Of a stretch of DNA of 64,000 nt, positions 1 through 64,000 are shown one piece after another. This DNA comes from Thiosocius teredinicola. GTDB lineage: Bacteria > Pseudomonadota > Gammaproteobacteria > Chromatiales > Chromatiaceae. A model generated the notes under the pieces. That model was not told the origin of the DNA. It saw nothing but the letters and a program-made list of their open reading frames with translations, and did no database searches. Positions within the stretch are counted from its first letter, which is position 1. Every line of letters begins with the position of its first letter. The position numbers and the translations under genes were made by a program. The DNA lies in assembly GCF_002009425.1 (NCBI RefSeq), contig NZ_CP019936.1, positions 2,777,297 through 2,841,296 of the forward strand. Reading direction: 5' to 3'.

Positions 1-2
1 TG

Positions 3-455
3 ACCGCCGCCGGTGACATCTTCGACGAATCGATGGCGGTGTTCGACCGCACCTTTCGTATTACCGACGTGTTGCGTTACCTGTCGCTTGGTGTTGCCTT
101 TATCGGAGTACTGACGGCCCTGATGGCACTGCAGCTCGAGCGCAGAAAAGAATATGCGGTGGTGCGCGCGCTGGGACTGACCCGTCTCCAGCTCAGCGGT
201 CTGATCACCATCCAATCTGCGACGCTCGGCCTGATTGCCGCCCTGATGTCACTGCCGATCGGCATGTTGATGGCATGGGTGCTGACCGATTCGATACAGG
301 TCAACGCGTTTGGCTGGAGCATGCCGTTTCTGCTCGATCCCGCCCCGCTGGCCATTACTGTTGTACTGGGAATAGGCGCCGCGCTGATCGCCAGTATCTA
401 CCCGGCTTGGGAGGCCGGTAGCCAGCCACCTGCCGCGCAGCTGAGGGAAGACTGA
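3..455 (+). CDS. FtsX-family ABC transporter permease, C-terminal part
   Basis: The reading frame is already open at base 3, so the gene starts before the window. The visible part is the last ~150 residues of an FtsX/MacB-type permease. It has three hydrophobic segments separated by the typical cytoplasmic loop (ERRKEYAVVRALGLTRLQL) and ends in the usual 'YPAWEA...PAAQLRED' tail. Such permeases work with a LolD/MacB-type ATPase to move lipoproteins or lipophilic substrates across or out of the inner membrane; the ATPase should lie upstream, outside the window. The stop codon overlaps the start of the AttH-like lipoprotein gene by one base (TGATG), so the two are translationally coupled and probably act together. 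The family call is firm; the substrate is unknown. Confidence 0.85.
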   Translation, partial: TAAGDIFDESMAVFDRTFRITDVLRYLSLGVAFIGVLTALMALQLERRKEYAVVRALGLTRLQLSGLITIQSATLGLIAALMSLPIGMLMAWVLTDSIQVNAFGWSMPFLLDPAPLAITVVLGIGAALIASIYPAWEAGSQPPAAQLRED

Positions 456-1558
456 TGATGCGTTGGCACTACCTTGTACTGGTCGGCTTGCTGGCCGCCG
501 GCTGCGACCAATCCCCGCCAACGACGGCCGACACGACGGTATCGCTGGGGGAGCGCATGGCGACCGAGCCGGCTGCAGGATTCGAGCGCGCTATCGATGT
601 TCGCGCATTCCGTTTTCCGCAAGACCACGGTGCTCACCCGACATTCGCCACGGAGTGGTGGTACTTCACCGGCAATCTCAACAACCGCTTCGGCTATCAA
701 CTCACACTGTTTCGCATCGCGCTCGACGCAGGTCAGCCGACGGCCGATTCCGATTGGCGTACGCGCCAGATGTACATGGGACATCTCGCAGTCAGCGATA
801 TCGAGGATGGCCGACACTACAGCGCCGAACGGTTCGCGCGCGCTGCGGTGGGATTGGCCGGCGCAGAGGCCGAACCTTTTCGCGTCTGGCTGGGCCCCTG
901 GTCGATCCGCAGCAAGGGTGACGAGTTTTTTCCGTTGCACCTGGTAGCCGACAGCGACGGCTTCGCCATCGATCTGACTTTGGAAGCAGGTTCTAAACCG
1001 CTGGTACTACAGGGCGACCGGGGCTTGTCGCAAAAGAGTGCGACACCGGGCAATGCCTCTTACTACTACTCTTTCACACGCTTGCCTACGCAGGGCGAGA
1101 TCAGGATTGCCGATAAACGCCATCGGGTCAGCGGCAATTCCTGGTTCGACCGAGAATGGTCGAGTTCAGCGCTCGCTGCCGACCAACAAGGCTGGGATTG
1201 GTTCGCGTTGCAGCTCGATAACGGGCAAGACCTGATGTTCTATCAACTGCGCGACCTGCAAGGTGCGGCGCACCGTTTCAGTTCCGGGATTCTGGTCGAC
1301 CGGGACGGCAGCACGCAGCCGCTGACGTTGGACAATACCCGTCTGACGCCTGTGCGTTACTGGCAAACGGCCGATGGCACGCGTTACCCGGTTGAATGGC
1401 AACTGGTGAGCGACGCCCTCAATCTCGATCTGGTCGTGAAAGCGGCGTTCGACAATCAGGAGATGCCACTGACCGTGCGCTATTGGGAGGGTGCCGTAAC
1501 CGTCAGCGGTAGCCACCGGGGCGTTGGCTATCTCGAACTCAGCGGCTACGCCGATTGA
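455..1558 (+). CDS. AttH/CrtC-like lipocalin-type lipoprotein
   Basis: A 367-residue secreted protein. The N-terminus is a short hydrophobic stretch ending in a lipobox (LLAAGC), so it is probably lipidated and held at a membrane. The body contains features of the AttH / carotenoid 1,2-hydratase (CrtC-like) family: the 'FPQDHGAHPTFATEWWYFTGNL' region near residues 55-75 and 'SGNSWFDREWSSS' near residue 230. Despite the family name there is no carotenoid gene nearby, so a hydratase role is unlikely. Members next to an FtsX-type permease, as here, are usually taken to be the periplasmic partner of that ABC transporter. The start overlaps the permease stop by one base; a second ATG immediately follows (458) and is equally possible. 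Confidence 0.8.
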   Translation: MMRWHYLVLVGLLAAGCDQSPPTTADTTVSLGERMATEPAAGFERAIDVRAFRFPQDHGAHPTFATEWWYFTGNLNNRFGYQLTLFRIALDAGQPTADSDWRTRQMYMGHLAVSDIEDGRHYSAERFARAAVGLAGAEAEPFRVWLGPWSIRSKGDEFFPLHLVADSDGFAIDLTLEAGSKPLVLQGDRGLSQKSATPGNASYYYSFTRLPTQGEIRIADKRHRVSGNSWFDREWSSSALAADQQGWDWFALQLDNGQDLMFYQLRDLQGAAHRFSSGILVDRDGSTQPLTLDNTRLTPVRYWQTADGTRYPVEWQLVSDALNLDLVVKAAFDNQEMPLTVRYWEGAVTVSGSHRGVGYLELSGYAD

Positions 1559-1867
1559 TCAGGCACCGCACCTCGGCGTTGCAATTCGGCTTCGGTAGCG
1601 TGAGCAGGTTTCGCGGGCTACGCTTGTCGAAGGTCGGAATGATCCTACGTCGTTTGCCGATCTTCCCACCTTTTTGACCGGGCTCGCGGCGTACAACATC
1701 CGCAGTCATCGGCGGCTCACCACGGGGAACACCGGCGAGCCGGCCGTAGGGGGCGCCGTTCATCCGCCCAGGACTATTGCAGGATCGACAACCAGCCGAT
1801 GCGGCCGTGGTTCGCTGCCTATCGTTGCAACGCCCCACGGCCCGATCAAAAACATGGAGGGACCCAC
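1559..1867. other. Intergenic region before the peroxidase gene
   Basis: About 310 bases with no convincing gene on either strand. Short open frames cross it but show no recognisable protein features. It must contain the promoter of the peroxidase gene; I see no clear -35/-10 pair or operator. A good ribosome site (GGAGG at 1855-1859) sits just before the peroxidase start. Confidence 0.5.
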
Positions 1868-2851
1868 ATGCCACTGCAACACACACTGCCAACGACATTC
1901 GCCGCAGTCTTCATCCTGACTGCCGCAACAACAGCCTCGTTCGCCACATCGCCGGGCACACCCGACCGCGACCAGATCCCCTGGCCCGGCGGCAAACCGG
2001 CAACCGCCGAGATGATCGAGTTGGGTAAGGTTCTGTTTTTCGATCCCCGGCTGGTACCCAACGAGGGCCAGTCGTGCGCAAGCTGCCATGACCCCAACCA
2101 GGGCTGGAGCGACGGCGCGGCCTTCGGCGTGGATCACAAAGGCAAGCAGCAGAAACGCAACTCGCCCTCGATCGTGAATCTCGCCTATTCGCCGATCATC
2201 CACTGGGACGGCCGCACGGAAAGCCTCGAAAGCCAGGCATTCAAATCGATGGGCAAACGCGGCGTCGACACAACCTTTATCCCGAAGATCAGCAAGGTAC
2301 AGTGGTATCAGGAACAGTTCGCCAAGGTGTTTCCCGAATCAGGCATCACGCAGCAGAACATGGCTGCGGCCATCGCCGCCTTCGAACGCTCGCTGATCAG
2401 TGACAATGCCGCCTATGACCGCTATCTGCGCGGCGACAAGGCGGCGCTGAGCCCGTCCGCCGAACGAGGTTTGGCACTGTTCAGCGGCAAAGGCAACTGT
2501 ACCTTGTGCCACAACGGCCCAACCTTCTCAGACCACGCTTTCCACAACATCGGTGTCGCATCCAACGACCCCGGGCGTGGCGCAAAGGTGGATGACAAGG
2601 CGATGCAGGGGGCGTTCAAGACACCCGGCCTGCGCAATGTGCTGCTGACGGCGCCCTACATGCACGACGGATCGATCGGCACGCTCGAAGGTGTTATCGA
2701 GTTCTACAACCGTGGCGGCGACAGCACCGACAATCGCAGCGCGTTGATCAAACCGTTAGGACTGTCGCGCCAGGAAGTACTCGACCTGGTCGCCTTTATG
2801 GCTGCCCTGACCGACCCGGTTGTCGTCGAACCACCGACGATACCCTACTGA
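1868..2851 (+). CDS. Di-haem cytochrome c peroxidase (CCP/MauG family)
   Basis: A 327-residue periplasmic protein with a signal peptide (hydrophobic core at residues ~8-25, likely cleaved after SFA). Two haem-attachment motifs, CASCH (C70-H74) and CTLCH (C211-H215), mark the two domains of bacterial di-haem peroxidases, which reduce hydrogen peroxide with electrons from small cytochromes. The conserved 'FDPRL' after the first helix, 'NSPSIVNLAY', 'HWDGR' and 'KTPGLRNV...PYMHDG' all fit CCP. Length matches the family (320-350 residues). The ATG at 1868 has GGAGG eight bases upstream; an in-frame start 69 bases earlier would put extra residues before the signal peptide and is less likely. It is a single-gene unit convergent with the diguanylate cyclase. 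Confidence 0.93.
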   Translation: MPLQHTLPTTFAAVFILTAATTASFATSPGTPDRDQIPWPGGKPATAEMIELGKVLFFDPRLVPNEGQSCASCHDPNQGWSDGAAFGVDHKGKQQKRNSPSIVNLAYSPIIHWDGRTESLESQAFKSMGKRGVDTTFIPKISKVQWYQEQFAKVFPESGITQQNMAAAIAAFERSLISDNAAYDRYLRGDKAALSPSAERGLALFSGKGNCTLCHNGPTFSDHAFHNIGVASNDPGRGAKVDDKAMQGAFKTPGLRNVLLTAPYMHDGSIGTLEGVIEFYNRGGDSTDNRSALIKPLGLSRQEVLDLVAFMAALTDPVVVEPPTIPY

Positions 2852-2881
2852 CATCGCCGCCGCTTCGACGCCAATCGCCGC

Positions 2882-2909
2882 GCACGGTACTCTGCGCAGA
2901 GCACCGTGC
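2882..2909. terminator. Hairpin between convergent genes
   Basis: A nearly perfect 28-base inverted repeat, GCACGGT-A-CTCTG facing CAGAG-C-ACCGTGC, with one mismatch. It lies between the convergent peroxidase and diguanylate cyclase genes. Position and strength fit a bidirectional terminator, but no run of T follows on either strand, so it may be only an mRNA-stabilising hairpin. Confidence 0.5.
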
Positions 2910-2958
2910 CGCCATTGATTGGCGGCCGCAGGTGTTGCACAAGGATTCGCGCGGCCCG

Positions 2959-3900
2959 CTAATGGTCGTTGACGATGCAGTTGCGCCCACGTTGCTTGGC
3001 TTCGTACAGCCGACGGTCGACCGTCTCGATGAAGGCGACCGGATCGTCCTGGTGGGTCGGCACCAGACAGCCAACACCGAGACTGATCGTCAACAACTGG
3101 CCTGCCAGTGACCCCTCGTGGGGTATCTGCTCTTTGAAGATCAGATTGCGACAGCGTTCAGCCACCTTGGTCGCCGAACGTCCGTCGGTCTCGGGCAGGA
3201 TGAACACGAACTCTTCTCCGCCGTAACGCGCAAACACATCGCGCGAGCGCGTCGCGGCCGTATTAAGCACCGACGCGACCGTTTTCAGGCAGGTGTCTCC
3301 CTGTATGTGGCCATAGTGATCGTTGTACTGCTTGAAGAAATCGATATCCAGCAGGATCAGCGACAGCGGCCGCGCATTGCGCTTGGCATCGATCCACTCC
3401 GCCTCGAAGATCGAATCGAACATGCGACGGTTCGACACGCCGGTCAGGCCGTCCTTGAACGACAGCGATTCGAGTTCTCGCTGTAACTCGAGCAGCGTCT
3501 GTTCGGTTTTCTTGCGCTCGCTGATGTCGAACATAAAGCCGACCAGGGCCTCGACCTCTCCGGCCTCGTTGCGCACCACGTGCACCACGTCGCGAATCCA
3601 GACGTGCCCGCCGTCCTTGGTCAGTGCGCGATAATCGGCTTCGTGGTCGATACCGGCCTGCGACTGCGCGACGCAAAAGTTGACGACGCTTTCGCGGTCG
3701 TCGGTATGGATGCGCGCCGCCCAGTCTTCGACCGATGTCCAGCTGGCCGGCGTCCAGCCGAGCAATTCCTCGATCTGTGGACCGATGTAGGTGAAGCGCA
3801 TGCTTGCCCAATCGATCCGCCACGGGATCGCCTTGGTCGACTCGAGCAGGGTTTTATAGACGGCGTTATCGGAGTCGATGCAATTTTCATCGAGAGACAT
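2959..3900 (-). CDS. PAS-domain diguanylate cyclase (GGEEF)
   Basis: Makes cyclic di-GMP from GTP. The first ~130 residues form a PAS fold (class 3: 'FTYIGPQIEELLGW', then 'HTDDRESVV' and 'DGGHVWIRDVVHVVRNEAGEVEAL' in order), followed by the short 'DISERKKTE' linker helix and a GGDEF domain. The active-site loop reads GGEEF at about residues 226-230, so it should be catalytic. An RSRD motif five residues before it is the RxxD inhibitory I-site, so product feedback is expected. No membrane segment is present: it should be a cytoplasmic sensor. I chose the ATG at 3900; an in-frame start at 3939 lacks a better ribosome site. The gene follows the DRE-TIM lyase gene by 66 bases on the same strand and may share its transcript. 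Confidence 0.88.
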   Translation of the reverse strand: MSLDENCIDSDNAVYKTLLESTKAIPWRIDWASMRFTYIGPQIEELLGWTPASWTSVEDWAARIHTDDRESVVNFCVAQSQAGIDHEADYRALTKDGGHVWIRDVVHVVRNEAGEVEALVGFMFDISERKKTEQTLLELQRELESLSFKDGLTGVSNRRMFDSIFEAEWIDAKRNARPLSLILLDIDFFKQYNDHYGHIQGDTCLKTVASVLNTAATRSRDVFARYGGEEFVFILPETDGRSATKVAERCRNLIFKEQIPHEGSLAGQLLTISLGVGCLVPTHQDDPVAFIETVDRRLYEAKQRGRNCIVNDH

Positions 3901-3966
3901 GGTTGAACCTTGTTGTTGTTTATTGATACCCGGGTTCATGGTTCGGACGGCCGCGACACGGTGAGC

Positions 3967-5259
3967 TCAGCCTTGCGACGCCCGCTGATACAACGCCAGC
4001 AATTGTTCCGGTTCGTCGTAGACGATTCGTTTGCCGGCGCGCAGCTCGCGGCGCATCAAGCGGATCATCTGCTGCAGGACGGGTTCGGGGAAACTGTCGG
4101 CAGGCTTGCCCGTCACCTCGGCCAGGCGGCCGGCAATCACCTTTTCATCGCTGACCACCGGACAGATGCGGTAGCGGTAGGTGCCGCCGATCGCCTCGGG
4201 TACCAGGTCCATCGCCCGATCCGGCACCTGACGAAAGAAACTCAGCGGCAGACGGTAGGCATTGTGACCGAGGATCGGCAAATCGTCGGGCACGACCTCT
4301 TCCTCGTCGAGGATCTGCAGCCTGGTTGCCAGGGGCAGCAATTGGTCGAGCTGGTATTGCTGCATGTGCGGGTTACCGACACGCACCAGGTTGGCTATCA
4401 GCTCGCCGAGCGAGGCATGACCGATGATCGCAGCGCGTTTCGGCAACCCGCCCCAGGCGCCGTCGGCACCGTTGAGCAATGCCTCGATAACCGATGCGTT
4501 TTCGAAACCACCGCCGGCATGGATGTGCACCAGGATCTTGTGCGGTGCGGGCATCATCTGCCGGGCAATGGCCACGTAGGCGCCAACCTGTAGCGGCAGA
4601 TAGGTACCTCTGTCGTCCTCGATACTCACACCCTCGATCGCGAGACCATCGAGCATCCGCAACACCTGGCAAACGCGTTGCGGATTCTCGGCAAACGCAT
4701 CGCAGCCGTCGACGATGTTGATCAGGATGCGTGGTTTGCCGCCATCGTCGCCCTTGATGTGCTGGTTCAGCCAATCGACGCTTGCAGGAATGCTGCGCAG
4801 CAAGGTCGGCAGATCATACTGCCCTGCCATACCCGAATCGCTCAGATAGATCTCGTGCAGGGTGTTCGGCACGCCGTAGTCACGCATCTTGATCATCGAG
4901 CTCGACGGGGTAAAGCTGCCGTCTGCCGCGCTGATCCCGATATCGGTGAACACGAAGCAACCCGACATATCGATGTCGTGGTCGCGCAGGTACATCATGA
5001 AATCGTCGTCGACTTCCAGCTCGTCGGGCATCGAATAGTCGAGCGTACCCAACAGAATGTTGCGAAAACCGAAGTCGCGAAGCTTGGGCAGTATCGTGAG
5101 TTTCTCGTCGAGCGTCTGGCCGACACGCGCTCCGACCGGATTCTCACGTAACGAAAGATCGATGAAAAACGGCTCGATCGACCGCAGTTGGTTGAGCTTG
5201 GCGTCCACGTTGGCGAGTAAATCGCGGACACCATCCAACCCCTCTTGGCGCTGCTGCAT
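3967..5259 (-). CDS. DRE-TIM-type (HMG-CoA lyase/isopropylmalate synthase-like) protein
   Basis: A 430-residue cytoplasmic protein. Its middle reads like a TIM barrel of the HMGL-like metallolyase/aldolase superfamily: 'EPFFIDLSLRENPVGARVG' near the N-terminus, a strand with 'GVSIEDDRGTYLP', then 'KILVHIHAGGGFENASVIEALLNGAD', where the paired histidines resemble the metal-binding HxH of this fold. The last ~130 residues are a helical extension I do not recognise. The family members I know make or break C-C bonds next to a CoA-ester or keto acid; the substrate here is unknown. The ATG at 5259 has AAGGGA eight bases upstream; an earlier in-frame start would add 36 residues of non-homologous look. 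It probably leads a two-gene unit with the diguanylate cyclase. Confidence 0.65.
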   Translation of the reverse strand: MQQRQEGLDGVRDLLANVDAKLNQLRSIEPFFIDLSLRENPVGARVGQTLDEKLTILPKLRDFGFRNILLGTLDYSMPDELEVDDDFMMYLRDHDIDMSGCFVFTDIGISAADGSFTPSSSMIKMRDYGVPNTLHEIYLSDSGMAGQYDLPTLLRSIPASVDWLNQHIKGDDGGKPRILINIVDGCDAFAENPQRVCQVLRMLDGLAIEGVSIEDDRGTYLPLQVGAYVAIARQMMPAPHKILVHIHAGGGFENASVIEALLNGADGAWGGLPKRAAIIGHASLGELIANLVRVGNPHMQQYQLDQLLPLATRLQILDEEEVVPDDLPILGHNAYRLPLSFFRQVPDRAMDLVPEAIGGTYRYRICPVVSDEKVIAGRLAEVTGKPADSFPEPVLQQMIRLMRRELRAGKRIVYDEPEQLLALYQRASQG

Positions 5260-5469
5260 TGTTATCCCTTGTTGGTTGTTATTTGGATGCGGCGGCGAGA
5301 CGAAAAGCGGACCTGTTCCATGGCACTCGACCCGCCTACGGAATTTAAATCGGCCACACGAAAACAACCTTTAGGGCTGAACTGCTTGATGTCGGTTAAG
5401 TTACAGGCGTGTTACACGAGGGTGATACGCAGCGGGTGATTCTTGCAAAGCAAACGCCGCGTGCGTTTG

Positions 5470-5547
5470 CTAGCAACGCAATCGCTGACGCAGTTCTTCG
5501 ATAGGCAGCGGTCGATCCGGTCTTACACGGATACTGAATGATCGTTC
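5470..5547 (-). pseudogene. Stray 3' end of an APH/AAA kinase gene
   Basis: Read on the minus strand, these 26 codons (ending in TAG) encode a peptide matching the last residues of the kinase at 15985-17535: the shared core is FSI-x-VRPDRPLP-x-E-x-LRQ-x-L. By hand count 17 of 25 residues and 51 of 78 bases agree. Upstream of base 5547 the similarity stops after a few codons and an in-frame stop follows, so there is no gene left, only this 3' fragment. It has the same orientation as the intact gene and lies at the opposite edge of the accessory block. Confidence 0.7.
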
Positions 5548-5595
5548 CAGTGGTGATAGCGCAATCCTCCTTCATACTGATCGCGCCCACCGGAA

Positions 5596-6516
5596 CTAGC
5601 GATCATCAATTGTCTTCCAGTGAGAAAGGTCTCGCCCTAACAGTCCGGCAAGGCTATCGATTTCGCGGCTGAATTCTTCCAACAATTGGATACGAACTTG
5701 TTTCTGAACATCAGGCCGACCTGCCGAGTTCGTTATCAAGTTTCTTCTGATCCATTTTCTAGCCGCTGGCGGCGTCAATTTCATCGCGACTTTGTTCAGT
5801 ACGTTGTCACTAGACGCCAGCCGCGCCAACAGCCGCGACCTCGGCATTCCGGCGGCATTCAACCTGTACTGGGCTATCTCCCTCGCTTCAACGCCGAGAA
5901 AACCATGAATATCGTCCATTACCTGTTGGTTGTTCACTTTGAAATCATCGTACAAGACAAACATCAGATTTTGAGCGTCAAACGTATCTAGATACGTTTG
6001 CAGGAACTCCGAAACATGACCAAGCGACTTGTAATGCCAATGCCTGGCCCAATTGCTTCTCTTGCGAGATTCCTCCGCACGCAGCGCTTCGGCCAGAGGC
6101 AGATTCTCGTAGCCATCCCTAACATTATGCGTATATGACGAAATGACTCGTTCGATTGGATTGCGAATGACGATGACGATTTTCACGTCCGGCAGCGTTT
6201 TCTTGATCAACGCTGCAGGCTCATGAGCAGCACAATAAATAGGTGAGCCTTCCCCGATCGCTTTGTAGTTGCCCGAGGCTGCCTCCGCGAACAAATTCTT
6301 GTACTCACCCCAGTCCCAAACAGTCGTTTTGTTGAACCTCCCTTCGTCTCCCGGCCCTTCGAATTCCGGCTTCACGCCGGGAAACGCAAAGTAACGAGGC
6401 TCTTTAATGCGGCTGAAATACACTTCGGGATGAGACGCAAGATAGTCCGCAATCGTTGTGGTACCCGATTTCGAACACCCGGCAATAATGAAGTTCGGCA
6501 AACAATCACTGATCAT
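5596..6516 (-). CDS. PAPS-dependent sulfotransferase
   Basis: A 306-residue cytoplasmic sulfotransferase that should move sulfate from 3'-phosphoadenylyl sulfate to a sugar or lipid. The 5'-phosphosulfate loop (IIAGCSKSGTTTIADYL) lies at residues ~9-25 and the 3'-phosphate site (VIVIRNPIERVISSYTHN) near residue 110, followed by the helix 'EALRAEESRK'. This layout matches the Sulfotransfer_1/heparan-type family (about 280-320 residues). The ATG at 6516 starts just before the first strand; an in-frame start 57 bases earlier adds residues without family resemblance. It is the last gene of the minus-strand glycan block and is AT-richer than the core genes. The acceptor is unknown, presumably the glycan made by the neighbours. 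Confidence 0.85.
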   Translation of the reverse strand: MISDCLPNFIIAGCSKSGTTTIADYLASHPEVYFSRIKEPRYFAFPGVKPEFEGPGDEGRFNKTTVWDWGEYKNLFAEAASGNYKAIGEGSPIYCAAHEPAALIKKTLPDVKIVIVIRNPIERVISSYTHNVRDGYENLPLAEALRAEESRKRSNWARHWHYKSLGHVSEFLQTYLDTFDAQNLMFVLYDDFKVNNQQVMDDIHGFLGVEAREIAQYRLNAAGMPRSRLLARLASSDNVLNKVAMKLTPPAARKWIRRNLITNSAGRPDVQKQVRIQLLEEFSREIDSLAGLLGRDLSHWKTIDDR

Positions 6517-6813
6517 AAAAGACTCTGATAAATAACTCGGAATTACTGCGCCCGATACTCGGCGCGCATGCACAAGAAGTCGGGCTCATGAAACTACCAC
6601 TTGAGCTTGTCCGCTGAGTACAGCGATGCCCGCAGTACTCCGAGACCTCTGGCCCAGTGGTTCGGCCCTTGCCAACAATGCGAGCGGAGTTCTGGCCCGC
6701 CGATCTTCTGATCAAAAAAGCTTACCTGCATCCAATCTCCACCCAATCCATCCGGCCGCTGCTGCTTTGCGCATAGTGCGCTGTCGTGCGAGGTACCCGT
6801 AAGGGCTTGGCTT

Positions 6814-7647
6814 TTATCTCGACGTTAACGAGCGGATAACTATTCCAACAAAGGAGCTTAACAGCGGGACAAAGAACAAGTGCTTGTCGCGCCATGAGAA
6901 CTCCTTCATGTTCTTCTTGAGTACGTTGAATTTTATGAGCGACTTCGATAGCTTGCTTTGTCTGTCGAAGCAAGTGTTGGCATCATGAACTCGATAAGCA
7001 GAGACGGGGGTGTCGATGAACCCGAGCAAGTTTCTCGCAACCAATCTCAAGTAGAAATCTCTGTCCTCAACCTTAAGGTTCTCGTCGAACAAAAACTCTT
7101 CATGTAGCTCTTTCCTGGTCATGATTACGCTGCCTGTTACCGACCAGTTCTGAATGATCTGTCGCTTCAATCCGCTATCTGTCCGGTATTCGGACTTCCT
7201 CGCTGAATGCAAATCAACCAAACCACTAGAAAATATCACGTTGCCATCCATATCAATGACTTGACTGTCACCGAATACAGCCATCTTCTCTGGGTGAGCT
7301 TGAAGGTAGTCGTAGCGCGCTTGCAGGCTACCAGGTACGAGCTTGTCGTCACTCGCAAGCCCGACCAAATAGTCACCCTTCGTCAGGCCAATCAATTCAT
7401 TGATTGTTGCCGATACGCCTTTGTTCGGCCGGCTAACGTAAGTAACCGGTATCTGATCGCCATGTAGTTCAATCCATTCTTCAATTCGCGAAGCAGTTTG
7501 GTCGGTCGAACCGTCATCAATGATCACGATTTCTTTGTTCGGGTAGGACTGCAGTCGAACGCTCTCAAGTGTCTCGGTGACGAACTGCTCGTGGTTATAT
7601 GCGGGGATGCGAACACTTATCAGTGGTAGCGTAGAGGGAGTACCCAT
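6814..7647 (-). CDS. Family 2 glycosyltransferase
   Basis: An inverting GT-A glycosyltransferase of 277 residues, cytoplasmic or membrane-associated. Hallmarks: 'PLISVRIPAYNHEQFVTETLESVRLQSYPNKEIV' start, the nucleotide-binding 'IIDDGSTDQT' near residue 45, and the metal site 'GLASDDKLVPGSL' near residue 100. A last hydrophobic stretch (FVPLLSSFVGIVI) may touch the membrane. It should transfer one sugar of the surface glycan. The ATG at 7647 has AGGA seven bases upstream; a TTG 18 bases earlier is less likely. The genes on both sides are sulfotransferases transcribed the same way. Confidence 0.88.
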   Translation of the reverse strand: MGTPSTLPLISVRIPAYNHEQFVTETLESVRLQSYPNKEIVIIDDGSTDQTASRIEEWIELHGDQIPVTYVSRPNKGVSATINELIGLTKGDYLVGLASDDKLVPGSLQARYDYLQAHPEKMAVFGDSQVIDMDGNVIFSSGLVDLHSARKSEYRTDSGLKRQIIQNWSVTGSVIMTRKELHEEFLFDENLKVEDRDFYLRLVARNLLGFIDTPVSAYRVHDANTCFDRQSKLSKSLIKFNVLKKNMKEFSWRDKHLFFVPLLSSFVGIVIRSLTSR

Positions 7648-7775
7648 GACTATTCCTGAAGACAACTTAATGCTTGCGATTGAAGCTTCCGCAGAGTTGG
7701 AAGTCTGTGATCATTCGAAAAGGTGGGATCATTGTGCCATTCACGCCGAGATCAATGGTCTGAACTACCGCTCGC

Positions 7776-8618
7776 TTAAGCATGATCATTATTTCGGCGA
7801 GCTGCCGAAAATAATGGCGCGAACAAATCCGCCAAAAAAGACATATCGCGATCACTGAAATATAGCGTCTTAACTCGTCCGCGTTCGTAAGGTACTACGC
7901 CCGGTATGGTATTTAGATCCACGTCCAGCACCTTGTCGAAATCATGATCGTTCGCTATTCCATAGCGATTCAACAAAGGGAACAAAGCACGACCGGGGGT
8001 TTCACAGAACAGATCGTAATCCAACAGATTCTCAGCACCAACGGCATTGAAGAGCACGTAGTTTCTCACTGCCAGGATAAATGCCGTTTTTCGCGTAACG
8101 GAATCAAGTGTCGACAATGCCCAAGCAAACCGCTCCTTCAGGAAAGGATGGCTTGTCACCAGTTCCGCCAATTCAAGCACTGCCCCCTCATACCAGTCCT
8201 CTAGAAATTTGTTCTCCACGCATGACTGCAATATATGGTAAGGATCACGCCAAATCCCCCAGTGCCCAATCTTCGGGTACTTGGCCATGGACCATGGCAC
8301 GGCGAGATGATTGATATTTGTTATCAAGACATGGAGCCGACCTTCTACCAAGCCTTCTGTTGTAGTCGAGGTTTTCCAATGGTAAACCGTCTCTATGTAG
8401 TCGGTGTACAAGCGTCCATGCTCTAGTTCGGAGAAAAAATGCCGGTCTTCATCCGAGGCTGATTCGTCCGTCAGCAGCACGTTCATTTTGCGACGGATGC
8501 TGCCACTATTGAACACGCGCCAAAGAAGTTCCACCTGAGGATGCGTTGCGATCGCCTTGGAAATGGCACTTGTGCCGGAACGGTCGAAACCGGTAAGCAA
8601 GGCAACGTTAGTTTGCAT
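7776..8618 (-). CDS. Second sulfotransferase-like protein
   Basis: A 280-residue protein beginning with 'VALLTGFDRSGTSAISKAIATHP', the 5'-phosphosulfate loop of PAPS-dependent sulfotransferases (G-x-x-R-S-G-T-S at residues ~7-14), followed by a possible PAPS-contact strand around 'KIGHWGIWRDPYHILQSCVEN' near residue 135. It is clearly distinct from the other sulfotransferase of the block and may sulfate a different position or acceptor. The start is uncertain: ATG at 8618 (AAGG ten bases upstream) or at 8642; both overlap the end of the DegT-like gene, so translation is coupled to it. Confidence 0.72.
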   Translation of the reverse strand: MQTNVALLTGFDRSGTSAISKAIATHPQVELLWRVFNSGSIRRKMNVLLTDESASDEDRHFFSELEHGRLYTDYIETVYHWKTSTTTEGLVEGRLHVLITNINHLAVPWSMAKYPKIGHWGIWRDPYHILQSCVENKFLEDWYEGAVLELAELVTSHPFLKERFAWALSTLDSVTRKTAFILAVRNYVLFNAVGAENLLDYDLFCETPGRALFPLLNRYGIANDHDFDKVLDVDLNTIPGVVPYERGRVKTLYFSDRDMSFLADLFAPLFSAARRNNDHA

Positions 8619-9558
8619 CGATGAAGGCCTTGAGCAACGCATGGATCATGTTCATGTATGCTCGTGAACTTGCTTGATGGCACGGTAGGAAAAAGGCCTC
8701 CTTTCCGTAAAAGACACTACACTGAACACCCATGGCCCATAGGTAGTCCTTCAGTGCGGGATAATCGAGTGGCCCTTCGTACTGGAACAAAAACACCCCG
8801 GGAGCCGCGCCTTGCTTCAGTTTCATCAATGGCCTGATTCCCAAGCCCTGCAAACGTTCAGCTAACGCCAAGTGATTCTCACATCGGCTTTTGGCAATGC
8901 TTTCGAGCTGAGGGTAATAGGTTGCGAGCGCAACCTCTACGTATCGCCTGTCGTTGTTCGACGTGGCTTCAGATAGCAAGGGCTGCGCAGATAAGGCAAA
9001 TCCCCCTACTTGAACAGGCAGGTACTTGGGTAGACTGAATATTGCGTAATCGCCGAAGCTTCCGACTGGTTCGCCATCTTCGTAATGACAGCCCATCGAA
9101 TACGCGCAATCCTCGATGATCGGCAATCCGTAATGCCTGAGGACTCGCAGCCGTTCTATGTCGAATGGATAGCCGAACTCATGGTTGACCAGGATCGCAC
9201 GGGTGTTGCTGTCAATTCCCTCTCTGATCCAGTCTGCTCGAGATTCGATCGTTTGAGTAACACAACCAGAAACGTAGTGATTTCCGGTTGTGGTGTAGAT
9301 TGCAACATTGTCGCCTCGCTGCACACCAATGTCCCCGAGTACCAGCTCGAGTGCATGACGGCCACTTGTGGTGGGTGTACATACTTTGCCGGGATAGCGT
9401 TGTTCGACCAACGAACAACCATTATCGGTGACGTTACTGGTGAGCCGTGCGGCATTGCTCGCCATATCTCCGGCGGTTACCGGAATCAGAAGAAACGCTG
9501 GATGATTGTGCGCGATTGGTCGAACAACAAACCCTTCATCACTGACATGGCCTTTCAT
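8608..9558 (-). CDS. DegT/DnrJ/EryC1-type PLP-dependent enzyme
   Basis: A 316-residue fold-type I PLP enzyme related to sugar aminotransferases. Seen: 'TPTTSGRHALELVLGDIGVQRGD' (phosphate-binding turn) at residues 61-83, 'LVNHEFGYPFDIERLR' near 125, the cofactor aspartate in 'PIIEDCAYSMG' (D150), and the Schiff-base lysine in 'FSLPKYLPVQVGG' (K178). It is shorter than typical DegT enzymes (370-400 residues), and the region after the lysine is reduced, so the substrate may not be a nucleotide sugar. It lies 33 bases after the FemAB-like gene and overlaps the following sulfotransferase gene. Role inferred from context: aminating or otherwise modifying a component of the same glycan. Confidence 0.72.
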   Translation of the reverse strand: MKGHVSDEGFVVRPIAHNHPAFLLIPVTAGDMASNAARLTSNVTDNGCSLVEQRYPGKVCTPTTSGRHALELVLGDIGVQRGDNVAIYTTTGNHYVSGCVTQTIESRADWIREGIDSNTRAILVNHEFGYPFDIERLRVLRHYGLPIIEDCAYSMGCHYEDGEPVGSFGDYAIFSLPKYLPVQVGGFALSAQPLLSEATSNNDRRYVEVALATYYPQLESIAKSRCENHLALAERLQGLGIRPLMKLKQGAAPGVFLFQYEGPLDYPALKDYLWAMGVQCSVFYGKEAFFLPCHQASSRAYMNMIHALLKAFIDAN

Positions 9559-9591
9559 TGCGTTTTCTTGAGCCTGCAGTCGTTTCTGGCC

Positions 9592-10545
9592 TCAAGCCAA
9601 CTGTAGTTCATAGAAGTCATGTACTACGCCGCGGCCGCCGAAACCCTCTTTCTGAGCCTGCAGACCACGATTAATCGACATGCCGGCATCGGTGGTCGAG
9701 ATACCGAAATCGAAGTACCGCGCATCTGGTACCAAGCCGATTGCGAATTCTATCGCCGCGTCCAGCGCACCGACCTCGCGGCCCGCTGTGGAATTGGCCA
9801 AATACTGGGCATGTACCACACCACGGTTTATGTAAAGAAGCGCGCCAGCCAGCAGCGTGCCATCCGCATCTCGAGCCTCGCACAGGCGAATATTCTTGGG
9901 GAAACGCTTGTGGAGAAGTTCCATTTCCTCTCGACTGTGAATCGCTTTGACTCCGTGACGCTCGACAAGAACTTCATTGAGCAACAACCAAAATTCACTC
10001 AGATCTGCGGCCTCAGTACAACCGATGCCGGCCCGCTGTGCTTTTTTAATGTTCTCCTTACGACCTTTCGAATATGCAATTCGCGAGGACAGACGTATCG
10101 CCGTAGAGATATCTCGCCGGAACAATCGGCCGCCTTGGCTGAACAACGCGTAGAGATCTTCTTCTGACGGCAAGGCAGCGTAGATATAAGGAATTGCCTT
10201 ATAAACGATCCGCGAGAAACCCTTCGAGGAAGTGTAGGCGCGAAGCTCAGCAACCACTTCCGACATAAGGGTTACGCCCGTGCGCTGGCTCGATAGGATT
10301 CCACCGAAAGTAAGGCCCTCATGACTGATCAGCTCGCTTTCCTTCTCATTAGCGGGCAACAAAGCGATCAGTTTGCCTTTTTGTTCGAACATCAGCGAAT
10401 GATCGGCAAAGCGATCGCCGTGGTAGTCCATGTAATCGCGCATGAACATGAAATGACCATTCTTCGCGTTGTCGACGAACTCGTTCCATCGATGCTTGGA
10501 ATCGGGTTCGTAACGTCTGACAGTGATCCCACCTGCTTTCCGCAC
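9592..10545 (-). CDS. FemAB-like GNAT acyl/aminoacyltransferase
   Basis: A 317-residue protein of the FemAB/GNAT superfamily as found in polysaccharide and exosortase gene clusters: 'ITVRRYEPDSKHRWNEFVDNAKNGHFM' start, the first half-domain to residue ~130, then 'KGRKENIKKAQRAGI' and the acyl-CoA-like second half with 'LLAGALLYINRGVVHAQYLANS' and 'YFDFGIS'. These enzymes add an amino-acid or acyl group to an amine, often on a sugar. The start is GTG with AGGAAG about nine bases upstream. A 236-base gap separates it from the acyl carrier protein gene, so it may begin a second transcription unit. Confidence 0.78.
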   Translation of the reverse strand: MRKAGGITVRRYEPDSKHRWNEFVDNAKNGHFMFMRDYMDYHGDRFADHSLMFEQKGKLIALLPANEKESELISHEGLTFGGILSSQRTGVTLMSEVVAELRAYTSSKGFSRIVYKAIPYIYAALPSEEDLYALFSQGGRLFRRDISTAIRLSSRIAYSKGRKENIKKAQRAGIGCTEAADLSEFWLLLNEVLVERHGVKAIHSREEMELLHKRFPKNIRLCEARDADGTLLAGALLYINRGVVHAQYLANSTAGREVGALDAAIEFAIGLVPDARYFDFGISTTDAGMSINRGLQAQKEGFGGRGVVHDFYELQLA

Positions 10546-10781
10546 AAGCGTCTTCCTATCGGTGAACCGTCGTTTCTGTCTGAATATGCGCGCTCTACGT
10601 CACGATAGAAACCATCACCTTCTTCCAATCCCTTTCCGCAGGGCTAGAGGCAATCAACTGGCGCACGCAATCTGCCGCCCACTCTCGGCAGTAAACTGTG
10701 GTTTCAATAGTGTCCTGCAACTCTTTGCACAACTTGCCGGGTAGCGTGGCGTGTGTTCAAAGCCACATAATTAGGATTTCT

Positions 10782-11015
10782 TCAATCGAGTTCAGTCAGA
10801 AAACCAAGGATCGCAGCAATTGAGTTAAGGTTTTCTGCCTGCTCATTCGGAATACTGATGCCGTATTTTTCCTCGACTCCAAGCAGGATATTGAAGATTT
10901 CGAGGGAATCTATCCCGACGTCGGCAAAGTCGTCACCTTCTGACATTGCATCAACGTCAGCGGCAGTTTCCACATCTTTGATGATGGCTTTGATTTCTTC
11001 TACGTTGGCTTTCAT
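10782..11015 (-). CDS. Dedicated acyl carrier protein
   Basis: A 77-residue acidic acyl carrier protein. The phosphopantetheine site is the serine in 'DVGIDSLEIFNILLGVEEKYGI' (S37). It is not the housekeeping AcpP: the motif is DSLE followed by IFNILL rather than DSLDTVELVMALE, and the gene sits in a glycan cluster, not with fabD/fabF. It follows the KAS III gene by five bases and has AGAGG nine bases before its ATG. Inferred role: to carry the acyl chain started by the KAS III and hand it to the LpxD-like acyltransferase. Confidence 0.9.
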   Translation of the reverse strand: MKANVEEIKAIIKDVETAADVDAMSEGDDFADVGIDSLEIFNILLGVEEKYGISIPNEQAENLNSIAAILGFLTELD

Positions 11016-11020
11016 GAAGC

Positions 11021-11959
11021 TTAGCCTCTTGTGTCTCTTAAAGCAGTTGTAAGTACGCAGCTTCCCCAGGACAACCCAACCCCGAATCCCGAAATCAGAA
11101 TTCTGGGCACATCGTGATCCACGTCCGCAAGAATCATCGGTATCGAAGAGGACACCGTATTTCCGTAAGCATTGGCGGCAAAGGGTACTTTCTCCGGCGC
11201 AACTTTTAAACGCTTGACGAGCGTGTCACGGATATACCGGCTACCCTGGTGAAGGACAAACAGATCGATTTCGTCCACATCAACTTCGTTTGACATCAAG
11301 GTGTCGCGGATATTCTTCGGAACGACCGTTGCCGTAAAATTGAAAACTCCCCGTCCGTCCATATGCAGTTCACCGGTGTCGTCAACTTCGATAGCCCCGG
11401 CGTGTTTCCCATCCGAACCAAACAGAAACTTGCCAATGTTCCATTTTGGTTTGTCGCTCAATAGGGTTGCGGTGGCACCGTCGCCGAACAACAGAGCAGT
11501 ATTCTTGTCATTCTCGTCAACCACTTTGGAGTAAGGGTCTGCCGTTATGAGTACGCCTTTGTTATATCCGTTTACCTCCATGAACCCCTTCATGATAGAA
11601 AGCCCGTAGACATAACCGGAACATCCCAGCGATACATCGAAGACGGCGCAATCTCGCGATAGGCCCGCTTTGCCGTGAACGATTGCCGAGGTATGCGGCA
11701 AACCATGCCCGTCCGGGTTCTGGGTGCAAACCACCAGGCACTGAATTTCGTCCAACTCCAGGCCCGTCCGAGCAACCAGATCGGCGAGTGCGGCAATGCC
11801 CAGGTCCGAGGTCTCCTGATCGTCTGACTTGTGCGCGACCTGAAGCATACCCGTCTTCTCGCGGATGAAAGCCTCGTCGGTTTCAAACTCGCTCAACCGG
11901 GTCAAATTATCTACTTTCTTCTCGGGAATGTAGATCCCGATGTCCTGTATCCCGATCAT
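11021..11959 (-). CDS. FabH-like 3-oxoacyl-ACP synthase III
   Basis: A 312-residue KAS III-type thiolase-fold enzyme. The Cys-His-Asn triad is complete: C113 in 'SLGCSGYVYGL', H237 in 'VLHQGSRYI' and N267 in 'NAYGNTVSSSIP'. The C-terminal 'GFGVGLSWGS' loop is also conserved. KAS III enzymes condense an acyl-CoA with malonyl-ACP, giving a short 3-oxoacyl-ACP; some relatives instead transfer acyl groups. The start overlaps the end of the 198-residue gene by four bases (ATGA) and the ACP gene follows after five bases, so the three products are made together. The setting argues for a dedicated acyl-supply role rather than bulk fatty-acid synthesis. Confidence 0.9.
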   Translation of the reverse strand: MIGIQDIGIYIPEKKVDNLTRLSEFETDEAFIREKTGMLQVAHKSDDQETSDLGIAALADLVARTGLELDEIQCLVVCTQNPDGHGLPHTSAIVHGKAGLSRDCAVFDVSLGCSGYVYGLSIMKGFMEVNGYNKGVLITADPYSKVVDENDKNTALLFGDGATATLLSDKPKWNIGKFLFGSDGKHAGAIEVDDTGELHMDGRGVFNFTATVVPKNIRDTLMSNEVDVDEIDLFVLHQGSRYIRDTLVKRLKVAPEKVPFAANAYGNTVSSSIPMILADVDHDVPRILISGFGVGLSWGSCVLTTALRDTRG

Positions 11960-12552
11960 CTGTCGATCAAAGAAAAGTAAATGGTACCTGCGGCATGGCC
12001 GTCATCCAAAATGCGGGTTTTCACCAGCTTGTTTTGAAAGTTGTGTGTAACTCGCAAGCTGGTCGGCCCGCCAGATTTACGAAAGCTGTCTAGCTCTATA
12101 CCGGTGAAAATCCAGCGTCCTTGGATATCGGGGTGTGTTTGCGACAAAAGATGTTTATTCATGGCAACGGCAATCTCCATGAATGTGTATTGTGAACTAC
12201 CGTCATAGTAGATTTGCTCATCATTGATTCGGCATGCATCGACGATCGACTGTTCGTCATACGGTATTCTCCGGCAATCGCAGCCATCTGTCAGTTCCAG
12301 CAAATCAAACCAAACGGCTTTTCCATTGAGGTGGAAACGTCCGCGGAACTTACCTTCATATTGTTTGGGGTCGGCATCGAAGAACTTGACGCGACAATTA
12401 CAGTTCTGGATCAAGCCATGTGCCGTCATTCGAATATCAGAAATCTCACCGGAACTTGTAGATTCCAATACTGAATTAAATAAGTCAGCACCCTGGATGT
12501 AATTACGCTGGCCACGGTAAGCAAAATTCAGATCTAAATCGTGCAAAAACAC
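11956..12552 (-). CDS. Unknown 198-residue protein coupled to KAS III
   Basis: I do not recognise this protein. It is soluble, with no signal peptide or membrane segment. Visible features: 'YRGQRNYIQGADLFNSVLE' near the start, a Cys-rich patch (NCNCRVKFF, then TDGCDCRRIPYDE), and an alternating strand-like second half ending 'AAGTIYFSLIDR'. The start is GTG with GAGGTGG just before it; it lies ten bases after the LpxD-like gene and overlaps the KAS III gene by four bases. The strand-rich pattern could suit a hotdog-fold thioesterase or dehydratase that acts on the ACP-bound chain, but that is a guess from context. It is AT-richer than the core genome. Confidence 0.75.
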   Translation of the reverse strand: MFLHDLDLNFAYRGQRNYIQGADLFNSVLESTSSGEISDIRMTAHGLIQNCNCRVKFFDADPKQYEGKFRGRFHLNGKAVWFDLLELTDGCDCRRIPYDEQSIVDACRINDEQIYYDGSSQYTFMEIAVAMNKHLLSQTHPDIQGRWIFTGIELDSFRKSGGPTSLRVTHNFQNKLVKTRILDDGHAAGTIYFSLIDR

Positions 12553-12562
12553 TCAATCCACC

Positions 12563-13441
12563 TCAACCCTTCTTGCGCCGGACGTGGCTGAACATATTCC
12601 GCGCATGAGGAACCGCAAAATTGCCTGACACTCGCTCGCCTTTATCGATGTCTTCAATCACTACGCTGCCGATCTCCAGCTTGGCATCATCGCCAATTTC
12701 GCGGAGATTTCCGACAGTAACCGATGGAGCGATCCAAACATTGTTGCCTACAGAAGTGTAGCCAGCGATCTGCGAGTTGCCTGCAATGATCGTCCGGCTA
12801 CCGATACTACAACCGTGAGCGATATGGGCATGCACACTGACGACCGATTGTTCACCTATTTCTGTAAAATTACTATGCAACGCCTTTGAAACCACCGCCC
12901 CCGCCAACACGTGCACGCCCCTACGAAGGCGAACTCCGCCCGCATGTTTAACGCAAAAGAGTTCGGACGGAAAGCGTTTGAAAAAATGTCCTTCCGCGCC
13001 AATCACTGCGTTGGGACCGATTCTTACGCCGTCTTCCAGAACCGTTCCCGACAAAACGACAGCGCCAACGTCGATCTCGACGTCTTCACCGATTTCGACG
13101 TATTCGTCGACATAAGCTCGAGGATGAATCTTTGCGGTTTCAGCAATACCCGGATTAAGTGCCGGACGCATTTGCTGTTGTTCACACAGAAGGTTGTGCA
13201 AGCGATAAAACGTTTCCTCCGCCGAATCAACGACAACGAGCCCCTTGCTCTGTTCAATCTCTTTTGCCAACTCGGGGGTCGTTACCACACAAGTGATCGC
13301 TGGATTCTCGTTGGCGATCTGCACGTAACGTGACGCGCCGACAAAACAGATGCTATCCGGTTGGTCAGAGTTGACGAATTGTGTCTGTCTGAATTTGCCG
13401 TTTTTTTGCGCAGTATCGAAGAAATCGCTTAGCTGGTGCAT
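12563..13441 (-). CDS. LpxD-like hexapeptide-repeat N-acyltransferase
   Basis: A 292-residue relative of LpxD. The first ~90 residues resemble LpxD's uridine-binding domain ('SICFVGASRYVQ', 'VVTTPELAKEI', 'LVVVDSAEETFYRL'). From residue ~98 a left-handed beta-helix follows, with repeats such as 'IGEDVEIDVGAVV', 'DGVRIGPNAVIG' and 'IGSRTIIAGNSQIAG'. The catalytic-type histidine is seen in 'VHAHIAHGCSIG'. LpxD moves a 3-hydroxyacyl chain from ACP to the amine of a nucleotide amino sugar. Here the likely acceptor is the 3-amino sugar made by FdtA/FdtB, and the donor the dedicated ACP downstream. It is not the housekeeping lpxD (no bamA/fabZ/lpxA nearby). The start codon overlaps a TGA in the preceding decayed frame (TGATG). 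Confidence 0.82.
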   Translation of the reverse strand: MHQLSDFFDTAQKNGKFRQTQFVNSDQPDSICFVGASRYVQIANENPAITCVVTTPELAKEIEQSKGLVVVDSAEETFYRLHNLLCEQQQMRPALNPGIAETAKIHPRAYVDEYVEIGEDVEIDVGAVVLSGTVLEDGVRIGPNAVIGAEGHFFKRFPSELFCVKHAGGVRLRRGVHVLAGAVVSKALHSNFTEIGEQSVVSVHAHIAHGCSIGSRTIIAGNSQIAGYTSVGNNVWIAPSVTVGNLREIGDDAKLEIGSVVIEDIDKGERVSGNFAVPHARNMFSHVRRKKG

Positions 13442-13656
13442 CAGACTTTATCCTCTAACGGATTGAACAACAGCTGCCGTTCTTCGGAGAGATAGAACGC
13501 GGCTTGATGAAGGAAGTTGACAGACGGTGAATGATCAGGATTGCCGTCTCATCAAGCAGGCATTTGGAAGGCGACAACATCCTGAAGAGCCAGGATGAAA
13601 TTGGTGCCGTTCCCACTCGAACTTCCCCCTGTTCCATGCCGATCTGAATCTGTCGC
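13441..13656 (-). pseudogene. Decayed or frame-broken short gene
   Basis: Between the aminotransferase stop and the acyltransferase start no single frame is open, yet part looks coding. From the TGATGA at about 13549-13554 to the TGA at 13441-13443 one minus-strand frame reads 33 plausible residues (… NFLHQAAFYLSEERQL …) and its TGA overlaps the next ATG by one base, the usual form of a coupled gene junction. Further upstream, protein-like stretches appear in other frames (FRSAWNRGKFEW; TNFILALQDVV). This suggests a small gene broken by frameshifts and stops. I cannot identify it; chance is not excluded. Confidence 0.35.
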
Positions 13657-14784
13657 TCAGCTGCAGGTGTTGTCTGCATGCGCGCGCACGACATCTCGAA
13701 CAGCGACAATGACTTCTTCCACTTCCTGATCCGTTAGATAGGGATCGATAGGAAGACTGAAACAATCGGCTGCCCAGCGACGACTGAATATCGCGCGATC
13801 GGCACCTTCAATGCCATCTGCATAAGCGGGAGTATCGGGTACACACTGCGGATAGTGGATCTGGCATTGGATGCCCCTATCCGACAAGGATTCCACCAGT
13901 GCATCCCTCGCGGGGTGGCGCACGACATAGAGATGCCAAACAGCCGACGAGTCTTCCGCAATTCGCGGCAACTGTAGACCCGGCAAGTCCCGCAGGCTGG
14001 AAGACAACTTTTCTGCGATGATATTTCGACGCTCGTTCCATTCGTCGAGATGCTGCAGCTTGACCCGCAAAAAGGCGGCCTGCAGTTCATCCAGACGAGA
14101 ATTTACTCCTTGCGCCTCATGCAAATACTTCGTGCGGCTGCCGTAATTGCGCAACATTCTCAAACGTTCCGCCAATTGCGGATCATTGGTGGTGACTGCA
14201 CCACCATCTCCGAGCGCCCCCAGGTTTTTCCCTGGATAAAAGCTGAAACACGCGGCGTGGCCGATCGAACCCGTTCTGCGGTTTTTGTATCGGGCGCCGT
14301 GCGCTTGCGCAGCATCTTCGATTACTTTCAATCCGTGCTTTTCCGCCACAGCCATAATCGGATCCATATCTGCTGGTTCCCCATACAGGTGAACCGCGAT
14401 GATCGCTTTCGTGACTGAGGAAATGGCGTTTTCCAGTTGTCGAGGATCGATCAGCGGACTGTCTGCAGAGACGTCTATCAGTACCGGCGTCGCCCCCGAC
14501 ATGCTGACGGCCAATGCCGTGGCGATAAAGGTGTGAGCCGGCAGCAACACTTCATCGCCTGGTCCAATATCCATAGCCCTGAGCGTCAGGGCCAGCGCAT
14601 CCAAACCATTGCCGACCGCCACACAATGGTCCGCGTTGCAATAGTCTGAAAACTCTTTCTCGAACGCATTGACCTCATCGCCAAGGATGAACCATCCGTT
14701 CTTCATTACCCTTAGATAAGCTTCGTCGAGCTGCGGCTGCAATTGCTCGTGCATCCGGTTGAGGTCCAAAAAAGGAAATGTCAT
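13657..14784 (-). CDS. fdtB: dTDP-3-oxo-6-deoxyhexose 3-aminotransferase (FdtB/QdtB-like)
   Basis: A 375-residue DegT/DnrJ/EryC1 aminotransferase. It should use PLP and glutamate to turn a dTDP-3-keto-6-deoxyhexose into the 3-amino sugar. Seen: '[12 protein letters not shown]' start, '[15 protein letters not shown]' cofactor turn, '[14 protein letters not shown]', '[12 protein letters not shown]' with the PLP aspartate, and the Schiff-base lysine in '[16 protein letters not shown]' (K186). The start ATG (14784) overlaps the end of the fdtA-like gene by four bases (ATGA); an ATG 12 bases earlier lies inside fdtA. Pairing with a 3,4-ketoisomerase points to Fuc3N or Qui3N; the sequence alone does not decide which. 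Confidence 0.9.
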
Positions 14785-15203
14785 TGGTGACCCCAATAGC
14801 GCTTTGCAGCCTCTTTAAAAGTGTCGTAGTTACGGTAGTAGTCAGTTTCGTCGTAATGATCGGAGGCCAGAACCAAGCAGACAGACCCAGACGAAAAGTT
14901 ATCGATCTCCCGCCAAATCATCGGAGTCACATACAACCCATAGTACGAGCGGTTCATATGGAAACTCCGTTTCTCGGCACCGTCATCCAGATGTACATCG
15001 AAGCTACCTGAAATAGCAACGATCAACTGGGAGAGGGCTTTGTGTCCATGCCCGCCTCGCTCAGCGCCCCCGGGGACGTCATAAAGGTAGTATGTTCGCG
15101 CGATATCGAAAGGGATGTGGGTCCCGCCCTCGATGAAGGTCAAGTTTCCCCTGCGATCATTGATGCGCGGTAAATCCAAGATGCGACAATCGTTAAGTGC
15201 CAT
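14781..15203 (-). CDS. fdtA: dTDP-4-oxo-6-deoxyglucose 3,4-ketoisomerase (FdtA/QdtA-like)
   Basis: A 140-residue cupin. It has the family's signature run: '[20 protein letters not shown]', '[18 protein letters not shown]', '[13 protein letters not shown]' and '[21 protein letters not shown]'. Enzymes of this kind move the keto group of dTDP-4-keto-6-deoxyglucose from C4 to C3, giving the Fuc3N (galacto) or Qui3N (gluco) precursor. The ATG at 15203 has AAGGA six bases upstream. It is the first gene of the minus-strand glycan block. RmlA/RmlB, which would make the substrate, are not in the window and must be supplied elsewhere. Confidence 0.9.
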
Positions 15204-15984
15204 CGTAATCCTTTGTTTTCGCCTTTAGCGAAACGTGCATCGAATGTCCATTTACAGGCAGTCATGCCGTCCGACCGCTAAGCTCAGCTTTTATTGTTCA
15301 ATTTTCTACGCTTGTCTTCTGCAACCTGGGTGGGCTTTATTCCACATGGAGGAAGTGAAGCCGGAACGTTATATTCTCGGCGCGTAATCTGCAACCAAGG
15401 CCGCTTGAACCGGAGTGATTCCAGCCCTCCGAAACGCGCCTACGATCACCGTGCTTGCCTGGCTCAACCACCAACGAACGTGGTGCAGCAAGCAGACACG
15501 ACGCTGACATGCCTTCGCACCACCCCTGCCGGACCACATATTGCCTCCGGCTGGCGTCCGGAGTTCATGTCGGCTTCAGAACGCCTACCCGCTTGTCTCG
15601 GTTCCGTTGCTCGACCACCTCAAAATCGTTCTTACCCTGGCACACCAATCCAAGGCCAGCGCACGCCAGCGTAATGGGCGCAATATCGCGATACCGCGGC
15701 GCTGACACCACCCGCTTCGTCGCAGCGCTGTACGAATGGGTCGTCGAGCCACGATCCCTGGTCCACCGGCCGACGCAGAGATTTCGGTGCGGCTATGCTC
15801 GAGAATAATCTGCGCCGAAAGGCTCACCGGTTGGGTGCAATGACCGGCTATGGCCAATCGCCAATTCTACTCGATCCGGGCGGTGCGATATGCGATCGCA
15901 GCATGAACGATGTCACGGATTCAGAATGCTATTTGGCGGGCACCGGGTGTGATCGCAAAATGACAACTTGATTACGACTATCGA
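15204..15984. other. Long gap at the upstream edge of the glycan block
   Basis: About 780 bases without a convincing gene. It must hold the promoter of the fdtA-led unit. On the minus strand one frame is open for roughly 55 codons up to a TGA at about 15567 and reads protein-like near its end (… RDIAPITLACAGLGLVC …), but no start, ribosome site or family is evident; other frames over the same bases are also open. It may be the remains of a lost gene at the edge of the block. No inverted terminal repeats or transposase motifs were seen. Confidence 0.4.
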
Positions 15985-17535
15985 TTAACCGATCAACATT
16001 TGGCGCAATGCTTCCCGCGGCAGCGGCCGATCCGGCCTGACCGCGATACTGAACGGATGTTCCTGCTCGGTTAGCAGCTCGCGGGCCGCAAGTTGTTTTT
16101 CGAGTACCTGAAGGTCGGCATCTGAGACATTGGCGGCGTCGTCCTGACGGGCGACGATACGTTGCTGCAAGACTTCGACGGGCGCATCGCAGTCAACGAT
16201 CACATAGGGCACGCCCAGCTCTTTGGCCAATGCCTGAAACGGCGCCCGTTTTTCCCGCTGCAAGAAGGTCGCGTCGGCGATAGCCACGTAACCGGCATCG
16301 ATGATCTCTCGCGCCCGCGATCTCAGACAGTCGTAGGTACGCTCCGTCAGGTCGGCCGAATAGGCGCCCAAGGCGGTCGCATCCTGCCGTGCGTCAACAC
16401 CGAGCAGGCGCTTGCGCTCGACATCCGAGCGCACTCGCACCGCAGGCAAGCCGTCTGCCAAGCGATGGGCGGCGTAGCTCTTGCCGCTGCCCGATACGCC
16501 CATCATGATCACGAGGGCGCCACTAGCCTCCTGGGTCAGCGTCTCTGCCAGGGCGACATAGCGATTGAATGTCGCCATCACCTCGCTATGTTCCGCATCG
16601 TTCAGCGGCTGCTGCAGGCGGATCGCGGCTATCTTTGCGCGTACCATGGCGCGATACACCTCGTAGAACCGCAACAGCTTCAGCGCTGCATAGTCTCCGG
16701 TATGTTGCAGGTAGCGATCGAGAAGGCGGTATTTGAACGCGGTCTCGCCGCGCTCCTGCAGGTCCATGGTCATGAACGCCAGATCGTTGATGGTGTCGAT
16801 CCAACGCAGGCCGGCATTGAACTCAATGGCGTCGAAGACCACCGGCTGACCGTCGATTAGAGCGACATTGCCCAGATGCAGATCGCCGTGGCATTCGCGC
16901 GTGTGGCCGTCGCGTTTACGCTGTTGCAACAAAGGCGTCAGTGTGTCGCGCTGAATCGTCGTCCACTCGTTCAACCCCGCAAGACGCTGTTCATCGGCCG
17001 CACCGAAAGCAATGATCTGCTTGAAGTTCTGCAGCATCGGTCCAAACGCAGCGTCCGGCGAGCCGAATGCTTCGTCCGGATCACAGACCGCGGCCGTGCG
17101 ATGAAACTCCGCAACCCGATCGGCCAGCGCATCGATGATCTGCATCGTCAACGGCGTTGCGGGATTGGAGAGGATGGCATCAGGGTCGAAGCGGCGCATC
17201 TGCACGGCCCAGTCGATAACCTCGCCGTCGCCGTCGATACACGGCGACTCGATCGGACCGGTGATGGCACACACCGTCTGATAAACACGCGGCGCCAAGC
17301 GCCCGTTCAATCGCAGCTCTTCGAGGCAGGCCTTGCGGCGCGATTCGAGCGACAGGAAGTCGAGAAAGCCCAGGTCGAGCGGTTTCTTGATCTTGTAGGC
17401 GGTATCCCCGGCCAGTATCACCGTGGAAATATGGGTATCGATACGACGGCGGTCTGCGCCACCTTGCGGCCAGTGCTCGGCCGACATCAGCGCTTGCATC
17501 AAGGCTTCATGTTGTTCGGGCGTTTCGACAGTCAC
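15985..17535 (-). CDS. APH-type kinase fused to a P-loop (AAA) kinase
   Basis: A 516-residue two-domain protein. Residues ~1-330 are an aminoglycoside-phosphotransferase-like fold with the catalytic 'HGDLHLGNVALIDG' at ~213 and the metal-binding 'VFDAIEFN'. Residues ~340-516 are a zeta-toxin/gluconate-kinase-like P-loop domain with 'IMMGVSGSGKSYAAHRLA'. The combination is a common uncharacterised proteobacterial family (COG2187 plus COG0645); the substrate is unknown, not necessarily an antibiotic. The start is GTG with GGAG about nine bases upstream. Its last codons are matched by the stray fragment at 5470-5547 on the far side of the glycan block. Confidence 0.85.
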   Translation of the reverse strand: MTVETPEQHEALMQALMSAEHWPQGGADRRRIDTHISTVILAGDTAYKIKKPLDLGFLDFLSLESRRKACLEELRLNGRLAPRVYQTVCAITGPIESPCIDGDGEVIDWAVQMRRFDPDAILSNPATPLTMQIIDALADRVAEFHRTAAVCDPDEAFGSPDAAFGPMLQNFKQIIAFGAADEQRLAGLNEWTTIQRDTLTPLLQQRKRDGHTRECHGDLHLGNVALIDGQPVVFDAIEFNAGLRWIDTINDLAFMTMDLQERGETAFKYRLLDRYLQHTGDYAALKLLRFYEVYRAMVRAKIAAIRLQQPLNDAEHSEVMATFNRYVALAETLTQEASGALVIMMGVSGSGKSYAAHRLADGLPAVRVRSDVERKRLLGVDARQDATALGAYSADLTERTYDCLRSRAREIIDAGYVAIADATFLQREKRAPFQALAKELGVPYVIVDCDAPVEVLQQRIVARQDDAANVSDADLQVLEKQLAARELLTEQEHPFSIAVRPDRPLPREALRQMLIG

Positions 17536-17610
17536 CGTTGCTCGCTCCGATTCCGCACGACCTCGTGCGCTACCCTGATACCGACGTTACCACCGTGCCG
17601 GTCGCGCCAT

Positions 17611-19725
17611 TTACCAGGCCGCACACACCAGGCGTATCTCGTGATCGGCGATCAGCGGCGGCAACGCAGCGCGCAGGTCGGCCAGATCCGGTTCACCGTC
17701 GCTGTCGTCCAGCAACGCCTCGATCATCGCGTATTTGCGCGGCGCGATCAGGCGTTGTGGATCGACGGCCTCCCCCGCCTCGATCAGCTCGACGAGGATG
17801 CGGCTGGTATCACCCAGGGTCTGGGCACACTGACCGCTGATCTGATCGAGATCCAATCCGTCGCGCGCAGCCTGCAGGACGCGACGGTGCAGCGGGGTGA
17901 GATTGAGCGCCGAATCGTTGCTGTCGACGCAGTAAGCAGTGATGGCATCGAGAAACTCGGCGCCATACTTGGCGAGTTTATGCTGGCCAATGCCGCTGAT
18001 CGCCAGCATCGCATCATCGTCGAGTGGACGTTCACGCGCCATCTGCGCCAGCGTCGCATCGCCAAAGACAACATACGGCGGCACGCCGGCATCCTGCGCG
18101 ATCTGTTTGCGCAACTGGCGCAGTTCCTCGAACAAGGCCTCGTCGGCGGGTGCAACCACCGAAGACGACTTGCGTTTGCCCGCCGGCTTCTCCTGCATGC
18201 GCGGCTTCGCAAGCCACAGCTCCTCATCGCCGCGCAGCAGCGGTCGGGCATCTTCGGTCAGCTTCAGCGCCGAGTAGTGGGCAATGTCCTGCTCGAGGTA
18301 GCCGTGATGAATCAACTGGCGCAGGATCGACTGCCACTCGATCTCACTCCGGTCACTACCGATGCCGTAGGTCGACAGCTGCGTGTGGCCGAACAGGCGA
18401 ATCCGTTCGGTATCGGCGCCGCGCAACACATCGATGACATGCTTGATGCCGAAGCGCTGTCCGACACGGTAGACACACGATAACGCTTTGCGTGCGTCGT
18501 TGGTCGCGTCGAAACGCTGCGGCGGATCGTCGCAAACGTCACAGTTGCCGCAGTCTTCCTGATGGCGGTCACCGAAATAATTCAACAATACGCGGCGCCG
18601 GCAGGTCACGCTTTCGGCGAGACCGATCATCGCATTGAGCTTGTGCGTCTCCACACGTTGCTGATCGTTGTTGTTGCCTGACTCGATCAACCGCCGGGCA
18701 GTGACGACATCTTGTGCGCCGAACAACAGCAACGCATCGGCAGGCAGACCGTCGCGCCCCGCTCTTCCCGTTTCCTGGTAATAGCCTTCGATGTTCTTCG
18801 GCAGATCGTAGTGCACGACGAAACGCACATTGGGTTTGTCGATACCCATGCCGAAGGCCACGGTTGCGACAACCACCAGGATGTCGTCGCGCAGGAATGC
18901 CTCCTGCACCTCGGCGCGCCGCTTGGCGGACATGCCGGCATGGTAGGCCGCAGCCGATACGCCGGCGTTGCTCAATCGCTCGGCGATCTCGTCGACCCGT
19001 TTGCGGCTCAAGGCGTAGACGATGCCCGACTGGCTGTCTCGTCCGCGCAGAAACGCGATCAGCTGATCGAACGGTTTGTGTTTCTCGAGCACGGTGTAGC
19101 GGATGTTGGGACGGTCGAAGCCATTGACGTGGATGCGCGCATCGTTCAGGTGCAGCACGCGCAGGATATCGCTCCGCGTCTGCTTGTCGGCGGTTGCGGT
19201 CAGCGCGACCAGGGGTACGGCAGGAAACCGCTCCCGCAGCGTGCCGAGCGCGGCATACTCCGGGCGGAAATCATGTCCCCACTGCGAGACACAGTGCGCC
19301 TCGTCGATCGCGAACAAGCCGATTTCGATATCCGCCAGGCGTTCCAGCAGGCTGCTGTTAAGCAGGCGTTCGGGGCTGACGTACAGCAACTGCAGCTCGC
19401 CGTTGTGCAACTGTGCCAGCACGCGGCGCGCCTCCTCGCTGTCTTGCGTCGAGTTGTAACAGGCGGCCGCCACACCGTTGGCGTGCAACGCGTCGACCTG
19501 GTCTTTCATGAGGGCGATCAACGGAGACACGACAATGCCCACCCCCGAGCGCACCAGGGCCGGGACCTGGTAGCACAGGGACTTACCACCGCCGGTCGGC
19601 ATCAGCACGAACGCGTCGTGTCCGGCGGTCAGGTCGGCGATGACCTCCCCCTGTCCTGGACGGAAGCTGTCGTAGCCAAAGGTTTGTCGGAGAACCGACA
19701 AGACGGCAGGGTCGGTATCTTGCAT
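17611..19725 (-). CDS. recQ: ATP-dependent DNA helicase RecQ
   Basis: A 3'-5' DNA helicase acting in recombination and stalled-fork repair. Seen in order: 'QTFGYDSFRPGQGEVI' (Q-motif), Walker A 'MPTGGGKSLCYQ' at ~45, the DEAH box 'AIDEAHCVSQWGHDFRPEY' at ~140, 'YHAGMSAKRRAEVQEAF', 'ATVAFGMGIDKPNVRFVVH', 'YYQETGRAGRDG', the zinc-binding cysteines 'CRRRVLLNYFG…CGNCDVC' near 390, the winged helix, and an HRDC domain near 525-600. At 704 residues it is about 95 longer than E. coli RecQ, the extra being C-terminal. I took the ATG at 19725; a TTG at 19737 is in frame. It is divergent from the methyltransferase gene. Confidence 0.95.
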   Translation of the reverse strand: MQDTDPAVLSVLRQTFGYDSFRPGQGEVIADLTAGHDAFVLMPTGGGKSLCYQVPALVRSGVGIVVSPLIALMKDQVDALHANGVAAACYNSTQDSEEARRVLAQLHNGELQLLYVSPERLLNSSLLERLADIEIGLFAIDEAHCVSQWGHDFRPEYAALGTLRERFPAVPLVALTATADKQTRSDILRVLHLNDARIHVNGFDRPNIRYTVLEKHKPFDQLIAFLRGRDSQSGIVYALSRKRVDEIAERLSNAGVSAAAYHAGMSAKRRAEVQEAFLRDDILVVVATVAFGMGIDKPNVRFVVHYDLPKNIEGYYQETGRAGRDGLPADALLLFGAQDVVTARRLIESGNNNDQQRVETHKLNAMIGLAESVTCRRRVLLNYFGDRHQEDCGNCDVCDDPPQRFDATNDARKALSCVYRVGQRFGIKHVIDVLRGADTERIRLFGHTQLSTYGIGSDRSEIEWQSILRQLIHHGYLEQDIAHYSALKLTEDARPLLRGDEELWLAKPRMQEKPAGKRKSSSVVAPADEALFEELRQLRKQIAQDAGVPPYVVFGDATLAQMARERPLDDDAMLAISGIGQHKLAKYGAEFLDAITAYCVDSNDSALNLTPLHRRVLQAARDGLDLDQISGQCAQTLGDTSRILVELIEAGEAVDPQRLIAPRKYAMIEALLDDSDGEPDLADLRAALPPLIADHEIRLVCAAW

Positions 19726-19865
19726 GCTTTTTCGCAACGGCTGAAATCAGGCATGCAGTGTACCCGTCTGATGACATCCGGTGGACCCTTGTCACCCGAT
19801 TGTCATCGGTGCCTCACACTGCATAAACTAAACAACAAAACAACAAGCTGTATTGGAGCAGGTTG

Positions 19866-20582
19866 ATGATGCAGATAGCTGTTGATGGCGCTTTGCCACG
19901 CTCGTCCGATTTCGAACAGATCAGTGAATTGTTGCCGCTCGAAGGTGCACGACTGCTGGAACTGGGCTGTGGCGCGGCCTTTACCACCCGTCGGCTCGCC
20001 GAGAGCTTTGCGATTCGCGAGATCGTGGCGATGGAAGTAGATAAGGTCCAACACGAAAAAAATCTTCTTATTCCCGACCTGCCGAATGTCAGCTTCGTGT
20101 ATGGCGGCGCGCAGTCGATCGGGCTGGAAGACGACTCCGTCGACGCCGTGATCATGCTGAAATCGCTGCATCATGTGCCGATCGAGGACATGGACAAGGC
20201 CCTGTCGGAGGTCGCCCGCGTGCTGCGACCCGGTGGCCTGGCGTACATCTCCGAACCCGTCTACGCCGGCGATTTCAACGAGATCCTCCGGTTGTTCAAC
20301 GACGAGAAAAGCGTTCGCGAAGCCGCCTTCGAGGCGATCCAGCGCGCCGTGCAGAAAGGCATCCTGGAACTCGAGCGCGAAGTTCACTTTGCCGGCACCT
20401 CGCGGTTCGAAGGTTTCGAGGAGTTCGAGCGCCGCATCATGGGTGCGACTCACTCGGAATACGAGATCAACGACGACGTGTACGAAGCGGTCAAAACGCG
20501 TTTTGCGCCGCACGTCGACGATGACGGCATCGCCGAGTTCCTGAACCCGCTGCGCGTTGACCTGCTGCGCAAACCTGCCTAA
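19866..20582 (+). CDS. Class I SAM-dependent methyltransferase
   Basis: A 238-residue cytoplasmic methyltransferase of the Methyltransf_11/25 type. The SAM-binding motif I is 'RLLELGCGAAFTTRRLAE' near residue 30, motif II 'VVAMEVDKVQ', and the post-motif 'DAVIMLKSLHHVPIEDMDKALSEVARVLRPGG' follows at ~95-125. The substrate is unknown. Two adjacent ATG codons (19866, 19869) lie after GGAG; I chose the first. The gene is divergent from recQ. Confidence 0.85.
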   Translation: MMQIAVDGALPRSSDFEQISELLPLEGARLLELGCGAAFTTRRLAESFAIREIVAMEVDKVQHEKNLLIPDLPNVSFVYGGAQSIGLEDDSVDAVIMLKSLHHVPIEDMDKALSEVARVLRPGGLAYISEPVYAGDFNEILRLFNDEKSVREAAFEAIQRAVQKGILELEREVHFAGTSRFEGFEEFERRIMGATHSEYEINDDVYEAVKTRFAPHVDDDGIAEFLNPLRVDLLRKPA

Positions 20583-20676
20583 CGCCGTCGCACATTTCGG
20601 GTCGCAAGCCGCGGTGTGAACGCTGGCGGCTTCGTGGTAGCTTGTCGGCTCTGCTCACACCGCCTGTACGAAGAAG

Positions 20677-21186
20677 ATGCTCAGCCTGATTTTGTTTCGC
20701 CACGGAAAATCCGACTGGGACGCCAACTACGCCTCCGACCACGAACGACCGCTTGCACCACGCGGCAAGGACGCGGCTCGTGTTATGGGTCGTGCGCTCG
20801 CTGCAATGGGGCAGATCCCCGATCTCGCCATCAGTTCGTCGGCACTGCGCGCCCGAGACACGCTGCAACTGGCGGCACGCGCCGGCCGCTGGCGCTGCCC
20901 GATGCGTATCGAAAGCACCTTGTACGAAAACACGCCGCACGACATTATCGAGTGGATCGCTGCTTTGGACGAGACGCCTGAAACGCTGTTGCTGACCGGC
21001 CACGAGCCGACCTGGTCGGCACTGGCGGCAAAGCTGATCGGCGGTGGCCTGATCAGGGTGCCGACGGGTTCGATGCTGCGCATCGACTTCGACATCGAGG
21101 CATGGAAGCAGATCGGTAAAGAGAAAGGCGAACTGCGCTGGCTGCTACCGCCAAAGACGATCGGCAGGATCGCCTCCGGCAAGTAG
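20677..21186 (+). CDS. SixA-like histidine phosphatase
   Basis: A 169-residue histidine phosphatase superfamily protein. The phosphate-accepting motif 'LILFRHGKSDWD' (R8-H9-G10) and the second histidine in 'LLLTGHEPTWSALAAKL' are both present, along with 'ERPLAPRGKDAARVMG' and 'SSALRARDT'. SixA removes phosphate from histidine in phosphorelay or PTS domains; with the short length and lack of inserts, SixA is the best match, but small-molecule phosphatases look alike. It ends 16 bases from the convergent ydbL-like gene. Confidence 0.85.
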   Translation: MLSLILFRHGKSDWDANYASDHERPLAPRGKDAARVMGRALAAMGQIPDLAISSSALRARDTLQLAARAGRWRCPMRIESTLYENTPHDIIEWIAALDETPETLLLTGHEPTWSALAAKLIGGGLIRVPTGSMLRIDFDIEAWKQIGKEKGELRWLLPPKTIGRIASGK

Positions 21187-21202
21187 CGAATCGGTCAACG
21201 CA

Positions 21203-21823
21203 TCACTTCTGCTTCCAGCCGCCACCCTGCTGGTAAAAGTAGCCGCCGGGCGCTTCCTGTACCCACACTTTGGCGAAGGTTCCGCGCACCTTGCCCTCCC
21301 ACTCGGGATGACCGTTCTCCTTGGCGATTTCACGGTATAGCTTGGTGCGGTCGGCATTCTCGTCGGCGACCAGCTTCTTCACCTGGTTGCGTTGCGGCAA
21401 GGGCACCGCGTTCATATCACGCACGGCCACCGAACCGTTGTCGGCAAAACCGATCGCACCGCTCTTGTAGAGCGGCGCGAGACTGCCTTGGCGACGTTGC
21501 ATGCTGGCGCGGATCGCGCCGATCGCCGGCGTGTTGATATTGATATCCGCCTCGGCCGCTTCGGCGGTCGGTACGATGACCTCCAGCAGCCGTCCCACGA
21601 CGATCAGTAACGGATTGGCGTCGATCACCTCAGACGACTTGTCGCCATCGGGCGGGGTCGTTGCGTCGCCTTCCGGTTTCACGGCACCCTCTTCCGCCTT
21701 GAGCACATCCCGCACAATGGTGCGCGCGGCCTCTTCCGCAGCCGCAGCCGGGAAGTAGATATTGATCGTTACGCAGGCGGTCAACACCAACGCCATCAGA
21801 GGGTATCCGAGAATCTTTTTCAT
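21203..21823 (-). CDS. YdbL-like (DUF1318) lipoprotein
   Basis: A 206-residue envelope protein. The N-terminus is a lipoprotein signal with lipobox LTAC (C17), followed directly by a short strand-like VTINIYFP. The C-terminal ~110 residues match the YdbL/DUF1318 family: 'AIRASMQRRQGSLAPLYKSGAIG', 'VKKLVADENADRTKLYREIAKENG' and 'APGGYFYQQGGGWKQK'. In E. coli, ydbH, ynbE and ydbL form an operon in which YdbH and the small lipoprotein YnbE help carry phospholipids between membranes and YdbL modulates them. Here no separate ynbE exists; the lipoprotein end of this gene may supply that part. It lies 20 bases after ydbH on the same strand. Confidence 0.78.
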   Translation of the reverse strand: MKKILGYPLMALVLTACVTINIYFPAAAAEEAARTIVRDVLKAEEGAVKPEGDATTPPDGDKSSEVIDANPLLIVVGRLLEVIVPTAEAAEADININTPAIGAIRASMQRRQGSLAPLYKSGAIGFADNGSVAVRDMNAVPLPQRNQVKKLVADENADRTKLYREIAKENGHPEWEGKVRGTFAKVWVQEAPGGYFYQQGGGWKQK

Positions 21824-21843
21824 CTTGCTCCTAACCAGGTCAG

Positions 21844-23922
21844 TTATTCGATCGTTGCACCTTCGACCTGGATCTGCTGCAGGCGTTCCACCAGATCCTT
21901 CCAGGCCACGCTGCGGTTACGTCCGATGACATCGATCCGCGGCAAGCCGGCGCCCTTCACAAGGTAGTAGCCGCCATCCGGCCGCGCAAGTCCGTCCAGG
22001 GTGGCCACATTGCCCTTCAGCGCGATCCGCACATCGATCGCGTCGTAGCGGAAATCATCGAAAATCCGCAGCACCGTGGCCGACAGGCCGGCCGGGATGC
22101 CGCTACCCAGTTCGGTCAGGTTTTCGACCGCACGCTGGCTGATGCGGTGGCGCGAATCGTCGTCTTGCGGGGTGAACAGATGCAGCTTGAAGCCCACCGG
22201 CTGCCAGGCGGCCAGTTCGATGTTGCTGACGGTGCCGTCGAGCCGGCCATCGATGCGGCCGAACGAGTACGTCTGTGTCAGCGCCGTCAGATCGAGACCG
22301 TCGAGCTGGGCATCGGCGGTCAGCACCGGCAGGCTACCCAGTGGATCGCGGATCTTCAGTCCCGCGACGCGGATCATGCCATCGAACGCCTGTAGCTCGA
22401 GACCGCCACCGATACTGAACACCTTGTCGGCGTAATGCATCTCGCGCAGCTGACCGTTGATCTCGCCGCCGAACGGTGGCCATTCGAGCATCGTCGTCAA
22501 TTGTTCGAGCGACACGTCGCGCAGCGAGGCCGTTGCCGTCCAGCTCGGCGGCGCGCCGGCCATCAAGACCCCGTTGAGCGCAAAGGCGTCCAGCGCCAGC
22601 GCGCCGCCTGCGACGGGCACGACCACCGGCTCGAGCAGCTCGAAACGATCGCCGGCGAATTGCGCGTTGATCGCGAACTCGCCGGTCGGGATGCCGTAGA
22701 TACTGGCACCGCCGACGGCCATCTTCGATGCCGGCACCTGCTGGTCGCGATCCCAGGCGACACTGCCGGTGGTGCTGCCGAGACCGAAGCGACCGCGCTT
22801 GTCGTCCATCGCCAGCTGGTTGAGCTCGAGGCCGGCCTGCTCGATGCCTTGCTCATCGAAATGCAGCACCAGTCCGACCCGCCCGGCCATCTCCAACTCG
22901 TCGGCCGCCGTGCCGATCATGAATGGCTGCAGCACGCCGCGGTACAAAGCGCCGGCATCGTCGATCACGGCCGCGACCACCAGGTTGGTGAAACGCTGCC
23001 CGCGGTCGTCCCACAGACCGGTGCCCGACACCTTGAGGGCACTGCCGGCGTCAACCGACCAGTTGTCGAGCTGCCATTGCCCGGCATCCGGCTTCCAGAC
23101 CGCGGCGATGGAGGCCTTGATCGGCGTGTTCTGCGCATCCAGATAGAGCGGGTCGGAATACAGCGCCCCCTGCGGCCAGTCCGCCGAGGCATCGATCTTC
23201 CAGCTACCGCCCGGCACGGCCCTGGCGGTCAGACGGCCGCTGAGTTGTAGTTTCTCGGCCGCCTGCAGACCGTCCGGCGAACCGTAGCTGATACCGGCCA
23301 CGCGCCAATTGCCGCTCAATGACTGCGGTTCGCCCGCCTCGCCCGCCGCCTCGACATCGGCACTGAGCGTGCCTTTTACCCCCCAATCGCGCGGCAGCAG
23401 CGCTGCCGTCTTGGGTAGCTGTTGCAACTGCGCGATCGGCAAGCGGCTGGCGTCGAGCTTCGCGCGCCATTGGCCGGCGACGCCGGAGAGTTCCAACGCC
23501 ACGCTGCCTGAACCGAGTGCGAGTTTGGCAACATGCAGTGCGAAGTCGTCGGTTCCGCTGAAGCTGCCGGTCCAGGTCGTCTCCTGGGCGCCGAGCGGTG
23601 AATCGCCGATGCTCAGCTTTCCCTGTTCGCAACGCCATGTGGTATCGACCAGGGTCATCGCCGCACACGAGAACTCGGCGGACGTCAGCACGCCCTGTTC
23701 GTCCGGCAAGACCAGCTGCGCGAACGTTATCGTGAGCGACAGTTCGCGCTGGTCGTTCTCATTGATGCGAAATGCAATGCCCTGGGCCTGCCAGGTTTCG
23801 TGCTGGATATTTTCAACGCCGAGCGTGATATCGATCGATGCCCAGGGCGTACACGGCAGCACCGATAGCCAGGCGACCAGCACGCATCGCAGCCCATGTC
23901 GCCGATACGCGCCGTCAAACAC
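21844..23922 (-). CDS. YdbH-like intermembrane (AsmA/TamB-type) protein
   Basis: A 692-residue protein with an N-terminal signal anchor and then many repeated beta-strand units ('LSGNWRVAGISYGSPDGLQ', 'GEINGQLREMHYADKVFSIGGGLELQAFDG', 'GRIDGRLDGTVSNIELAAW'). The C-terminal portion ('FKLHLFTPQDDDSRHRISQRAVENL', 'RPDGGYYLVKGAGLPRIDVIG') matches the YdbH family. Such proteins form a long hydrophobic groove spanning the periplasm for phospholipid transport. It is shorter than E. coli YdbH (about 880). The annotated start is GTG without a clear ribosome site; a GTG about 13 codons later could also serve. The ydbL-like gene follows, as in the E. coli operon. Confidence 0.75.
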   Translation of the reverse strand: MFDGAYRRHGLRCVLVAWLSVLPCTPWASIDITLGVENIQHETWQAQGIAFRINENDQRELSLTITFAQLVLPDEQGVLTSAEFSCAAMTLVDTTWRCEQGKLSIGDSPLGAQETTWTGSFSGTDDFALHVAKLALGSGSVALELSGVAGQWRAKLDASRLPIAQLQQLPKTAALLPRDWGVKGTLSADVEAAGEAGEPQSLSGNWRVAGISYGSPDGLQAAEKLQLSGRLTARAVPGGSWKIDASADWPQGALYSDPLYLDAQNTPIKASIAAVWKPDAGQWQLDNWSVDAGSALKVSGTGLWDDRGQRFTNLVVAAVIDDAGALYRGVLQPFMIGTAADELEMAGRVGLVLHFDEQGIEQAGLELNQLAMDDKRGRFGLGSTTGSVAWDRDQQVPASKMAVGGASIYGIPTGEFAINAQFAGDRFELLEPVVVPVAGGALALDAFALNGVLMAGAPPSWTATASLRDVSLEQLTTMLEWPPFGGEINGQLREMHYADKVFSIGGGLELQAFDGMIRVAGLKIRDPLGSLPVLTADAQLDGLDLTALTQTYSFGRIDGRLDGTVSNIELAAWQPVGFKLHLFTPQDDDSRHRISQRAVENLTELGSGIPAGLSATVLRIFDDFRYDAIDVRIALKGNVATLDGLARPDGGYYLVKGAGLPRIDVIGRNRSVAWKDLVERLQQIQVEGATIE

Positions 23923-24012
23923 CGGAAATGGAGGGGCTGGTGATCACATTGACCAATGTGCGTTGCCGCTCGCAGCGAGTCAAGGTGGTGCGCGACCGAA
24001 GTCTGCCGGTAG

Positions 24013-25323
24013 CTACACCATGCTTTGATTACCCACGCGCGCAGGCAGAGGCAAGCTGACACGTACGCAAAGTCCGCCACCTTCACGCAATGCGAGATCA
24101 ATGTGGCCCTGTTCGAGGTGAACGATGCGTGAGGCAATCGCCAGACCCAGGCCACTGCCGGGCGGGCCGCCGCGCGCCTCATTGCCGCGGAAGAAAGGTC
24201 GCATGATGTTGGCCAACTGCGACTGCTCGATGCCAGGCCCGCGATCCTTCACCTGCAGAACCAGCTCGCCGGCAGCACAGGCCGTACTGATTTCGAAAGG
24301 CGGACTGGCGTAGCGTTCGGCATTTTCGATCAGGTTCAGCAACAGACGTTTGAACGCGCGGCGACGCAAGGCCAGCGGCGGGCAGTCGTCGAGGTCGAGT
24401 GCAAACGGCGCCTCGGCATCGTCGACGACCTCGCGGATCAGCTCATTGACATCGACCGGCTGCGTATCTTCGCTGCTGCCCACACCGGCGAAATCGGTGA
24501 ACTGCCCAATGATGGCGTCAATCTGGTTGCAACTGCGCACCATACTATCGATGTAAGTCGCGTCCGCCTGCGCGGCCACCATCTCGGTCGCCAGGCGCAT
24601 CTTGGTCAACGGCGTGCGCAGATCGTGTGTGACACCGGCGAGCATCAGTTCGCGCTGTTTCTCCTGCTCGACCAACTGCTGCTGCATCTGGTTGAAGCTA
24701 CGGCAGACATCGGCAATCTCTTTCGGCCCCTGTTCGGCCAACGGCGATACCGAGCGCCCCTGGCCGATCGCCTGAGACGCCTTGACCAGCTGCGCCAATG
24801 GCCGGTTGATGCGTCGTTGAATCAGGTAGGCACCGAGGAATGCCAGCAACATGCCGGCCAGCCACGAGAACAGCGCAGCACGCGGCAACTGCATCGTCGC
24901 CTCGAAACCCGGTGTGTAAAGCCAATAGGTATCTTGGTCGACATTCAGCCGGACGAAAAACACACCGCCGGGGTCGCGGCGCCAGGTGACTTCTATGCCT
25001 TTCTCGTTCAGCACCTCGGACGCCCTGCGCATCAGCATGCGTTCGGCCGGCAACACCAGGCGGCCGACCTCCTGGCGCGATGCCTGCTGATTGCTGACGG
25101 CGTTGAACGTCGCGACGAACTGCTCACGTGCCGCTGGCGACAAACCCTTGAGCCCCGATTCGATCGCGACCAGGTTGGTCGCCAAGCGGTCGGCAAGCCG
25201 CTCGACAAACGGACGCTGCACGAACTGGCGAAAGACAATGCCGGCAATCAGCTGGCCGATGACGATCAACGCCACCAGCAACAACACGTTGCGGCCCAAC
25301 AGACTGCGCGGCCACAGTCTCAC
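24013..25323 (-). CDS. EnvZ-like sensor histidine kinase
   Basis: A 436-residue inner-membrane kinase. Membrane segments at ~12-32 and ~150-168 enclose a ~115-residue periplasmic sensor. A HAMP domain ('RRINRPLAQLVKASQAIGQG') follows, then the phosphorylated histidine in 'MLAGVTHDLRTPLTKMRL' (H233) and the ATP-binding boxes 'NLIENAERYASPPF', 'VKDRGPGIE' and 'GPPGSGLGLAIASRIV'. The H-box and layout are those of EnvZ. It overlaps the response regulator gene by four bases (ATGA), so the pair is co-translated. The stimulus is unknown. Confidence 0.93.
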   Translation of the reverse strand: MRLWPRSLLGRNVLLLVALIVIGQLIAGIVFRQFVQRPFVERLADRLATNLVAIESGLKGLSPAAREQFVATFNAVSNQQASRQEVGRLVLPAERMLMRRASEVLNEKGIEVTWRRDPGGVFFVRLNVDQDTYWLYTPGFEATMQLPRAALFSWLAGMLLAFLGAYLIQRRINRPLAQLVKASQAIGQGRSVSPLAEQGPKEIADVCRSFNQMQQQLVEQEKQRELMLAGVTHDLRTPLTKMRLATEMVAAQADATYIDSMVRSCNQIDAIIGQFTDFAGVGSSEDTQPVDVNELIREVVDDAEAPFALDLDDCPPLALRRRAFKRLLLNLIENAERYASPPFEISTACAAGELVLQVKDRGPGIEQSQLANIMRPFFRGNEARGGPPGSGLGLAIASRIVHLEQGHIDLALREGGGLCVRVSLPLPARVGNQSMV

Positions 25324-26042
25324 GGTCCACCTTCGCCTGCGCTGAGCATGTAACCCTTACCGCGCACCGTGATAATCAGTGTCGGTTTCGAGGCATCGGC
25401 CTCGAGCAGGCGGCGCAGCCTGAGAATCTGCACATCGATACTGCGCTCGGTAACATCCGAGTCGCGACCGTGGGTTAGTTCGATCAGGCGCTCACGGCTC
25501 AGCGCCCGCCCCTGGTTGGCGACCAACACGCTCAACAGATCGAACTCGGTACTGCTCAAAGGGATCGCCGAGCTGCCTTTGTGCAAGGTGCGCTGTCCGC
25601 TGCTGAGCCGGTAACCGGCGAACTCGACAACCGTATCGACGTGCTGCTTATGGTGCGCGCCGAGCAAGGATTGTCGGCGCATCGCCGCTTCGATCCGCGC
25701 AAGCAATTCGCGGGGCTCGAACGGCTTGGCGATATAATCGTCCGCGCCCATCTCCAGGCCGACGATCCGGTCGACGGTTTCGCCGCGCGCCGTGAGCATC
25801 AGAATCGGGATGGTTTCGCCGCCCATGCGCAGGCGTTTGCAGATCGACAGACCGTCTTCGCCCGGCATCATCACGTCGAGGATCAGCACATCGAAGCTCT
25901 CGCGTGCGAGCAGTCGGTCGAGATGCGCGGCATCCTCCGCCAGGCGCACCGTGTAACCGCGCGAACCAAGATAAGCGCCCAGCAGCGAGCGCAGCTCGGG
26001 CTCGTCATCCAGTACCAGTATCTTTCCCGCTGATTCCGCCAT
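25320..26042 (-). CDS. OmpR-family response regulator
   Basis: A 240-residue regulator: receiver domain with acidic pocket 'VLDDEP', the phospho-acceptor aspartate in 'DVLILDVMMPGEDGLSICKRLR', the conserved T ('LTARGE') and K ('DYIAKPFEPRELLARI'), then a winged-helix DNA-binding domain ('STEFDLLSVLVANQGRALSRERLIEL', 'VDVQILRLRRLLE'-type end, 'VRGKGYMLSAG'). It is strikingly OmpR-like, as its partner is EnvZ-like. I chose the ATG at 26042 because residues before 'MAESAGKILVLDDEP' show no family resemblance; starts at 26060 and 26078 are in frame. A GTAACA direct repeat farther upstream is a candidate target site. Confidence 0.92.
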   Translation of the reverse strand: MAESAGKILVLDDEPELRSLLGAYLGSRGYTVRLAEDAAHLDRLLARESFDVLILDVMMPGEDGLSICKRLRMGGETIPILMLTARGETVDRIVGLEMGADDYIAKPFEPRELLARIEAAMRRQSLLGAHHKQHVDTVVEFAGYRLSSGQRTLHKGSSAIPLSSTEFDLLSVLVANQGRALSRERLIELTHGRDSDVTERSIDVQILRLRRLLEADASKPTLIITVRGKGYMLSAGEGGP

Positions 26043-26147
26043 CGATGTTGTCCGCCGCATTCCCGTTGCATCTGCCAAGCAGCCGGCAGTGTAGCAAGTC
26101 GACGCCGGGCGGCACTGTCTGCCGTGCCCCCGGCAATTGCCGATGGC

Positions 26148-26447
26148 TCAGAAAACGGCGCCGCGTGCCATGGCCTTGTGCGCGACATAGTCCTTTATCT
26201 GATCGAGGCTGACCGCGCCCTGCTGGCCGCTGTCGATCTCGTTGAAGTGGCGGTGCACAAAGCGCATCTTGCCTTCGGCCTCAGCCGCGGTGAGCAGGCC
26301 GTCGGCATTCACGTCTGCCGTCGTAAACCTTTCGGTGAGTTTCTGGATCAAGCGCTCCTGGCGCGAGGTGTTGTCCGCGTTGGCCAGCCCGGTCGCACCA
26401 AGCAGGGCCAGGCACAGGGTTGCCGTTACGATATGTTGGCTTTTCAT
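26148..26447 (-). CDS. Small secreted EF-hand protein
   Basis: A 99-residue periplasmic protein. A signal peptide (MKSQHIVTATLCLALLG…ANA) is cleaved near residue 24. A canonical calcium-binding loop lies at residues 45-56 (DVNADGLLTAAE, with ligands at 1, 3, 5, 9 and 12), and a second, degenerate loop (DSGQQGAVSLDQ) follows. The ATG at 26447 has GGGAG eight bases upstream; an in-frame start 15 bases earlier would put charged residues before the signal peptide. It lies 22 bases after another secreted-protein gene and upstream of the OmpR-like pair, so it may report calcium or be controlled by that pair. Confidence 0.8.
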   Translation of the reverse strand: MKSQHIVTATLCLALLGATGLANADNTSRQERLIQKLTERFTTADVNADGLLTAAEAEGKMRFVHRHFNEIDSGQQGAVSLDQIKDYVAHKAMARGAVF

Positions 26448-26469
26448 GTCGACTGCTCCCAACGCTGGC

Positions 26470-27009
26470 TCAGCGGGTCGGACACGGAATCTCGGAGCCG
26501 CCCGCGTCGTAGCAGGTACCGCTGCGGGTCAGACCGGTGTCACTGTTGTAACTGGTGCTGCCCTGATAGCTGTTGCCGGTCGCCGAGTTGGTGACGTTCG
26601 TATTGCGATTTTGCGTGATCGTGCCGTCCGCCGATTTGGTCGCGCTACCCGAGGTCGTCATGCTGCCGCGCGAACCGCTGGTGGCCATGCCGCTCTTGTG
26701 CTGTACCGACCCATCGGCGCCATATACCGTGCTCGATCCGCGCACGCCCTTGGCGCCGTTGGGGGCGACGAACCCACCGCCGCGGTTGACCATGGCATTG
26801 CCGTTGCCGTCGGTGCGCACCACCCGGCGCTGTGCCGCCGCCCCGCCGTTTGCGCCGCTGCGAAAACGATTGACGCCCGACGTCTGCCCACCGGCAGCGT
26901 TGTCGCGGCTGAAGCGCGTAGTGCGATCGGCAAAGGCCGACGAGGTACTGAGCATGCTGCCGATGGCTACGACCGCACACATCGTCAGGACATTGATTCG
27001 GGATTTCAT
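26470..27009 (-). CDS. Secreted Gly/Ser/Thr-rich protein, unknown function
   Basis: A 179-residue protein with a clear signal peptide (hydrophobic residues ~8-22, cut after AFA). The mature part is low in complexity: rich in Gly, Ser, Thr, Asn and Arg, with near-repeats such as 'MATSGSRGSMTTSGSATKSADG' and 'GTITQNRNTNVTNSATGNSYQG'. Two cysteines at the end (GTCYDAGGSEIPC) could form a disulfide loop. I recognise no domain. It is the first gene of the unit that also contains the EF-hand protein, with a tandem GTAACA site about 130 bases before its start. Confidence 0.72.
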   Translation of the reverse strand: MKSRINVLTMCAVVAIGSMLSTSSAFADRTTRFSRDNAAGGQTSGVNRFRSGANGGAAAQRRVVRTDGNGNAMVNRGGGFVAPNGAKGVRGSSTVYGADGSVQHKSGMATSGSRGSMTTSGSATKSADGTITQNRNTNVTNSATGNSYQGSTSYNSDTGLTRSGTCYDAGGSEIPCPTR

Positions 27010-27139
27010 GTTCTTCTCCTATTACGGTGATTTGACGCCGACCCCGTGTGGTCGACGGTTGTCACTGTAGGCGGGAGAAACACCCGCTTGGTTACGCTCA
27101 AGCGGCGAATTGTTAGCGGCGATGACGCACGCGCAGGCG

Positions 27140-27156
27140 TGTAACACGATGTAACA
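27140..27156. promoter_or_regulatory. Tandem TGTAACA sites (response-regulator-like box)
   Basis: TGTAACA occurs twice in the same direction, at 27140-27146 and 27150-27156, ten bases apart, that is on the same face of the helix. OmpR-family regulators bind such tandem half-sites (compare the CpxR-type GTAAA-N5-GTAAA). It lies in the non-coding stretch upstream of the two secreted-protein genes and the OmpR-like pair, so autoregulation or control of those genes is plausible. Confidence 0.4.
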
Positions 27157-27227
27157 ATCGGGGAACGAATCCGGTAGGCCAAGCCCCGAAGCGACGTTGA
27201 TGCCGCCGGCTGGATGGCGTGGTTCGC

Positions 27228-28211
27228 TCAGACGCGCGCGCGCGATTGCTTAGGGGTCAGACCGAAGGCCCTGCGATAGGCAGTCGCGAAGTTGGCTGCG
27301 CTTGTGTAGCCGGCTATGTCGGCCGCCAAGGCCACTGAGATACCGTCGCGCTCCAGCGCTTGGCGCGCACGTTGCAGTCGTTGCGAACGCATGTACGCGA
27401 AAACGGTCATGCCGAAGGCCTGACGGAACTTCTGTTGCAGACTGCTCGGGTTGGTGCCGAAATGCCGCGCCACATCAACGAGCGACAGCGTATCGGGATC
27501 GGCAGTGTCGAGAAACACGCCCACCTCGCGCATCAGCTGTTCGTCCTGCGGGCGGTTGCGTGACATAGCGGCTGTTGCGCAACCCCGCCCATCGATCGCC
27601 GCGAACGCCTCACTCAAAACCTCCAGGGCACGCGCTTCGACATACAGCCGACGCATCAATGGCGTCAGCACCGGCGGATTGATCAGCTGTTCCGCCATCG
27701 CGGCGGCCTTGGCGGACGGGCGCCATTGCATCATCGACAGATGGCGATTGGCGAATTCGAGCACGGGCTCGGCATCGCCCTGTTCGCACAACCCCGATGA
27801 CGTCAGCCAGTCGGCACTGACCGACACACAGACCTTGCGTTCACGAAAACCGGCCTGCGCGGAGCGTACGAAGTCCTCGGGGCGGGCAAGCGAGACAATG
27901 GCGCCATCCGCGGTCGCCCCCTTTGTGCCACCGCTGTCCATGTTCAGCGGCAAAGGACGGTCACCGAACGACACATTGGTCTGCCCGGCCAGCGCCAGCA
28001 CGACAGTCAGGCGCGGCGACAACGTCATCTCGGTGGTCACGCGCTGCAGGTTCTCGATATCGGTCGAATGCACGACGAGACCGGGGCGCACCTCGGTGAG
28101 ATCGACCGTTCCATGAAAAGCCGGTCCGGCATCTGCCGCCGTGGGGCGCACGCAGCGGTAGCCGTGGCCGACGGATGACGCCATGGTCGCGAGATCCGAA
28201 CAGCGGACCAT
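27228..28211 (-). CDS. AraC-family regulator (PchR-like)
   Basis: The C-terminal ~100 residues are an AraC/XylS double helix-turn-helix: 'LSLVDVARHFGTNPSSLQQKFRQAFGMTVFAYMRSQRLQRARQAL' and 'SVALAADIAGYTSAANFATAYRRAFGLTPKQSR'. The N-terminal half ('GLVVHSTDIENLQRVTTEMTLSPRLTVVLALAGQTNVSFG') is like that of PchR-type regulators, which sense a ferri-siderophore. The gene is divergent from the TonB receptor, with a Fur-like box between, the typical arrangement of a siderophore-uptake activator. The start is uncertain: the frame is open to 28373, but homology-like sequence begins near M at 28211 or 28184. Confidence 0.82.
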   Translation of the reverse strand: MVRCSDLATMASSVGHGYRCVRPTAADAGPAFHGTVDLTEVRPGLVVHSTDIENLQRVTTEMTLSPRLTVVLALAGQTNVSFGDRPLPLNMDSGGTKGATADGAIVSLARPEDFVRSAQAGFRERKVCVSVSADWLTSSGLCEQGDAEPVLEFANRHLSMMQWRPSAKAAAMAEQLINPPVLTPLMRRLYVEARALEVLSEAFAAIDGRGCATAAMSRNRPQDEQLMREVGVFLDTADPDTLSLVDVARHFGTNPSSLQQKFRQAFGMTVFAYMRSQRLQRARQALERDGISVALAADIAGYTSAANFATAYRRAFGLTPKQSRARV

Positions 28212-28369
28212 GCCCGCGTTCACGCTTGCCCCATTGATAAGTCGCCGCGCACCGATGCCGACCCTACGTCGACCACGGTGGCTGTTGCAGCCCATACAAA
28301 CATTTTTCTTCTTTCCGCAAACCTTTTCCCGGAGACGTCGTGGGATACTATCGGCCCAGTAATACGAAT

Positions 28370-28388
28370 GCAAATGATTCGTATCTGC
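28370..28388. promoter_or_regulatory. Fur-like box between regulator and receptor
   Basis: GCAAATGATTCGTATCTGC closely resembles gammaproteobacterial Fur boxes of the GCAAATGAT-ATCATTTGC kind. It overlaps a perfect palindrome TACGAAT-N7-ATTCGTA (28363-28383). It lies 75-95 bases before the TonB-receptor start, so iron-dependent repression of the uptake operon, and perhaps of the AraC-type gene, is expected. Confidence 0.65.
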
Positions 28389-28463
28389 GTCAATATGCTA
28401 TCGTAATCCACGTGGTCCGGCGCGCCTCACAGGCACCCTGCCCGACCCAACGCCGAGAATGCA

Positions 28464-30596
28464 ATGAATAAGAGATACCCCGTCAGCCCCTGCCGAATTG
28501 CCGTATCGCCCGCCGTTTTAGTACCTGCGACACTTGCCTTGGCCTGTGGTGGCTCGTTGTTTTCCGGCGTGGCCAATGCCGACGATGCGCAGCTGCTGCC
28601 GGGCATCGTCGTCGAGGCAACGCCCGGGGTCGCTACCGAAGACTCGAACTCGTACACCACCTACCACGCCACGGTCGGCTCCAAACAACCTGTCGATCTG
28701 CGCGATGTCCCGCAGACCGTCAACGTGATCACCCAGCAGCGGCTCGACGACGGCGGTGCCCACAGTCTCGAAGAAGCGGCCTACCTGCTGCCCAACATCA
28801 CGACAACCACCGGCGATGGTTTCTCGGGCTCGCTGTATTCTCGTGGACACGAGGTGTTTACCTACAATGTCGATGGCGCGCCTCGTCCTTACCTGAGCAT
28901 CTACGGTACGGCGCCCGATATGGTGTTCTTCGATCGCGTCGAGGTGTTGTCCGGTCCATCCGGCCTGTTCCAGGGTTCGGGCGAACCGGTCGGTACGATC
29001 AACCTGGTGCGCAAGCGCGCGCAGGCCGAATTCGGACTGCAAGGCGCAGTATCGTATGGCTCGTTTGACGCCAAGCGTGGCGAACTCGATATCACCGGGT
29101 CGTTCACCGACGACGGCAGTGTGCGCGGCCGCGCCATCGTCTATGCGCTGGATGAAGATTCGTTTGTCGACGTGACCGGGCGCGAGCGCAGCGGCGGTTC
29201 GGGCACGGTCGAGTTCGACATCGGCGAAAGCACAACGCTGTCGATCGGCGGCATCATCGAAGAACAGGACGTGCTGCGACACAGCGGCCTGCCCACCTAT
29301 GCCGATGGCACACTGATCAATTTCGACCGCGACACCTTCCTCGGCGCGCCCTGGTCACAGGCCGACTACGAAACCGGCGAAGGCTTCATCGAACTCGAAC
29401 ACACCTTCAGCAATGGCGGCGTCGCCAAGGTCATGGCACGTCAGTACGACCGCGATGCGCATCTCAAGAGCGCCCTGCCGTCGAGCGCCGTCGACCGGGT
29501 GACCGGCAATTTCTCGATGCTCGGATTTGCCCGCGAATTCGATGAATCGACGCAGTACCTCGACGCCAACTATACGGCCCCGTTCAGCTTCTTCGGCAAC
29601 CGCAGCGAGTTTTCGGTCGGCGCCGACATGCGCAAGACCGATCAGGACATGCAGCAGAAGTTTGCAATCCTCGGCGCCTACAACATCAACAACTTCGACC
29701 CCGACAGCATTGCCGAACCGGTCATCGATTTCGACACGCCGGGGCCGGGTTGGCTCGATACCACGACCGAGACCGAAGAGTTCGGCGTGTATGCGGTCAC
29801 CCGACTGGGCCTGACCAATCGCCTGAAAGCCACAATCGGCGCACGTTATGCCGACTATGACAGCGACACCGTCAACAACAACACGCTGGTCGAGACCTCG
29901 ATCGACGAAACCGAAGTGATCCCGTTCGCCGGCCTGAGCTATGACATGAGCGAGAGCGCCACTGCCTATGTCAGCTTTTCCGAGATCTTCCAACCGCAGA
30001 GCGAACAGGAAGCCGACGGTTCACAACTCGAACCGGTCATTGGTCAGCAGGTCGAGCTCGGCGTAAAGGCTGAATTCAACGGTCTCAACGCGCAGGCCGC
30101 GGTCTATTGGCTGGAAGACGAAAACCGCGCCGAGGATGATCCGAACAACCCGGGTGCGTTTCTCGCAAGTGGCGAAGCCGATACCACCGGCTTCGAGGCC
30201 TCGATCGGCGGCGAGGTGATGCCCGGCCTCGACATCGTCGCCGGCTATGCCTACGTCGATACCGAGTTGGAGAGCGATCCCACCTCCGATCACAACGTCA
30301 GCCTGTGGGCCAAGTACCGCTTCTCCGGCGGCGATCTGAATGGCCTGTACATCGGTGGCGGCGTGCGTTACGCCAGTAGCTTCGATATCGAAAGCGGCGG
30401 CACGCGTATCGAGGCCCCGTCATACACGGTTGTCGATGCCCTGGTCGGCTACAAGGTCAGCCGCAACGTCGACGTGCAGTTACTGGTCAACAACCTGTTC
30501 GACGAAGACTACGTTGAACGCATCAATCAGACGTCGCGCGGCACCTTCTACGGCGAACCGCTGAATGCCACGTTGCGCCTGAACGCCACCTTCTGA
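28464..30596 (+). CDS. TonB-dependent siderophore receptor
   Basis: A 710-residue outer-membrane receptor. After a signal peptide (cut near VANA) comes a TonB-box-like 'GIVVEATPG', the plug domain ('LRDVPQTVNVITQQRLDDGGAHSLEEAAYLLPNI', 'RVEVLSGPSGLFQGSGEPVGTINLV'), then a 22-strand barrel with the FhuE/FoxA/FpvA-type ending '…NATLRLNATF' and terminal phenylalanine. The plug without a N-terminal signalling extension means no sigma-factor relay. Downstream genes encode the matching binding protein, permease and ATPase. The ferric siderophore is unknown; no siderophore biosynthesis genes are present, so it may use foreign siderophores. Confidence 0.93.
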   Translation: MNKRYPVSPCRIAVSPAVLVPATLALACGGSLFSGVANADDAQLLPGIVVEATPGVATEDSNSYTTYHATVGSKQPVDLRDVPQTVNVITQQRLDDGGAHSLEEAAYLLPNITTTTGDGFSGSLYSRGHEVFTYNVDGAPRPYLSIYGTAPDMVFFDRVEVLSGPSGLFQGSGEPVGTINLVRKRAQAEFGLQGAVSYGSFDAKRGELDITGSFTDDGSVRGRAIVYALDEDSFVDVTGRERSGGSGTVEFDIGESTTLSIGGIIEEQDVLRHSGLPTYADGTLINFDRDTFLGAPWSQADYETGEGFIELEHTFSNGGVAKVMARQYDRDAHLKSALPSSAVDRVTGNFSMLGFAREFDESTQYLDANYTAPFSFFGNRSEFSVGADMRKTDQDMQQKFAILGAYNINNFDPDSIAEPVIDFDTPGPGWLDTTTETEEFGVYAVTRLGLTNRLKATIGARYADYDSDTVNNNTLVETSIDETEVIPFAGLSYDMSESATAYVSFSEIFQPQSEQEADGSQLEPVIGQQVELGVKAEFNGLNAQAAVYWLEDENRAEDDPNNPGAFLASGEADTTGFEASIGGEVMPGLDIVAGYAYVDTELESDPTSDHNVSLWAKYRFSGGDLNGLYIGGGVRYASSFDIESGGTRIEAPSYTVVDALVGYKVSRNVDVQLLVNNLFDEDYVERINQTSRGTFYGEPLNATLRLNATF

Positions 30597-30606
30597 TCGC
30601 GGATCG

Positions 30607-31758
30607 ATGAGCATGTTCAACCGCACCCTACTCCGACGACTGCAAACGATCGCCTATCTCGCGCTGGCGCTGCTGAGCACCAGCACGGCGGCCGACGCCG
30701 CCGACAGCCGCACACTCACCGACCTCGCCGGGCGCCACGTCGAAGTCCCGGCCAAGGTCGACCGCGTGCTGCTGGGCGAAGGTCGCTTCATGGCCGCCAT
30801 CGCCATCCTCGATCGCGATAATCCGATCGAGCGTATCGTCGGCATGCAGGGCGACTTCGAACGCGTCGACCAGCATGGCTACGCCCTGTACCAGGCGCGC
30901 TTCCCCGGCATCGACGACATCGCACGTGTCGGCCAGGTCGCTCCGTCGAGTTTCAGCGCCGAAAAGGCCATTGCGCTGATGCCGGATGTTGCCTTCTTCG
31001 GTCTCGAAGGCCACGGCCCGTCACCGAAAGACACCGCAGTCATCGAGCAACTCGAACGCGCCGGCGTTGCCATCGTGTTTGTCGATTTTCGTCGCAAGCC
31101 ACTGGTCAACGCACCACGCAGCATCGAACTGATGGGGCGGGTGCTGGGTCGTGAAACGCGCGCGGCCGAGTACATCGAAACCTACCGACGCGAATTGGCC
31201 CGCGTGACGCAGGTGTCGGATCGATTGCTGAGCCGGCCGTCGGTGTTCATCGAGAACCGCGTCGGTCTGCAGAAAGACTGCTGCGCGACGATGGGCGACG
31301 GCATGATGGGCAGTCTGGTCGAGGCCGCCGGCGGCTACAACGTGGCCAAGCCGCTGGTCAGCGGTACCCATGGCATGATCAATCTCGAATATCTGTTGCG
31401 CGTGCAACCCGATTTCTACATCGGCACCGCGATCGGCAACGCGAAATCTGCCGACGCCGCCGACGGTCGGCTGCTCCTCGGGCCGGGCATCGACGGCGAC
31501 CATGCGAGAACATCGCTCGGTCTGGCGCTCGAGCGTCGGGGCATCGCTCAACTGAAGGCAATCCGCAGCAAGCACACCTACGGCATCTGGCACCACTTCT
31601 ACGATTCACCATTCAATGTGATCGCTGTGCAGGCCTTCGCCAAGTGGCTGCACCCGGACGCGTTCACCGATCTGGATCCCGAAGCGACCCTGCATTCGAT
31701 GTACGAGCGCTTCCAGCCAATACCGTCTGACGGTACCTACTGGGTAGGCCCCTCATGA
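30607..31758 (+). CDS. Iron-siderophore ABC transporter binding protein
   Basis: A 383-residue periplasmic binding protein of the FecB/BtuF helical-hinge class. A signal peptide covers residues 1-29. Seen: 'RTLTDLAGRHVEVPAKVDRVLLGEGRFMAAIAIL', 'LMPDVAFFG', and a long subfamily-specific segment 'NRVGLQKDCCATMGDGMMGSLVEAAGGYN' with two neighbouring cysteines. It starts 10 bases after the receptor stop and its stop overlaps the permease start by four bases. At 383 residues it is longer than classic FecB (~300). Confidence 0.88.
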   Translation: MSMFNRTLLRRLQTIAYLALALLSTSTAADAADSRTLTDLAGRHVEVPAKVDRVLLGEGRFMAAIAILDRDNPIERIVGMQGDFERVDQHGYALYQARFPGIDDIARVGQVAPSSFSAEKAIALMPDVAFFGLEGHGPSPKDTAVIEQLERAGVAIVFVDFRRKPLVNAPRSIELMGRVLGRETRAAEYIETYRRELARVTQVSDRLLSRPSVFIENRVGLQKDCCATMGDGMMGSLVEAAGGYNVAKPLVSGTHGMINLEYLLRVQPDFYIGTAIGNAKSADAADGRLLLGPGIDGDHARTSLGLALERRGIAQLKAIRSKHTYGIWHHFYDSPFNVIAVQAFAKWLHPDAFTDLDPEATLHSMYERFQPIPSDGTYWVGPS

Positions 31759-32816
31759 CGATCGGGGTGGCGAGCACGCACACGCCGCTATCGAGCCAGT
31801 ACCGGCGCTTCGTCTTTCGCCGGCAGCTCGCGCTCGGAGCCTTCGCGATCGTCGCCGTGGGCTGCTGGATGCTCGATGTATCGCTTGGCCCGGCCGAGCT
31901 TGATCTCGCCACCATTCTCCGAGGGCTGCAAGACCGGGCAAATCTATCGGCCGGCGAAGCCGTCATCCTGTGGGATATACGCTTGCCGCAGTCGCTGATG
32001 GCACTGCTGGTCGGCGCGGCGCTCGGCCTCGCCGGCGCCGAGATCCAGACCGCGTTGCACAACCCGCTGGCCAGCCCGTTCACCCTGGGCGTATCAGCGG
32101 CCGCAACCTTCGGCGCCGGTCTGGCGATCGTCCTGGGTTGGGACTTCTTCGGTCTCGGCGCAACCTATGCGGTCACCGCCTTCGCGTTCGTCACCGCGGC
32201 GATTGCGACCGTGCTGATCCTGGTGATGACCAAGCGCTTCGGCGGCGGAGCGCACACCGTGGTGCTGTTCGGCATTGCACTGCTGTTTGCCTTCGAGGCA
32301 CTGGTCTGGCTGCTGCAATTCATTGCCGACAGCGACGCCCTGCAACAGATCGTTTTTTGGACCATGGGCAGCCTCGGGCGCGTGGAGTGGCAGCATGTCG
32401 CGATCATCACGGTTGTGCTGCTGGTGTGCATCACGCTGTCGGCGCGCCAGGTGTGGCAACTGACGGCACTGTGCAACGGCGAAGAACAGGCACGCAGCAT
32501 CGGCGTCGCGGTCGAGCGGGTTCGGGTCGCCGTGCTGCTGCGCATCAGCCTGTTGACCGCCACTGCGATTGCGTTCGTCGGCACGATCGGTTTCGTCGGT
32601 CTGGTCGGCCCACACATCGCCCGGCTTACCTTGGGCGAAGACCACCGCTACTTCCTGCCCGGTAGCGCGTTGGCCGGCGCGATCATGCTGTCCGGCGCAT
32701 CGACGCTTAGCAAATCGTTGGTTCCGGGCATCACGGTGCCGATCGGCATCGTGACCGCCTTGGTGGGCGTGCCGATCTTCATGGCGCTGGTCCTCGGCAA
32801 GCGGCGCGCGGCATGA
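31755..32816 (+). CDS. FecCD-family iron-siderophore permease
   Basis: A 353-residue inner-membrane permease of the BtuC/FecCD family: about nine to ten hydrophobic segments, with the conserved 'IRLPQSLMALLVGAALGLAGAEIQTALHNPLASPFTLGVSAAATFGAGL' region at ~75-125, and 'ATAIAFVGTIGFVGLVGPHIARLTLGEDHRYFLPGSALAGA' near the end. Only one such gene is present, so it should form a homodimer with two copies of the ATPase. It is coupled to both neighbours by four-base ATGA overlaps. Confidence 0.93.
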   Translation: MTIGVASTHTPLSSQYRRFVFRRQLALGAFAIVAVGCWMLDVSLGPAELDLATILRGLQDRANLSAGEAVILWDIRLPQSLMALLVGAALGLAGAEIQTALHNPLASPFTLGVSAAATFGAGLAIVLGWDFFGLGATYAVTAFAFVTAAIATVLILVMTKRFGGGAHTVVLFGIALLFAFEALVWLLQFIADSDALQQIVFWTMGSLGRVEWQHVAIITVVLLVCITLSARQVWQLTALCNGEEQARSIGVAVERVRVAVLLRISLLTATAIAFVGTIGFVGLVGPHIARLTLGEDHRYFLPGSALAGAIMLSGASTLSKSLVPGITVPIGIVTALVGVPIFMALVLGKRRAA

Positions 32817-33643
32817 TCGATCAACTGCAGATCTGCGAATTCAACTGCGGCTATGCGCGCCAGTTTGTGCTGCGCGATATCACGTTGTCCGGTCTGCCGC
32901 CGGGTCAGCTGGTCGCGTTGATTGGCCCCAACGCCGCGGGCAAATCGACGTTGCTGAAGGCCATCGCCGGCCTGCTGCCCAGCCAGGGCACGATCCGCCT
33001 GGGCAGCACCGACCTGGCAGCCCTGCACAGTGAGCAACGTCTGCAACACATCGGCTACCTGCCGCAAACCCTGCCCAGCGCCAGCTCGCTGGTCGTGTAC
33101 GAGGCGCTGCTGGCGGCAACGCGCACCACCCGCATGCATGTGGCGAACGCCGCCGCGGCAGTCGATACTGTGCTCGCGGAACTCGGCCTGGGCGACCTCG
33201 CCTTCCGCCGCTTCGATCAACTTTCCGGCGGCCAACGCCAGATGGTCGGCCTCGCCCAGGTGTTGGTACGCGAGCCTCGCATAATGCTGCTCGATGAGCC
33301 GACCAGCGCACTCGATCTGCGCTGGCAGCTCAAGGTGCTGACGACCGTTCGCGAACGCGCCGACCGTCTGAAAACCACCACGCTGTTCGCGATCCATGAC
33401 CTCAACCTGGCGCTGCGCTTCTGCGATCAGGTCATCGTGCTCAACAACGGTAACCTGCTGGCGAGCGGCCCGCCGGCCAAGGTGCTGGACCCTGAGCTGC
33501 TGTACCAGACCTACGGCGTCGACACCCGCATCGAACGCTGTTCGCAAGGCCATCTGCTGGTACTGGCCGATCCACCTCGCGCCACGGCGTCCACACCACT
33601 TTCACATCCGGAGGAAACCCAACATGCCGTCGCGTGTCGGTGA
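32813..33643 (+). CDS. Iron-siderophore ABC transporter ATPase
   Basis: A 276-residue FepC/FhuC-type ATPase. Walker A 'IGPNAAGKSTLLKAIAGL' (~37-50), Q-loop 'IGYLPQTLP', signature 'QLSGGQRQMVGLAQVLVREPRIMLLDEPTSALDLRWQL' containing Walker B and D-loop, and the switch histidine in 'FAIHDLNLALRF'. It powers the FecCD-type permease encoded just upstream; the genes overlap by four bases. Its 3' end overlaps the DUF2218 gene by 20 bases. Confidence 0.95.
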   Translation: MIDQLQICEFNCGYARQFVLRDITLSGLPPGQLVALIGPNAAGKSTLLKAIAGLLPSQGTIRLGSTDLAALHSEQRLQHIGYLPQTLPSASSLVVYEALLAATRTTRMHVANAAAAVDTVLAELGLGDLAFRRFDQLSGGQRQMVGLAQVLVREPRIMLLDEPTSALDLRWQLKVLTTVRERADRLKTTTLFAIHDLNLALRFCDQVIVLNNGNLLASGPPAKVLDPELLYQTYGVDTRIERCSQGHLLVLADPPRATASTPLSHPEETQHAVACR

Positions 33644-33923
33644 AGTACATACGGTCGCCGCGTCTGCGTCGACCTACCTGCAACGCCTGTGCAAACACTT
33701 CGGCAAGAAGATCGATGTCACCTACACCGAAGACGTCGGTCACGCCCATTTTCCTTTCGGTTACTGTCGCATGGTCGCCGAAGACCAACGCCTGACCTTT
33801 GAATGTCGTGCGGCCGACCACGAGGGCATGCAGCGTATGCAGCACGTAATCGATCAGCATGTCGGCATGTTCACCAAGCGCACCCCCTTGCAGGTGACCT
33901 GGCACGAGAAGTCGGCACCTTAG
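33624..33923 (+). CDS. DUF2218 protein
   Basis: A 99-residue protein of the DUF2218 family: 'SASTYLQRLCKHFGKKIDVTYTEDVGHAHFPFGYCRMVAEDQRLTFECRA…HEGMQRMQHVIDQHVGMF'. It contains several conserved histidines and cysteines (H10-region, C23, H46, C53), so metal or haem-related binding is possible. DUF2218 genes are typically found at the end of siderophore-uptake operons, as here, and a role in reducing or handling the imported ferric siderophore is often supposed but, to my knowledge, not settled. GGAGG sits nine bases before the ATG. Confidence 0.82.
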   Translation: MPSRVGEVHTVAASASTYLQRLCKHFGKKIDVTYTEDVGHAHFPFGYCRMVAEDQRLTFECRAADHEGMQRMQHVIDQHVGMFTKRTPLQVTWHEKSAP

Positions 33924-33995
33924 TCCGCGTCCCGGTACGGTCGCGAGTCGTGGCCGGGATGGGACTCGTGCAAGCAGCGCGCGTCGCCAACAGAA

Positions 33996-34015
33996 AAGGG
34001 CCCCGAAGGGCCCTT
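33996..34015 (-). terminator. Rho-independent terminator of the prp operon
   Basis: A perfect 8-bp stem, AAGGGCCC / GGGCCCTT, with a four-base TTCG loop on the minus strand, followed there by TTTTCTGTT. It lies 145 bases past prpF and faces the minus-strand prp operon; on the plus strand no T run follows, so it may still act weakly on the siderophore operon through its stem. Confidence 0.75.
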
Positions 34016-34159
34016 GCAACGCTGAGAGCACGAGCCGACATCGAAACCGGATGCGTAGCAGATACATCCATTTTGGAACGACGCCGGCCCATAGGTTGCT
34101 CGACTGGCGATCACGCCGGCGGTGGGCGCGATCGCGTGAATTGTTTTACGGTCTCCCGG

Positions 34160-35338
34160 TCAGAAGGCATCACCGGGAATACGCACCCAGCCCTCCATCA
34201 GCACGCGTGCGCTGCGGCTCATGACGACCTTGTCGACCGCCCACTCGCCGTTGTTCTCGCTGGCCGCCGCGCCGACCTTGAGCGTGCCCGACGGATGACC
34301 GAAGGTGACCGACTCACGGTCGCCGCCACCTGCCGCCAGATTGACCAGCGTGCCGGGTATCGCCGCCGCGGTGCCGATGGCCACCGCCGCGGTGCCCATC
34401 ATCGCGTGGTGCAACTTGCCCATCGACAAAGCACGCACGTTCAGATCGATATCGCCTGAACCGACCTGCTTGCCGCTCGAGGCGACGTACGACTGCGGCT
34501 TGGCGACGAACGCCACCTTGGGCGTGTGCTGACGCGCGGCCGCTTCTTCGACATTGCCGATCAGGCCCATCTTCATCGCACCATAGGCGCGGATGGTCTC
34601 GAAGCGTTCGAGTGCGGCAGGATCGCCGTTGATCGCCTCCTGCAGCTCGGTGCCGGTGTAGCCGATGTCTTCGGCATTGAGGAACACGGTTGGGATGCCG
34701 GCATTGATCATGGTCGCCTTGAACGTGCCGATGCCCGGTACCTCGAGATCGTCGACCAGGTTGCCGGTCGGGAACATCGCCTCGCTGGCATCGACCGGGC
34801 TCATGAACTCGACCTGCACCTCGGCCGCCGGGAAGGTCACGCCATCGAGTTCGAAGTCGCCGGTCTCCTGCACCTCACCGTTGGTGATCGGCACATGCGC
34901 GACGATGGTCTTCTCGATGTTCTTCTGCCAGATGCGTACCACGGCCACGCCGTTCTCAGGGATACGCCCCGCATCGACCAAACCACTGGCGATCGCAAAC
35001 GAGCCGACGGCCGCGGTAAGGTTGCCGCAGTTGCCGCTCCAGTCGACGAACGGTTTGTCGATCGAGACCTGGCCGAACAGATAATCGACGTCGTGATCGG
35101 GCCGGTCGCTCTTGGCCAGGATCACCGTCTTGCTGGTGCTCGACGTCGCCCCGCCCATGCCGTCGGTGTGCTTGGCGTACGGATCGGGGCTGCCGATCAC
35201 GCGCAGCAACAGTTTGTCGCGCGCCTCGCCCGGCACCTGCGCTGCCTCGGGCAGATCCGTCAGGTTGAAGAACACACCCTTACTGGTACCGCCACGCATA
35301 TAGGTGGCCGGGATCTTGATCTGCGGAACATGCGCCAT
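34160..35338 (-). CDS. prpF: 2-methylaconitate cis-trans isomerase PrpF
   Basis: A 392-residue PrpF-family isomerase that converts the trans-2-methylaconitate released by AcnD to the cis form so that the methylcitrate cycle can continue. Seen: 'KIPATYMRGGTSKGVFFNLTDLP', 'DPYAKHTDGMGGATSSTSKTVIL', 'DWSGNCGNLTAAVGSFAI' (with the conserved Cys) and 'MGKLHHAMMGTAAVAIGTAAAIPGT'. Length fits (about 395). It lies 18 bases after acnD and is the last gene of the operon. Confidence 0.95.
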   Translation of the reverse strand: MAHVPQIKIPATYMRGGTSKGVFFNLTDLPEAAQVPGEARDKLLLRVIGSPDPYAKHTDGMGGATSSTSKTVILAKSDRPDHDVDYLFGQVSIDKPFVDWSGNCGNLTAAVGSFAIASGLVDAGRIPENGVAVVRIWQKNIEKTIVAHVPITNGEVQETGDFELDGVTFPAAEVQVEFMSPVDASEAMFPTGNLVDDLEVPGIGTFKATMINAGIPTVFLNAEDIGYTGTELQEAINGDPAALERFETIRAYGAMKMGLIGNVEEAAARQHTPKVAFVAKPQSYVASSGKQVGSGDIDLNVRALSMGKLHHAMMGTAAVAIGTAAAIPGTLVNLAAGGGDRESVTFGHPSGTLKVGAAASENNGEWAVDKVVMSRSARVLMEGWVRIPGDAF

Positions 35339-35356
35339 GTTTGCGTTCTCTCCGGT

Positions 35357-37966
35357 TCAGGCCGCGGCGTTGGATTCGAGGAAGTCCTGGGCGAAACGCT
35401 GCAACACGCCGCCGGCCTCGTACACCGACACCTCTTCGGCGGTATCCAGGCGACAGGTCACCGGGATCTCGACGCTCTCGCCGTTCTTGCGGTGCATGAC
35501 GACGGTCAGCTCGGCGCGCGGCGACAGCTCGCCTTTGACATCGAAGGTCTCGGTGCCATCGATGCTGTAGGTCTTGCGATTCTCGCCCGCCTTGAACTCG
35601 AGCGGCAGCACGCCCATGCCGACCAGGTTGGTGCGGTGGATGCGTTCAAAGCCCTCGGCAACGATCGCCTCGACGCCGGCCAGGCGCACACCCTTGGCGG
35701 CCCAGTCGCGCGACGAGCCCTGGCCATAGTCGGCGCCGGCGATAATGATCAGCGGCTGCTTGCGCTCCATGTAGGTCTCGATGACCTCCCACATGCGCAT
35801 CCGTTCGCCTTCCGGTTCGAGGCGCGCCAGTGATCCCTGGACTACCTCGCCGTTCTCGTCGCGCACCATCTCGTTCAACAACTTCGGGTTGGCGAAGGTC
35901 GCGCGTTGCGCGGTCAGGTGATCGCCGCGGTGGGTCGCGTACGAGTTGAAGTCCTCTTCCGGCAGGCCCATCTTGGCCAGGTACTCACCCGCTGCACTGC
36001 TGGCGAGGATCGCGTTCGACGGCGACAGGTGGTCAGTCGTAATGTTGTCGCCGAGCACGGCCAAGGGGCGCATGCCGCGCATCGTGCGCTCACCGGCCAA
36101 CGCGCCTTCCCAGTAAGGCGGACGGCGGATGTAGGTGCTCTGCGGTCGCCAGTCGTACAGCGGACTCTTGGCCGCCTCGACCACCGACAGCTTGAACATC
36201 GGGTCGTAGACCGAGCGGAACTGCTCCGGTTTGACGAACTCGCTGACGATCGCATCGATCTCTTCGTCGCTCGGCCAGATATCCTTCAATGTGATCGGCT
36301 TGCCGTCTTTGTCGTGCCCCAACGCATCCTTCTCGATATCGAAACGCACGGTACCGGCGATCGCGTAGGCAACGACCAGTGGCGGCGATGCAAGAAACGC
36401 CTGCTTGGCATACGGGTGGATGCGTCCATCGAAGTTGCGGTTGCCCGACAGCACGGCGGTCGCATACAGATCGCGGTCGATGATCTCCTGCTGAATCTTC
36501 GGATCGAGCGCACCGCTCATGCCGTTACAGGTGGTACAGGCATAGGCGACGATGCCAAAGCCGAGCTTCTCCAGTTCCGGCAGCAGGCCGGCCGCTTCGA
36601 GATACAGGCGCGCCACCTTCGAACCCGGTGCAAACGACGACTTGACCCACGGCTTGCGCACCAGGCCCAACTCGTTGGCTTTGCGTGCAATCAGACCGGC
36701 CGCAACAACGTTGCGTGGGTTGGACGTATTGGTACAGCTGGTGATCGCCGCGATGATCACGGCACCATCGGGCATCTCGCCCTGCTTCTCCTGCCACTCG
36801 CCGGCGATGCCGCGCTCGGCCAGTGCCGAGGTCGGCAGGCGACGGTGCGGGTTCGACGGACCGGCCATGTTACGCACCACGGTCGACAGATCAAATTCGA
36901 GCACGCGTTCGTATTCGGCATCCTTCAACGCATCGGCCCACAGGCCGGTGGTCTTGGCATAGTTCTCGACCAGTGCGACCTGATCGGCGTCACGCCCGGT
37001 CAACTTCAGGTAATCGATCGTCTGTTGGTCGATGTAGAACATGCCGGCCGAGGCACCGAACTCCGGCGTCATGTTGGAGATGGTCGCACGGTCACCGATG
37101 GTGAGGTTCTCGGCACCCTCGCCGAAGAACTCGAGGTAGGCGGAGACGACGCGCTCCTGTCGCAGGAACTCGGTCAGCGCGAGCACGATGTCGGTCGCAG
37201 TGATGCCGGGCTGGCGCTTGCCGGTGAGCTTGACGCCGACGATCTCGGGCAGACGCATCATCGATGCGCGGCCGAGCATCACGTTCTCGGCTTCCAGGCC
37301 GCCCACACCGATCGCGATCACGCCCAGCGCATCGACGTGCGGGGTGTGGCTGTCGGTGCCGACACAGGTGTCCGGGAACGCAACGCGCTTTCCGTTTTCG
37401 TCAGGGCGCGCCTGGATCACCGGTGACATCTTCTCCAGGTTTATCTGGTGCATGATGCCGTTGCCGGCCGGGATCACGTCGACGTTCTGAAACGCGGTCT
37501 TGGTCCATTCGATGAAGTGAAACCGGTCCTCGTTGCGTCGATCCTCGATCGCGCGGTTCTTCTCGAACGCCTGCGGATCGAAACCGCCGTATTCGACAGC
37601 CAGCGAGTGGTCGACAATCAACTGGGTCGGCACGACCGGGTTGACCTGCGCCGGATCACCGCCCTTGTCGGCAATCGCATCGCGCAGACCGGCCAGGTCG
37701 ACCAGTGCCGTCTGACCGAGGATGTCGTGGCACACCACGCGTGCCGGATACCACGGGAAGTCCAGATCGCGCTTGCGCTCGATGATCTGCTTCAAGGAAT
37801 CCTCGAGCATCGCCGGATCGCAACGACGCACCAGCTGCTCGGCCAGCACGCGCGAGGTGTACGGGAGCTTGGCATAGGCACCGGGCTGGATCGCCTCGAC
37901 CGCCTCGCGCGTATCGAAGTAATCGAGCTGGGTACCGGGCAACGGCTTACGGTGAGTCGTATTCAT
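35357..37966 (-). CDS. acnD: 2-methylcitrate dehydratase, Fe-S type (AcnD)
   Basis: An 869-residue aconitase-family enzyme of the AcnD group, which replaces PrpD in bacteria that also carry prpF. Iron-sulfur cysteines appear in 'TSCTNTSNPRNV' and 'YACTTCNGMSG'; substrate-site features include 'GTDSHTPHVDALGVIAIGVGG' and the C-terminal 'GADYGQGSSRDWAAKG'. 'KPLPGTQLDYFDTREAVEAI' at the start is typical of AcnD. It dehydrates 2-methylcitrate to 2-methylaconitate. I chose ATG 37966; a GTG 12 bases earlier is possible. It is adjacent to prpF (18 bases) and prpC (110 bases upstream). Confidence 0.95.
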   Translation of the reverse strand: MNTTHRKPLPGTQLDYFDTREAVEAIQPGAYAKLPYTSRVLAEQLVRRCDPAMLEDSLKQIIERKRDLDFPWYPARVVCHDILGQTALVDLAGLRDAIADKGGDPAQVNPVVPTQLIVDHSLAVEYGGFDPQAFEKNRAIEDRRNEDRFHFIEWTKTAFQNVDVIPAGNGIMHQINLEKMSPVIQARPDENGKRVAFPDTCVGTDSHTPHVDALGVIAIGVGGLEAENVMLGRASMMRLPEIVGVKLTGKRQPGITATDIVLALTEFLRQERVVSAYLEFFGEGAENLTIGDRATISNMTPEFGASAGMFYIDQQTIDYLKLTGRDADQVALVENYAKTTGLWADALKDAEYERVLEFDLSTVVRNMAGPSNPHRRLPTSALAERGIAGEWQEKQGEMPDGAVIIAAITSCTNTSNPRNVVAAGLIARKANELGLVRKPWVKSSFAPGSKVARLYLEAAGLLPELEKLGFGIVAYACTTCNGMSGALDPKIQQEIIDRDLYATAVLSGNRNFDGRIHPYAKQAFLASPPLVVAYAIAGTVRFDIEKDALGHDKDGKPITLKDIWPSDEEIDAIVSEFVKPEQFRSVYDPMFKLSVVEAAKSPLYDWRPQSTYIRRPPYWEGALAGERTMRGMRPLAVLGDNITTDHLSPSNAILASSAAGEYLAKMGLPEEDFNSYATHRGDHLTAQRATFANPKLLNEMVRDENGEVVQGSLARLEPEGERMRMWEVIETYMERKQPLIIIAGADYGQGSSRDWAAKGVRLAGVEAIVAEGFERIHRTNLVGMGVLPLEFKAGENRKTYSIDGTETFDVKGELSPRAELTVVMHRKNGESVEIPVTCRLDTAEEVSVYEAGGVLQRFAQDFLESNAAA

Positions 37967-38076
37967 AGTGTGTTCCACAAAACATCCAATGGACCCGGCA
38001 GCAACGGATCGGCCGTCTCGCCGCCGGAACTCGGGCGCGCCGGATGCGCGCCTCGTTACGCGTTGTTGACGCTACT

Positions 38077-39225
38077 TCAGCTACGGTCGCCGATCGGCAT
38101 GAACTGGCGGTTCTCCGGACCGACATAGTTGGCCGACGGACGGATGATCTTGCCGTCCTGACGCTGCTCGATCACGTGCGCGCCCCAACCGGTAACCCGC
38201 GCGATCACGAACAGCGGCGTGAACATATCGGTCGGCACACCCATCTGGTTGTACGAAACGGCCGAGAACCAGTCGAGGTTGGGGAACATCTTCTTGATCT
38301 CCCACATCACCGACTCAAGCCGGTCGGCCACGTTGTACATCTTCATGTCGCCGTTCTCTTCCGACAGCGACTTGGCGACGCGCTTGATCACGTCGTTGCG
38401 CGGATCGCCGGTGGTGTATACCGGATGACCGAAGCCGATCACGATCTCTTTGCGCCCGACGCGCTCGCGGATGTCATCCTCCGCCTCGTCCGCCGTGTGG
38501 TAGCGGCTCTGGATGCGGAACGCCTCTTCATTGGCACCGCCGTGCTTCGGCCCACGCAACGCGCCGATCGCCGCGGCGATCGCCGAGTACATATCGGAGT
38601 TGGTGCCGGCGACGACGCGCGCGGTGAAGGTCGACGCATTGAACTCGTGCTCTGCGTACAGGATCAGCGAGGTGTGCATCGCACGCACCCACGAATCGCG
38701 CGGCTTTTCGCCATGCAGCAGGTGCAGGAAGTGACCGCCGACGGTCTCGTCATCGGTCTCGACATCGATGCGCTTGCCATTGACCGAGAAGTGATACCAG
38801 TACAGCAACATCGAGCCGAAGCTGGCGATCATGCGATCGATCAGGTTGCGCGCCTCGGCCTCGGCATGATCGTCCTTCTCCGGCAGGCAGGTACCGAGTA
38901 CCGAACAACCGGTGCGCATGACATCCATCGGATGCGCCGACGGCGGCAGCGCTTCGAGCGCCTGCTTGACCGAGGTCGGCAGACCGCGCAACGAACGCAG
39001 TTTGCGCTTGTAGGTCTCCAACTCGGCGCGGTTCGGCAGCTCGCCGTGCACAAGCAGGTAGGCGATCTCTTCGAACTCGCAGGTCTCGGCGAAATCGAGG
39101 ATGTCGTAACCGCGATAGTGCAGATCGTTGCCGGTGCGCCCGACGGTGCAGATCGCGGTGTTGCCCGCAGCGGTGCCGGACAGGGCTACGGATTTTTTCG
39201 GTTTCGGTAGTACTGCATCATTCAT
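38077..39225 (-). CDS. prpC: 2-methylcitrate synthase PrpC
   Basis: A 382-residue type II-short citrate synthase that joins propionyl-CoA to oxaloacetate. The family's catalytic residues are visible: His in '[19 protein letters not shown]', His in '[19 protein letters not shown]', and Asp near the end in '[28 protein letters not shown]'. '[33 protein letters not shown]' at the start is typical of PrpC rather than GltA. AGAGGA lies about ten bases before the ATG. Position between prpB and acnD confirms the role. Confidence 0.95.
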
Positions 39226-39295
39226 GACTGAAGTCCTCTGATTCGTTGGCGGCGCACATCAGATCGCCGGTTTTGTATCGGATACCGTTGTGCGC

Positions 39296-40180
39296 TCAGG
39301 CACCTTCCTCGCGGAACAGTTGATCGAGCTTCTGTTCGAAGTCGTGGTAGCCCAGGTACTCGTACAGATCCATGCGGCTCTGCATGATGTCGATGACGTT
39401 CTTCTGCGAACCTTCGCCGCGCAGCGTTTGATACACCTGCAGCGCGGCCGCGTTGGCCGCACGGAATGCCGACAAGGGATACAGCGCGATGCTGACGTCG
39501 ACACTGGCCAGTTCCTCGGTGGTAAACAGCGGCGTTGAGCCGAACTCGGTGATGTTGGCCAACACCGGCACTTTGACCGCGTCGACAAACTCGCGGTACT
39601 GCGGCAGTTCGGTCATCGCTTCGGGAAAGATCATGTCGGCGCCGGCCTCAACGCAGGCGCAGGCGCGATCGATCGCCGACTGCATGCCCTCGACGGCCAA
39701 CGCATCGGTGCGCGCCATGATGACGAAATCCGGATCGGTCTTGGCATCGACCGCCGCCTTGATCCGGTCGACCATCTCGGCCTGCGACACGATCGCCTTG
39801 TTCGGCCGATGCCCGCAACGCTTCTGCTGCACCTGGTCTTCGATATGGATCGCCGCGGCGCCGCACTTGATCATCGAGCGCACGCTACGCGCGATGTTGA
39901 ATGCCCCGCCCCAGCCGGTATCGACATCGACCAGCACCGGCAAGGTGGTCACGTCGGTGATGCGCTTCAGATCGGTCAGCACATCTTCCATCGTCGTGAT
40001 GCCCAGATCCGGAATGCCGCACGAGCCGGCCGCGACGCCACCGCCGGAGATATACAAGGACTTGAAGCCCGATGCCTCGGCCAAGCGCGCATGATAGGCG
40101 TTGATAGCGCCGACGCACTGCAGCGGCTTTTCATTGGCCACCGCGTCTCTGAACTTCTTACCTGCCGATTCAATGCTCAT
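39296..40180 (-). CDS. prpB: 2-methylisocitrate lyase PrpB
   Basis: A 294-residue isocitrate-lyase-superfamily TIM-barrel enzyme that splits 2-methylisocitrate into pyruvate and succinate. Seen: '[45 protein letters not shown]' with the catalytic KRCGH, '[22 protein letters not shown]', and '[21 protein letters not shown]'. Length fits the family (~295). The ATG at 40180 is preferred to a TTG six bases earlier. It lies between prpR and prpC. Confidence 0.95.
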
Positions 40181-40306
40181 ATTCAAATACCTGTCTGTGG
40201 GTGGGGCACCGACGCGTGGTTGCGTCGCGCCGGTGCCCCGGTTGTCGAATCGGACAATGCCGAGCGGGTGACGGGTACCCGCCCGGCCCTGCCCTGCCGA
40301 CTGCTC

Positions 40307-40993
40307 TTATTCCTGCTCGCGCAGCAGGCGTTCGACGTTTTCGCGCGAGGCGCGAACATGTGAGCGCATCATTAATTCCGCCATCTCGGGGTCGCGTCGT
40401 TCGATCGCGTCCACGATGTGTTCGTGTTCAACGAACGCACGCGGACCGCGCTTCGACGGCATACCGAATTGATAGCGATACAGACGCACCAAGTGGTAGA
40501 GGTCGTTGCACAGCAGTTCGATCATGCGACCGTTGTGACTGCCCTGAACGATCCTGTAGTGGAAATCGAGGTCGCCTTCGCGTTGGAAATACGCATGTTC
40601 GGCGTCACGCTCGATCTGTTCATTGTGCTGACCGAGCAGACCGCGCAGGTCGGCGATCTCGTCGTCGCTCATGTTTTGCGCCGCCAGCCTCGCGGCCATA
40701 CCTTCGAGCGCCTCGCGCACATGGAAGATCTCGAGCAACTGCTCACTGCTGAGCGTGACCACGCGCGCACCGACATTCGGCTTACGCACGACCAGACCAC
40801 AGGCCTCGAGGCGACCGATCGCTTCGCGCAACGGGCCGCGGCTGATGCCGTAGGCCCGCGCCAGCTCCGGCTCGCTGATCTTGCTGCCGGCCGCGATATC
40901 GCCTTCGACGATCGCTTCCTTCAACAGATTGAAGATCCGATCGGGAATATTGCCGGCGGCGATATCAGCGGAAACGCTGCTCAGATCATTCAT
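40307..40993 (-). CDS. prpR: GntR/FadR-family regulator of the prp operon
   Basis: A 228-residue transcription factor. The N-terminal winged helix reads 'AAGSKISEPELARAYGISRGPLREAIGRLEACGLVVRKPNVGARV'; the C-terminal FCD helical domain ('FHVREALEGMAARLAAQNMSDDEI', 'DLDFHYRIVQGSHNGRMIELLCNDLYHLVRL', 'FVEHEHIVDAIERRD') contains the metal/ligand histidines. It is inside the prp operon, six bases after prpE, so it is autoregulated and very probably represses the operon until an intermediate such as methylcitrate binds. The TGTCGACA palindromes before prpE fit a FadR-subfamily operator. It is unrelated to the sigma-54 activator PrpR of E. coli. Confidence 0.88.
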   Translation of the reverse strand: MNDLSSVSADIAAGNIPDRIFNLLKEAIVEGDIAAGSKISEPELARAYGISRGPLREAIGRLEACGLVVRKPNVGARVVTLSSEQLLEIFHVREALEGMAARLAAQNMSDDEIADLRGLLGQHNEQIERDAEHAYFQREGDLDFHYRIVQGSHNGRMIELLCNDLYHLVRLYRYQFGMPSKRGPRAFVEHEHIVDAIERRDPEMAELMMRSHVRASRENVERLLREQE

Positions 40994-40999
40994 GGCGGC

Positions 41000-42895
41000 T
41001 CAGCCTTTCGCATATCCCAGGCTGCGCAGCGATGCAGCGATCTCTTCGAGGATCGCCGGGTCATCGATCGTCGCCGGCATCTTGTACTCTTCCGAATCGG
41101 CGATCTTGACCATGGTGCCGCGCAGGATCTTGCCCGAGCGAGTCTTCGGCAGGCGTTTGACGATCGCGACCAGCTTGAACGCGGCGACCGGCCCGATCTG
41201 ATCGCGCACCCGCTTGACCAACTCGGCCGCGACCTCGTCGTTCGGTCGATCGACGCCGGCCTTCAGCACGATCAGGCCGAGCGGCAATTGCCCCTTCAGC
41301 GCGTCACTGACACCGATCACCGCGCACTCTGCGACATCCGGATGGCCCGCCAGCACCTCTTCCATCGCGCCGGTCGACAGACGGTGACCGGCCACGTTGA
41401 TGACGTCGTCGGTGCGGCTCATGATCCACAGGTAACCGTCGGCATCGCGGTAGCCGGCGTCGCCGGTCAGGTAGAAACCGGGGTACTTGCTCAGGTACGA
41501 GTCGATGAAGCGCTTGTCGTTGCCCCACAGGGTCGGCAGGCACGACGGCGCCATCGGCAGCTTGATTACGATGTTGCCCATCTCGCCATCGGGCATCTCG
41601 TCACCGTCTTCGGACAGGATGCGCACGTCGTAGCCCGGCATCGCCACGGTCGGCGAACCCGGCTTGATCTCCATCGGCTCGATACCCATCGGGTTGGCGG
41701 CGATCGCCCAGCCGGTTTCGGTCTGCCACCAGTGGTCGACCACTGGCTTCTGCAACTTGTCGCGCGCCCAGAACAGCGTGTCGGGATCGCAACGCTCACC
41801 GGCGAGGAACAGCGCCTGCATGCACGACAGGTCGTAGTCCTTCAAGTGATCGCCGTTGGGGTCTTCTTTCTTGATCGCGCGGAACGCGGTCGGCGCGGTG
41901 AACAACACCTTTACCTTGTGCTCGCTGATCACCCGCCAGAAGGCGCCTGGGTCGGGCGTGCCGACCGGCTTGCCTTCGTACATCAGGGTCGTGCAGCCCG
42001 CCAGCAGCGGCGCATAAACGATATAGCTGTGGCCGACCACCCAGCCGACATCGGAGGCCGCCCAGTACACATCGCCGGCCTCGACGTTGTAGATGTTCTT
42101 CATGGTCCAGTGCATCGCCACGGCGTGGCCGCCGTTGTCGCGCACCACACCCTTGGGCTGACCGGTGGTGCCCGAGGTATACAGGATGTACAGCGGGTCG
42201 GTCGCTTCGACTGCTACGCAATCGGCCGGCGTGGCTGCGCTGACCGCCGCATCCCAGTCGAGGTCGCGACCATCTACCAGCGGCGCCTCGGCCTGCGGGC
42301 GCGCCTTGATGATGCAGGCGCTCGGCTTGTGCACCGACTGCTCAACCGCCGCATCCAGCAGCGGCTTGTACACCACCACGCGGTTGGGCTCGATGCCGCA
42401 CGAGGCACTGACGATGACCTTCGGCTTGGCGTCGTTGATTCGCGTGGCCAGTTCGTTGGCGGCGAAACCGCCGAACACCACCGAATGGATCGCGCCGAGG
42501 CGCGCCGTCGCCAGCATGGCAATGGCCGCTTCGGGGATCATCGGCATGTAAATGAGTACGCGATCGCCCTTCTCGACACCCTGCTCGCGCAGCGCGCCGG
42601 CAAAGCTCGCGACCGCGTCGCGCAGCTCGGCGTAGGTGTAGGTCTTTTTCTGGTCGGTGACCGGCGAATCGTAGATCAGCGCGGCGCGCTCACCATGGCC
42701 GGCCTCGACGTGCCGGTCGACCGCATTGAAGCAGGTATTGAGCTGACCGCCGGCAAACCAGCGCGGGACGGGCTTGGCGTCGAGGTCGAGTACCTGCTCC
42801 CACGGCTTGTCCCAATGCAGCGAGGCTGCTGCTTCACCCCAGAACCCGGCCGGGTCCGCTAACGATCGTTCGTAGAGCGCCTTGTAATTGCTCAT
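41000..42895 (-). CDS. prpE: Propionyl-CoA synthetase PrpE
   Basis: A 631-residue acyl-CoA synthetase of the ANL family that activates propionate with ATP and CoA. Seen: 'LYILYTSGTTGQPKGVVRDNGGHAVA' (P-loop), 'YWAASDVGWVVGHSYIVYAPLL', 'VDHWWQTETGWAI' and 'YRDADGYLWIMSRTDDVINVAGHRLSTGAMEE', and the acylation-sensitive lysine in 'LPKTRSGKILRGTM' near the end. The 'VVGHSYIVYAPL' and 'DNGGH' patterns are those of PrpE rather than Acs. The ATG at 42895 has GAGG ten bases upstream; an earlier in-frame start adds 23 basic residues and is less likely. It is the first gene of the operon. Confidence 0.94.
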   Translation of the reverse strand: MSNYKALYERSLADPAGFWGEAAASLHWDKPWEQVLDLDAKPVPRWFAGGQLNTCFNAVDRHVEAGHGERAALIYDSPVTDQKKTYTYAELRDAVASFAGALREQGVEKGDRVLIYMPMIPEAAIAMLATARLGAIHSVVFGGFAANELATRINDAKPKVIVSASCGIEPNRVVVYKPLLDAAVEQSVHKPSACIIKARPQAEAPLVDGRDLDWDAAVSAATPADCVAVEATDPLYILYTSGTTGQPKGVVRDNGGHAVAMHWTMKNIYNVEAGDVYWAASDVGWVVGHSYIVYAPLLAGCTTLMYEGKPVGTPDPGAFWRVISEHKVKVLFTAPTAFRAIKKEDPNGDHLKDYDLSCMQALFLAGERCDPDTLFWARDKLQKPVVDHWWQTETGWAIAANPMGIEPMEIKPGSPTVAMPGYDVRILSEDGDEMPDGEMGNIVIKLPMAPSCLPTLWGNDKRFIDSYLSKYPGFYLTGDAGYRDADGYLWIMSRTDDVINVAGHRLSTGAMEEVLAGHPDVAECAVIGVSDALKGQLPLGLIVLKAGVDRPNDEVAAELVKRVRDQIGPVAAFKLVAIVKRLPKTRSGKILRGTMVKIADSEEYKMPATIDDPAILEEIAASLRSLGYAKG

Positions 42896-43007
42896 ATTTT
42901 TGCCTCTTTGTCGTTGGGTCAGCACCCGGGCCTTGCGCGCAGGTGAGTTCGGGTTGCGGTGCAACTAGTGCGAACGCCAGGCCGGCTGAACATCGCTACC
43001 GGCTCGT

Positions 43008-43021
43008 TATTGTCGACAATA
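43008..43021. promoter_or_regulatory. prp operator 1 (perfect 14-bp palindrome)
   Basis: TATTGTCGACAATA is a perfect palindrome 113-126 bases before the prpE start. On the minus strand it runs into TAATAT (bases 43019-43024), a plausible -10 hexamer, so a bound repressor would block the promoter. TTGTCGACAA cores are typical for GntR/FadR-type regulators; PrpR is the natural candidate. Confidence 0.65.
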
Positions 43022-43081
43022 TTAGCTGCGAAGCCGCCGCTGCGACATAAAAACAGCCACTTTCTACTATTGGTTTTTCAA

Positions 43082-43095
43082 ATGTGTCGACACAT
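43082..43095. promoter_or_regulatory. prp operator 2 (perfect 14-bp palindrome)
   Basis: ATGTGTCGACACAT, a perfect palindrome sharing the TGTCGACA core with operator 1. Its centre is 74 bases from that of operator 1, about seven helical turns, so both sites face the same side of the DNA. Confidence 0.55.
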
Positions 43096-43102
43096 GGAAT
43101 TC

Positions 43103-43114
43103 AATTGTCGACGG
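43103..43114. promoter_or_regulatory. prp operator 3 (half-conserved)
   Basis: AATTGTCGACGG keeps the left half and GTCGAC centre of operator 1. Its centre is 21 bases, two helical turns, beyond operator 2. A third, weaker site for the same regulator is likely. Confidence 0.45.
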
Positions 43115-43284
43115 ATTCGGGCCTTCGGGCGGGCGGCCGGGATGGCCGGCGATGACCGAAAATGTGAAGTAAGTCGTTAAAGCCCTGGCGGAACACACCG
43201 ATAACACTAAGATTCCTAATAACGAGGTCCGGCCACCCGTTAGACCGGCCGACTCGGCCGCGTGGGTGCCGCGAGAAGGAGAGC

Positions 43285-44190
43285 ATGTCGAACCAGTGCT
43301 GCAGTTTCTGGCCAGCATGGCGGGTAGCCGTCGCTCTGCTCCTTTTCGCTGTCCTGGCTTCGCCCCTCGGCCCGGCCTCAGCCGCGTCACCCTCCAAAAA
43401 AAGCCTGATCATCGGCGTTCATCCGTTTCTGCCCTACGCCGACCTGCAGGGCCGATTTCAACCACTGGCCCACTACCTGGCTGAAGAACTCGATCGACCG
43501 GTGCACGTGCGTATCGGTAGGGACTACGAGGAACACCTGGTCGAGATCGGTAAGGACGCTATCGACATCGCCTTTCTCGGACCGGTGTCGTACATCGAGA
43601 TGGTCAAACGCTTTGGTAGGAAACCCTTGCTCGCGCAGATGTCCCACCAGGGCATACCCTCGATGAAGGGGCACATCATCGTCCCGACCAGCAGCCATCT
43701 GGGCGGCATCCGCGATCTCAAGGGCAAGTCGTTCGCATTCTCCGATCCGTATTCGACGATGGGCACCGTGATTCCGAGCGCCGCGCTGGCGGACCAGGGT
43801 GTGCGCCTGAAGGACCTGTCGGGATATACCCATTACCGCGGATACACCAACGTCGCCCTCGCCGTATTGAGCGGCCACAATGACGCCGGCGCGGTCAATG
43901 ACACCACCTATCACGAGTTTGCGCCGCTGGGCATCCGATCCCTGGCAACCTTGCCGGACGCTCCCGAGCACCTGTTCGTCGCCCGCTCGGACATGCCGCC
44001 GGCACTGGTCGAAAAACTGCGCGAACTCCTGCTCGGCCTGCAATATAGTTACCGGGGCAGAATGGCGCTGCGCGCGATAAATTCACACGCTACCGGCTTG
44101 GTTGCCGCCAGCGACGAGCGATTCGACAAACTGCGCCAACTGCTGTCGACAGTGGAACAACCAGCGGAGCAAGAACGTGCCGCAAAGTAG
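43285..44190 (+). CDS. PhnD-like periplasmic binding protein
   Basis: A 301-residue periplasmic protein of the PhnD / phosphate-phosphonate binding family. After the signal peptide (cut near ASA, ~residue 34) come 'LIIGVHPFLPYADLQGRFQPLAHYLAEELDRPVHVRIGRDYEEHLVEI', 'IDIAFLGPVSYIEM', 'DLKGKSFAFSDPYSTMGTVIPSAAL' and 'AVLSGHNDAGAVNDTTYHEF'. There are no PhnC/PhnE transporter genes; the gene instead overlaps by 14 bases a GGDEF-EAL protein gene. It is therefore probably a ligand sensor for that protein rather than an uptake component. The ligand is unknown. Confidence 0.85.
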   Translation: MSNQCCSFWPAWRVAVALLLFAVLASPLGPASAASPSKKSLIIGVHPFLPYADLQGRFQPLAHYLAEELDRPVHVRIGRDYEEHLVEIGKDAIDIAFLGPVSYIEMVKRFGRKPLLAQMSHQGIPSMKGHIIVPTSSHLGGIRDLKGKSFAFSDPYSTMGTVIPSAALADQGVRLKDLSGYTHYRGYTNVALAVLSGHNDAGAVNDTTYHEFAPLGIRSLATLPDAPEHLFVARSDMPPALVEKLRELLLGLQYSYRGRMALRAINSHATGLVAASDERFDKLRQLLSTVEQPAEQERAAK

Positions 44191-46057
44191 ATTTCGGCAG
44201 TTTCGTGGGTTCTGGCTCTCGTGGGGCATCATTACCGTGCTGGCGGGTGCCATCACCCTGTCGATCTATACCAACGAACGGATCGCGCGGCTCGACCAAG
44301 CACGCGCTGCGATCACAACCGAGTCTTCATACCTGCGCCATATCCTCGGGTCATCGCTACGCAACGGCGATTTCTACCAGCTGCGCGATCAGATCAAGGC
44401 CTGGGGCGAGCTCAACAGCACCACCACGCAGCTGCGCCTCACTGCCGAGAACGGTTTCGTACTCGGTGAATTCCGCCGCGACCTGCGCGACGACCGGGTA
44501 CAACAGCAAACCGAAGAGCTGCCGTACTCCTACCGCGGCACCGCCACGCTGTTCATCGAACAGACGCTCGAGCCGGTTTACGAGAACATCGCGATGCTGG
44601 GTTGGCAACTGGCCGGCGCCTTCGTCACGCTCGAGTTGCTTGGCGTGATCATGATCTATCAATTGATGCGCCATCGCCGCCAGGTTCAGTTGACCCAGGA
44701 CGAATACGACCGCCGGCTCGAGGCACAAAACGCCTTGGAACGCATGGCCACACTCGATGCCCTCACCGGGCTGCCGAACCGCTACATGCTCGACGAACAG
44801 CTTTGGCTGCGCATCGCCGAGGCCGGGCGCTTCAAACGCAAGCTCGCCCTGCTGTTCATCGACCTCGACAACTTCAAGACGATCAACGATTCATTCGGCC
44901 ACGAAGCCGGCGACACGCTGCTCAAATCGGTGGCGGATCGCATGGGCACCTGCCTGCGCGGTTACGACCTGCTTGCCCGTTTCGGCGGCGACGAATTCAT
45001 CGTGCTGCTGTCGAGCATCGGCTCGGTCGACGAGGTCGAACACGTGGCGGAAAAGATCATTCGCGCCCTCGAGCCGCGCATCGAGGTCGTCGGCCAGGAA
45101 CTGGTGGTGTCCTCGAGTATCGGTATCAGCATGTACCCCGACGATGGCGGGTCGCCCGGCGACCTGCTGCGCAAGGCGGATGCGGCTATGTACACCGCCA
45201 AAGAAGCCGGCCGCAATACCTTCCGCTTCTATGCGCCATCGATGAACGAAGCGGTCGCCCATCGACAACACATCGAGCAGAGCCTGCACCGCGCGTTCGA
45301 GAACGACGAGCTGTACCTGGTCTATCAACCGCAGATCGATATCGAAACCGGCCTGATCGTCAGTTGCGAGGCCTTGATCCGCTGGGGAACCGGCGGTACG
45401 CACATCTCGCCGGAGGAGTTCATACCGATTGCCGAGCAGTCGGCGCTGATGAAGCAGGTGCAGACCTTCGTGATCAACCAGGCGATTCAGCAACGCGCGG
45501 CATGGAAGCATCGAGGCATGCGCGATGTGCGTGTCGATATCAATCTGTCAGGTGGCAGCCTGGTGATCCGCGACGTGATCCCCTACCTGCTGCAAACCTT
45601 GAAACAACACGGACTGAATCCCGCAGACATCGGCATCGAACTGACCGAGCGCGCGTTGATCGAGGCCTCCGAGGAGACCATCTCGGGCCTTGAACATATG
45701 CGCACCCTCGGCAGTCACGTATCGCTGGATGACTTCGGCACCGGCTATTCGTCGCTCGGCTATCTCAAGCACCTGCCGGTGGACGTGTTGAAGATCGACC
45801 GCACCTTCGTCAAAGACCTTCCCGACGACCCGCAGGATTGCGCGATCGTGCAAGCGGTGGTCGCCATGGGACACAGCATGGGCAAGAAGATACTCGCCGA
45901 AGGCGTGGAGTCGGGGGACCAGTTGGCCTATGTCCGCCGACAAGGGTGCGATTTCGCCCAGGGCTACCTGCTCCACCGGCCGCTGGATGCCGAGGCCTTC
46001 GAACAGGCGGTTATCGCCAGCGAAGCAGAGTCTCGCCGCGCCGCCCAGCATCCCTGA
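44177..46057 (+). CDS. Membrane GGDEF-EAL cyclic di-GMP protein
   Basis: A 626-residue inner-membrane protein. Transmembrane segments at ~12-31 and ~138-160 enclose a ~105-residue periplasmic region ('SSYLRHILGSSLRNGDFYQLRDQIKAWGELNSTTTQLRLTAENG'-type sensor). A GGDEF domain follows with intact GGDEF at ~269 (FARFGGDEFIVLL-like) and then an EAL domain with 'VSCEALIRW' at ~397 plus 'DDFGTGYSSLGYLKHLPVDVLKIDRTFV', all needed for phosphodiesterase activity. So it may both make and break c-di-GMP. The start is GTG at 44177 with GGAG seven bases upstream, inside the preceding gene's last codons. Confidence 0.9.
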   Translation: MPQSRFRQFRGFWLSWGIITVLAGAITLSIYTNERIARLDQARAAITTESSYLRHILGSSLRNGDFYQLRDQIKAWGELNSTTTQLRLTAENGFVLGEFRRDLRDDRVQQQTEELPYSYRGTATLFIEQTLEPVYENIAMLGWQLAGAFVTLELLGVIMIYQLMRHRRQVQLTQDEYDRRLEAQNALERMATLDALTGLPNRYMLDEQLWLRIAEAGRFKRKLALLFIDLDNFKTINDSFGHEAGDTLLKSVADRMGTCLRGYDLLARFGGDEFIVLLSSIGSVDEVEHVAEKIIRALEPRIEVVGQELVVSSSIGISMYPDDGGSPGDLLRKADAAMYTAKEAGRNTFRFYAPSMNEAVAHRQHIEQSLHRAFENDELYLVYQPQIDIETGLIVSCEALIRWGTGGTHISPEEFIPIAEQSALMKQVQTFVINQAIQQRAAWKHRGMRDVRVDINLSGGSLVIRDVIPYLLQTLKQHGLNPADIGIELTERALIEASEETISGLEHMRTLGSHVSLDDFGTGYSSLGYLKHLPVDVLKIDRTFVKDLPDDPQDCAIVQAVVAMGHSMGKKILAEGVESGDQLAYVRRQGCDFAQGYLLHRPLDAEAFEQAVIASEAESRRAAQHP

Positions 46058-46080
46058 GCACGCGGCGATCCGATCTCCGG

Positions 46081-48450
46081 TCAGACGTCTTTCTGACCTG
46101 CCAGATACAGCCAGGTATCGATAACGGTATCGGGGTTCAGCGAGATGCTGTTGATACCACGATCGAGCAGCCACTTGGCGAGGTCCGGGTGATCCGACGG
46201 ACCCTGACCGCAGATGCCGACGTACTTGTCCGCCTTGCGGCATGCGGTGATCGCCATATCCAGCATCTTGAGTACCGCAGGGTTACGTTCATCGAAACGA
46301 TGTGCAATCAGGCCCGAATCGCGGTCGAGGCCGAGCGTCAGCTGCGTCATGTCGTTGGAACCGATTGAGAAGCCGTCGAAGTATTCGAGGAACTCATCGG
46401 CGAGCACTGCGTTCGAAGGCAGTTCGCACATCATGATCACGCGCAGACCGTCTTTGCCGCGCTCCAGTCCGTTCTCGGCCAGCAGCTTGATGACGCCATC
46501 GGCCTCTTCCAGCGTACGCACGAACGGGATCATGATCTCGAGGTTGGTCAGCCCCATCTCGTTGCGCACCCGGCGGATCGCCTCGCACTCCATATCGAAG
46601 CAGGCACGGAAGTTCGGCGACAGGTAGCGCGACGCACCACGGAAGCCGATCATCGGGTTCTCTTCGTCCGGCTCGTACAGTGTGCCCGCGACCAGGTTGG
46701 CGTATTCGTTCGACTTGAAGTCGGACATACGCAGGATGACCGGTTGCGGATGGAACGCCGCCGCCAGCGTCGAGATACCTTCGACGACACGCTTGACGAA
46801 GTACTCACGCGGATCGCCGTAGGCAGCAATGCGTTCGTCGATTTCGGCACGCACGTCGGCCGGCACCCGTTCGAGTTGCAGCAGGGCCTGCGGATGGATG
46901 CCGACCATGTTGTTGATAATGAACTCGAGGCGCGCCAGGCCCACGCCGGCATTCGGAATCTGTGCAAAGCTGAAGGCACGCTCGGGGTTACCGACGTTCA
47001 TCATGACCTTGACCGGCACGTCCGGCATGCTGTCGAGCTCGACCGTCTTCAACTCGAAATCGAGTTCACCGTCATACACGAAGCCGGTATCGCCCTCGGC
47101 GCACGAAACCGTCACCGGCTGACCGTCTTTGACAAGGTCGGTCGCGTCGCCGCAACCGACGACCGCCGGTACACCCAACTCACGCGCGATGATGGCCGCG
47201 TGACAGGTACGCCCACCGCGGTTGGTCACGATCGCCGAGGCACGTTTCATGATCGGTTCCCAGTCCGGGTCGGTCATGTCGGTGACCAGCACATCGCCTT
47301 CAGCGATTTTGTCCATGTCGTCGAGGCTGGCGATGACCCGCGCCTTGCCTTTGCCGATACGCGCGCCGATCGAGCGCCCCTCGACCAGCACCTTCGACTT
47401 CTGCTTCATCTCGTAGCGTTCGATAACGTTACCGCTACGGCTCTGTACGGTCTCCGGCCGCGCCTGCACCACGTACAGTTCGCCATCGAGACCGTCGAGT
47501 GCCCACTCGATGTCCATCGGTCGGCCATAGTGCTTCTCGATGTGTACGGCCTGCTTGGCCAGTTCTTCCACCTGCTCGTCGGTCAGACAGAACTGGCGGC
47601 GCTCGGCTTCGTCGACCGGCACCGTCGCCACCGGATGCTCACCGCCCTCGGCATAGATCATCTTGATCGCCTTGCTACCGACATTGCGACGCAGGATCGC
47701 CGGGCGACCGGCGGCCAGCGTCGGCTTGTGCACGTAGAACTCGTCCGGGTTGACCGCGCCCTGTACGACCATTTCACCCAGGCCGTAACTGGCGGTAACG
47801 AATACCGCGTCGCGGAAGCCGCTTTCGGTATCGAGGGTGAACATGACGCCCGACGCACCGATATCGGAACGCACCATCTTCTGAATGCCGGCCGACAGGG
47901 CGACCTGTGAGTGATCGAAGCCCTGGTGCACGCGGTACGAGATCGCTCGATCGTTGAACAGCGAGGCAAACACCTCATGGATACGCATCTTGATATCGGC
48001 CAGGCCCGAGACGTTGAGCACCGTCTCTTGCTGACCGGCAAACGAGGCATCCGGCAGGTCTTCGGCGGTCGCCGACGAACGCACGGCCCAGGTCACCTCG
48101 GTGCCGTATTCTTTTTCCAACGTCGCATAGGCTTCGGCGATCGCCGCGTCCAGAGCCGGTGGGAACGGTGTGTCCATGACCCACTGGCGGATCTGCTTGC
48201 CGGTCTGCGCCAGGGTTGCAACATCGTCGACGTTGAGCTCATCCAGCGTCTTGTTGATCCTGTCGGCGAGGCCTTCGTGGGCCAGAAACTCGCGATAGGC
48301 GTGCGCGGTCGTCGCAAAGCCGCCGGGCACTTTCACACTGCCGTCGGCCGTCAGGTTGCGCAGCATTTCTCCCAGAGACGCATTCTTGCCGCCCACACGG
48401 TCGACATCGCTCATCTCGACCTCATGCAGCCACAGGATGTAATCGCTCAT
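46081..48450 (-). CDS. ppsA: Phosphoenolpyruvate synthase PpsA
   Basis: A 789-residue enzyme that turns pyruvate into PEP with ATP for gluconeogenesis. N-terminal ATP-binding domain ('[38 protein letters not shown]', '[25 protein letters not shown]'), the phosphohistidine swivel ('[25 protein letters not shown]') and the PEP-binding barrel ending '[36 protein letters not shown]' are all intact. Length matches E. coli PpsA (792). It follows ppsR by 22 bases on the same strand and is convergent with the GGDEF-EAL gene. Confidence 0.96.
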
Positions 48451-48472
48451 TGTTTTCCTCTACTTTGCCCGC

Positions 48473-49282
48473 TCAAAGGCTCTTCTTGATCAATGACGCC
48501 AACTCTTCGATCGAATGCGTCGTGGAATCCAACACCGTAAAACCGTAACGGTGAAACATGTCTTGCGCCATCTGCACTTCCTTGTAGCAACGACGCAGCG
48601 TTGCATAGTCGCTCTCCGGTCGGCGCAGCTCGCGGATGGCGGCCAAACGTTCGGGCTCGATCGTCAGCGCAAACACCTTGGCGGACTGCTTCAGCAGTTC
48701 GTCGGGCAATTCGCCGCGCTCAAAGTCCTCTTCCGTGATCGGATAGTTCGCCGCCCGCATACCGAAGTGCAATGCCAGGTACAGGCAGGTCGGCGTCTTG
48801 CCCGACCGCGACACGCCGACCAGGATGACATCCGCCTTGTCGAACTTGTTCAGGCGCATGCCATCGTCGTTACTCAGCGCGTAGTTGATCGTGTCGATTC
48901 GCGCCTCGTAGTTGTCCAGGTTCACCAGTCCGTGACTGATGCCCGATTTGCGCGTCGGCTGCAAACCGGTTGCCTCTATCAGCTCCGGCATGAAGCGATC
49001 GAATAACTCGAAATAGTGGCATTGGGCCTGTTTCAAAATCGAGTTGATCTCTTCATCGACCATGGTGGCGAACACGATCGCCTGCTGCCCTTCCGCTTCC
49101 GCCCGATGCCCCAGTTCACTGGCCAGTGCCTGCGCCTTCTCACGCGTGTTGATGAACGGCGTGTAGCGTTTGATGAACTTGGTATCGCCGAACTGCGACA
49201 ACAGACTCTGCCCGTACGCCTCGGCCGTGATCCCCGTGCTTTCGGAGACGAAGTACACCGAGCGACTGACGGCTTCAGTCAT
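48473..49282 (-). CDS. ppsR: PEP synthase regulatory protein PpsR (kinase/pyrophosphorylase)
   Basis: A 269-residue DUF299-family protein that inactivates PpsA by ADP-dependent phosphorylation of a threonine and reactivates it by phosphorolysis. Seen: 'VYFVSESTGITAEAYGQSLLSQFG', the P-loop-like 'ADVILVGVSRSGKTPTCLYLALHFGMRAANYPI', and 'PESDYATLRRCYKEVQMAQDMFHRYGFTVLDSTTHSIEELA'. Placement directly before ppsA confirms it. Its start overlaps the end of the ferredoxin-NADP reductase gene by eight bases, so all three are probably one transcript. Confidence 0.95.
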   Translation of the reverse strand: MTEAVSRSVYFVSESTGITAEAYGQSLLSQFGDTKFIKRYTPFINTREKAQALASELGHRAEAEGQQAIVFATMVDEEINSILKQAQCHYFELFDRFMPELIEATGLQPTRKSGISHGLVNLDNYEARIDTINYALSNDDGMRLNKFDKADVILVGVSRSGKTPTCLYLALHFGMRAANYPITEEDFERGELPDELLKQSAKVFALTIEPERLAAIRELRRPESDYATLRRCYKEVQMAQDMFHRYGFTVLDSTTHSIEELASLIKKSL

Positions 49283-50111
49283 ACAGGTATTCCAGCCAAT
49301 GGCCGTCGCGCTTCAAGGCCGCCTTGGCCTCATCCCAGCGACCGGCCAGACGCAGATGCTTCGACATCGCCTCGTCCAAGGCCTTCGCTACCGAGCGGTG
49401 GCCGGCGAGGTAGACAAACACACTGCCCTGGCCCATCAATCGCCACATGGCCTCCATGTTGGCCTCTGCCCCCGGGGCACTGTCCGACGCGGTCGCGGAA
49501 TAGCGGGTTTTCAACGCCTCGAATGCGCGGTAGGTCGCCGCGTCGAAATACTGATCCTGGTTGATGCCCGGCTCGTTGGCGTACAGGTGTTCAACACCGG
49601 TCTCGTTGCCTTCGAGCATCAGCACCTTGCCCATCCAGTCGAGCTTGCGCTGTTGAATCTTCAGCGCCAGCCAGCGGAACGGCACCATGCCCGTGCCGGC
49701 GCCGATCATGATGACGTTGCTGCGCGAACCCATCGGTGGATAGAACGGATACGGCGCCGGGCCGTAGACCTGGACCGAGTCGCCCTGGTTCAAACCGGCG
49801 AGATGCTGAGCGATACCCTTTTTATCCGCGGAACGAACATCGCGGACATAGATCGTCAGATCGACCGAGTCTTCAAACGGTACCCTGCCGACGGCCTCGA
49901 TCGTGAAGTGGCGCAGCCCGTGCTCCAGATCGTCTGCCGCATAGCCCGGTGCGAGAAACGCGATGTCCGAACCCGCCTCAAACTTGCGGCCGGCCGGCAT
50001 CAGGTTGAGCATCATCTTGATGACGCGCACCGACCCCACTTCGCCCTCCATTTCGGACTTGTGGACGATCCGTGCGGCAATCGGTTCGGCGACCATTTCA
50101 GGTCTGCTCAT
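49275..50111 (-). CDS. Ferredoxin/flavodoxin-NADP reductase
   Basis: A 278-residue FAD-dependent reductase. Seen: FAD region 'DLEHGLRHFTIEAVGR', then 'YGPAPYPFYPP', the NADP-binding 'VIMIGAGTGMVPFRWLALKIQ', 'VFVYLAGHRSVAKALDEAM', and an aromatic C-terminus ('WLEYLYD') as in FNR enzymes, which stack on the flavin. It moves electrons between NADPH and ferredoxin or flavodoxin. Fusion of its stop to ppsR (8-base overlap) is unusual; a pyruvate-metabolism link, for instance through pyruvate:ferredoxin oxidoreductase, is possible. The exact FNR subclass is not clear. Confidence 0.82.
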   Translation of the reverse strand: MSRPEMVAEPIAARIVHKSEMEGEVGSVRVIKMMLNLMPAGRKFEAGSDIAFLAPGYAADDLEHGLRHFTIEAVGRVPFEDSVDLTIYVRDVRSADKKGIAQHLAGLNQGDSVQVYGPAPYPFYPPMGSRSNVIMIGAGTGMVPFRWLALKIQQRKLDWMGKVLMLEGNETGVEHLYANEPGINQDQYFDAATYRAFEALKTRYSATASDSAPGAEANMEAMWRLMGQGSVFVYLAGHRSVAKALDEAMSKHLRLAGRWDEAKAALKRDGHWLEYLYD

Positions 50112-50255
50112 CGTGTAACCCCTCCACCTCTATTGTGTGCCGGTTCAACCGCTTCACGCGTTGCGCGCACCCCGGCACATGAACCTTGATCTCTCAGTGT
50201 CAGTGTAGTCTGTCAGTAATCCGGACACGCGTCGACGCGAACGCCGATCCGTGTT

Positions 50256-50747
50256 TCATTCCCCCGACGCGAGCAACGACGATTCACTGCAGATGATGCC
50301 GTCTTCGTCAGCGTACAGATAATGCCCCGGCGCGAAACTGACACCGCCGAACTTGACCGGTACGTCGCGTTCGCCGATCCCCTTCTTCACGCTCTTGAGG
50401 GGATAGGTTCCCAGCGCCTTCACCCCGAGGTCCATTTGCGCAATGTCTGCCGAATCGCGAATCAGGCCGTACATCACGACACCCGACCAGCCGTTGTCGA
50501 CGGCTTTGGCGGCCAGCAGGTCGCCGAGCATCGCGCAGCGCTTTGAACCGCCCGCATCGACCACCAGCACACGCCCTTCACCGGGTTCACCGACCGCTTC
50601 GCGCACCAGCGAGTTGTCTTCGAAGCATTTGATGGTCGAGATCCGGCCCGCAAACCTCGCCTTTCCACCGAAGCTCGAGAAGATCGGCTCACAGATCTGC
50701 ACAGACTCTGCATGGTCATCGCATAGATCAGCTGTCTTGAAACTCAT
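50256..50747 (-). CDS. rraA: RraA-family protein
   Basis: A 163-residue RraA/demethylmenaquinone-methyltransferase-like fold protein: 'FKTADLCDDHAESVQICEPIFSSFGGKARFAGRISTIKCFEDNSLVREA', 'VLVVDAGGSKRCAMLGDLLAAKAVDNGWSGVVMYGLIRDS', 'LGTYPLKSVKKGIGERDVPVKFGG'. Length and pattern match E. coli RraA, a protein inhibitor of RNase E; related proteins are aldolases, so the function should not be assumed. It lies nine bases after aceK on the same strand, a linkage worth noting. Confidence 0.85.
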   Translation of the reverse strand: MSFKTADLCDDHAESVQICEPIFSSFGGKARFAGRISTIKCFEDNSLVREAVGEPGEGRVLVVDAGGSKRCAMLGDLLAAKAVDNGWSGVVMYGLIRDSADIAQMDLGVKALGTYPLKSVKKGIGERDVPVKFGGVSFAPGHYLYADEDGIICSESSLLASGE

Positions 50748-50756
50748 GGTCGTTCG

Positions 50757-52619
50757 TTATTCCTTGCCATAGATTGTGCGAAATCGTTTGCTGCTCGCAT
50801 AGGGAAAGACGTCACGTTGCAGACCTTCGCGAATGTCCGACTGCACACCTTTCCAATACTCGGCGTCCAACAGGTCGCGATGATGTTGCATAAAGGCCTT
50901 GCGCAGTTCCGGGTCAACCAGCAGAAAACTGGCGAACTCTTCGGGAAACACATCGTTCGGCGCCACCGAGTACCAGGGTTCGGCAGCCATCTCGTCCTCG
51001 GGTGTGCGAGGCGCCGGGATATGACGAAAGTTCATATCGGTCATGAACTCGATCTCGTCATAGTCGTAAAAGATCACGCGGCCATGGCGGGTCACACCGA
51101 AGTTCTTGTACAGCAAGTCGCCGGGAAAGATGTTGGCTGCCGCCATTTCTTTCACCGCATTGCCGAAGCCGATGATGCAGGCCTCTTTCTGTTCTTTCGA
51201 AGCGGACTGGAAGACCAGGTTGAGCGGATCGAGCCGACGTTCGATGTAGAGGTGACGCACGATGACCTGATCGCCTTCGAACTCCAAGCTCTTACCGCAC
51301 TTCTTCTTCAGCTCTTCCAACAGATCGTCGGTGATCCGCGCCAACGGAAATGCAGCATGCGAGTATTCCAAGGTATCGGCCATGCGTCCGACACGATCGT
51401 GCATCTTGACGATCTGGTACTTGCGCTTGACCGTCTCGCGGTCGACTTCCTTGGGCGGCGGAAAGTAGTCGTTGATCACCTTGAACACGTACGGGTACGA
51501 CGGCATCGTGAACACCGTCATGACCATGCCCTTCACACCGGGTGCGATCTCGAGCTGATCGGTCGAGTGCGACAGGTGATGCAGAAAGCCGCGGTAGAAC
51601 TCGCTCTTGCCCTGCTTCTGCAGGCCGATTGCAGTGTACAGATCGGCCTTGGTCTTGGTCGGCAGCATGCGGTTGAGAAAATGCACCACTGCGGCTGGCG
51701 TGGTCGTTTCGACCATGAAATAGGCGCGCGCAAAACTGAACAGGTTGGCGATGTCGTCGCCGTCCATCAACACCGTGTCGACGTACACCTGCCCTTTGCC
51801 GTTGTTGAGAATCGGAATGACAAACGGCAACACTTCGGCGCCGTTGATCGCCCGCCCGACGATGTACGCCGCCTTGTTACGGTAGAAAGGTGCGCGCAGT
51901 ACCTGGAAATGGAAATGCCGGCGCAGCTCGAGCCCCGGCAGACGGGTCTTCTTGACGTGGGTGACCAGGCGGCGCACATCGCGCTTCAGATTCTCGAACG
52001 GCAATGAACAGGGAAATGCCTCGAGGATCGCGCGCACCGACTGGGTAAGGCCACGGCGTGTCGGATAGTAGCTGTCGTAGACCGGGTCGTTCTCGTCGAG
52101 ATACTCGGTCGACAGTCCCGGGCGGACGAAGATGTTGTCGTTATTGTAATAGCGACGGTCGAACAACCAGGTGAATACCGAGTTGTAGAAGGTCTCGGCC
52201 AGTTCCGGTTGCTTGTGTTCGTACAGCAGGCCGATATAGCGCAGCTTGACCTCGCGCCACAGTTCTTCGTCGACCACGCCCGCGAGTTTGAATTCGGTTT
52301 TCAGACGCTCGGTGGCTTCACCGACGCGCTGCGTATAGAGATTGATACGATCGCTGGCCGCCTGGCGCTGACCCTGCCAATCGCAGGTTTCGAAGCGTTC
52401 GCGTGCCTGGGCGGTGATCTCGAGAAAGATACGATAGTGGCGGTTGAAACCGTCGAGTATCGTCTCCGCGATACGACGTGCATTGAGTTCAGTCACGCGC
52501 GCTTGCTCTACCAATGGTGCCGCTGTGTTCGGGTGCAATGATGACGTCTGTCGCACCTCGGCACCACCACCGTTCTTCGATGGCGTCACACCACTGGGTT
52601 CGCGCAAGGTTTCGGCCAC
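50757..52619 (-). CDS. aceK: Isocitrate dehydrogenase kinase/phosphatase AceK
   Basis: A 620-residue bifunctional enzyme that phosphorylates isocitrate dehydrogenase to divert isocitrate into the glyoxylate shunt and reverses this when acetate is used up. Seen: 'AETILDGFNRHYRIFLEITAQARERFETCDW', 'RYYNNDNIFVRPGLSTEYLD', 'KGMVMTVFTMPSYPYVFKVINDYFPPPKEVDRETVKRKYQIVKMHDRVGRMADTLEYSHAAFPLARI' and 'VTRHGRVIFYDYDEIEFMTDMNFR' (catalytic aspartates). It is about 40 residues longer than the E. coli protein, the excess being a low-complexity N-terminus. It follows aceA after 96 bases. Confidence 0.94.
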   Translation of the reverse strand: MAETLREPSGVTPSKNGGGAEVRQTSSLHPNTAAPLVEQARVTELNARRIAETILDGFNRHYRIFLEITAQARERFETCDWQGQRQAASDRINLYTQRVGEATERLKTEFKLAGVVDEELWREVKLRYIGLLYEHKQPELAETFYNSVFTWLFDRRYYNNDNIFVRPGLSTEYLDENDPVYDSYYPTRRGLTQSVRAILEAFPCSLPFENLKRDVRRLVTHVKKTRLPGLELRRHFHFQVLRAPFYRNKAAYIVGRAINGAEVLPFVIPILNNGKGQVYVDTVLMDGDDIANLFSFARAYFMVETTTPAAVVHFLNRMLPTKTKADLYTAIGLQKQGKSEFYRGFLHHLSHSTDQLEIAPGVKGMVMTVFTMPSYPYVFKVINDYFPPPKEVDRETVKRKYQIVKMHDRVGRMADTLEYSHAAFPLARITDDLLEELKKKCGKSLEFEGDQVIVRHLYIERRLDPLNLVFQSASKEQKEACIIGFGNAVKEMAAANIFPGDLLYKNFGVTRHGRVIFYDYDEIEFMTDMNFRHIPAPRTPEDEMAAEPWYSVAPNDVFPEEFASFLLVDPELRKAFMQHHRDLLDAEYWKGVQSDIREGLQRDVFPYASSKRFRTIYGKE

Positions 52620-52670
52620 TGAGTCTGGTCCGTTGTGTCGTTATCGAAACGACAGGGCCCGGAACCGTCA

Positions 52671-52688
52671 CGGCTGGTCTTCCAACCG
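52671..52688. other. Hairpin between aceA and aceK
   Basis: CGGCTGG-TCTT-CCAACCG can form a 7-bp stem (one G-T pair), flanked by more GC-rich complementary sequence (GGGCCCGG … CCAGGCCCCGG). It lies in the 96-base aceA-aceK gap. In E. coli, hairpins in the same gap keep AceK far below AceA; a similar role is inferred. No T run follows. Confidence 0.4.
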
Positions 52689-52715
52689 GTAACGGCCCAG
52701 GCCCCGGCGGTTCGT

Positions 52716-54023
52716 TTAGCCGAACTGCTCCTCTTCGGTCGAACCGGTCAGTGCGGTAACCGACGAAGCGCCACCCTGAATCACGGTGGTGACATCGTCG
52801 AAGTAACCGGCGCCGACTTCCTGCTGGTGCGATACGAAGGTGTAACCCTTCTCGCGTGCAGCGAATTCCGGCTCCTGGACCATTTCGGTGTAGTGCTTCA
52901 TGCCTTCGCCACGAGCGTATGCATGCGCGAACTGGAAGGTGTTGTACCAGTTGACATGGATACCCGCCAGGGTGATGAACTGGTACTTGTAGCCCAGTGC
53001 CGACAGCTCGTCCTGGAACGAGGCGATCTGCGATTCGCTGAGGTTGGCTTTCCAGTTGAACGACGGCGAGCAGTTGTACGACAACAGCTGACCCGGGTTC
53101 TCTGCCAGAACCGCCTGGGCGAATTCACGCGCGAAGCCGATGTCCGGCTTGCCGGTCTCACACCACACCAGGTCGGCGTACGGTGCGTAGGCCACGCCAC
53201 GGCTGATCGACTGCTCGAGGCCGTTCTTCACGCGGTAAAAGCCTTCCGCAGTACGCTCACCGGTGCAGAACGGCTTGTCGTTTGCGTCGACGTCGGAGGT
53301 CAGCAGGTTGGCTGCTTCGGCATCGGTACGTGCCAAAACGATGGTCGGAACGCCCATCACGTCTGCTGCCAGACGCGCGGCGATCAGCTTCTGTACGGCT
53401 TCCGAGGTCGGAACCAGCACCTTGCCGCCCATGTGGCCGCACTTCTTAACGGCTGCCAGCTGGTCTTCGAAATGCACACCAGCGGCGCCTGCGCCGATCA
53501 TGTTCTTCATCAGTTCGAATGCGTTGAGCACGCCGCCGAAACCGGCTTCCGCGTCAGCGACGATCGGCAGGAAGTAGTCGACGAACTCTTCGTCGCCCGG
53601 GTTTACACCGCGGCCCCACTGAATCTCATCGGCACGCTTGAAGGTGTTGTTGATGCGGCGAACCATGGTCGGTACCGAATCGTAGGCGTACAGCGACTGG
53701 TCCGGGTACATGGTTTCGGAGGTGTTGCCGTCGGCGGCGACCTGCCAGCCCGACAGGTAAACCGCTTCCAGGCCGGCTTTGGCCTGCTGCATTGCCTGAC
53801 CGGCGGTGATTGCGCCGAACGCATTCACGTAGCCTTTCTTGGCGCTGCCGTTCACCAGCTCCCACAGCTTCTCCGCGCCGCGGCGTGCCAGGGTGTATTC
53901 AGGCTGGATCGATCCGCGCAGGCGGACAACGTCTTCCGCCGAGTAGCCGCGCTTGACGTTCGCCCAACGTGGATTTTCGGCCCAATCCTTCTCGAGCGCC
54001 TTGATCTGTTCGTCTCTGGTCAT
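52716..54023 (-). CDS. aceA: Isocitrate lyase AceA
   Basis: A 435-residue isocitrate lyase, the first step of the glyoxylate shunt (isocitrate to glyoxylate and succinate). The catalytic loop is intact, '[16 protein letters not shown]' (C195), as are '[12 protein letters not shown]', '[36 protein letters not shown]', and '[14 protein letters not shown]'. Length matches E. coli AceA (434). It is the leader of aceA-aceK-rraA, with a 340-base control region upstream that holds a TGC-N3-GCA palindrome. Confidence 0.96.
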
Positions 54024-54367
54024 GGTCTAACTCCCGTCTATGCCATTGTTTTCTGTCGAGATGCGCCGGGCCGGACATAAAACCGGGCAACCAGCCGGAC
54101 CGCAGCGAGCATCTACAAGTCGAACGTTTTGTTGCGTTGCAACAATCTTGTAAAACTAACCTCTAGCGTAGGTTTTGATCAATCACAAAATCGCCGTGCT
54201 GCCGTGCCTGGAGAATTCGTGCATGATGATTTTTTAATATTAAATAACAACAAGTTATAGCAGCTTGTATAAATTTGCTCCGCGCGCCAATCGCGCTAAA
54301 TGCAAAGCATTGATAAACCCTATCCTCGAACACCCCGTCGGCGTCGAGCGACGCACCCTTCCGCTAC
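54024..54367. other. aceA control region
   Basis: A 344-base gene-free stretch, unusually AT-rich between about 54170 and 54290 (TTTTTAATATTAAATAACAAC), suiting a regulated promoter. It holds the palindrome at 54129-54145 listed separately. The end of maeA lies on its far side, transcribed toward it. Confidence 0.6.
54129..54145. promoter_or_regulatory. TGC-N3-GCA palindrome upstream of aceA
   Basis: TTGTTGC-GTT-GCAACAA is a perfect inverted repeat with a 3-base spacer, centred 114 bases before the aceA start. The TGC-N3-GCA core is the same as in the two sites between phaE and phaA and resembles PhaR-binding sites described as CTGC-N3/4-GCAG. The protein that binds it is unknown; PhaR is inferred. 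Confidence 0.45.
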
Positions 54368-56110
54368 CTACAGCGCGTTCTCGGCCAGCACGTACGGCAG
54401 GTACTGCGGCTCCCACACCCGCGAACGCACGTATTCGCTCAAACCGGCCAGATCGTCGGGATCGAGGTCGGAACGGCCCGCCGAACCGTCACGCAACGCA
54501 ACCGCAAGCACGCGTGCGGCGACGGTCATGCTGACCTCGCGCAGATCGTTGATCGGCGGGAAGATGAGTTCACGCGACTGGTAGTGGCGTTCGGTGTACT
54601 CGGCGAGCGCGAAGGCCGATTCGATGATCATGGCGTCGCTGATCCGGTGGCAGCGGCCGAGAATGGCGGCGAACCCGATGCCGGGGAACACGAAGGCGTT
54701 GTTGCCCTGCCCGACCGGATGGCGTTTGCCCTCGTATTCGACATCGTCGAACGGGCTGCCGGTCGCAATGATCGCCTTACCCTCAGTCCAGGCGACCAGG
54801 TCCTGCGGAATCGCCTCGCAATTCGAGGTCGGGTTCGACAACGGAAAGATGATCGGTCGCTCGGCGTTGCGCGCCATGTGTTTCACGATCGGTTCCGAGA
54901 ACAACCCGCTGACACCGGTGAGGCCGAGCAGGATGGTCGGCTTGGCCTGATCGATAACTTCCATCAGCGACGGCACCTCGCCGGCGATCGTCCAACCGGC
55001 ATAGGTATCGGCAAACTGGCTGACTGGCAGCTGGTATTCCTGCGACGACACGCCGTCGACCACCAGACCGTGCGCATCCATCACGAACATCTGCCGCCGG
55101 GCCTGTTCGCGCGTCAGGCCTTCGTGCACCAGGCCATCCTGAATCGACTTGGCGACGCCCACACCGCCGGCGCCGGCGCCGACAACCACGATACGTTGTT
55201 TGGCGAGCGATTCACCTTTCAGCTTGCACGCCGCGATCAGGCCGGACAGGGTCACCGCGCCGGTGCCCTGGATATCGTCGTTGAACGATGAGATGCGATC
55301 CTTGTAGCGCGCCAGCACCTTGAAGGCGACGTCCTTGGCGAAGTCTTCCCATTGGATCGTGGCCTTGGGCCAACGACGTTTGACGGCGTCGACGAAACGA
55401 TCCAGCAATTCGAAATAGGCATCACCGCGCAGACGCGGTTGGTGCACGCCGAGATAGTCCGGGTCTTCGAGCAACTCGGTGCGATCGGTGCCGACATCGA
55501 TATTGACCGGCATCGTATGGAACGGGCTGACGCCGGCCCCTGCCGTGTACAGGGCAAGCTTGCCGATGCAGATCGCCAGTCCGCCGTGGCCCTGGTCGCC
55601 GATACCGAGAATCGCCGATGCGTCGGTCGCAACGATCATGCGCACGTTGTACAGCGGATAGTCGGCCAGGATCTGATCGATGTGATCGATGTTGGCCGGC
55701 GATACCGTGATGCCGCGCGGCGCCTGGTACAGATCGCTGTACTGCTGCACCGCCTTGCCGACGGTCGGCGTATACACGATCGGCATCATCTCCTGCAGAT
55801 GCTCTTGCAGCATTGCGTAGAAGCGCACCTCAGAGCGTTCCTGCATACCGCGCAGGTATTGATACTTGGAGATGTCATCCGGCTGTCGGCAATAGCCGCG
55901 GTACAGGCGCGCAACCTGCTGTTTCAGACCGCACACCTGCGGCGGCAGCATGCCTTCGAGCCCAAGTTCGAGGCGCTCACGTTCATTGAACGCCGTGCCC
56001 TTGTTGGTGGCGGCCATCCTCAACAGCGCATTACCTCGCAGATAAACTTCCAGGTAAGCGTTGCCGTTGTCGTCGTGCTTGTACGAGAAATAGGGGCTCA
56101 GGCGCGCCAT
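54368..56110 (-). CDS. maeA: NAD(P)-dependent malic enzyme
   Basis: A 580-residue malic enzyme of the long, MaeA/SfcA-like form that oxidatively decarboxylates malate to pyruvate. Seen: 'LQEMMPIVYTPTVGKAVQQYSDLY', 'RMIVATDASAILGIGDQGHGGLAICIGKLALYTAGAGV', the metal site 'SFNDDIQGTGAVTLSGLIAA', the nucleotide site 'IVVVGAGAGGVGVAKSI' (GxGxxG) and 'IIFPLSNPTSNCEAIPQDLVAWTEGKAIIATGSPF'. Length fits (565 in E. coli MaeA). It lies 16 bases after glcB, so malate made by malate synthase can be turned to pyruvate and then to PEP or acetyl-CoA. Confidence 0.93.
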   Translation of the reverse strand: MARLSPYFSYKHDDNGNAYLEVYLRGNALLRMAATNKGTAFNERERLELGLEGMLPPQVCGLKQQVARLYRGYCRQPDDISKYQYLRGMQERSEVRFYAMLQEHLQEMMPIVYTPTVGKAVQQYSDLYQAPRGITVSPANIDHIDQILADYPLYNVRMIVATDASAILGIGDQGHGGLAICIGKLALYTAGAGVSPFHTMPVNIDVGTDRTELLEDPDYLGVHQPRLRGDAYFELLDRFVDAVKRRWPKATIQWEDFAKDVAFKVLARYKDRISSFNDDIQGTGAVTLSGLIAACKLKGESLAKQRIVVVGAGAGGVGVAKSIQDGLVHEGLTREQARRQMFVMDAHGLVVDGVSSQEYQLPVSQFADTYAGWTIAGEVPSLMEVIDQAKPTILLGLTGVSGLFSEPIVKHMARNAERPIIFPLSNPTSNCEAIPQDLVAWTEGKAIIATGSPFDDVEYEGKRHPVGQGNNAFVFPGIGFAAILGRCHRISDAMIIESAFALAEYTERHYQSRELIFPPINDLREVSMTVAARVLAVALRDGSAGRSDLDPDDLAGLSEYVRSRVWEPQYLPYVLAENAL

Positions 56111-56126
56111 TGCTGCTCCAAAGTGA

Positions 56127-58322
56127 TCAGGCTACGTTTTCAAGCGTAGCTTTCAACTGTGCACGCCGTGCGTGCAATACCGGTTCGGTGTAACCATTGG
56201 GCTGCACCCGCCCCTTCAACACCAGGTCGAGCGCGGCGTGGAAAGCGACGCCGTCGAAACCGGGGGCCATCGGCTTGTAGGCCGGATCCTGCGCGTTCTG
56301 CTTGTCGACGACGACGGCCATGCGCTTGAACGTCTCCATAACCTGCGCCTCGTCGCAGATGCCGTGGTGCAGCCAGTTGGCCATGTGCTGACTCGAGATA
56401 CGCAGCGTTGCACGGTCTTCCATCAGACCGACATCGTTGATGTCGGGCACCTTCGAACAACCGACGCCCTGGTCGATCCAGCGAACCACATAGCCGAGGA
56501 TGCCTTGCGCATTGTTGTCGAGTTCGCGCTGGATCTGTTCAGCGTTCAACGACGTCGGATCACGCAGCAATGGCGGCGTCAGGATGTCATCGAGGCTGGC
56601 CCGCGGGCGTGACTTGAGCTCTTCCTGGCGCGCCGCCACGTCGATGTCGTGATAGTGCATAGAGTGCAGGGTCGCGGCGGTCGGCGACGGAACCCACGCA
56701 CAGTTTGCCCCGGCGTTCGGGTGTGCGCCCTTGGTCTTGAGCATATTGGCCATCTGATCGGGGATCGGCCACATGCCCTTGCCGATCTGTGCACGTCCGG
56801 CCAGCCCGCAGGCCAAACCGTTGTCGACGTTCCAGTATTCGTAGGCGGCGATCCACTTCTCGTTCTTGATTTCCGCCTTCGGCAGCACCGGACCCAGTTC
56901 CATGCTGGTGTGGATCTCGTCGCCGGTGCGATCGAGGAAACCGGTGTTGATGAAGATCACGCGCTCGCTGGCGGCGCGGATGCATTCTTTGAGATTGACC
57001 GTGGTGCGGCGCTCTTCATCCATGATGCCCACCTTGAGCGTGTTTCGCGCCAGGCCCAGCACGTCTTCGACGCGGCCGAACAAGGTGTTGGTAAAGGCGA
57101 CCTCTTCAGGGCCATGCATCTTGGGCTTGACGATGTAGACGCTGCCGGTGCGCGAGTTGCGGTACTTACCTTTGCCGAGCAGATCGTGCATCGCGATCAG
57201 GCTGGTCACCATCGCGTCCATGATGCCTTCCGGAATCTCGTTGCCATCCGCCATCAGGATCGCATCGTTGGTCATCAGGTGGCCGACGTTGCGCACCAGC
57301 ATCATGCTGCGACCGGGCAGCACCAGGTCGCCGTCGCGCGACGAGGTGTAGACGCGATCGGAGTTCAACACACGCTCGACCGGCTGACCCTTCTTGTAGA
57401 AGGTTTCCGTCAGGTCGCCGCGCATCAGGCCCAGCCAGTTGCTGTAGACCTGCACCTTGTCTTCGGCATCGACGGCCGCGACCGAGTCTTCGCAATCCAT
57501 GATCGTGGTGATCGCCGATTCGACAACGACGTCGCGTACGCCGGCCGGATGCAGCTTGGCTACCGGGTGCTCCGGGTCAATCACGATGTCGATGTGCAGA
57601 CCGTTATCGCTGATCAGGATGTGGCTCAGCGCACCGTCTTTTTCGCGGTAGCCGACAAACTCGGCCGGATCGACCAGGCCTGTCGTGACCCCGTCCTTGA
57701 GCGTCGCTGCCAGGCCGACGTGGTCGTTGAAGCTGACCAAGGAATACTCGGTGACGTCGGCGTGCGAACCGTCGGTCAGCGGTACTGCCTTGTCGAGGAA
57801 CTGAATGGCACGTGCAACCACTGCCTCGCCGCGCTTCTGATTGAAGGTCAATCCCTTTTCGAGGCCGCCGTCTTCCGGGATCACGTCGGTACCGTAGAAG
57901 GCGTCGTACAGGCTGCCCCAGCGCGCATTGGCGGCATTCAATGCGTAGCGCGCATTGTTGACCGGCACCACGAGCTGCGGACCTGCGATGTTCGCGATTT
58001 CGTCATCCACGTTTGCCGTGGTGATCGAAAAATCATCGCCTTCGGGCACCAGGTAACCGATCGCTTCGAGAAACGATTTGTACTCGCCCATGTCGAGTGC
58101 CTGGCCCTTGCGCGCCTGGCACCATTCGTCCATCTGGGCCTGGATCTGATCACGCTTGCTGAGCAGACTCTTGTTGACCGGCGCGAGGTCGACAACGAGC
58201 TTGGCAAAGCCCTGCCAGAATGCCTCGGCAGCGACGCCGGTGCCCGGCAACGCCTGCTCTTGGATGAAATCGTAAAGGGGTTTCGCGACCTGCAGGTCGC
58301 CGGCGGCTACGCGTTCTGTCAT
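56127..58322 (-). CDS. glcB: Malate synthase G
   Basis: A 731-residue malate synthase of the G (single-chain, ~720-730) type that joins glyoxylate and acetyl-CoA. Seen: '[26 protein letters not shown]', '[34 protein letters not shown]' (catalytic base region), '[47 protein letters not shown]' and '[31 protein letters not shown]'. With aceA nearby it completes the glyoxylate shunt; no aceB-type enzyme is present. Its upstream gap contains a strong inverted repeat. Confidence 0.96.
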
Positions 58323-58549
58323 GACAACAATTCCCTAATCTACGCCTAATCTGTGGGGCGATAGACTAAGAGCGCCACAGGCGAAATTCTTATAGGGAAT
58401 CTGCCGGCCTCATCATAAGCCAGCGCAATTATGGTGCATGCCATCCGTGGATAAATCCGACACTGCGCGCCGGTTTTCACCGTGTCTAATCGCGGCCTTG
58501 GGCGCCGCACATGGCTACAAACCAATCCCTTACGCGAAACAGGAACACG

Positions 58550-58603
58550 GTGCCCGGTAAGCGAGCGCACTGAAAGTGGCACCCACCCGCTTACCGGGCG
58601 CAC
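58550..58603. repeat. Inverted repeat upstream of glcB
   Basis: A 12-base arm GCCCGGTAAGCG (from 58552) faces CGCTTACCGGGC (to 58599), perfect over 12 bases, with 24 bases between; one further base pair at each end nearly extends it (GTGCCCGG … CCGGGCGCAC). It could be an operator for a dimeric regulator or a structure in RNA. The spacing is too wide for an ordinary terminator. Confidence 0.5.
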
Positions 58604-58743
58604 GGATTGCGCACTGTGCGATCCAATGGTGAGCGCCGAATCGACCGCAAAATCCACCTTTTCTTCCACGATGTGGAAACGGTTATTGCGGCGTACCACC
58701 GGGTGGTAGGAGAGAAAGCGTTAGGAATGAAACGAGATGGATG

Positions 58744-58771
58744 GGGTGCCGGCGCATACACACCGGCACCC
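58744..58771. terminator. Hairpin after phaC
   Basis: GGGTGCCGG (58744-58752) and CCGGCACCC (58763-58771) form a perfect 9-bp stem with a 10-base loop, 17 bases past the phaC stop. Position fits a terminator of the minus-strand phaEC unit, but only scattered T follow. Confidence 0.5.
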
Positions 58772-58787
58772 GCTGGACGGGTCTGAC

Positions 58788-59852
58788 TCAGGAGCGCTTA
58801 TCCAGCCACTCCCCGATCGCCGGCGGAATGGTCTTCTGCGCCTTGCCGCTCACATAGATACCGATGTGGCCACCCGGGAACGACAGCTCGGTGTAGTCCT
58901 TGGTACCGACGTGCTTTTCGAGCGCCTTGGAGGCGTCCGGCGGCACCAGGTGATCCTGCTCGGCGAACACGTTGAGCACCGGCATCGTGACCTTGCGCAA
59001 GTTGACGATCTCGTCGCCGATCTGCACCTCGCCCTTGATCAGCTTGTTCTGCTGGAAGAAATCCTTGATGAACTGACGGAAGGTCTCGCCTGCCTGGTCG
59101 GGGCTGTCGAAGATCCACTTCTCCATGCGCATAAAGTTCTTCAGCGCCTTGGGATCGTCCATCAGGTCGACCACGCCCAGGTACTTCTGCGCCATCAGCT
59201 GGTAAGGCTTCAGGTTCAGGAAGGTCCAGTTCAGCATCTCGCCCGGGATATTGCCCTGGGTGTCGACCAGCAGATCGATGTCGACGTTCTGTACCCAGTG
59301 GCTGAGCATATTGTCCGGCGTCTTGAAGTCGACCGGGGTGACCATGGTCACCAGGTTCCTGACCTTCTCCGGATGCATCGCGCTGTAGCACAGGCTGAAT
59401 GCCCCACCCTGGCAGATGCCGAGCAGGTTGACCTTGTCGATACCGTGGCGCGCACAGATCACGTCGACGCAGCGATCGAGGTAGCCGTTGATGTAGTCGT
59501 CCATGGTCAGGAAGCGGTCGGCCGCATCCGGGTAGCCCCAATCGATCAGGTACACATCCTGACCGGCATCGAGCAGACCGCGAATGGTCGAGCGGTTCTC
59601 TTGCAGGTCGGTCATGTACGGCCGGTTGACCAGCGCGTAAACGATCAGCAACGGTGTCTTGTTCTTCGCCGGCGTTTCGCTCTTGTAGCGATACAACACC
59701 ATCTTGTCTTCTTTGTAGACCGGTTCTTTCGGCGTCACCCCGGACGGGATGTCACCGACGTCCATCAGGTTGCCGACACCTTTGGCCAGTTTTTCGTTGA
59801 AGTCGCGAGCCTCGTTGAGGATCTCGTCGGGACGCAGTTGAAAAGGAAGCAT
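58788..59852 (-). CDS. phaC: Class III PHA synthase subunit PhaC
   Basis: The 354-residue catalytic subunit that polymerises 3-hydroxyacyl-CoA into polyhydroxyalkanoate on the granule surface. The lipase-like box is GICQGG with nucleophile C147; the partner residues are seen as D300 in 'FAEQDHLVPPD' and H329 in 'SFPGGHIGIYVSG'. Short length and 'MLPFQLRPDEILNEARDFNEKLAKG' are typical for class III (PhaC about 355 residues), which needs PhaE. It follows phaE by 30 bases. Strongly supported. Confidence 0.97.
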   Translation of the reverse strand: MLPFQLRPDEILNEARDFNEKLAKGVGNLMDVGDIPSGVTPKEPVYKEDKMVLYRYKSETPAKNKTPLLIVYALVNRPYMTDLQENRSTIRGLLDAGQDVYLIDWGYPDAADRFLTMDDYINGYLDRCVDVICARHGIDKVNLLGICQGGAFSLCYSAMHPEKVRNLVTMVTPVDFKTPDNMLSHWVQNVDIDLLVDTQGNIPGEMLNWTFLNLKPYQLMAQKYLGVVDLMDDPKALKNFMRMEKWIFDSPDQAGETFRQFIKDFFQQNKLIKGEVQIGDEIVNLRKVTMPVLNVFAEQDHLVPPDASKALEKHVGTKDYTELSFPGGHIGIYVSGKAQKTIPPAIGEWLDKRS

Positions 59853-59882
59853 GCGGAATATCCCCTGTGGAATCTCGTGTCG

Positions 59883-61355
59883 TTAACCCAGCAGTTTCTT
59901 GGCCTGCCCGATCCAGTCTTCGCGCAGAATACGTCCCTGCGCCTTGAGCGTTTCATCGAGCTCTTCGGCAAACTTGGTGTTGATCTCCGCCAGCCGCGCG
60001 AAGTTCTTGATGCCCTGCTCGTACAGCTTCTCGGCCATCTTCGGACCGATGCCCTTGATTTGGGTCAGGTCGTCTTCCGAGTCTTCGATCGGCAGGCTGT
60101 CCTGTGCCGGCGCCTTGGCCTTCGGCTTGGCTTTGGCCGATGCAGCGCGGCTGCCGCCGGCCGCACTGCCCTTGCTCAGTTTCTCGATCTGGGCGCGCAA
60201 CTCGGCAATCTCTTTTTCCAGGTGGCGCTTGTCGCGGCGATGCTCCTGCTGGCGACGCTGCACGGTATCCATCTCGGTGCGCGTCGGCAGGTTCATCAGC
60301 TCGTACTGCTGTTCGGCGAGGTGGTTCATATCCTGGCGAACGCGCATCAGGGCGTTGACCAGATCGCCGTAGACCACCTGGTACTCGTCGCTCATCGCGA
60401 AATCGGCGTAAGCCTCTTCGCTGGCGTCGACCCACATGTCGTACAGGGCACGCAGGCTCTCGATCTTCTCGCCTTTCTCGTGCAGTTCGCGCCAGCCGTT
60501 CTGCACCGACTCGAGCGAGGCCAGCGCCGTCTTGGCGAACGCCAGCTTATAGGCGCGCAGCGAGTCGTGATAAGCCAGGAGGTGACGCGCCAGCTGCTGC
60601 AGACGCTCCTGCTGCTCGCGGTTGTAACCCAGGCCCGGCATCGACAGCGCGCGGCAGAACTGCTCCTGCGCCGCACCGATACCCGGCATCTCGACACCGC
60701 CCGGCAGGTGGCCTTCGGCGACATCCTTGAGGTAGCTCTGCGACATGTTGAGCCAGGGCGCAACCGAATCGGCAAGCTGCGCCCAGCTGCTCAGTGCGGT
60801 GCCGCTGATACCCGGCAGATCAGGTGTCGCGATATCAATGTTGTTCTGTATCTGGGTGATCCACTGCTGCAGCATCGCCTGCATCGACGACATCCAGAAC
60901 TGCATGGCCGCTTCCGGCTGATCATCCGACGATGCCGAAAACGCGCCCTCGGCCATCGACATGAAAGACTTGCCCATATCGTAGAAACGCTGCGCAACCG
61001 AGCTGAGGTCGCCCTCGACGCCGGGTTTCAGACTCGACCACCACTGTTCCAGTGCCCCGATGAAAGGGTTACTGTTGGCGGCGTTGGCAAACGGGTTGAC
61101 GCTGAATGCGTTCTGCGCGAACGGATTTTGCGCGAATGGATTCTGGGCGAATGCATTGGCGGCAAACGGGTTTTGCGCGAAGGCATTGGCGGCGAACGGA
61201 TTCATGCCGGCAAACGGGTTGTTCGGCGTACTGCCCATGCCGAGGCCCATACCGCTGTTTTTGGCAAAGTCGTTCCAGGTTTCCCAGTATTTGCGCTGGG
61301 TTTCTGCCCAGTCTTTCAGCACTGACTCGTTCCAGAAATTCGGATTGGTACTCAT
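59883..61355 (-). CDS. phaE: Class III PHA synthase subunit PhaE with NPF repeats and HhH domain
   Basis: The 490-residue partner of PhaC. The core (~100-350: 'LEQWWSSLKPGVEGDLSSVAQRFYDMGKSFM', 'YNREQQERLQQLARHLLAYHDSLRAYKLAFAKTALASLESVQNGWRELHEKGEKI', 'LRALYDMWVDASEEAYADFAMSDEYQVVYGDLVNALMRVRQDMN') is PhaE. Two additions are unusual. Residues 46-98 contain seven NPF and three NAF tripeptides in a near-repetitive Asn-Pro-Phe-Ala tract. Residues ~350-400 are a charged coiled coil, then an Ala/Lys linker, and ~429-490 form a helix-hairpin-helix-like domain ('LTQIKGIGPKMAEKLYEQGIKNFARLAEI'). Typical PhaE is about 350-370 residues, so this one is extended. Confidence 0.93.
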   Translation of the reverse strand: MSTNPNFWNESVLKDWAETQRKYWETWNDFAKNSGMGLGMGSTPNNPFAGMNPFAANAFAQNPFAANAFAQNPFAQNPFAQNAFSVNPFANAANSNPFIGALEQWWSSLKPGVEGDLSSVAQRFYDMGKSFMSMAEGAFSASSDDQPEAAMQFWMSSMQAMLQQWITQIQNNIDIATPDLPGISGTALSSWAQLADSVAPWLNMSQSYLKDVAEGHLPGGVEMPGIGAAQEQFCRALSMPGLGYNREQQERLQQLARHLLAYHDSLRAYKLAFAKTALASLESVQNGWRELHEKGEKIESLRALYDMWVDASEEAYADFAMSDEYQVVYGDLVNALMRVRQDMNHLAEQQYELMNLPTRTEMDTVQRRQQEHRRDKRHLEKEIAELRAQIEKLSKGSAAGGSRAASAKAKPKAKAPAQDSLPIEDSEDDLTQIKGIGPKMAEKLYEQGIKNFARLAEINTKFAEELDETLKAQGRILREDWIGQAKKLLG

Positions 61356-61422
61356 AATTTGGAGGTCCAGATAATTGTTGGCAGTAGCAAATGCGGCCCA
61401 TCAACCGGGTTTGATTCCGGAA

Positions 61423-61438
61423 TTGTGCGTTGCACCAA
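61423..61438. promoter_or_regulatory. PhaR-like site 1, phaE-phaA gap
   Basis: TTGTGCGTTGCACCAA, an imperfect palindrome with core TGC-GTT-GCA, in the divergent gap between phaE and phaA. It resembles PhaR boxes (CTGC-N3-GCAG type). Binding is inferred. Confidence 0.5.
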
Positions 61439-61457
61439 AACACGTTAACATGCGCTC

Positions 61458-61473
61458 TTGTGCAGTGCAACAA
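61458..61473. promoter_or_regulatory. PhaR-like site 2, phaE-phaA gap
   Basis: TTGTGCAGTGCAACAA, core TGC-AGT-GCA, centred 35 bases from site 1. Two sites in one divergent promoter region would allow PhaR to repress phaEC and phaAB together. Confidence 0.5.
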
Positions 61474-61587
61474 AGTTCAGACGGCGCGACCGGGCAGCAG
61501 CAGAATAAATCCGGCGCAACGCTGGCATTCTAGTGATCTTTAGCGCCCCCTGCTCAATCCCAGGGGACGTATCAATCGGAGGATTTC

Positions 61588-62775
61588 ATGAGCAAAGATG
61601 TCGTTATCGTCGCCGCCGCGCGCACCGCAATCGGTTCTTTCGGCGGCAGCCTGGCGGGCGTTCCCGCACACCGCCTGGGCGCCACCGTGGTCAAAAACCT
61701 GCTGGAACGCACCGGTCTCAAATCGGACCAGATCGACGAGGTCATTCTGGGCCAGGTGCTGACCGCCGGTAGCGGCCAGAACCCCGCGCGCCAAACGGTC
61801 ATCGAGGCAGGCCTGTCGCAGGAAACGCCGGCCATGACCATCAACAAGGTTTGCGGAAGTGGCCTCAAAGCCGTGCACCTCGCCTTCCAGGCCGTGCAGT
61901 GCGGTGACGCAGACATCGTGATCGCTGGTGGCCAGGAAAACATGAGCGCCTCGCCGCACGTACTGCCCTCGTCGCGCAACGGCAAGATGATGGGTGACTG
62001 GGCCATGACCGACACCATGATCAAAGACGGTCTGTGGTGCGCGTTCAACGACTGCCACATGGGCATCACCGCCGAGAACATCGCCGAGAAGTACAGCTTC
62101 ACCCGTGCCGAGCAGGATCTGTTCGCCGCCGAATCGCAGAACCGTACCGAGAAGGCCCAGGCGGCCGGTAACTTCGATGCCGAGATCGTGCCGGTCGAGA
62201 TCCCGCAGCGCAAAGGCGATCCGGTAGTTTTCGCCAAGGACGAATTCCCACGCGCCGGCACCACTGCAGAGAAACTCGGCGGCCTGCGTCCTGCGTTCAA
62301 GAAAGACGGCACCGTAACCGCCGGCAACGCCTCGGGCATCAACGATGGGGCGGCCGCTGTTGTGGTCATGTCGGCGGAAAAGGCCGCCGAGCTGGGTCTG
62401 AAGCCGCTGGTCAGAATCGTGTCCTTCTCCAGCGCCGGCGTCGATCCGGCGATCATGGGCACCGGCCCGATCCCGGCCACCCAGAAATGCCTGGAAAAGG
62501 CCGGCTGGTCGGTCGGCGATCTGGATCTGGTCGAAGCCAACGAGGCCTTTGCCGCCCAGGCGATGTCGGTCAACAAGGAACTGGGCTGGGATACCGCCAA
62601 GGTCAACGTCTCCGGCGGCGCCATCTCGATTGGTCACCCTATCGGCGCATCCGGTGCGCGCGTACTCGTCACTCTCCTCCACGGCATGCAGCGTGAACAG
62701 GCCAAAAAAGGTTTGGCTACACTCTGTATTGGCGGCGGTCAAGGCGTCGCCATGGCCGTAGAGAGCGTGGAGTGA
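61588..62775 (+). CDS. phaA: Acetyl-CoA acetyltransferase PhaA
   Basis: A 395-residue biosynthetic thiolase that condenses two acetyl-CoA to acetoacetyl-CoA. Catalytic residues are intact: C89 in '[13 protein letters not shown]', H350 in '[23 protein letters not shown]' and C380 in '[16 protein letters not shown]'. GGAGG lies a few bases before the ATG. It is followed after one base by phaB, so the two are translationally coupled; divergent from phaE. Confidence 0.96.
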
Positions 62776-62776
62776 T

Positions 62777-63514
62777 ATGCATGAGTTAAAAGATAAGGTA
62801 GCACTAATAACCGGTGGAACAGGTGGTATCGGCACGGCGATCTGTCAACGATTGGCAGCCGCCGGTGCCCGTATCGCCACCACCTACAGAAACCAGGAAA
62901 AGGCCGAGGCCTGGGCCGCCGAGCAGGATTACGATCCGGTCCTGATCGCTTGTGACGTCGGTGATTACGACGATTGCGCAAAGATGAAAACCCAGTTGGA
63001 TGACGCGCTGGGCAACGTCGACATCGTGATCAACAATGCCGGGATCACACGCGACGCGTCGTTTAAGAAGACCTCTGTCGAACACTGGCGTGCGGTAATC
63101 AACGCCGACCTCGACAGCGTGTTCAACGTCTGCCACCAGTTCGTTAACGGCATGGCCGAACGCGGCTGGGGACGGGTGGTCAACGTGTCGTCGATCAACG
63201 GGCAGAAAGGCTGTTTCGGCCAGACCAACTACTGTGCCGCCAAGGCGGGCATGCACGGTTTCACCATGGCGCTGGCGCAGGAAGTGGCGCGCAAGGGCGT
63301 GACCGTTAACACGGTATCGCCCGGCTACATCGCCACCGACATGGTCATGGCCGTTCGCGAAGATGTACGCGAGCAGATCATTGCCCAGATCCCGGTAGGA
63401 CGGCTCGGCCGGCCGGAAGAGATCGCCGGGCTGATCGCCTTCTTAGTGTCCGACGATGCCGGCTTCATCACCGGTGCCAATCTGGCCGCCAACGGCGGTC
63501 AACATATGCAGTGA
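62777..63514 (+). CDS. phaB: Acetoacetyl-CoA reductase PhaB
   Basis: A 245-residue short-chain dehydrogenase that reduces acetoacetyl-CoA to (R)-3-hydroxybutyryl-CoA with NADPH. Seen: cofactor turn 'ALITGGTGGIGTAICQRLA', 'VDIVINNAGITRD', and the catalytic set in 'VVNVSSINGQKGCFGQTNYCAAKAGMHGF' (S139, Y152, K156). The PhaB-specific 'GQKGCFGQTNY' loop separates it from FabG. Its ribosome site (GGAG) is inside the end of phaA. Confidence 0.95.
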   Translation: MHELKDKVALITGGTGGIGTAICQRLAAAGARIATTYRNQEKAEAWAAEQDYDPVLIACDVGDYDDCAKMKTQLDDALGNVDIVINNAGITRDASFKKTSVEHWRAVINADLDSVFNVCHQFVNGMAERGWGRVVNVSSINGQKGCFGQTNYCAAKAGMHGFTMALAQEVARKGVTVNTVSPGYIATDMVMAVREDVREQIIAQIPVGRLGRPEEIAGLIAFLVSDDAGFITGANLAANGGQHMQ

Positions 63515-63520
63515 AATCAC

Positions 63521-63549
63521 CCTGTGGCGGGCAAAACACCCGCCACAGG
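63521..63549 (+). terminator. Terminator-like hairpin after phaB
   Basis: CCTGTGGCGGG and CCCGCCACAGG form a perfect 11-bp stem with a 7-base loop, seven bases after the phaB stop. The following TTGCGGTTGCG is only partly T-rich, so termination may be incomplete and some transcripts may run into phaR. Confidence 0.6.
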
Positions 63550-63560
63550 TTGCGGTTGCG

Positions 63561-63566
63561 TATAAT
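63561..63566 (+). promoter_or_regulatory. -10 element of phaR
   Basis: A perfect TATAAT 54 bases before the phaR start, with no good -35 hexamer at the usual distance. phaR thus has its own promoter in addition to possible read-through from phaAB. Confidence 0.5.
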
Positions 63567-63619
63567 GTTCTCGTGCAGAGGGAAAACGCAATAAACCAAG
63601 GCACGAGAGGTGCCCGACT

Positions 63620-64000
63620 ATGCCTGCTGAACGGCTGATAAAAAAGTATCCCAACCGTCGTCTCTACGACACGACAGAGAGTCGTTACATCACCTTGGAT
63701 GAAGTCCGGCAGATGGTATTGCAGGAGATCCCCTTCAAGGTGGTCGATCGACAAAGCGACGAAGACATCACCCGCAACATCCTGTTGCAGATCATCATGG
63801 AACAGGAATCCGGCGGCGAGCCGCTGTTTTCGGCGGACGTGCTGTCACGCTTCATTCGCAACTACGGCGAGGCGGCGCAAAGCGGTTTTGCCGAGTATCT
63901 CGACACCAGTCTGCGTTTCTTCAGCGAACAGCAGAAGAACATTCAGGAACAGATGGGCAAGGCGCTCGAAGGCACGCCCATGGACTACTGGATGAAACTG
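63620..64000 (+). CDS. phaR: PHA synthesis repressor PhaR, N-terminal part
   Basis: Open to the end of the window, so the gene is cut. The first 127 residues are clear: the PHB/PHA accumulation regulator DNA-binding domain 'LIKKYPNRRLYDTTESRYITLDEVRQMVLQ' and the following 'DRQSDEDITRNILLQIIMEQE' and 'PLFSADVLSRFIRNYGEAAQSGFAEYLDTSLRFF'. PhaR represses phasin and PHA genes and is released by binding to nascent PHA granules. The ATG at 63620 has GAGAGG nine bases upstream. It is the natural binder of the TGC-N3-GCA sites. Confidence 0.93.
   Translation, partial: MPAERLIKKYPNRRLYDTTESRYITLDEVRQMVLQEIPFKVVDRQSDEDITRNILLQIIMEQESGGEPLFSADVLSRFIRNYGEAAQSGFAEYLDTSLRFFSEQQKNIQEQMGKALEGTPMDYWMKL

What the first reader, a model, noticed from the sequence alone, without database searches (positions are those of the whole stretch)
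10782..15203. Dedicated KAS III-ACP-LpxD-like module for an unusual N-acyl 3-amino-3,6-dideoxyhexose
FdtA- and FdtB-like enzymes give a dTDP-3-amino-3,6-dideoxyhexose. Normally a small CoA-dependent acetyltransferase (FdtC/QdtC) follows. Here the neighbours are an LpxD-like transferase, which in lipid A synthesis takes 3-hydroxyacyl-ACP, plus its own ACP and a FabH-like condensing enzyme. Together they could build a short 3-oxo- or 3-hydroxyacyl-ACP (for example 3-hydroxybutyryl) and place it on the amine. 3-Hydroxybutyryl-Fuc3N/Qui3N is known from some O-antigens, so the product type is realistic, but this gene set with its own ACP looks like an uncommon route.
Basis: partly seen in the sequence, partly recalled or inferred. 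Interest (0 to 1): 0.75.

Follow-up and report, generated by a model that had tools for sequence, protein, structure and literature searches.

The report
Amino-sugar acyl cassette with hotdog partner
A small gene set that looks able to build a short fatty-acid-like group on its own carrier protein and attach it to an unusual surface sugar; the general idea is known from flagellin sugars, but here it includes a conserved, undescribed partner protein that turns up in the same setting in other bacteria.

Summary
In detail: six - strand genes (10782-15203) encode FdtA, a DegT aminotransferase, an LpxD-like hexapeptide protein, a 198-aa protein (p198), a KAS III with Cys-His-Asn, and an ACP, in a low-GC island. 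The full set recurs, reordered, in two distant bacteria, L012 and L015. It has a published relative: the P. syringae viosamine island, with KAS III, ACP, ketoreductase and acyltransferase (PMC3927599). It has no significant Pfam, NCBIfam or PDB-sequence match and is predicted with high confidence to be a double hotdog. It is present in 27 of the 80 KAS III loci returned, directly upstream of KAS III in 26, with an adjacent ACP in 26. No ketoreductase was found in those 27. Sugar context and acyltransferase type vary while the triad stays. I read it as a portable acyl-ACP cassette for amino-sugar N-acylation, a new variant of a known kind; p198's reaction and the acyl group are unknown.

The parts
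14781..15203 (-). FdtA-type dTDP-sugar 3,4-ketoisomerase, 140 aa
   Evidence: Pfam FdtA E 1.4e-56; solved relatives FdtA 2pa7 and QdtA 4o9e
13657..14796 (-). DegT/DnrJ sugar aminotransferase, FdtB/QdtB-like, 379 aa; the true start may lie a few codons inside
   Evidence: Pfam E 2.7e-119; nearest solved chains 2oga (titled transaminase; recalled as DesV) and QdtB 3frk
12563..13441 (-). LpxD-like left-handed beta-helix acyltransferase, 292 aa; presumed sugar N-acyltransferase
   Evidence: LpxD models matched below cut-off; aligns to LpxD 4e75 and LpxA chains, N-terminal part only weakly; His209 kept in 14 of 15 aligned rows, window included
11956..12552 (-). p198: undescribed protein predicted to be a compact double hotdog, 198 aa
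   Evidence: AlphaFold2 pLDDT 94.9, pTM 0.90; structure matches to TesB thioesterases and PKS dehydratase domains; no significant Pfam, NCBIfam or PDB-sequence match
11021..11959 (-). KAS III (FabH-like), 312 aa, Cys113, His237, Asn267; overlaps p198 by 4 nt
   Evidence: both Pfam domains; triad columns invariant in the 3 rows of A2; 30% identical to the genome's other KAS III
10782..11015 (-). acyl carrier protein, 77 aa, Ser37 of GIDSL
   Evidence: Pfam PP-binding E 2.6e-9; serine invariant in the 3 rows of A4
9592..10545 (-). FemAB-like/GNAT protein, 317 aa; probably part of the same glycan island
   Evidence: Pfam Acetyltransf_6 E 6.3e-6; pepcterm_femAB 40 bits against cut-off 260
8608..9558 (-). 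short DegT-like PLP protein, 316 aa
   Evidence: Pfam DegT E 1.7e-16
7776..8642 (-). 288-aa protein, sulfotransferase-like by eye only
   Evidence: no Pfam hit; sequence
6814..7665 (-). family 2 glycosyltransferase, 283 aa
   Evidence: Pfam Glycos_transf_2 E 1.4e-25
5596..6573 (-). sulfotransferase, 325 aa
   Evidence: Pfam Sulfotransfer_1 E 1.9e-16

Best explanation
The six genes form an acyl-ACP-dependent amino-sugar N-acylation cassette. FdtA and the DegT enzyme turn dTDP-4-keto-6-deoxyglucose into a dTDP-3-amino-3,6-dideoxyhexose (Fuc3N or Qui3N, not resolved). KAS III condenses a short acyl-CoA, most likely acetyl-CoA, with malonyl on the cassette's ACP to give a 3-oxoacyl-ACP. Cellular FabG may reduce it in trans. 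The double-hotdog p198 then acts on the ACP-bound acyl chain; my best guess is a dehydratase/hydratase-type step. The LpxD-like transferase places the finished acyl group on the sugar's 3-amine. KAS III, ACP and p198 are the portable supply half; sugar genes and transferase are swapped between organisms. Shown here: gene content, conservation, KAS III triad, fold prediction of p198, co-occurrence. Inferred: every catalytic step, the acyl donor, chain length, and what p198 does.
For: Of 80 KAS III loci, 27 have p198; it directly precedes KAS III in 26. An ACP lies within 400 nt of KAS III in 26 of 27 against 3 of 53 others (2 of 53, which missed that of L070). A transferase of the hexapeptide cluster lies within 5 kb in 21 of 27 against 1 of 53. 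Of the other six, L026, L027 and L032 have hexapeptide cluster c47 (Pfam-checked in L026), L033 an AAC(3)-type gene, L037 a weak GNAT, L049 none seen. Complete fdtA, DegT, LpxD-like, p198, KAS III, ACP sets occur in L012 and L015. Searches begun from p198 found it beside KAS III in L006, L007, L136 and as a stop-broken remnant in L040. The triad also sits with nonulosonate-type genes, named by eye (L010, L036, L044, L059). Precedent: P. syringae vioS (KAS III), vioR, acp, vioB; the vioR mutant loses modified viosamine (PMC3927599, passages and section 2.3). N-3-hydroxybutyryl-Fuc3N is a known glycan residue (a reference title in PMC3628348, a legend in PMC5093214).
Against: No biochemical or glycan data for any p198 locus. 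No FabG-like SDR was found in the 27 loci or near the window cassette, so a 3-hydroxyacyl group is an assumption. fdtA is in 2 of 27 p198 loci; a DegT gene lies within 5 kb in 20 of 27 but also in 23 of 53 others, and NeuB-type genes are commoner in the others (21 of 53 against 3 of 27). The LpxD-like protein is below the LpxD cut-offs; its ACP preference is inferred. The L079 hexapeptide hit is a 106-aa ORF on the other strand and the L043 hit is 4.7 kb away. On the KAS III tree the p198 label needs 9 changes, 5 forced by well-supported branches. p198 has no conserved His, against a canonical dehydratase.
Confidence: 0.6

Rival explanations
1. p198 is a true dehydratase or dehydratase/isomerase: with FabG in trans the cassette makes 2-butenoyl- (or 3-butenoyl-) ACP, so the sugar carries an unsaturated, or after enoyl reduction a butyryl, group. 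A variant: p198 dehydrates and rehydrates to invert (R)- into (S)-3-hydroxybutyryl.
Against: No conserved His in 28 members (best column 15 of 28); TesB thioesterases match equally well; no sequence similarity to dehydratase profiles (the latter without power).
Confidence: 0.25
2. p198 is a hydrolase or decarboxylase on the ACP: an editing thioesterase that clears wrong acyl groups, or a malonyl-ACP decarboxylase like MadA/MadB or LnmK that makes acetyl-ACP, so the transferred group could be plain acetyl.
Against: No Pfam hit to the Mad family in 28 members; a decarboxylase would make the conserved KAS III hard to explain. Whether p198 has a Mad-like Asn loop was not tested.
Confidence: 0.25
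3. The LpxD-like enzyme is an ordinary acetyl-CoA-dependent sugar N-acetyltransferase (FdtC/QdtC-like) and KAS III, ACP and p198 serve another product of the island, for instance through the FemAB-like protein.
For: Sugar N-acetyltransferases VioB 7txp (33.6 bits) and PerB 4ea7 (22.9 bits) are among its relatives, and several LpxD chains (23-31 bits) score no better than VioB; a FemAB/GNAT-like gene follows the ACP.
Against: The best LpxD chain (66 bits) and many LpxA chains (34-52 bits) score above VioB; a hexapeptide transferase travels with the triad in 21 of 27 loci; no relative of the FemAB-like protein was found in the fetched loci.
Confidence: 0.12

Closest known systems
Viosamine island of Pseudomonas syringae pv. 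tabaci (vioA, vioB, vioS, vioR, acp) and the PAK glycosylation island
   Same: KAS III, ACP and a VioB acyltransferase beside a sugar aminotransferase; the product is an N-(3-hydroxy-1-oxobutyl) dideoxy amino sugar (PMC3927599, passages)
   Different: there a 4-amino sugar and a dedicated ketoreductase vioR; here a 3-amino sugar, no ketoreductase found, and p198 in the cassette
L070 locus of Seleniivibrio woodruffii (KAS III, ACP, SDR ketoreductase, hexapeptide transferase, further on fdtA and fdtB)
   Same: the same reaction logic for a 3-amino-3,6-dideoxyhexose
   Different: a ketoreductase and no p198, in the locus or genome-wide (G589)
FdtA/FdtB/FdtC and QdtA/QdtB/QdtC pathways
   Same: ketoisomerase and 3-aminotransferase
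   Different: the usual third step is recalled as a small CoA-dependent acetyltransferase; here an LpxD-like enzyme with an ACP beside it
FdhC of Acinetobacter nosocomialis (recalled, from no call)
   Same: recalled to add 3-hydroxybutyryl to dTDP-Fuc3N
   Different: recalled as a GNAT enzyme using CoA, not an LpxD-like enzyme with ACP
LpxD of lipid A synthesis
   Same: left-handed beta-helix, weak LpxD-like N-terminal part, His209 column
   Different: below the LpxD cut-offs; two genes above the LpxD cut-off lie elsewhere in the genome
Double-hotdog enzymes: TesB thioesterases, PKS dehydratase domains, LnmK
   Same: predicted fold of p198 for TesB and PKS dehydratases; LnmK from PMC8666670
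   Different: no sequence match; shorter (198 aa); no conserved His; invariant Arg16, Glu100 and Lys133 in 28 rows

Membership tests
KAS III (FabH family) | ACP_syn_III domains and Cys-His-Asn triad | tested here: met
   (triad identity recalled)
KAS III (FabH family) | score of the general FabH subfamily models | tested here: not met
   TIGR00747 193.6 bits against 292.1 and NF006829 224.7 against 249; a separate KAS III sits between PlsX- and FabD-like genes
LpxD | score above TIGR01853 or PRK00892 cut-off | tested here: not met
   118.9 against 242.5 and 138.6 against 207 bits
LpxD | acyl-ACP donor | not testable with these tools
   needs an assay
FdtA/QdtA ketoisomerase | FdtA domain | tested here: met
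   solved relatives
FdtA/QdtA ketoisomerase | galacto or gluco product residues (recalled: Arg/His in FdtA, Tyr/Arg in QdtA) | tested here: inconclusive
   window has Arg at both places, a mixed pattern (alignments)
FdtC/QdtC acetyltransferase | close relation to QdtC/FdtC | tested here: inconclusive
   no chain so named among 34 listed at E 0.001 in a sequence search
Viosamine-type KAS III/ACP/hexapeptide cassette | KAS III, ACP and hexapeptide transferase beside a sugar aminotransferase | tested here: met
Viosamine-type KAS III/ACP/hexapeptide cassette | dedicated ketoreductase | tested here: not met
   the only window hit to two SDR queries is PhaB-like, about 47 kb away
Hotdog dehydratase (FabA/FabZ/PKS-DH) | hotdog fold | tested here: met
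   predicted model; structure matches
Hotdog dehydratase (FabA/FabZ/PKS-DH) | conserved catalytic His | tested here: not met
   no His column above 15 of 28
MadA/MadB malonyl-ACP decarboxylase | match to the Mad Pfam family | tested here: inconclusive
   no hit in 28 members at E 10, HMMER's filters on

The most novel reading that the evidence does not exclude
p198 founds a new double-hotdog enzyme family with an unusual invariant Arg16-Glu100-Lys133 set and no conserved His, working with one KAS III clade and its ACP. Where viosamine-type cassettes have a ketoreductase, it carries out a different acyl-ACP tailoring step (for example dehydration and rehydration that sets the stereochemistry, or formation of an unsaturated N-acyl group), giving amino sugars with acyl groups not made by the known route, in organisms from Cyanobacteria and Bacteroidota to Proteobacteria.
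Probability: 0.4. Interest if true: 0.72.

Novelty: new variant of a known kind. Interest (0 to 1): 0.56.

Why it matters
N-acyl groups on surface sugars shape antigenicity, phage binding and flagellin recognition (general knowledge), yet how acyl groups longer than acetyl reach nucleotide sugars is worked out for only a few cases. A portable KAS III-ACP-p198 cassette that recurs with different transferases and sugars would give a genomic marker for such residues and a small, self-contained system for reconstitution. It also gives an unassigned protein family a precise, testable role.

Tried and rejected
p198 as a ketoreductase: rejected, as the model has two hotdog-like units and no Rossmann pattern. 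p198 as the sugar acyltransferase: not favoured, because 26 of 27 p198 loci have a separate acyltransferase candidate, some of them weak. Profile comparison of p198 with PKS dehydratases and TesB gave nothing, but the control pair dehydratase-TesB failed too; several dehydratase rows were short fragments and TesB had 4 rows, so that test has no power. A protein search of PLSDB plasmids found no p198.

Counts corrected on checking. The FdtA cluster count (4 of 27) mixes RmlC with FdtA: L047 is RmlC only and L012 an RmlC-FdtA fusion; a search of all ORFs of the fetched loci gives L012 and L015 of 27, plus L070. The ACP profile missed the L070 ACP; a richer profile, which includes that ACP, gives 3 of 53. 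Two of the 53 'other' loci are not clean negatives: in L050 KAS III starts 60 nt from the contig end, and L040 has a p198 remnant with an in-frame stop beside KAS III. Alignment A5, used for conservation and the model, holds 28 of 31 p198 proteins (the window and 27 of the 30 hits); L032, L049 and L079 were left out as long or partial ORFs. The motif check used simple patterns that missed or misplaced a motif in L016, L018, L035 and L041. The KAS III tree has 60 rows: window, 58 loci and one FabH; 24 of the 53 p198-less loci were left out, ORFs over 325 aa were cut to their last 325 aa, and the window's place is not firm. One search dropped KAS III or small ORFs in many loci; replace it. The GNAT label of cluster c38 rests on hits mostly under the cut-off in 3 of 4 members; L041 has none. 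NeuA, NeuB, PseG, Wzx and like labels are mine, by eye.

Print: searches and 107 of the open-access library listed no paper whose title or abstract start joins a double hotdog with KAS III in glycan loci. Listings were read; seven papers were opened for passages (PMC3927599, also section 2.3; PMC4875605, PMC3765264, PMC7874193, PMC8666670, PMC3628348, PMC5093214). Most subscription papers are not held.
Full report
What is there. The window lies in a 4.79 Mb single-contig genome. An island of - strand genes runs from 15203 down to 5596, with 50.9% GC against 60.2% and 61.6% on its sides. A FemAB/GNAT-like gene, a short DegT-like gene, an unassigned gene, a GT2 and a sulfotransferase follow. p198 overlaps KAS III by 4 nt, and KAS III is 5 nt from the ACP. 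In 190 related genomes p198 was found in 3, the window's own included, and in none of the eight same-genus genomes listed; with the GC shift this points to horizontal gain.

The sugar half. FdtA is a clear member of its family and resembles solved FdtA and QdtA about equally. At two places that I recall as deciding galacto or gluco product it shows a mixed pattern, so Fuc3N or Qui3N stays open. The aminotransferase is nearest to 2oga (recalled as the desosamine enzyme DesV) and QdtB. The precursor gene rmlB is present elsewhere, above its cut-off.

The acyl half. KAS III has the Cys-His-Asn triad. It is 30% identical to the only other KAS III found in the genome, which lies between PlsX-like and FabD-like genes (names by eye). 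The ACP has its serine. The LpxD-like protein keeps His209, aligned with the His of the LpxD/LpxA IAH motif (catalytic role recalled), in 14 of 15 rows, the window included. Its N-terminal part resembles LpxD only weakly (one chain, 18 bits), and it scores under the LpxD cut-offs. Two genes above that cut-off lie elsewhere.

The cassette elsewhere. An iterated profile finds p198 in 27 of the 80, and in L008 and L010 from two other genomes. In 26 of the 27 it directly precedes KAS III; in L044 it lies 1.3 kb downstream. An ACP lies within 400 nt of KAS III in 26 of 27 against 3 of 53 others; in L015, the exception, the ACP stands before the LpxD-like gene. A transferase of the hexapeptide cluster lies within 5 kb in 21 of 27 against 1 of 53, with two poor cases, L079 (106 aa, other strand) and L043 (4.7 kb away). 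DegT genes are near in 20 of 27 and 23 of 53, NeuB-type genes in 3 of 27 and 21 of 53. Of the 53, 34 are Pseudomonas by record title, mostly flagellin islands, so the contrast overstates independent evidence.

Searches started from p198 found it beside KAS III in L006 and L007, in L136, whose proteins read as those of L012, and as a stop-broken remnant beside KAS III of L040. One further weak fragment in that last genome lies on another contig and was not followed. It is rare: 1 of 398 genomes of the phylum, the window's own, and 3 of 369 of the class of G175.

What varies. The complete six-gene set occurs in L012 (a gammaproteobacterial MAG, with an RmlC-FdtA fusion) and L015 (Aliiroseovarius), in other orders. 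Identities to the window are 37-43% FdtA, 48-52% aminotransferase, 47-50% LpxD-like, 22-31% p198 and 58-60% KAS III. These are the only two of the 27 with fdtA in the DNA held. Other loci put the triad next to nonulosonate-type genes (L010, L036, L044, L059) or other sugar genes, named by eye. The transferase is LpxD-like, PglD-like (L044 above the Pfam cut-off, L010 and L059 below), weakly GNAT-like, or AAC(3)-like (L033). This swapping is the best sign that KAS III, ACP and p198 together supply an acyl group and that the transferase is the partner that uses it.

Ketoreductase. With the SDR of L070 as query, no FabG-like protein was found in the fetched loci except L070 itself. As a control the query finds the PhaB-like protein of the window at E 1.8e-24, about 47 kb from the cassette; that protein as query adds only a weak hit in L048, which has no p198. 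L070 has KAS III, an ACP, the SDR, a hexapeptide protein and, further on, fdtA and fdtB, and its genome shows no p198. So cassettes for the same sugar type exist with a ketoreductase and with p198. On the KAS III tree p198 presence needs 9 changes, 5 of them forced by well-supported branches, which suits repeated loss or exchange.

Known relatives. The P. syringae viosamine island has KAS III (vioS), reductase (vioR), ACP and acyltransferase (vioB); a vioR mutant lacks modified viosamine, and the product is N-(3-hydroxy-1-oxobutyl)-2-O-methylviosamine (PMC3927599; passages and section 2.3). Fatty-acid genes in flagellin islands are also described in Enterobacteriaceae and Aeromonas (PMC4875605, PMC7874193; passages). 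N-3-hydroxybutyryl-Fuc3N is known from A. baumannii O2 (a reference title in PMC3628348) and Proteus penneri core (a legend in PMC5093214). MadA/MadB show that a hotdog can act on ACP as a malonyl-ACP decarboxylase (PMC8666670; abstract and passages).

Verdict. It is a variant of a published route rather than a new route. The part worth following is p198: a rare, undescribed double-hotdog family, tied to one kind of KAS III and its ACP in sugar loci of several phyla, with an unknown reaction that can be tested with purified proteins.

Noticed in passing
window 62777-63514: PhaB/FabG-like SDR reductase (acetoacetyl-CoA reductase type by eye), about 47 kb from the cassette; could help make a 3-hydroxybutyryl group in trans but nothing links it.
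   Followed up: partly
window 5596-6573 and 7776-8642: One sulfotransferase, and one P-loop-like protein without a Pfam match, in the same island beside a GT2: the glycan may be sulfated.
   Followed up: partly
L051 8770-9402 and 9353-9997: Helicobacter sp. MIT 11-5569 has two p198 genes in tandem; the first lacks the acid at position 126 (alignment).
   Followed up: no
L012 7530-8519: RmlC-FdtA fusion protein in front of an LpxD-like/p198/KAS III/ACP set.
   Followed up: yes
L033 143-949 and L040 8159-8974: AAC(3)-type N-acetyltransferase domains (Antibiotic_NAT) next to the KAS III-ACP pair, probably acting on amino sugars.
   Followed up: partly
L040, just upstream of KAS III (about 6619-6987): p198 remnant with an in-frame stop beside a KAS III-ACP pair (Thiofilum flexile).
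   Followed up: partly
34 Pseudomonas loci among L052-L090: KAS III of the same clade in what are mostly flagellin islands, in several beside NeuA-, PseG- and NeuB-like genes (by eye), with no p198 in the held DNA and no ACP found by my profiles; four of these genomes searched whole show no p198.
   Followed up: partly
window 13442-13656: A 215-nt gap splits the otherwise tight run of cassette genes; a promoter there was not tested.
   Followed up: no
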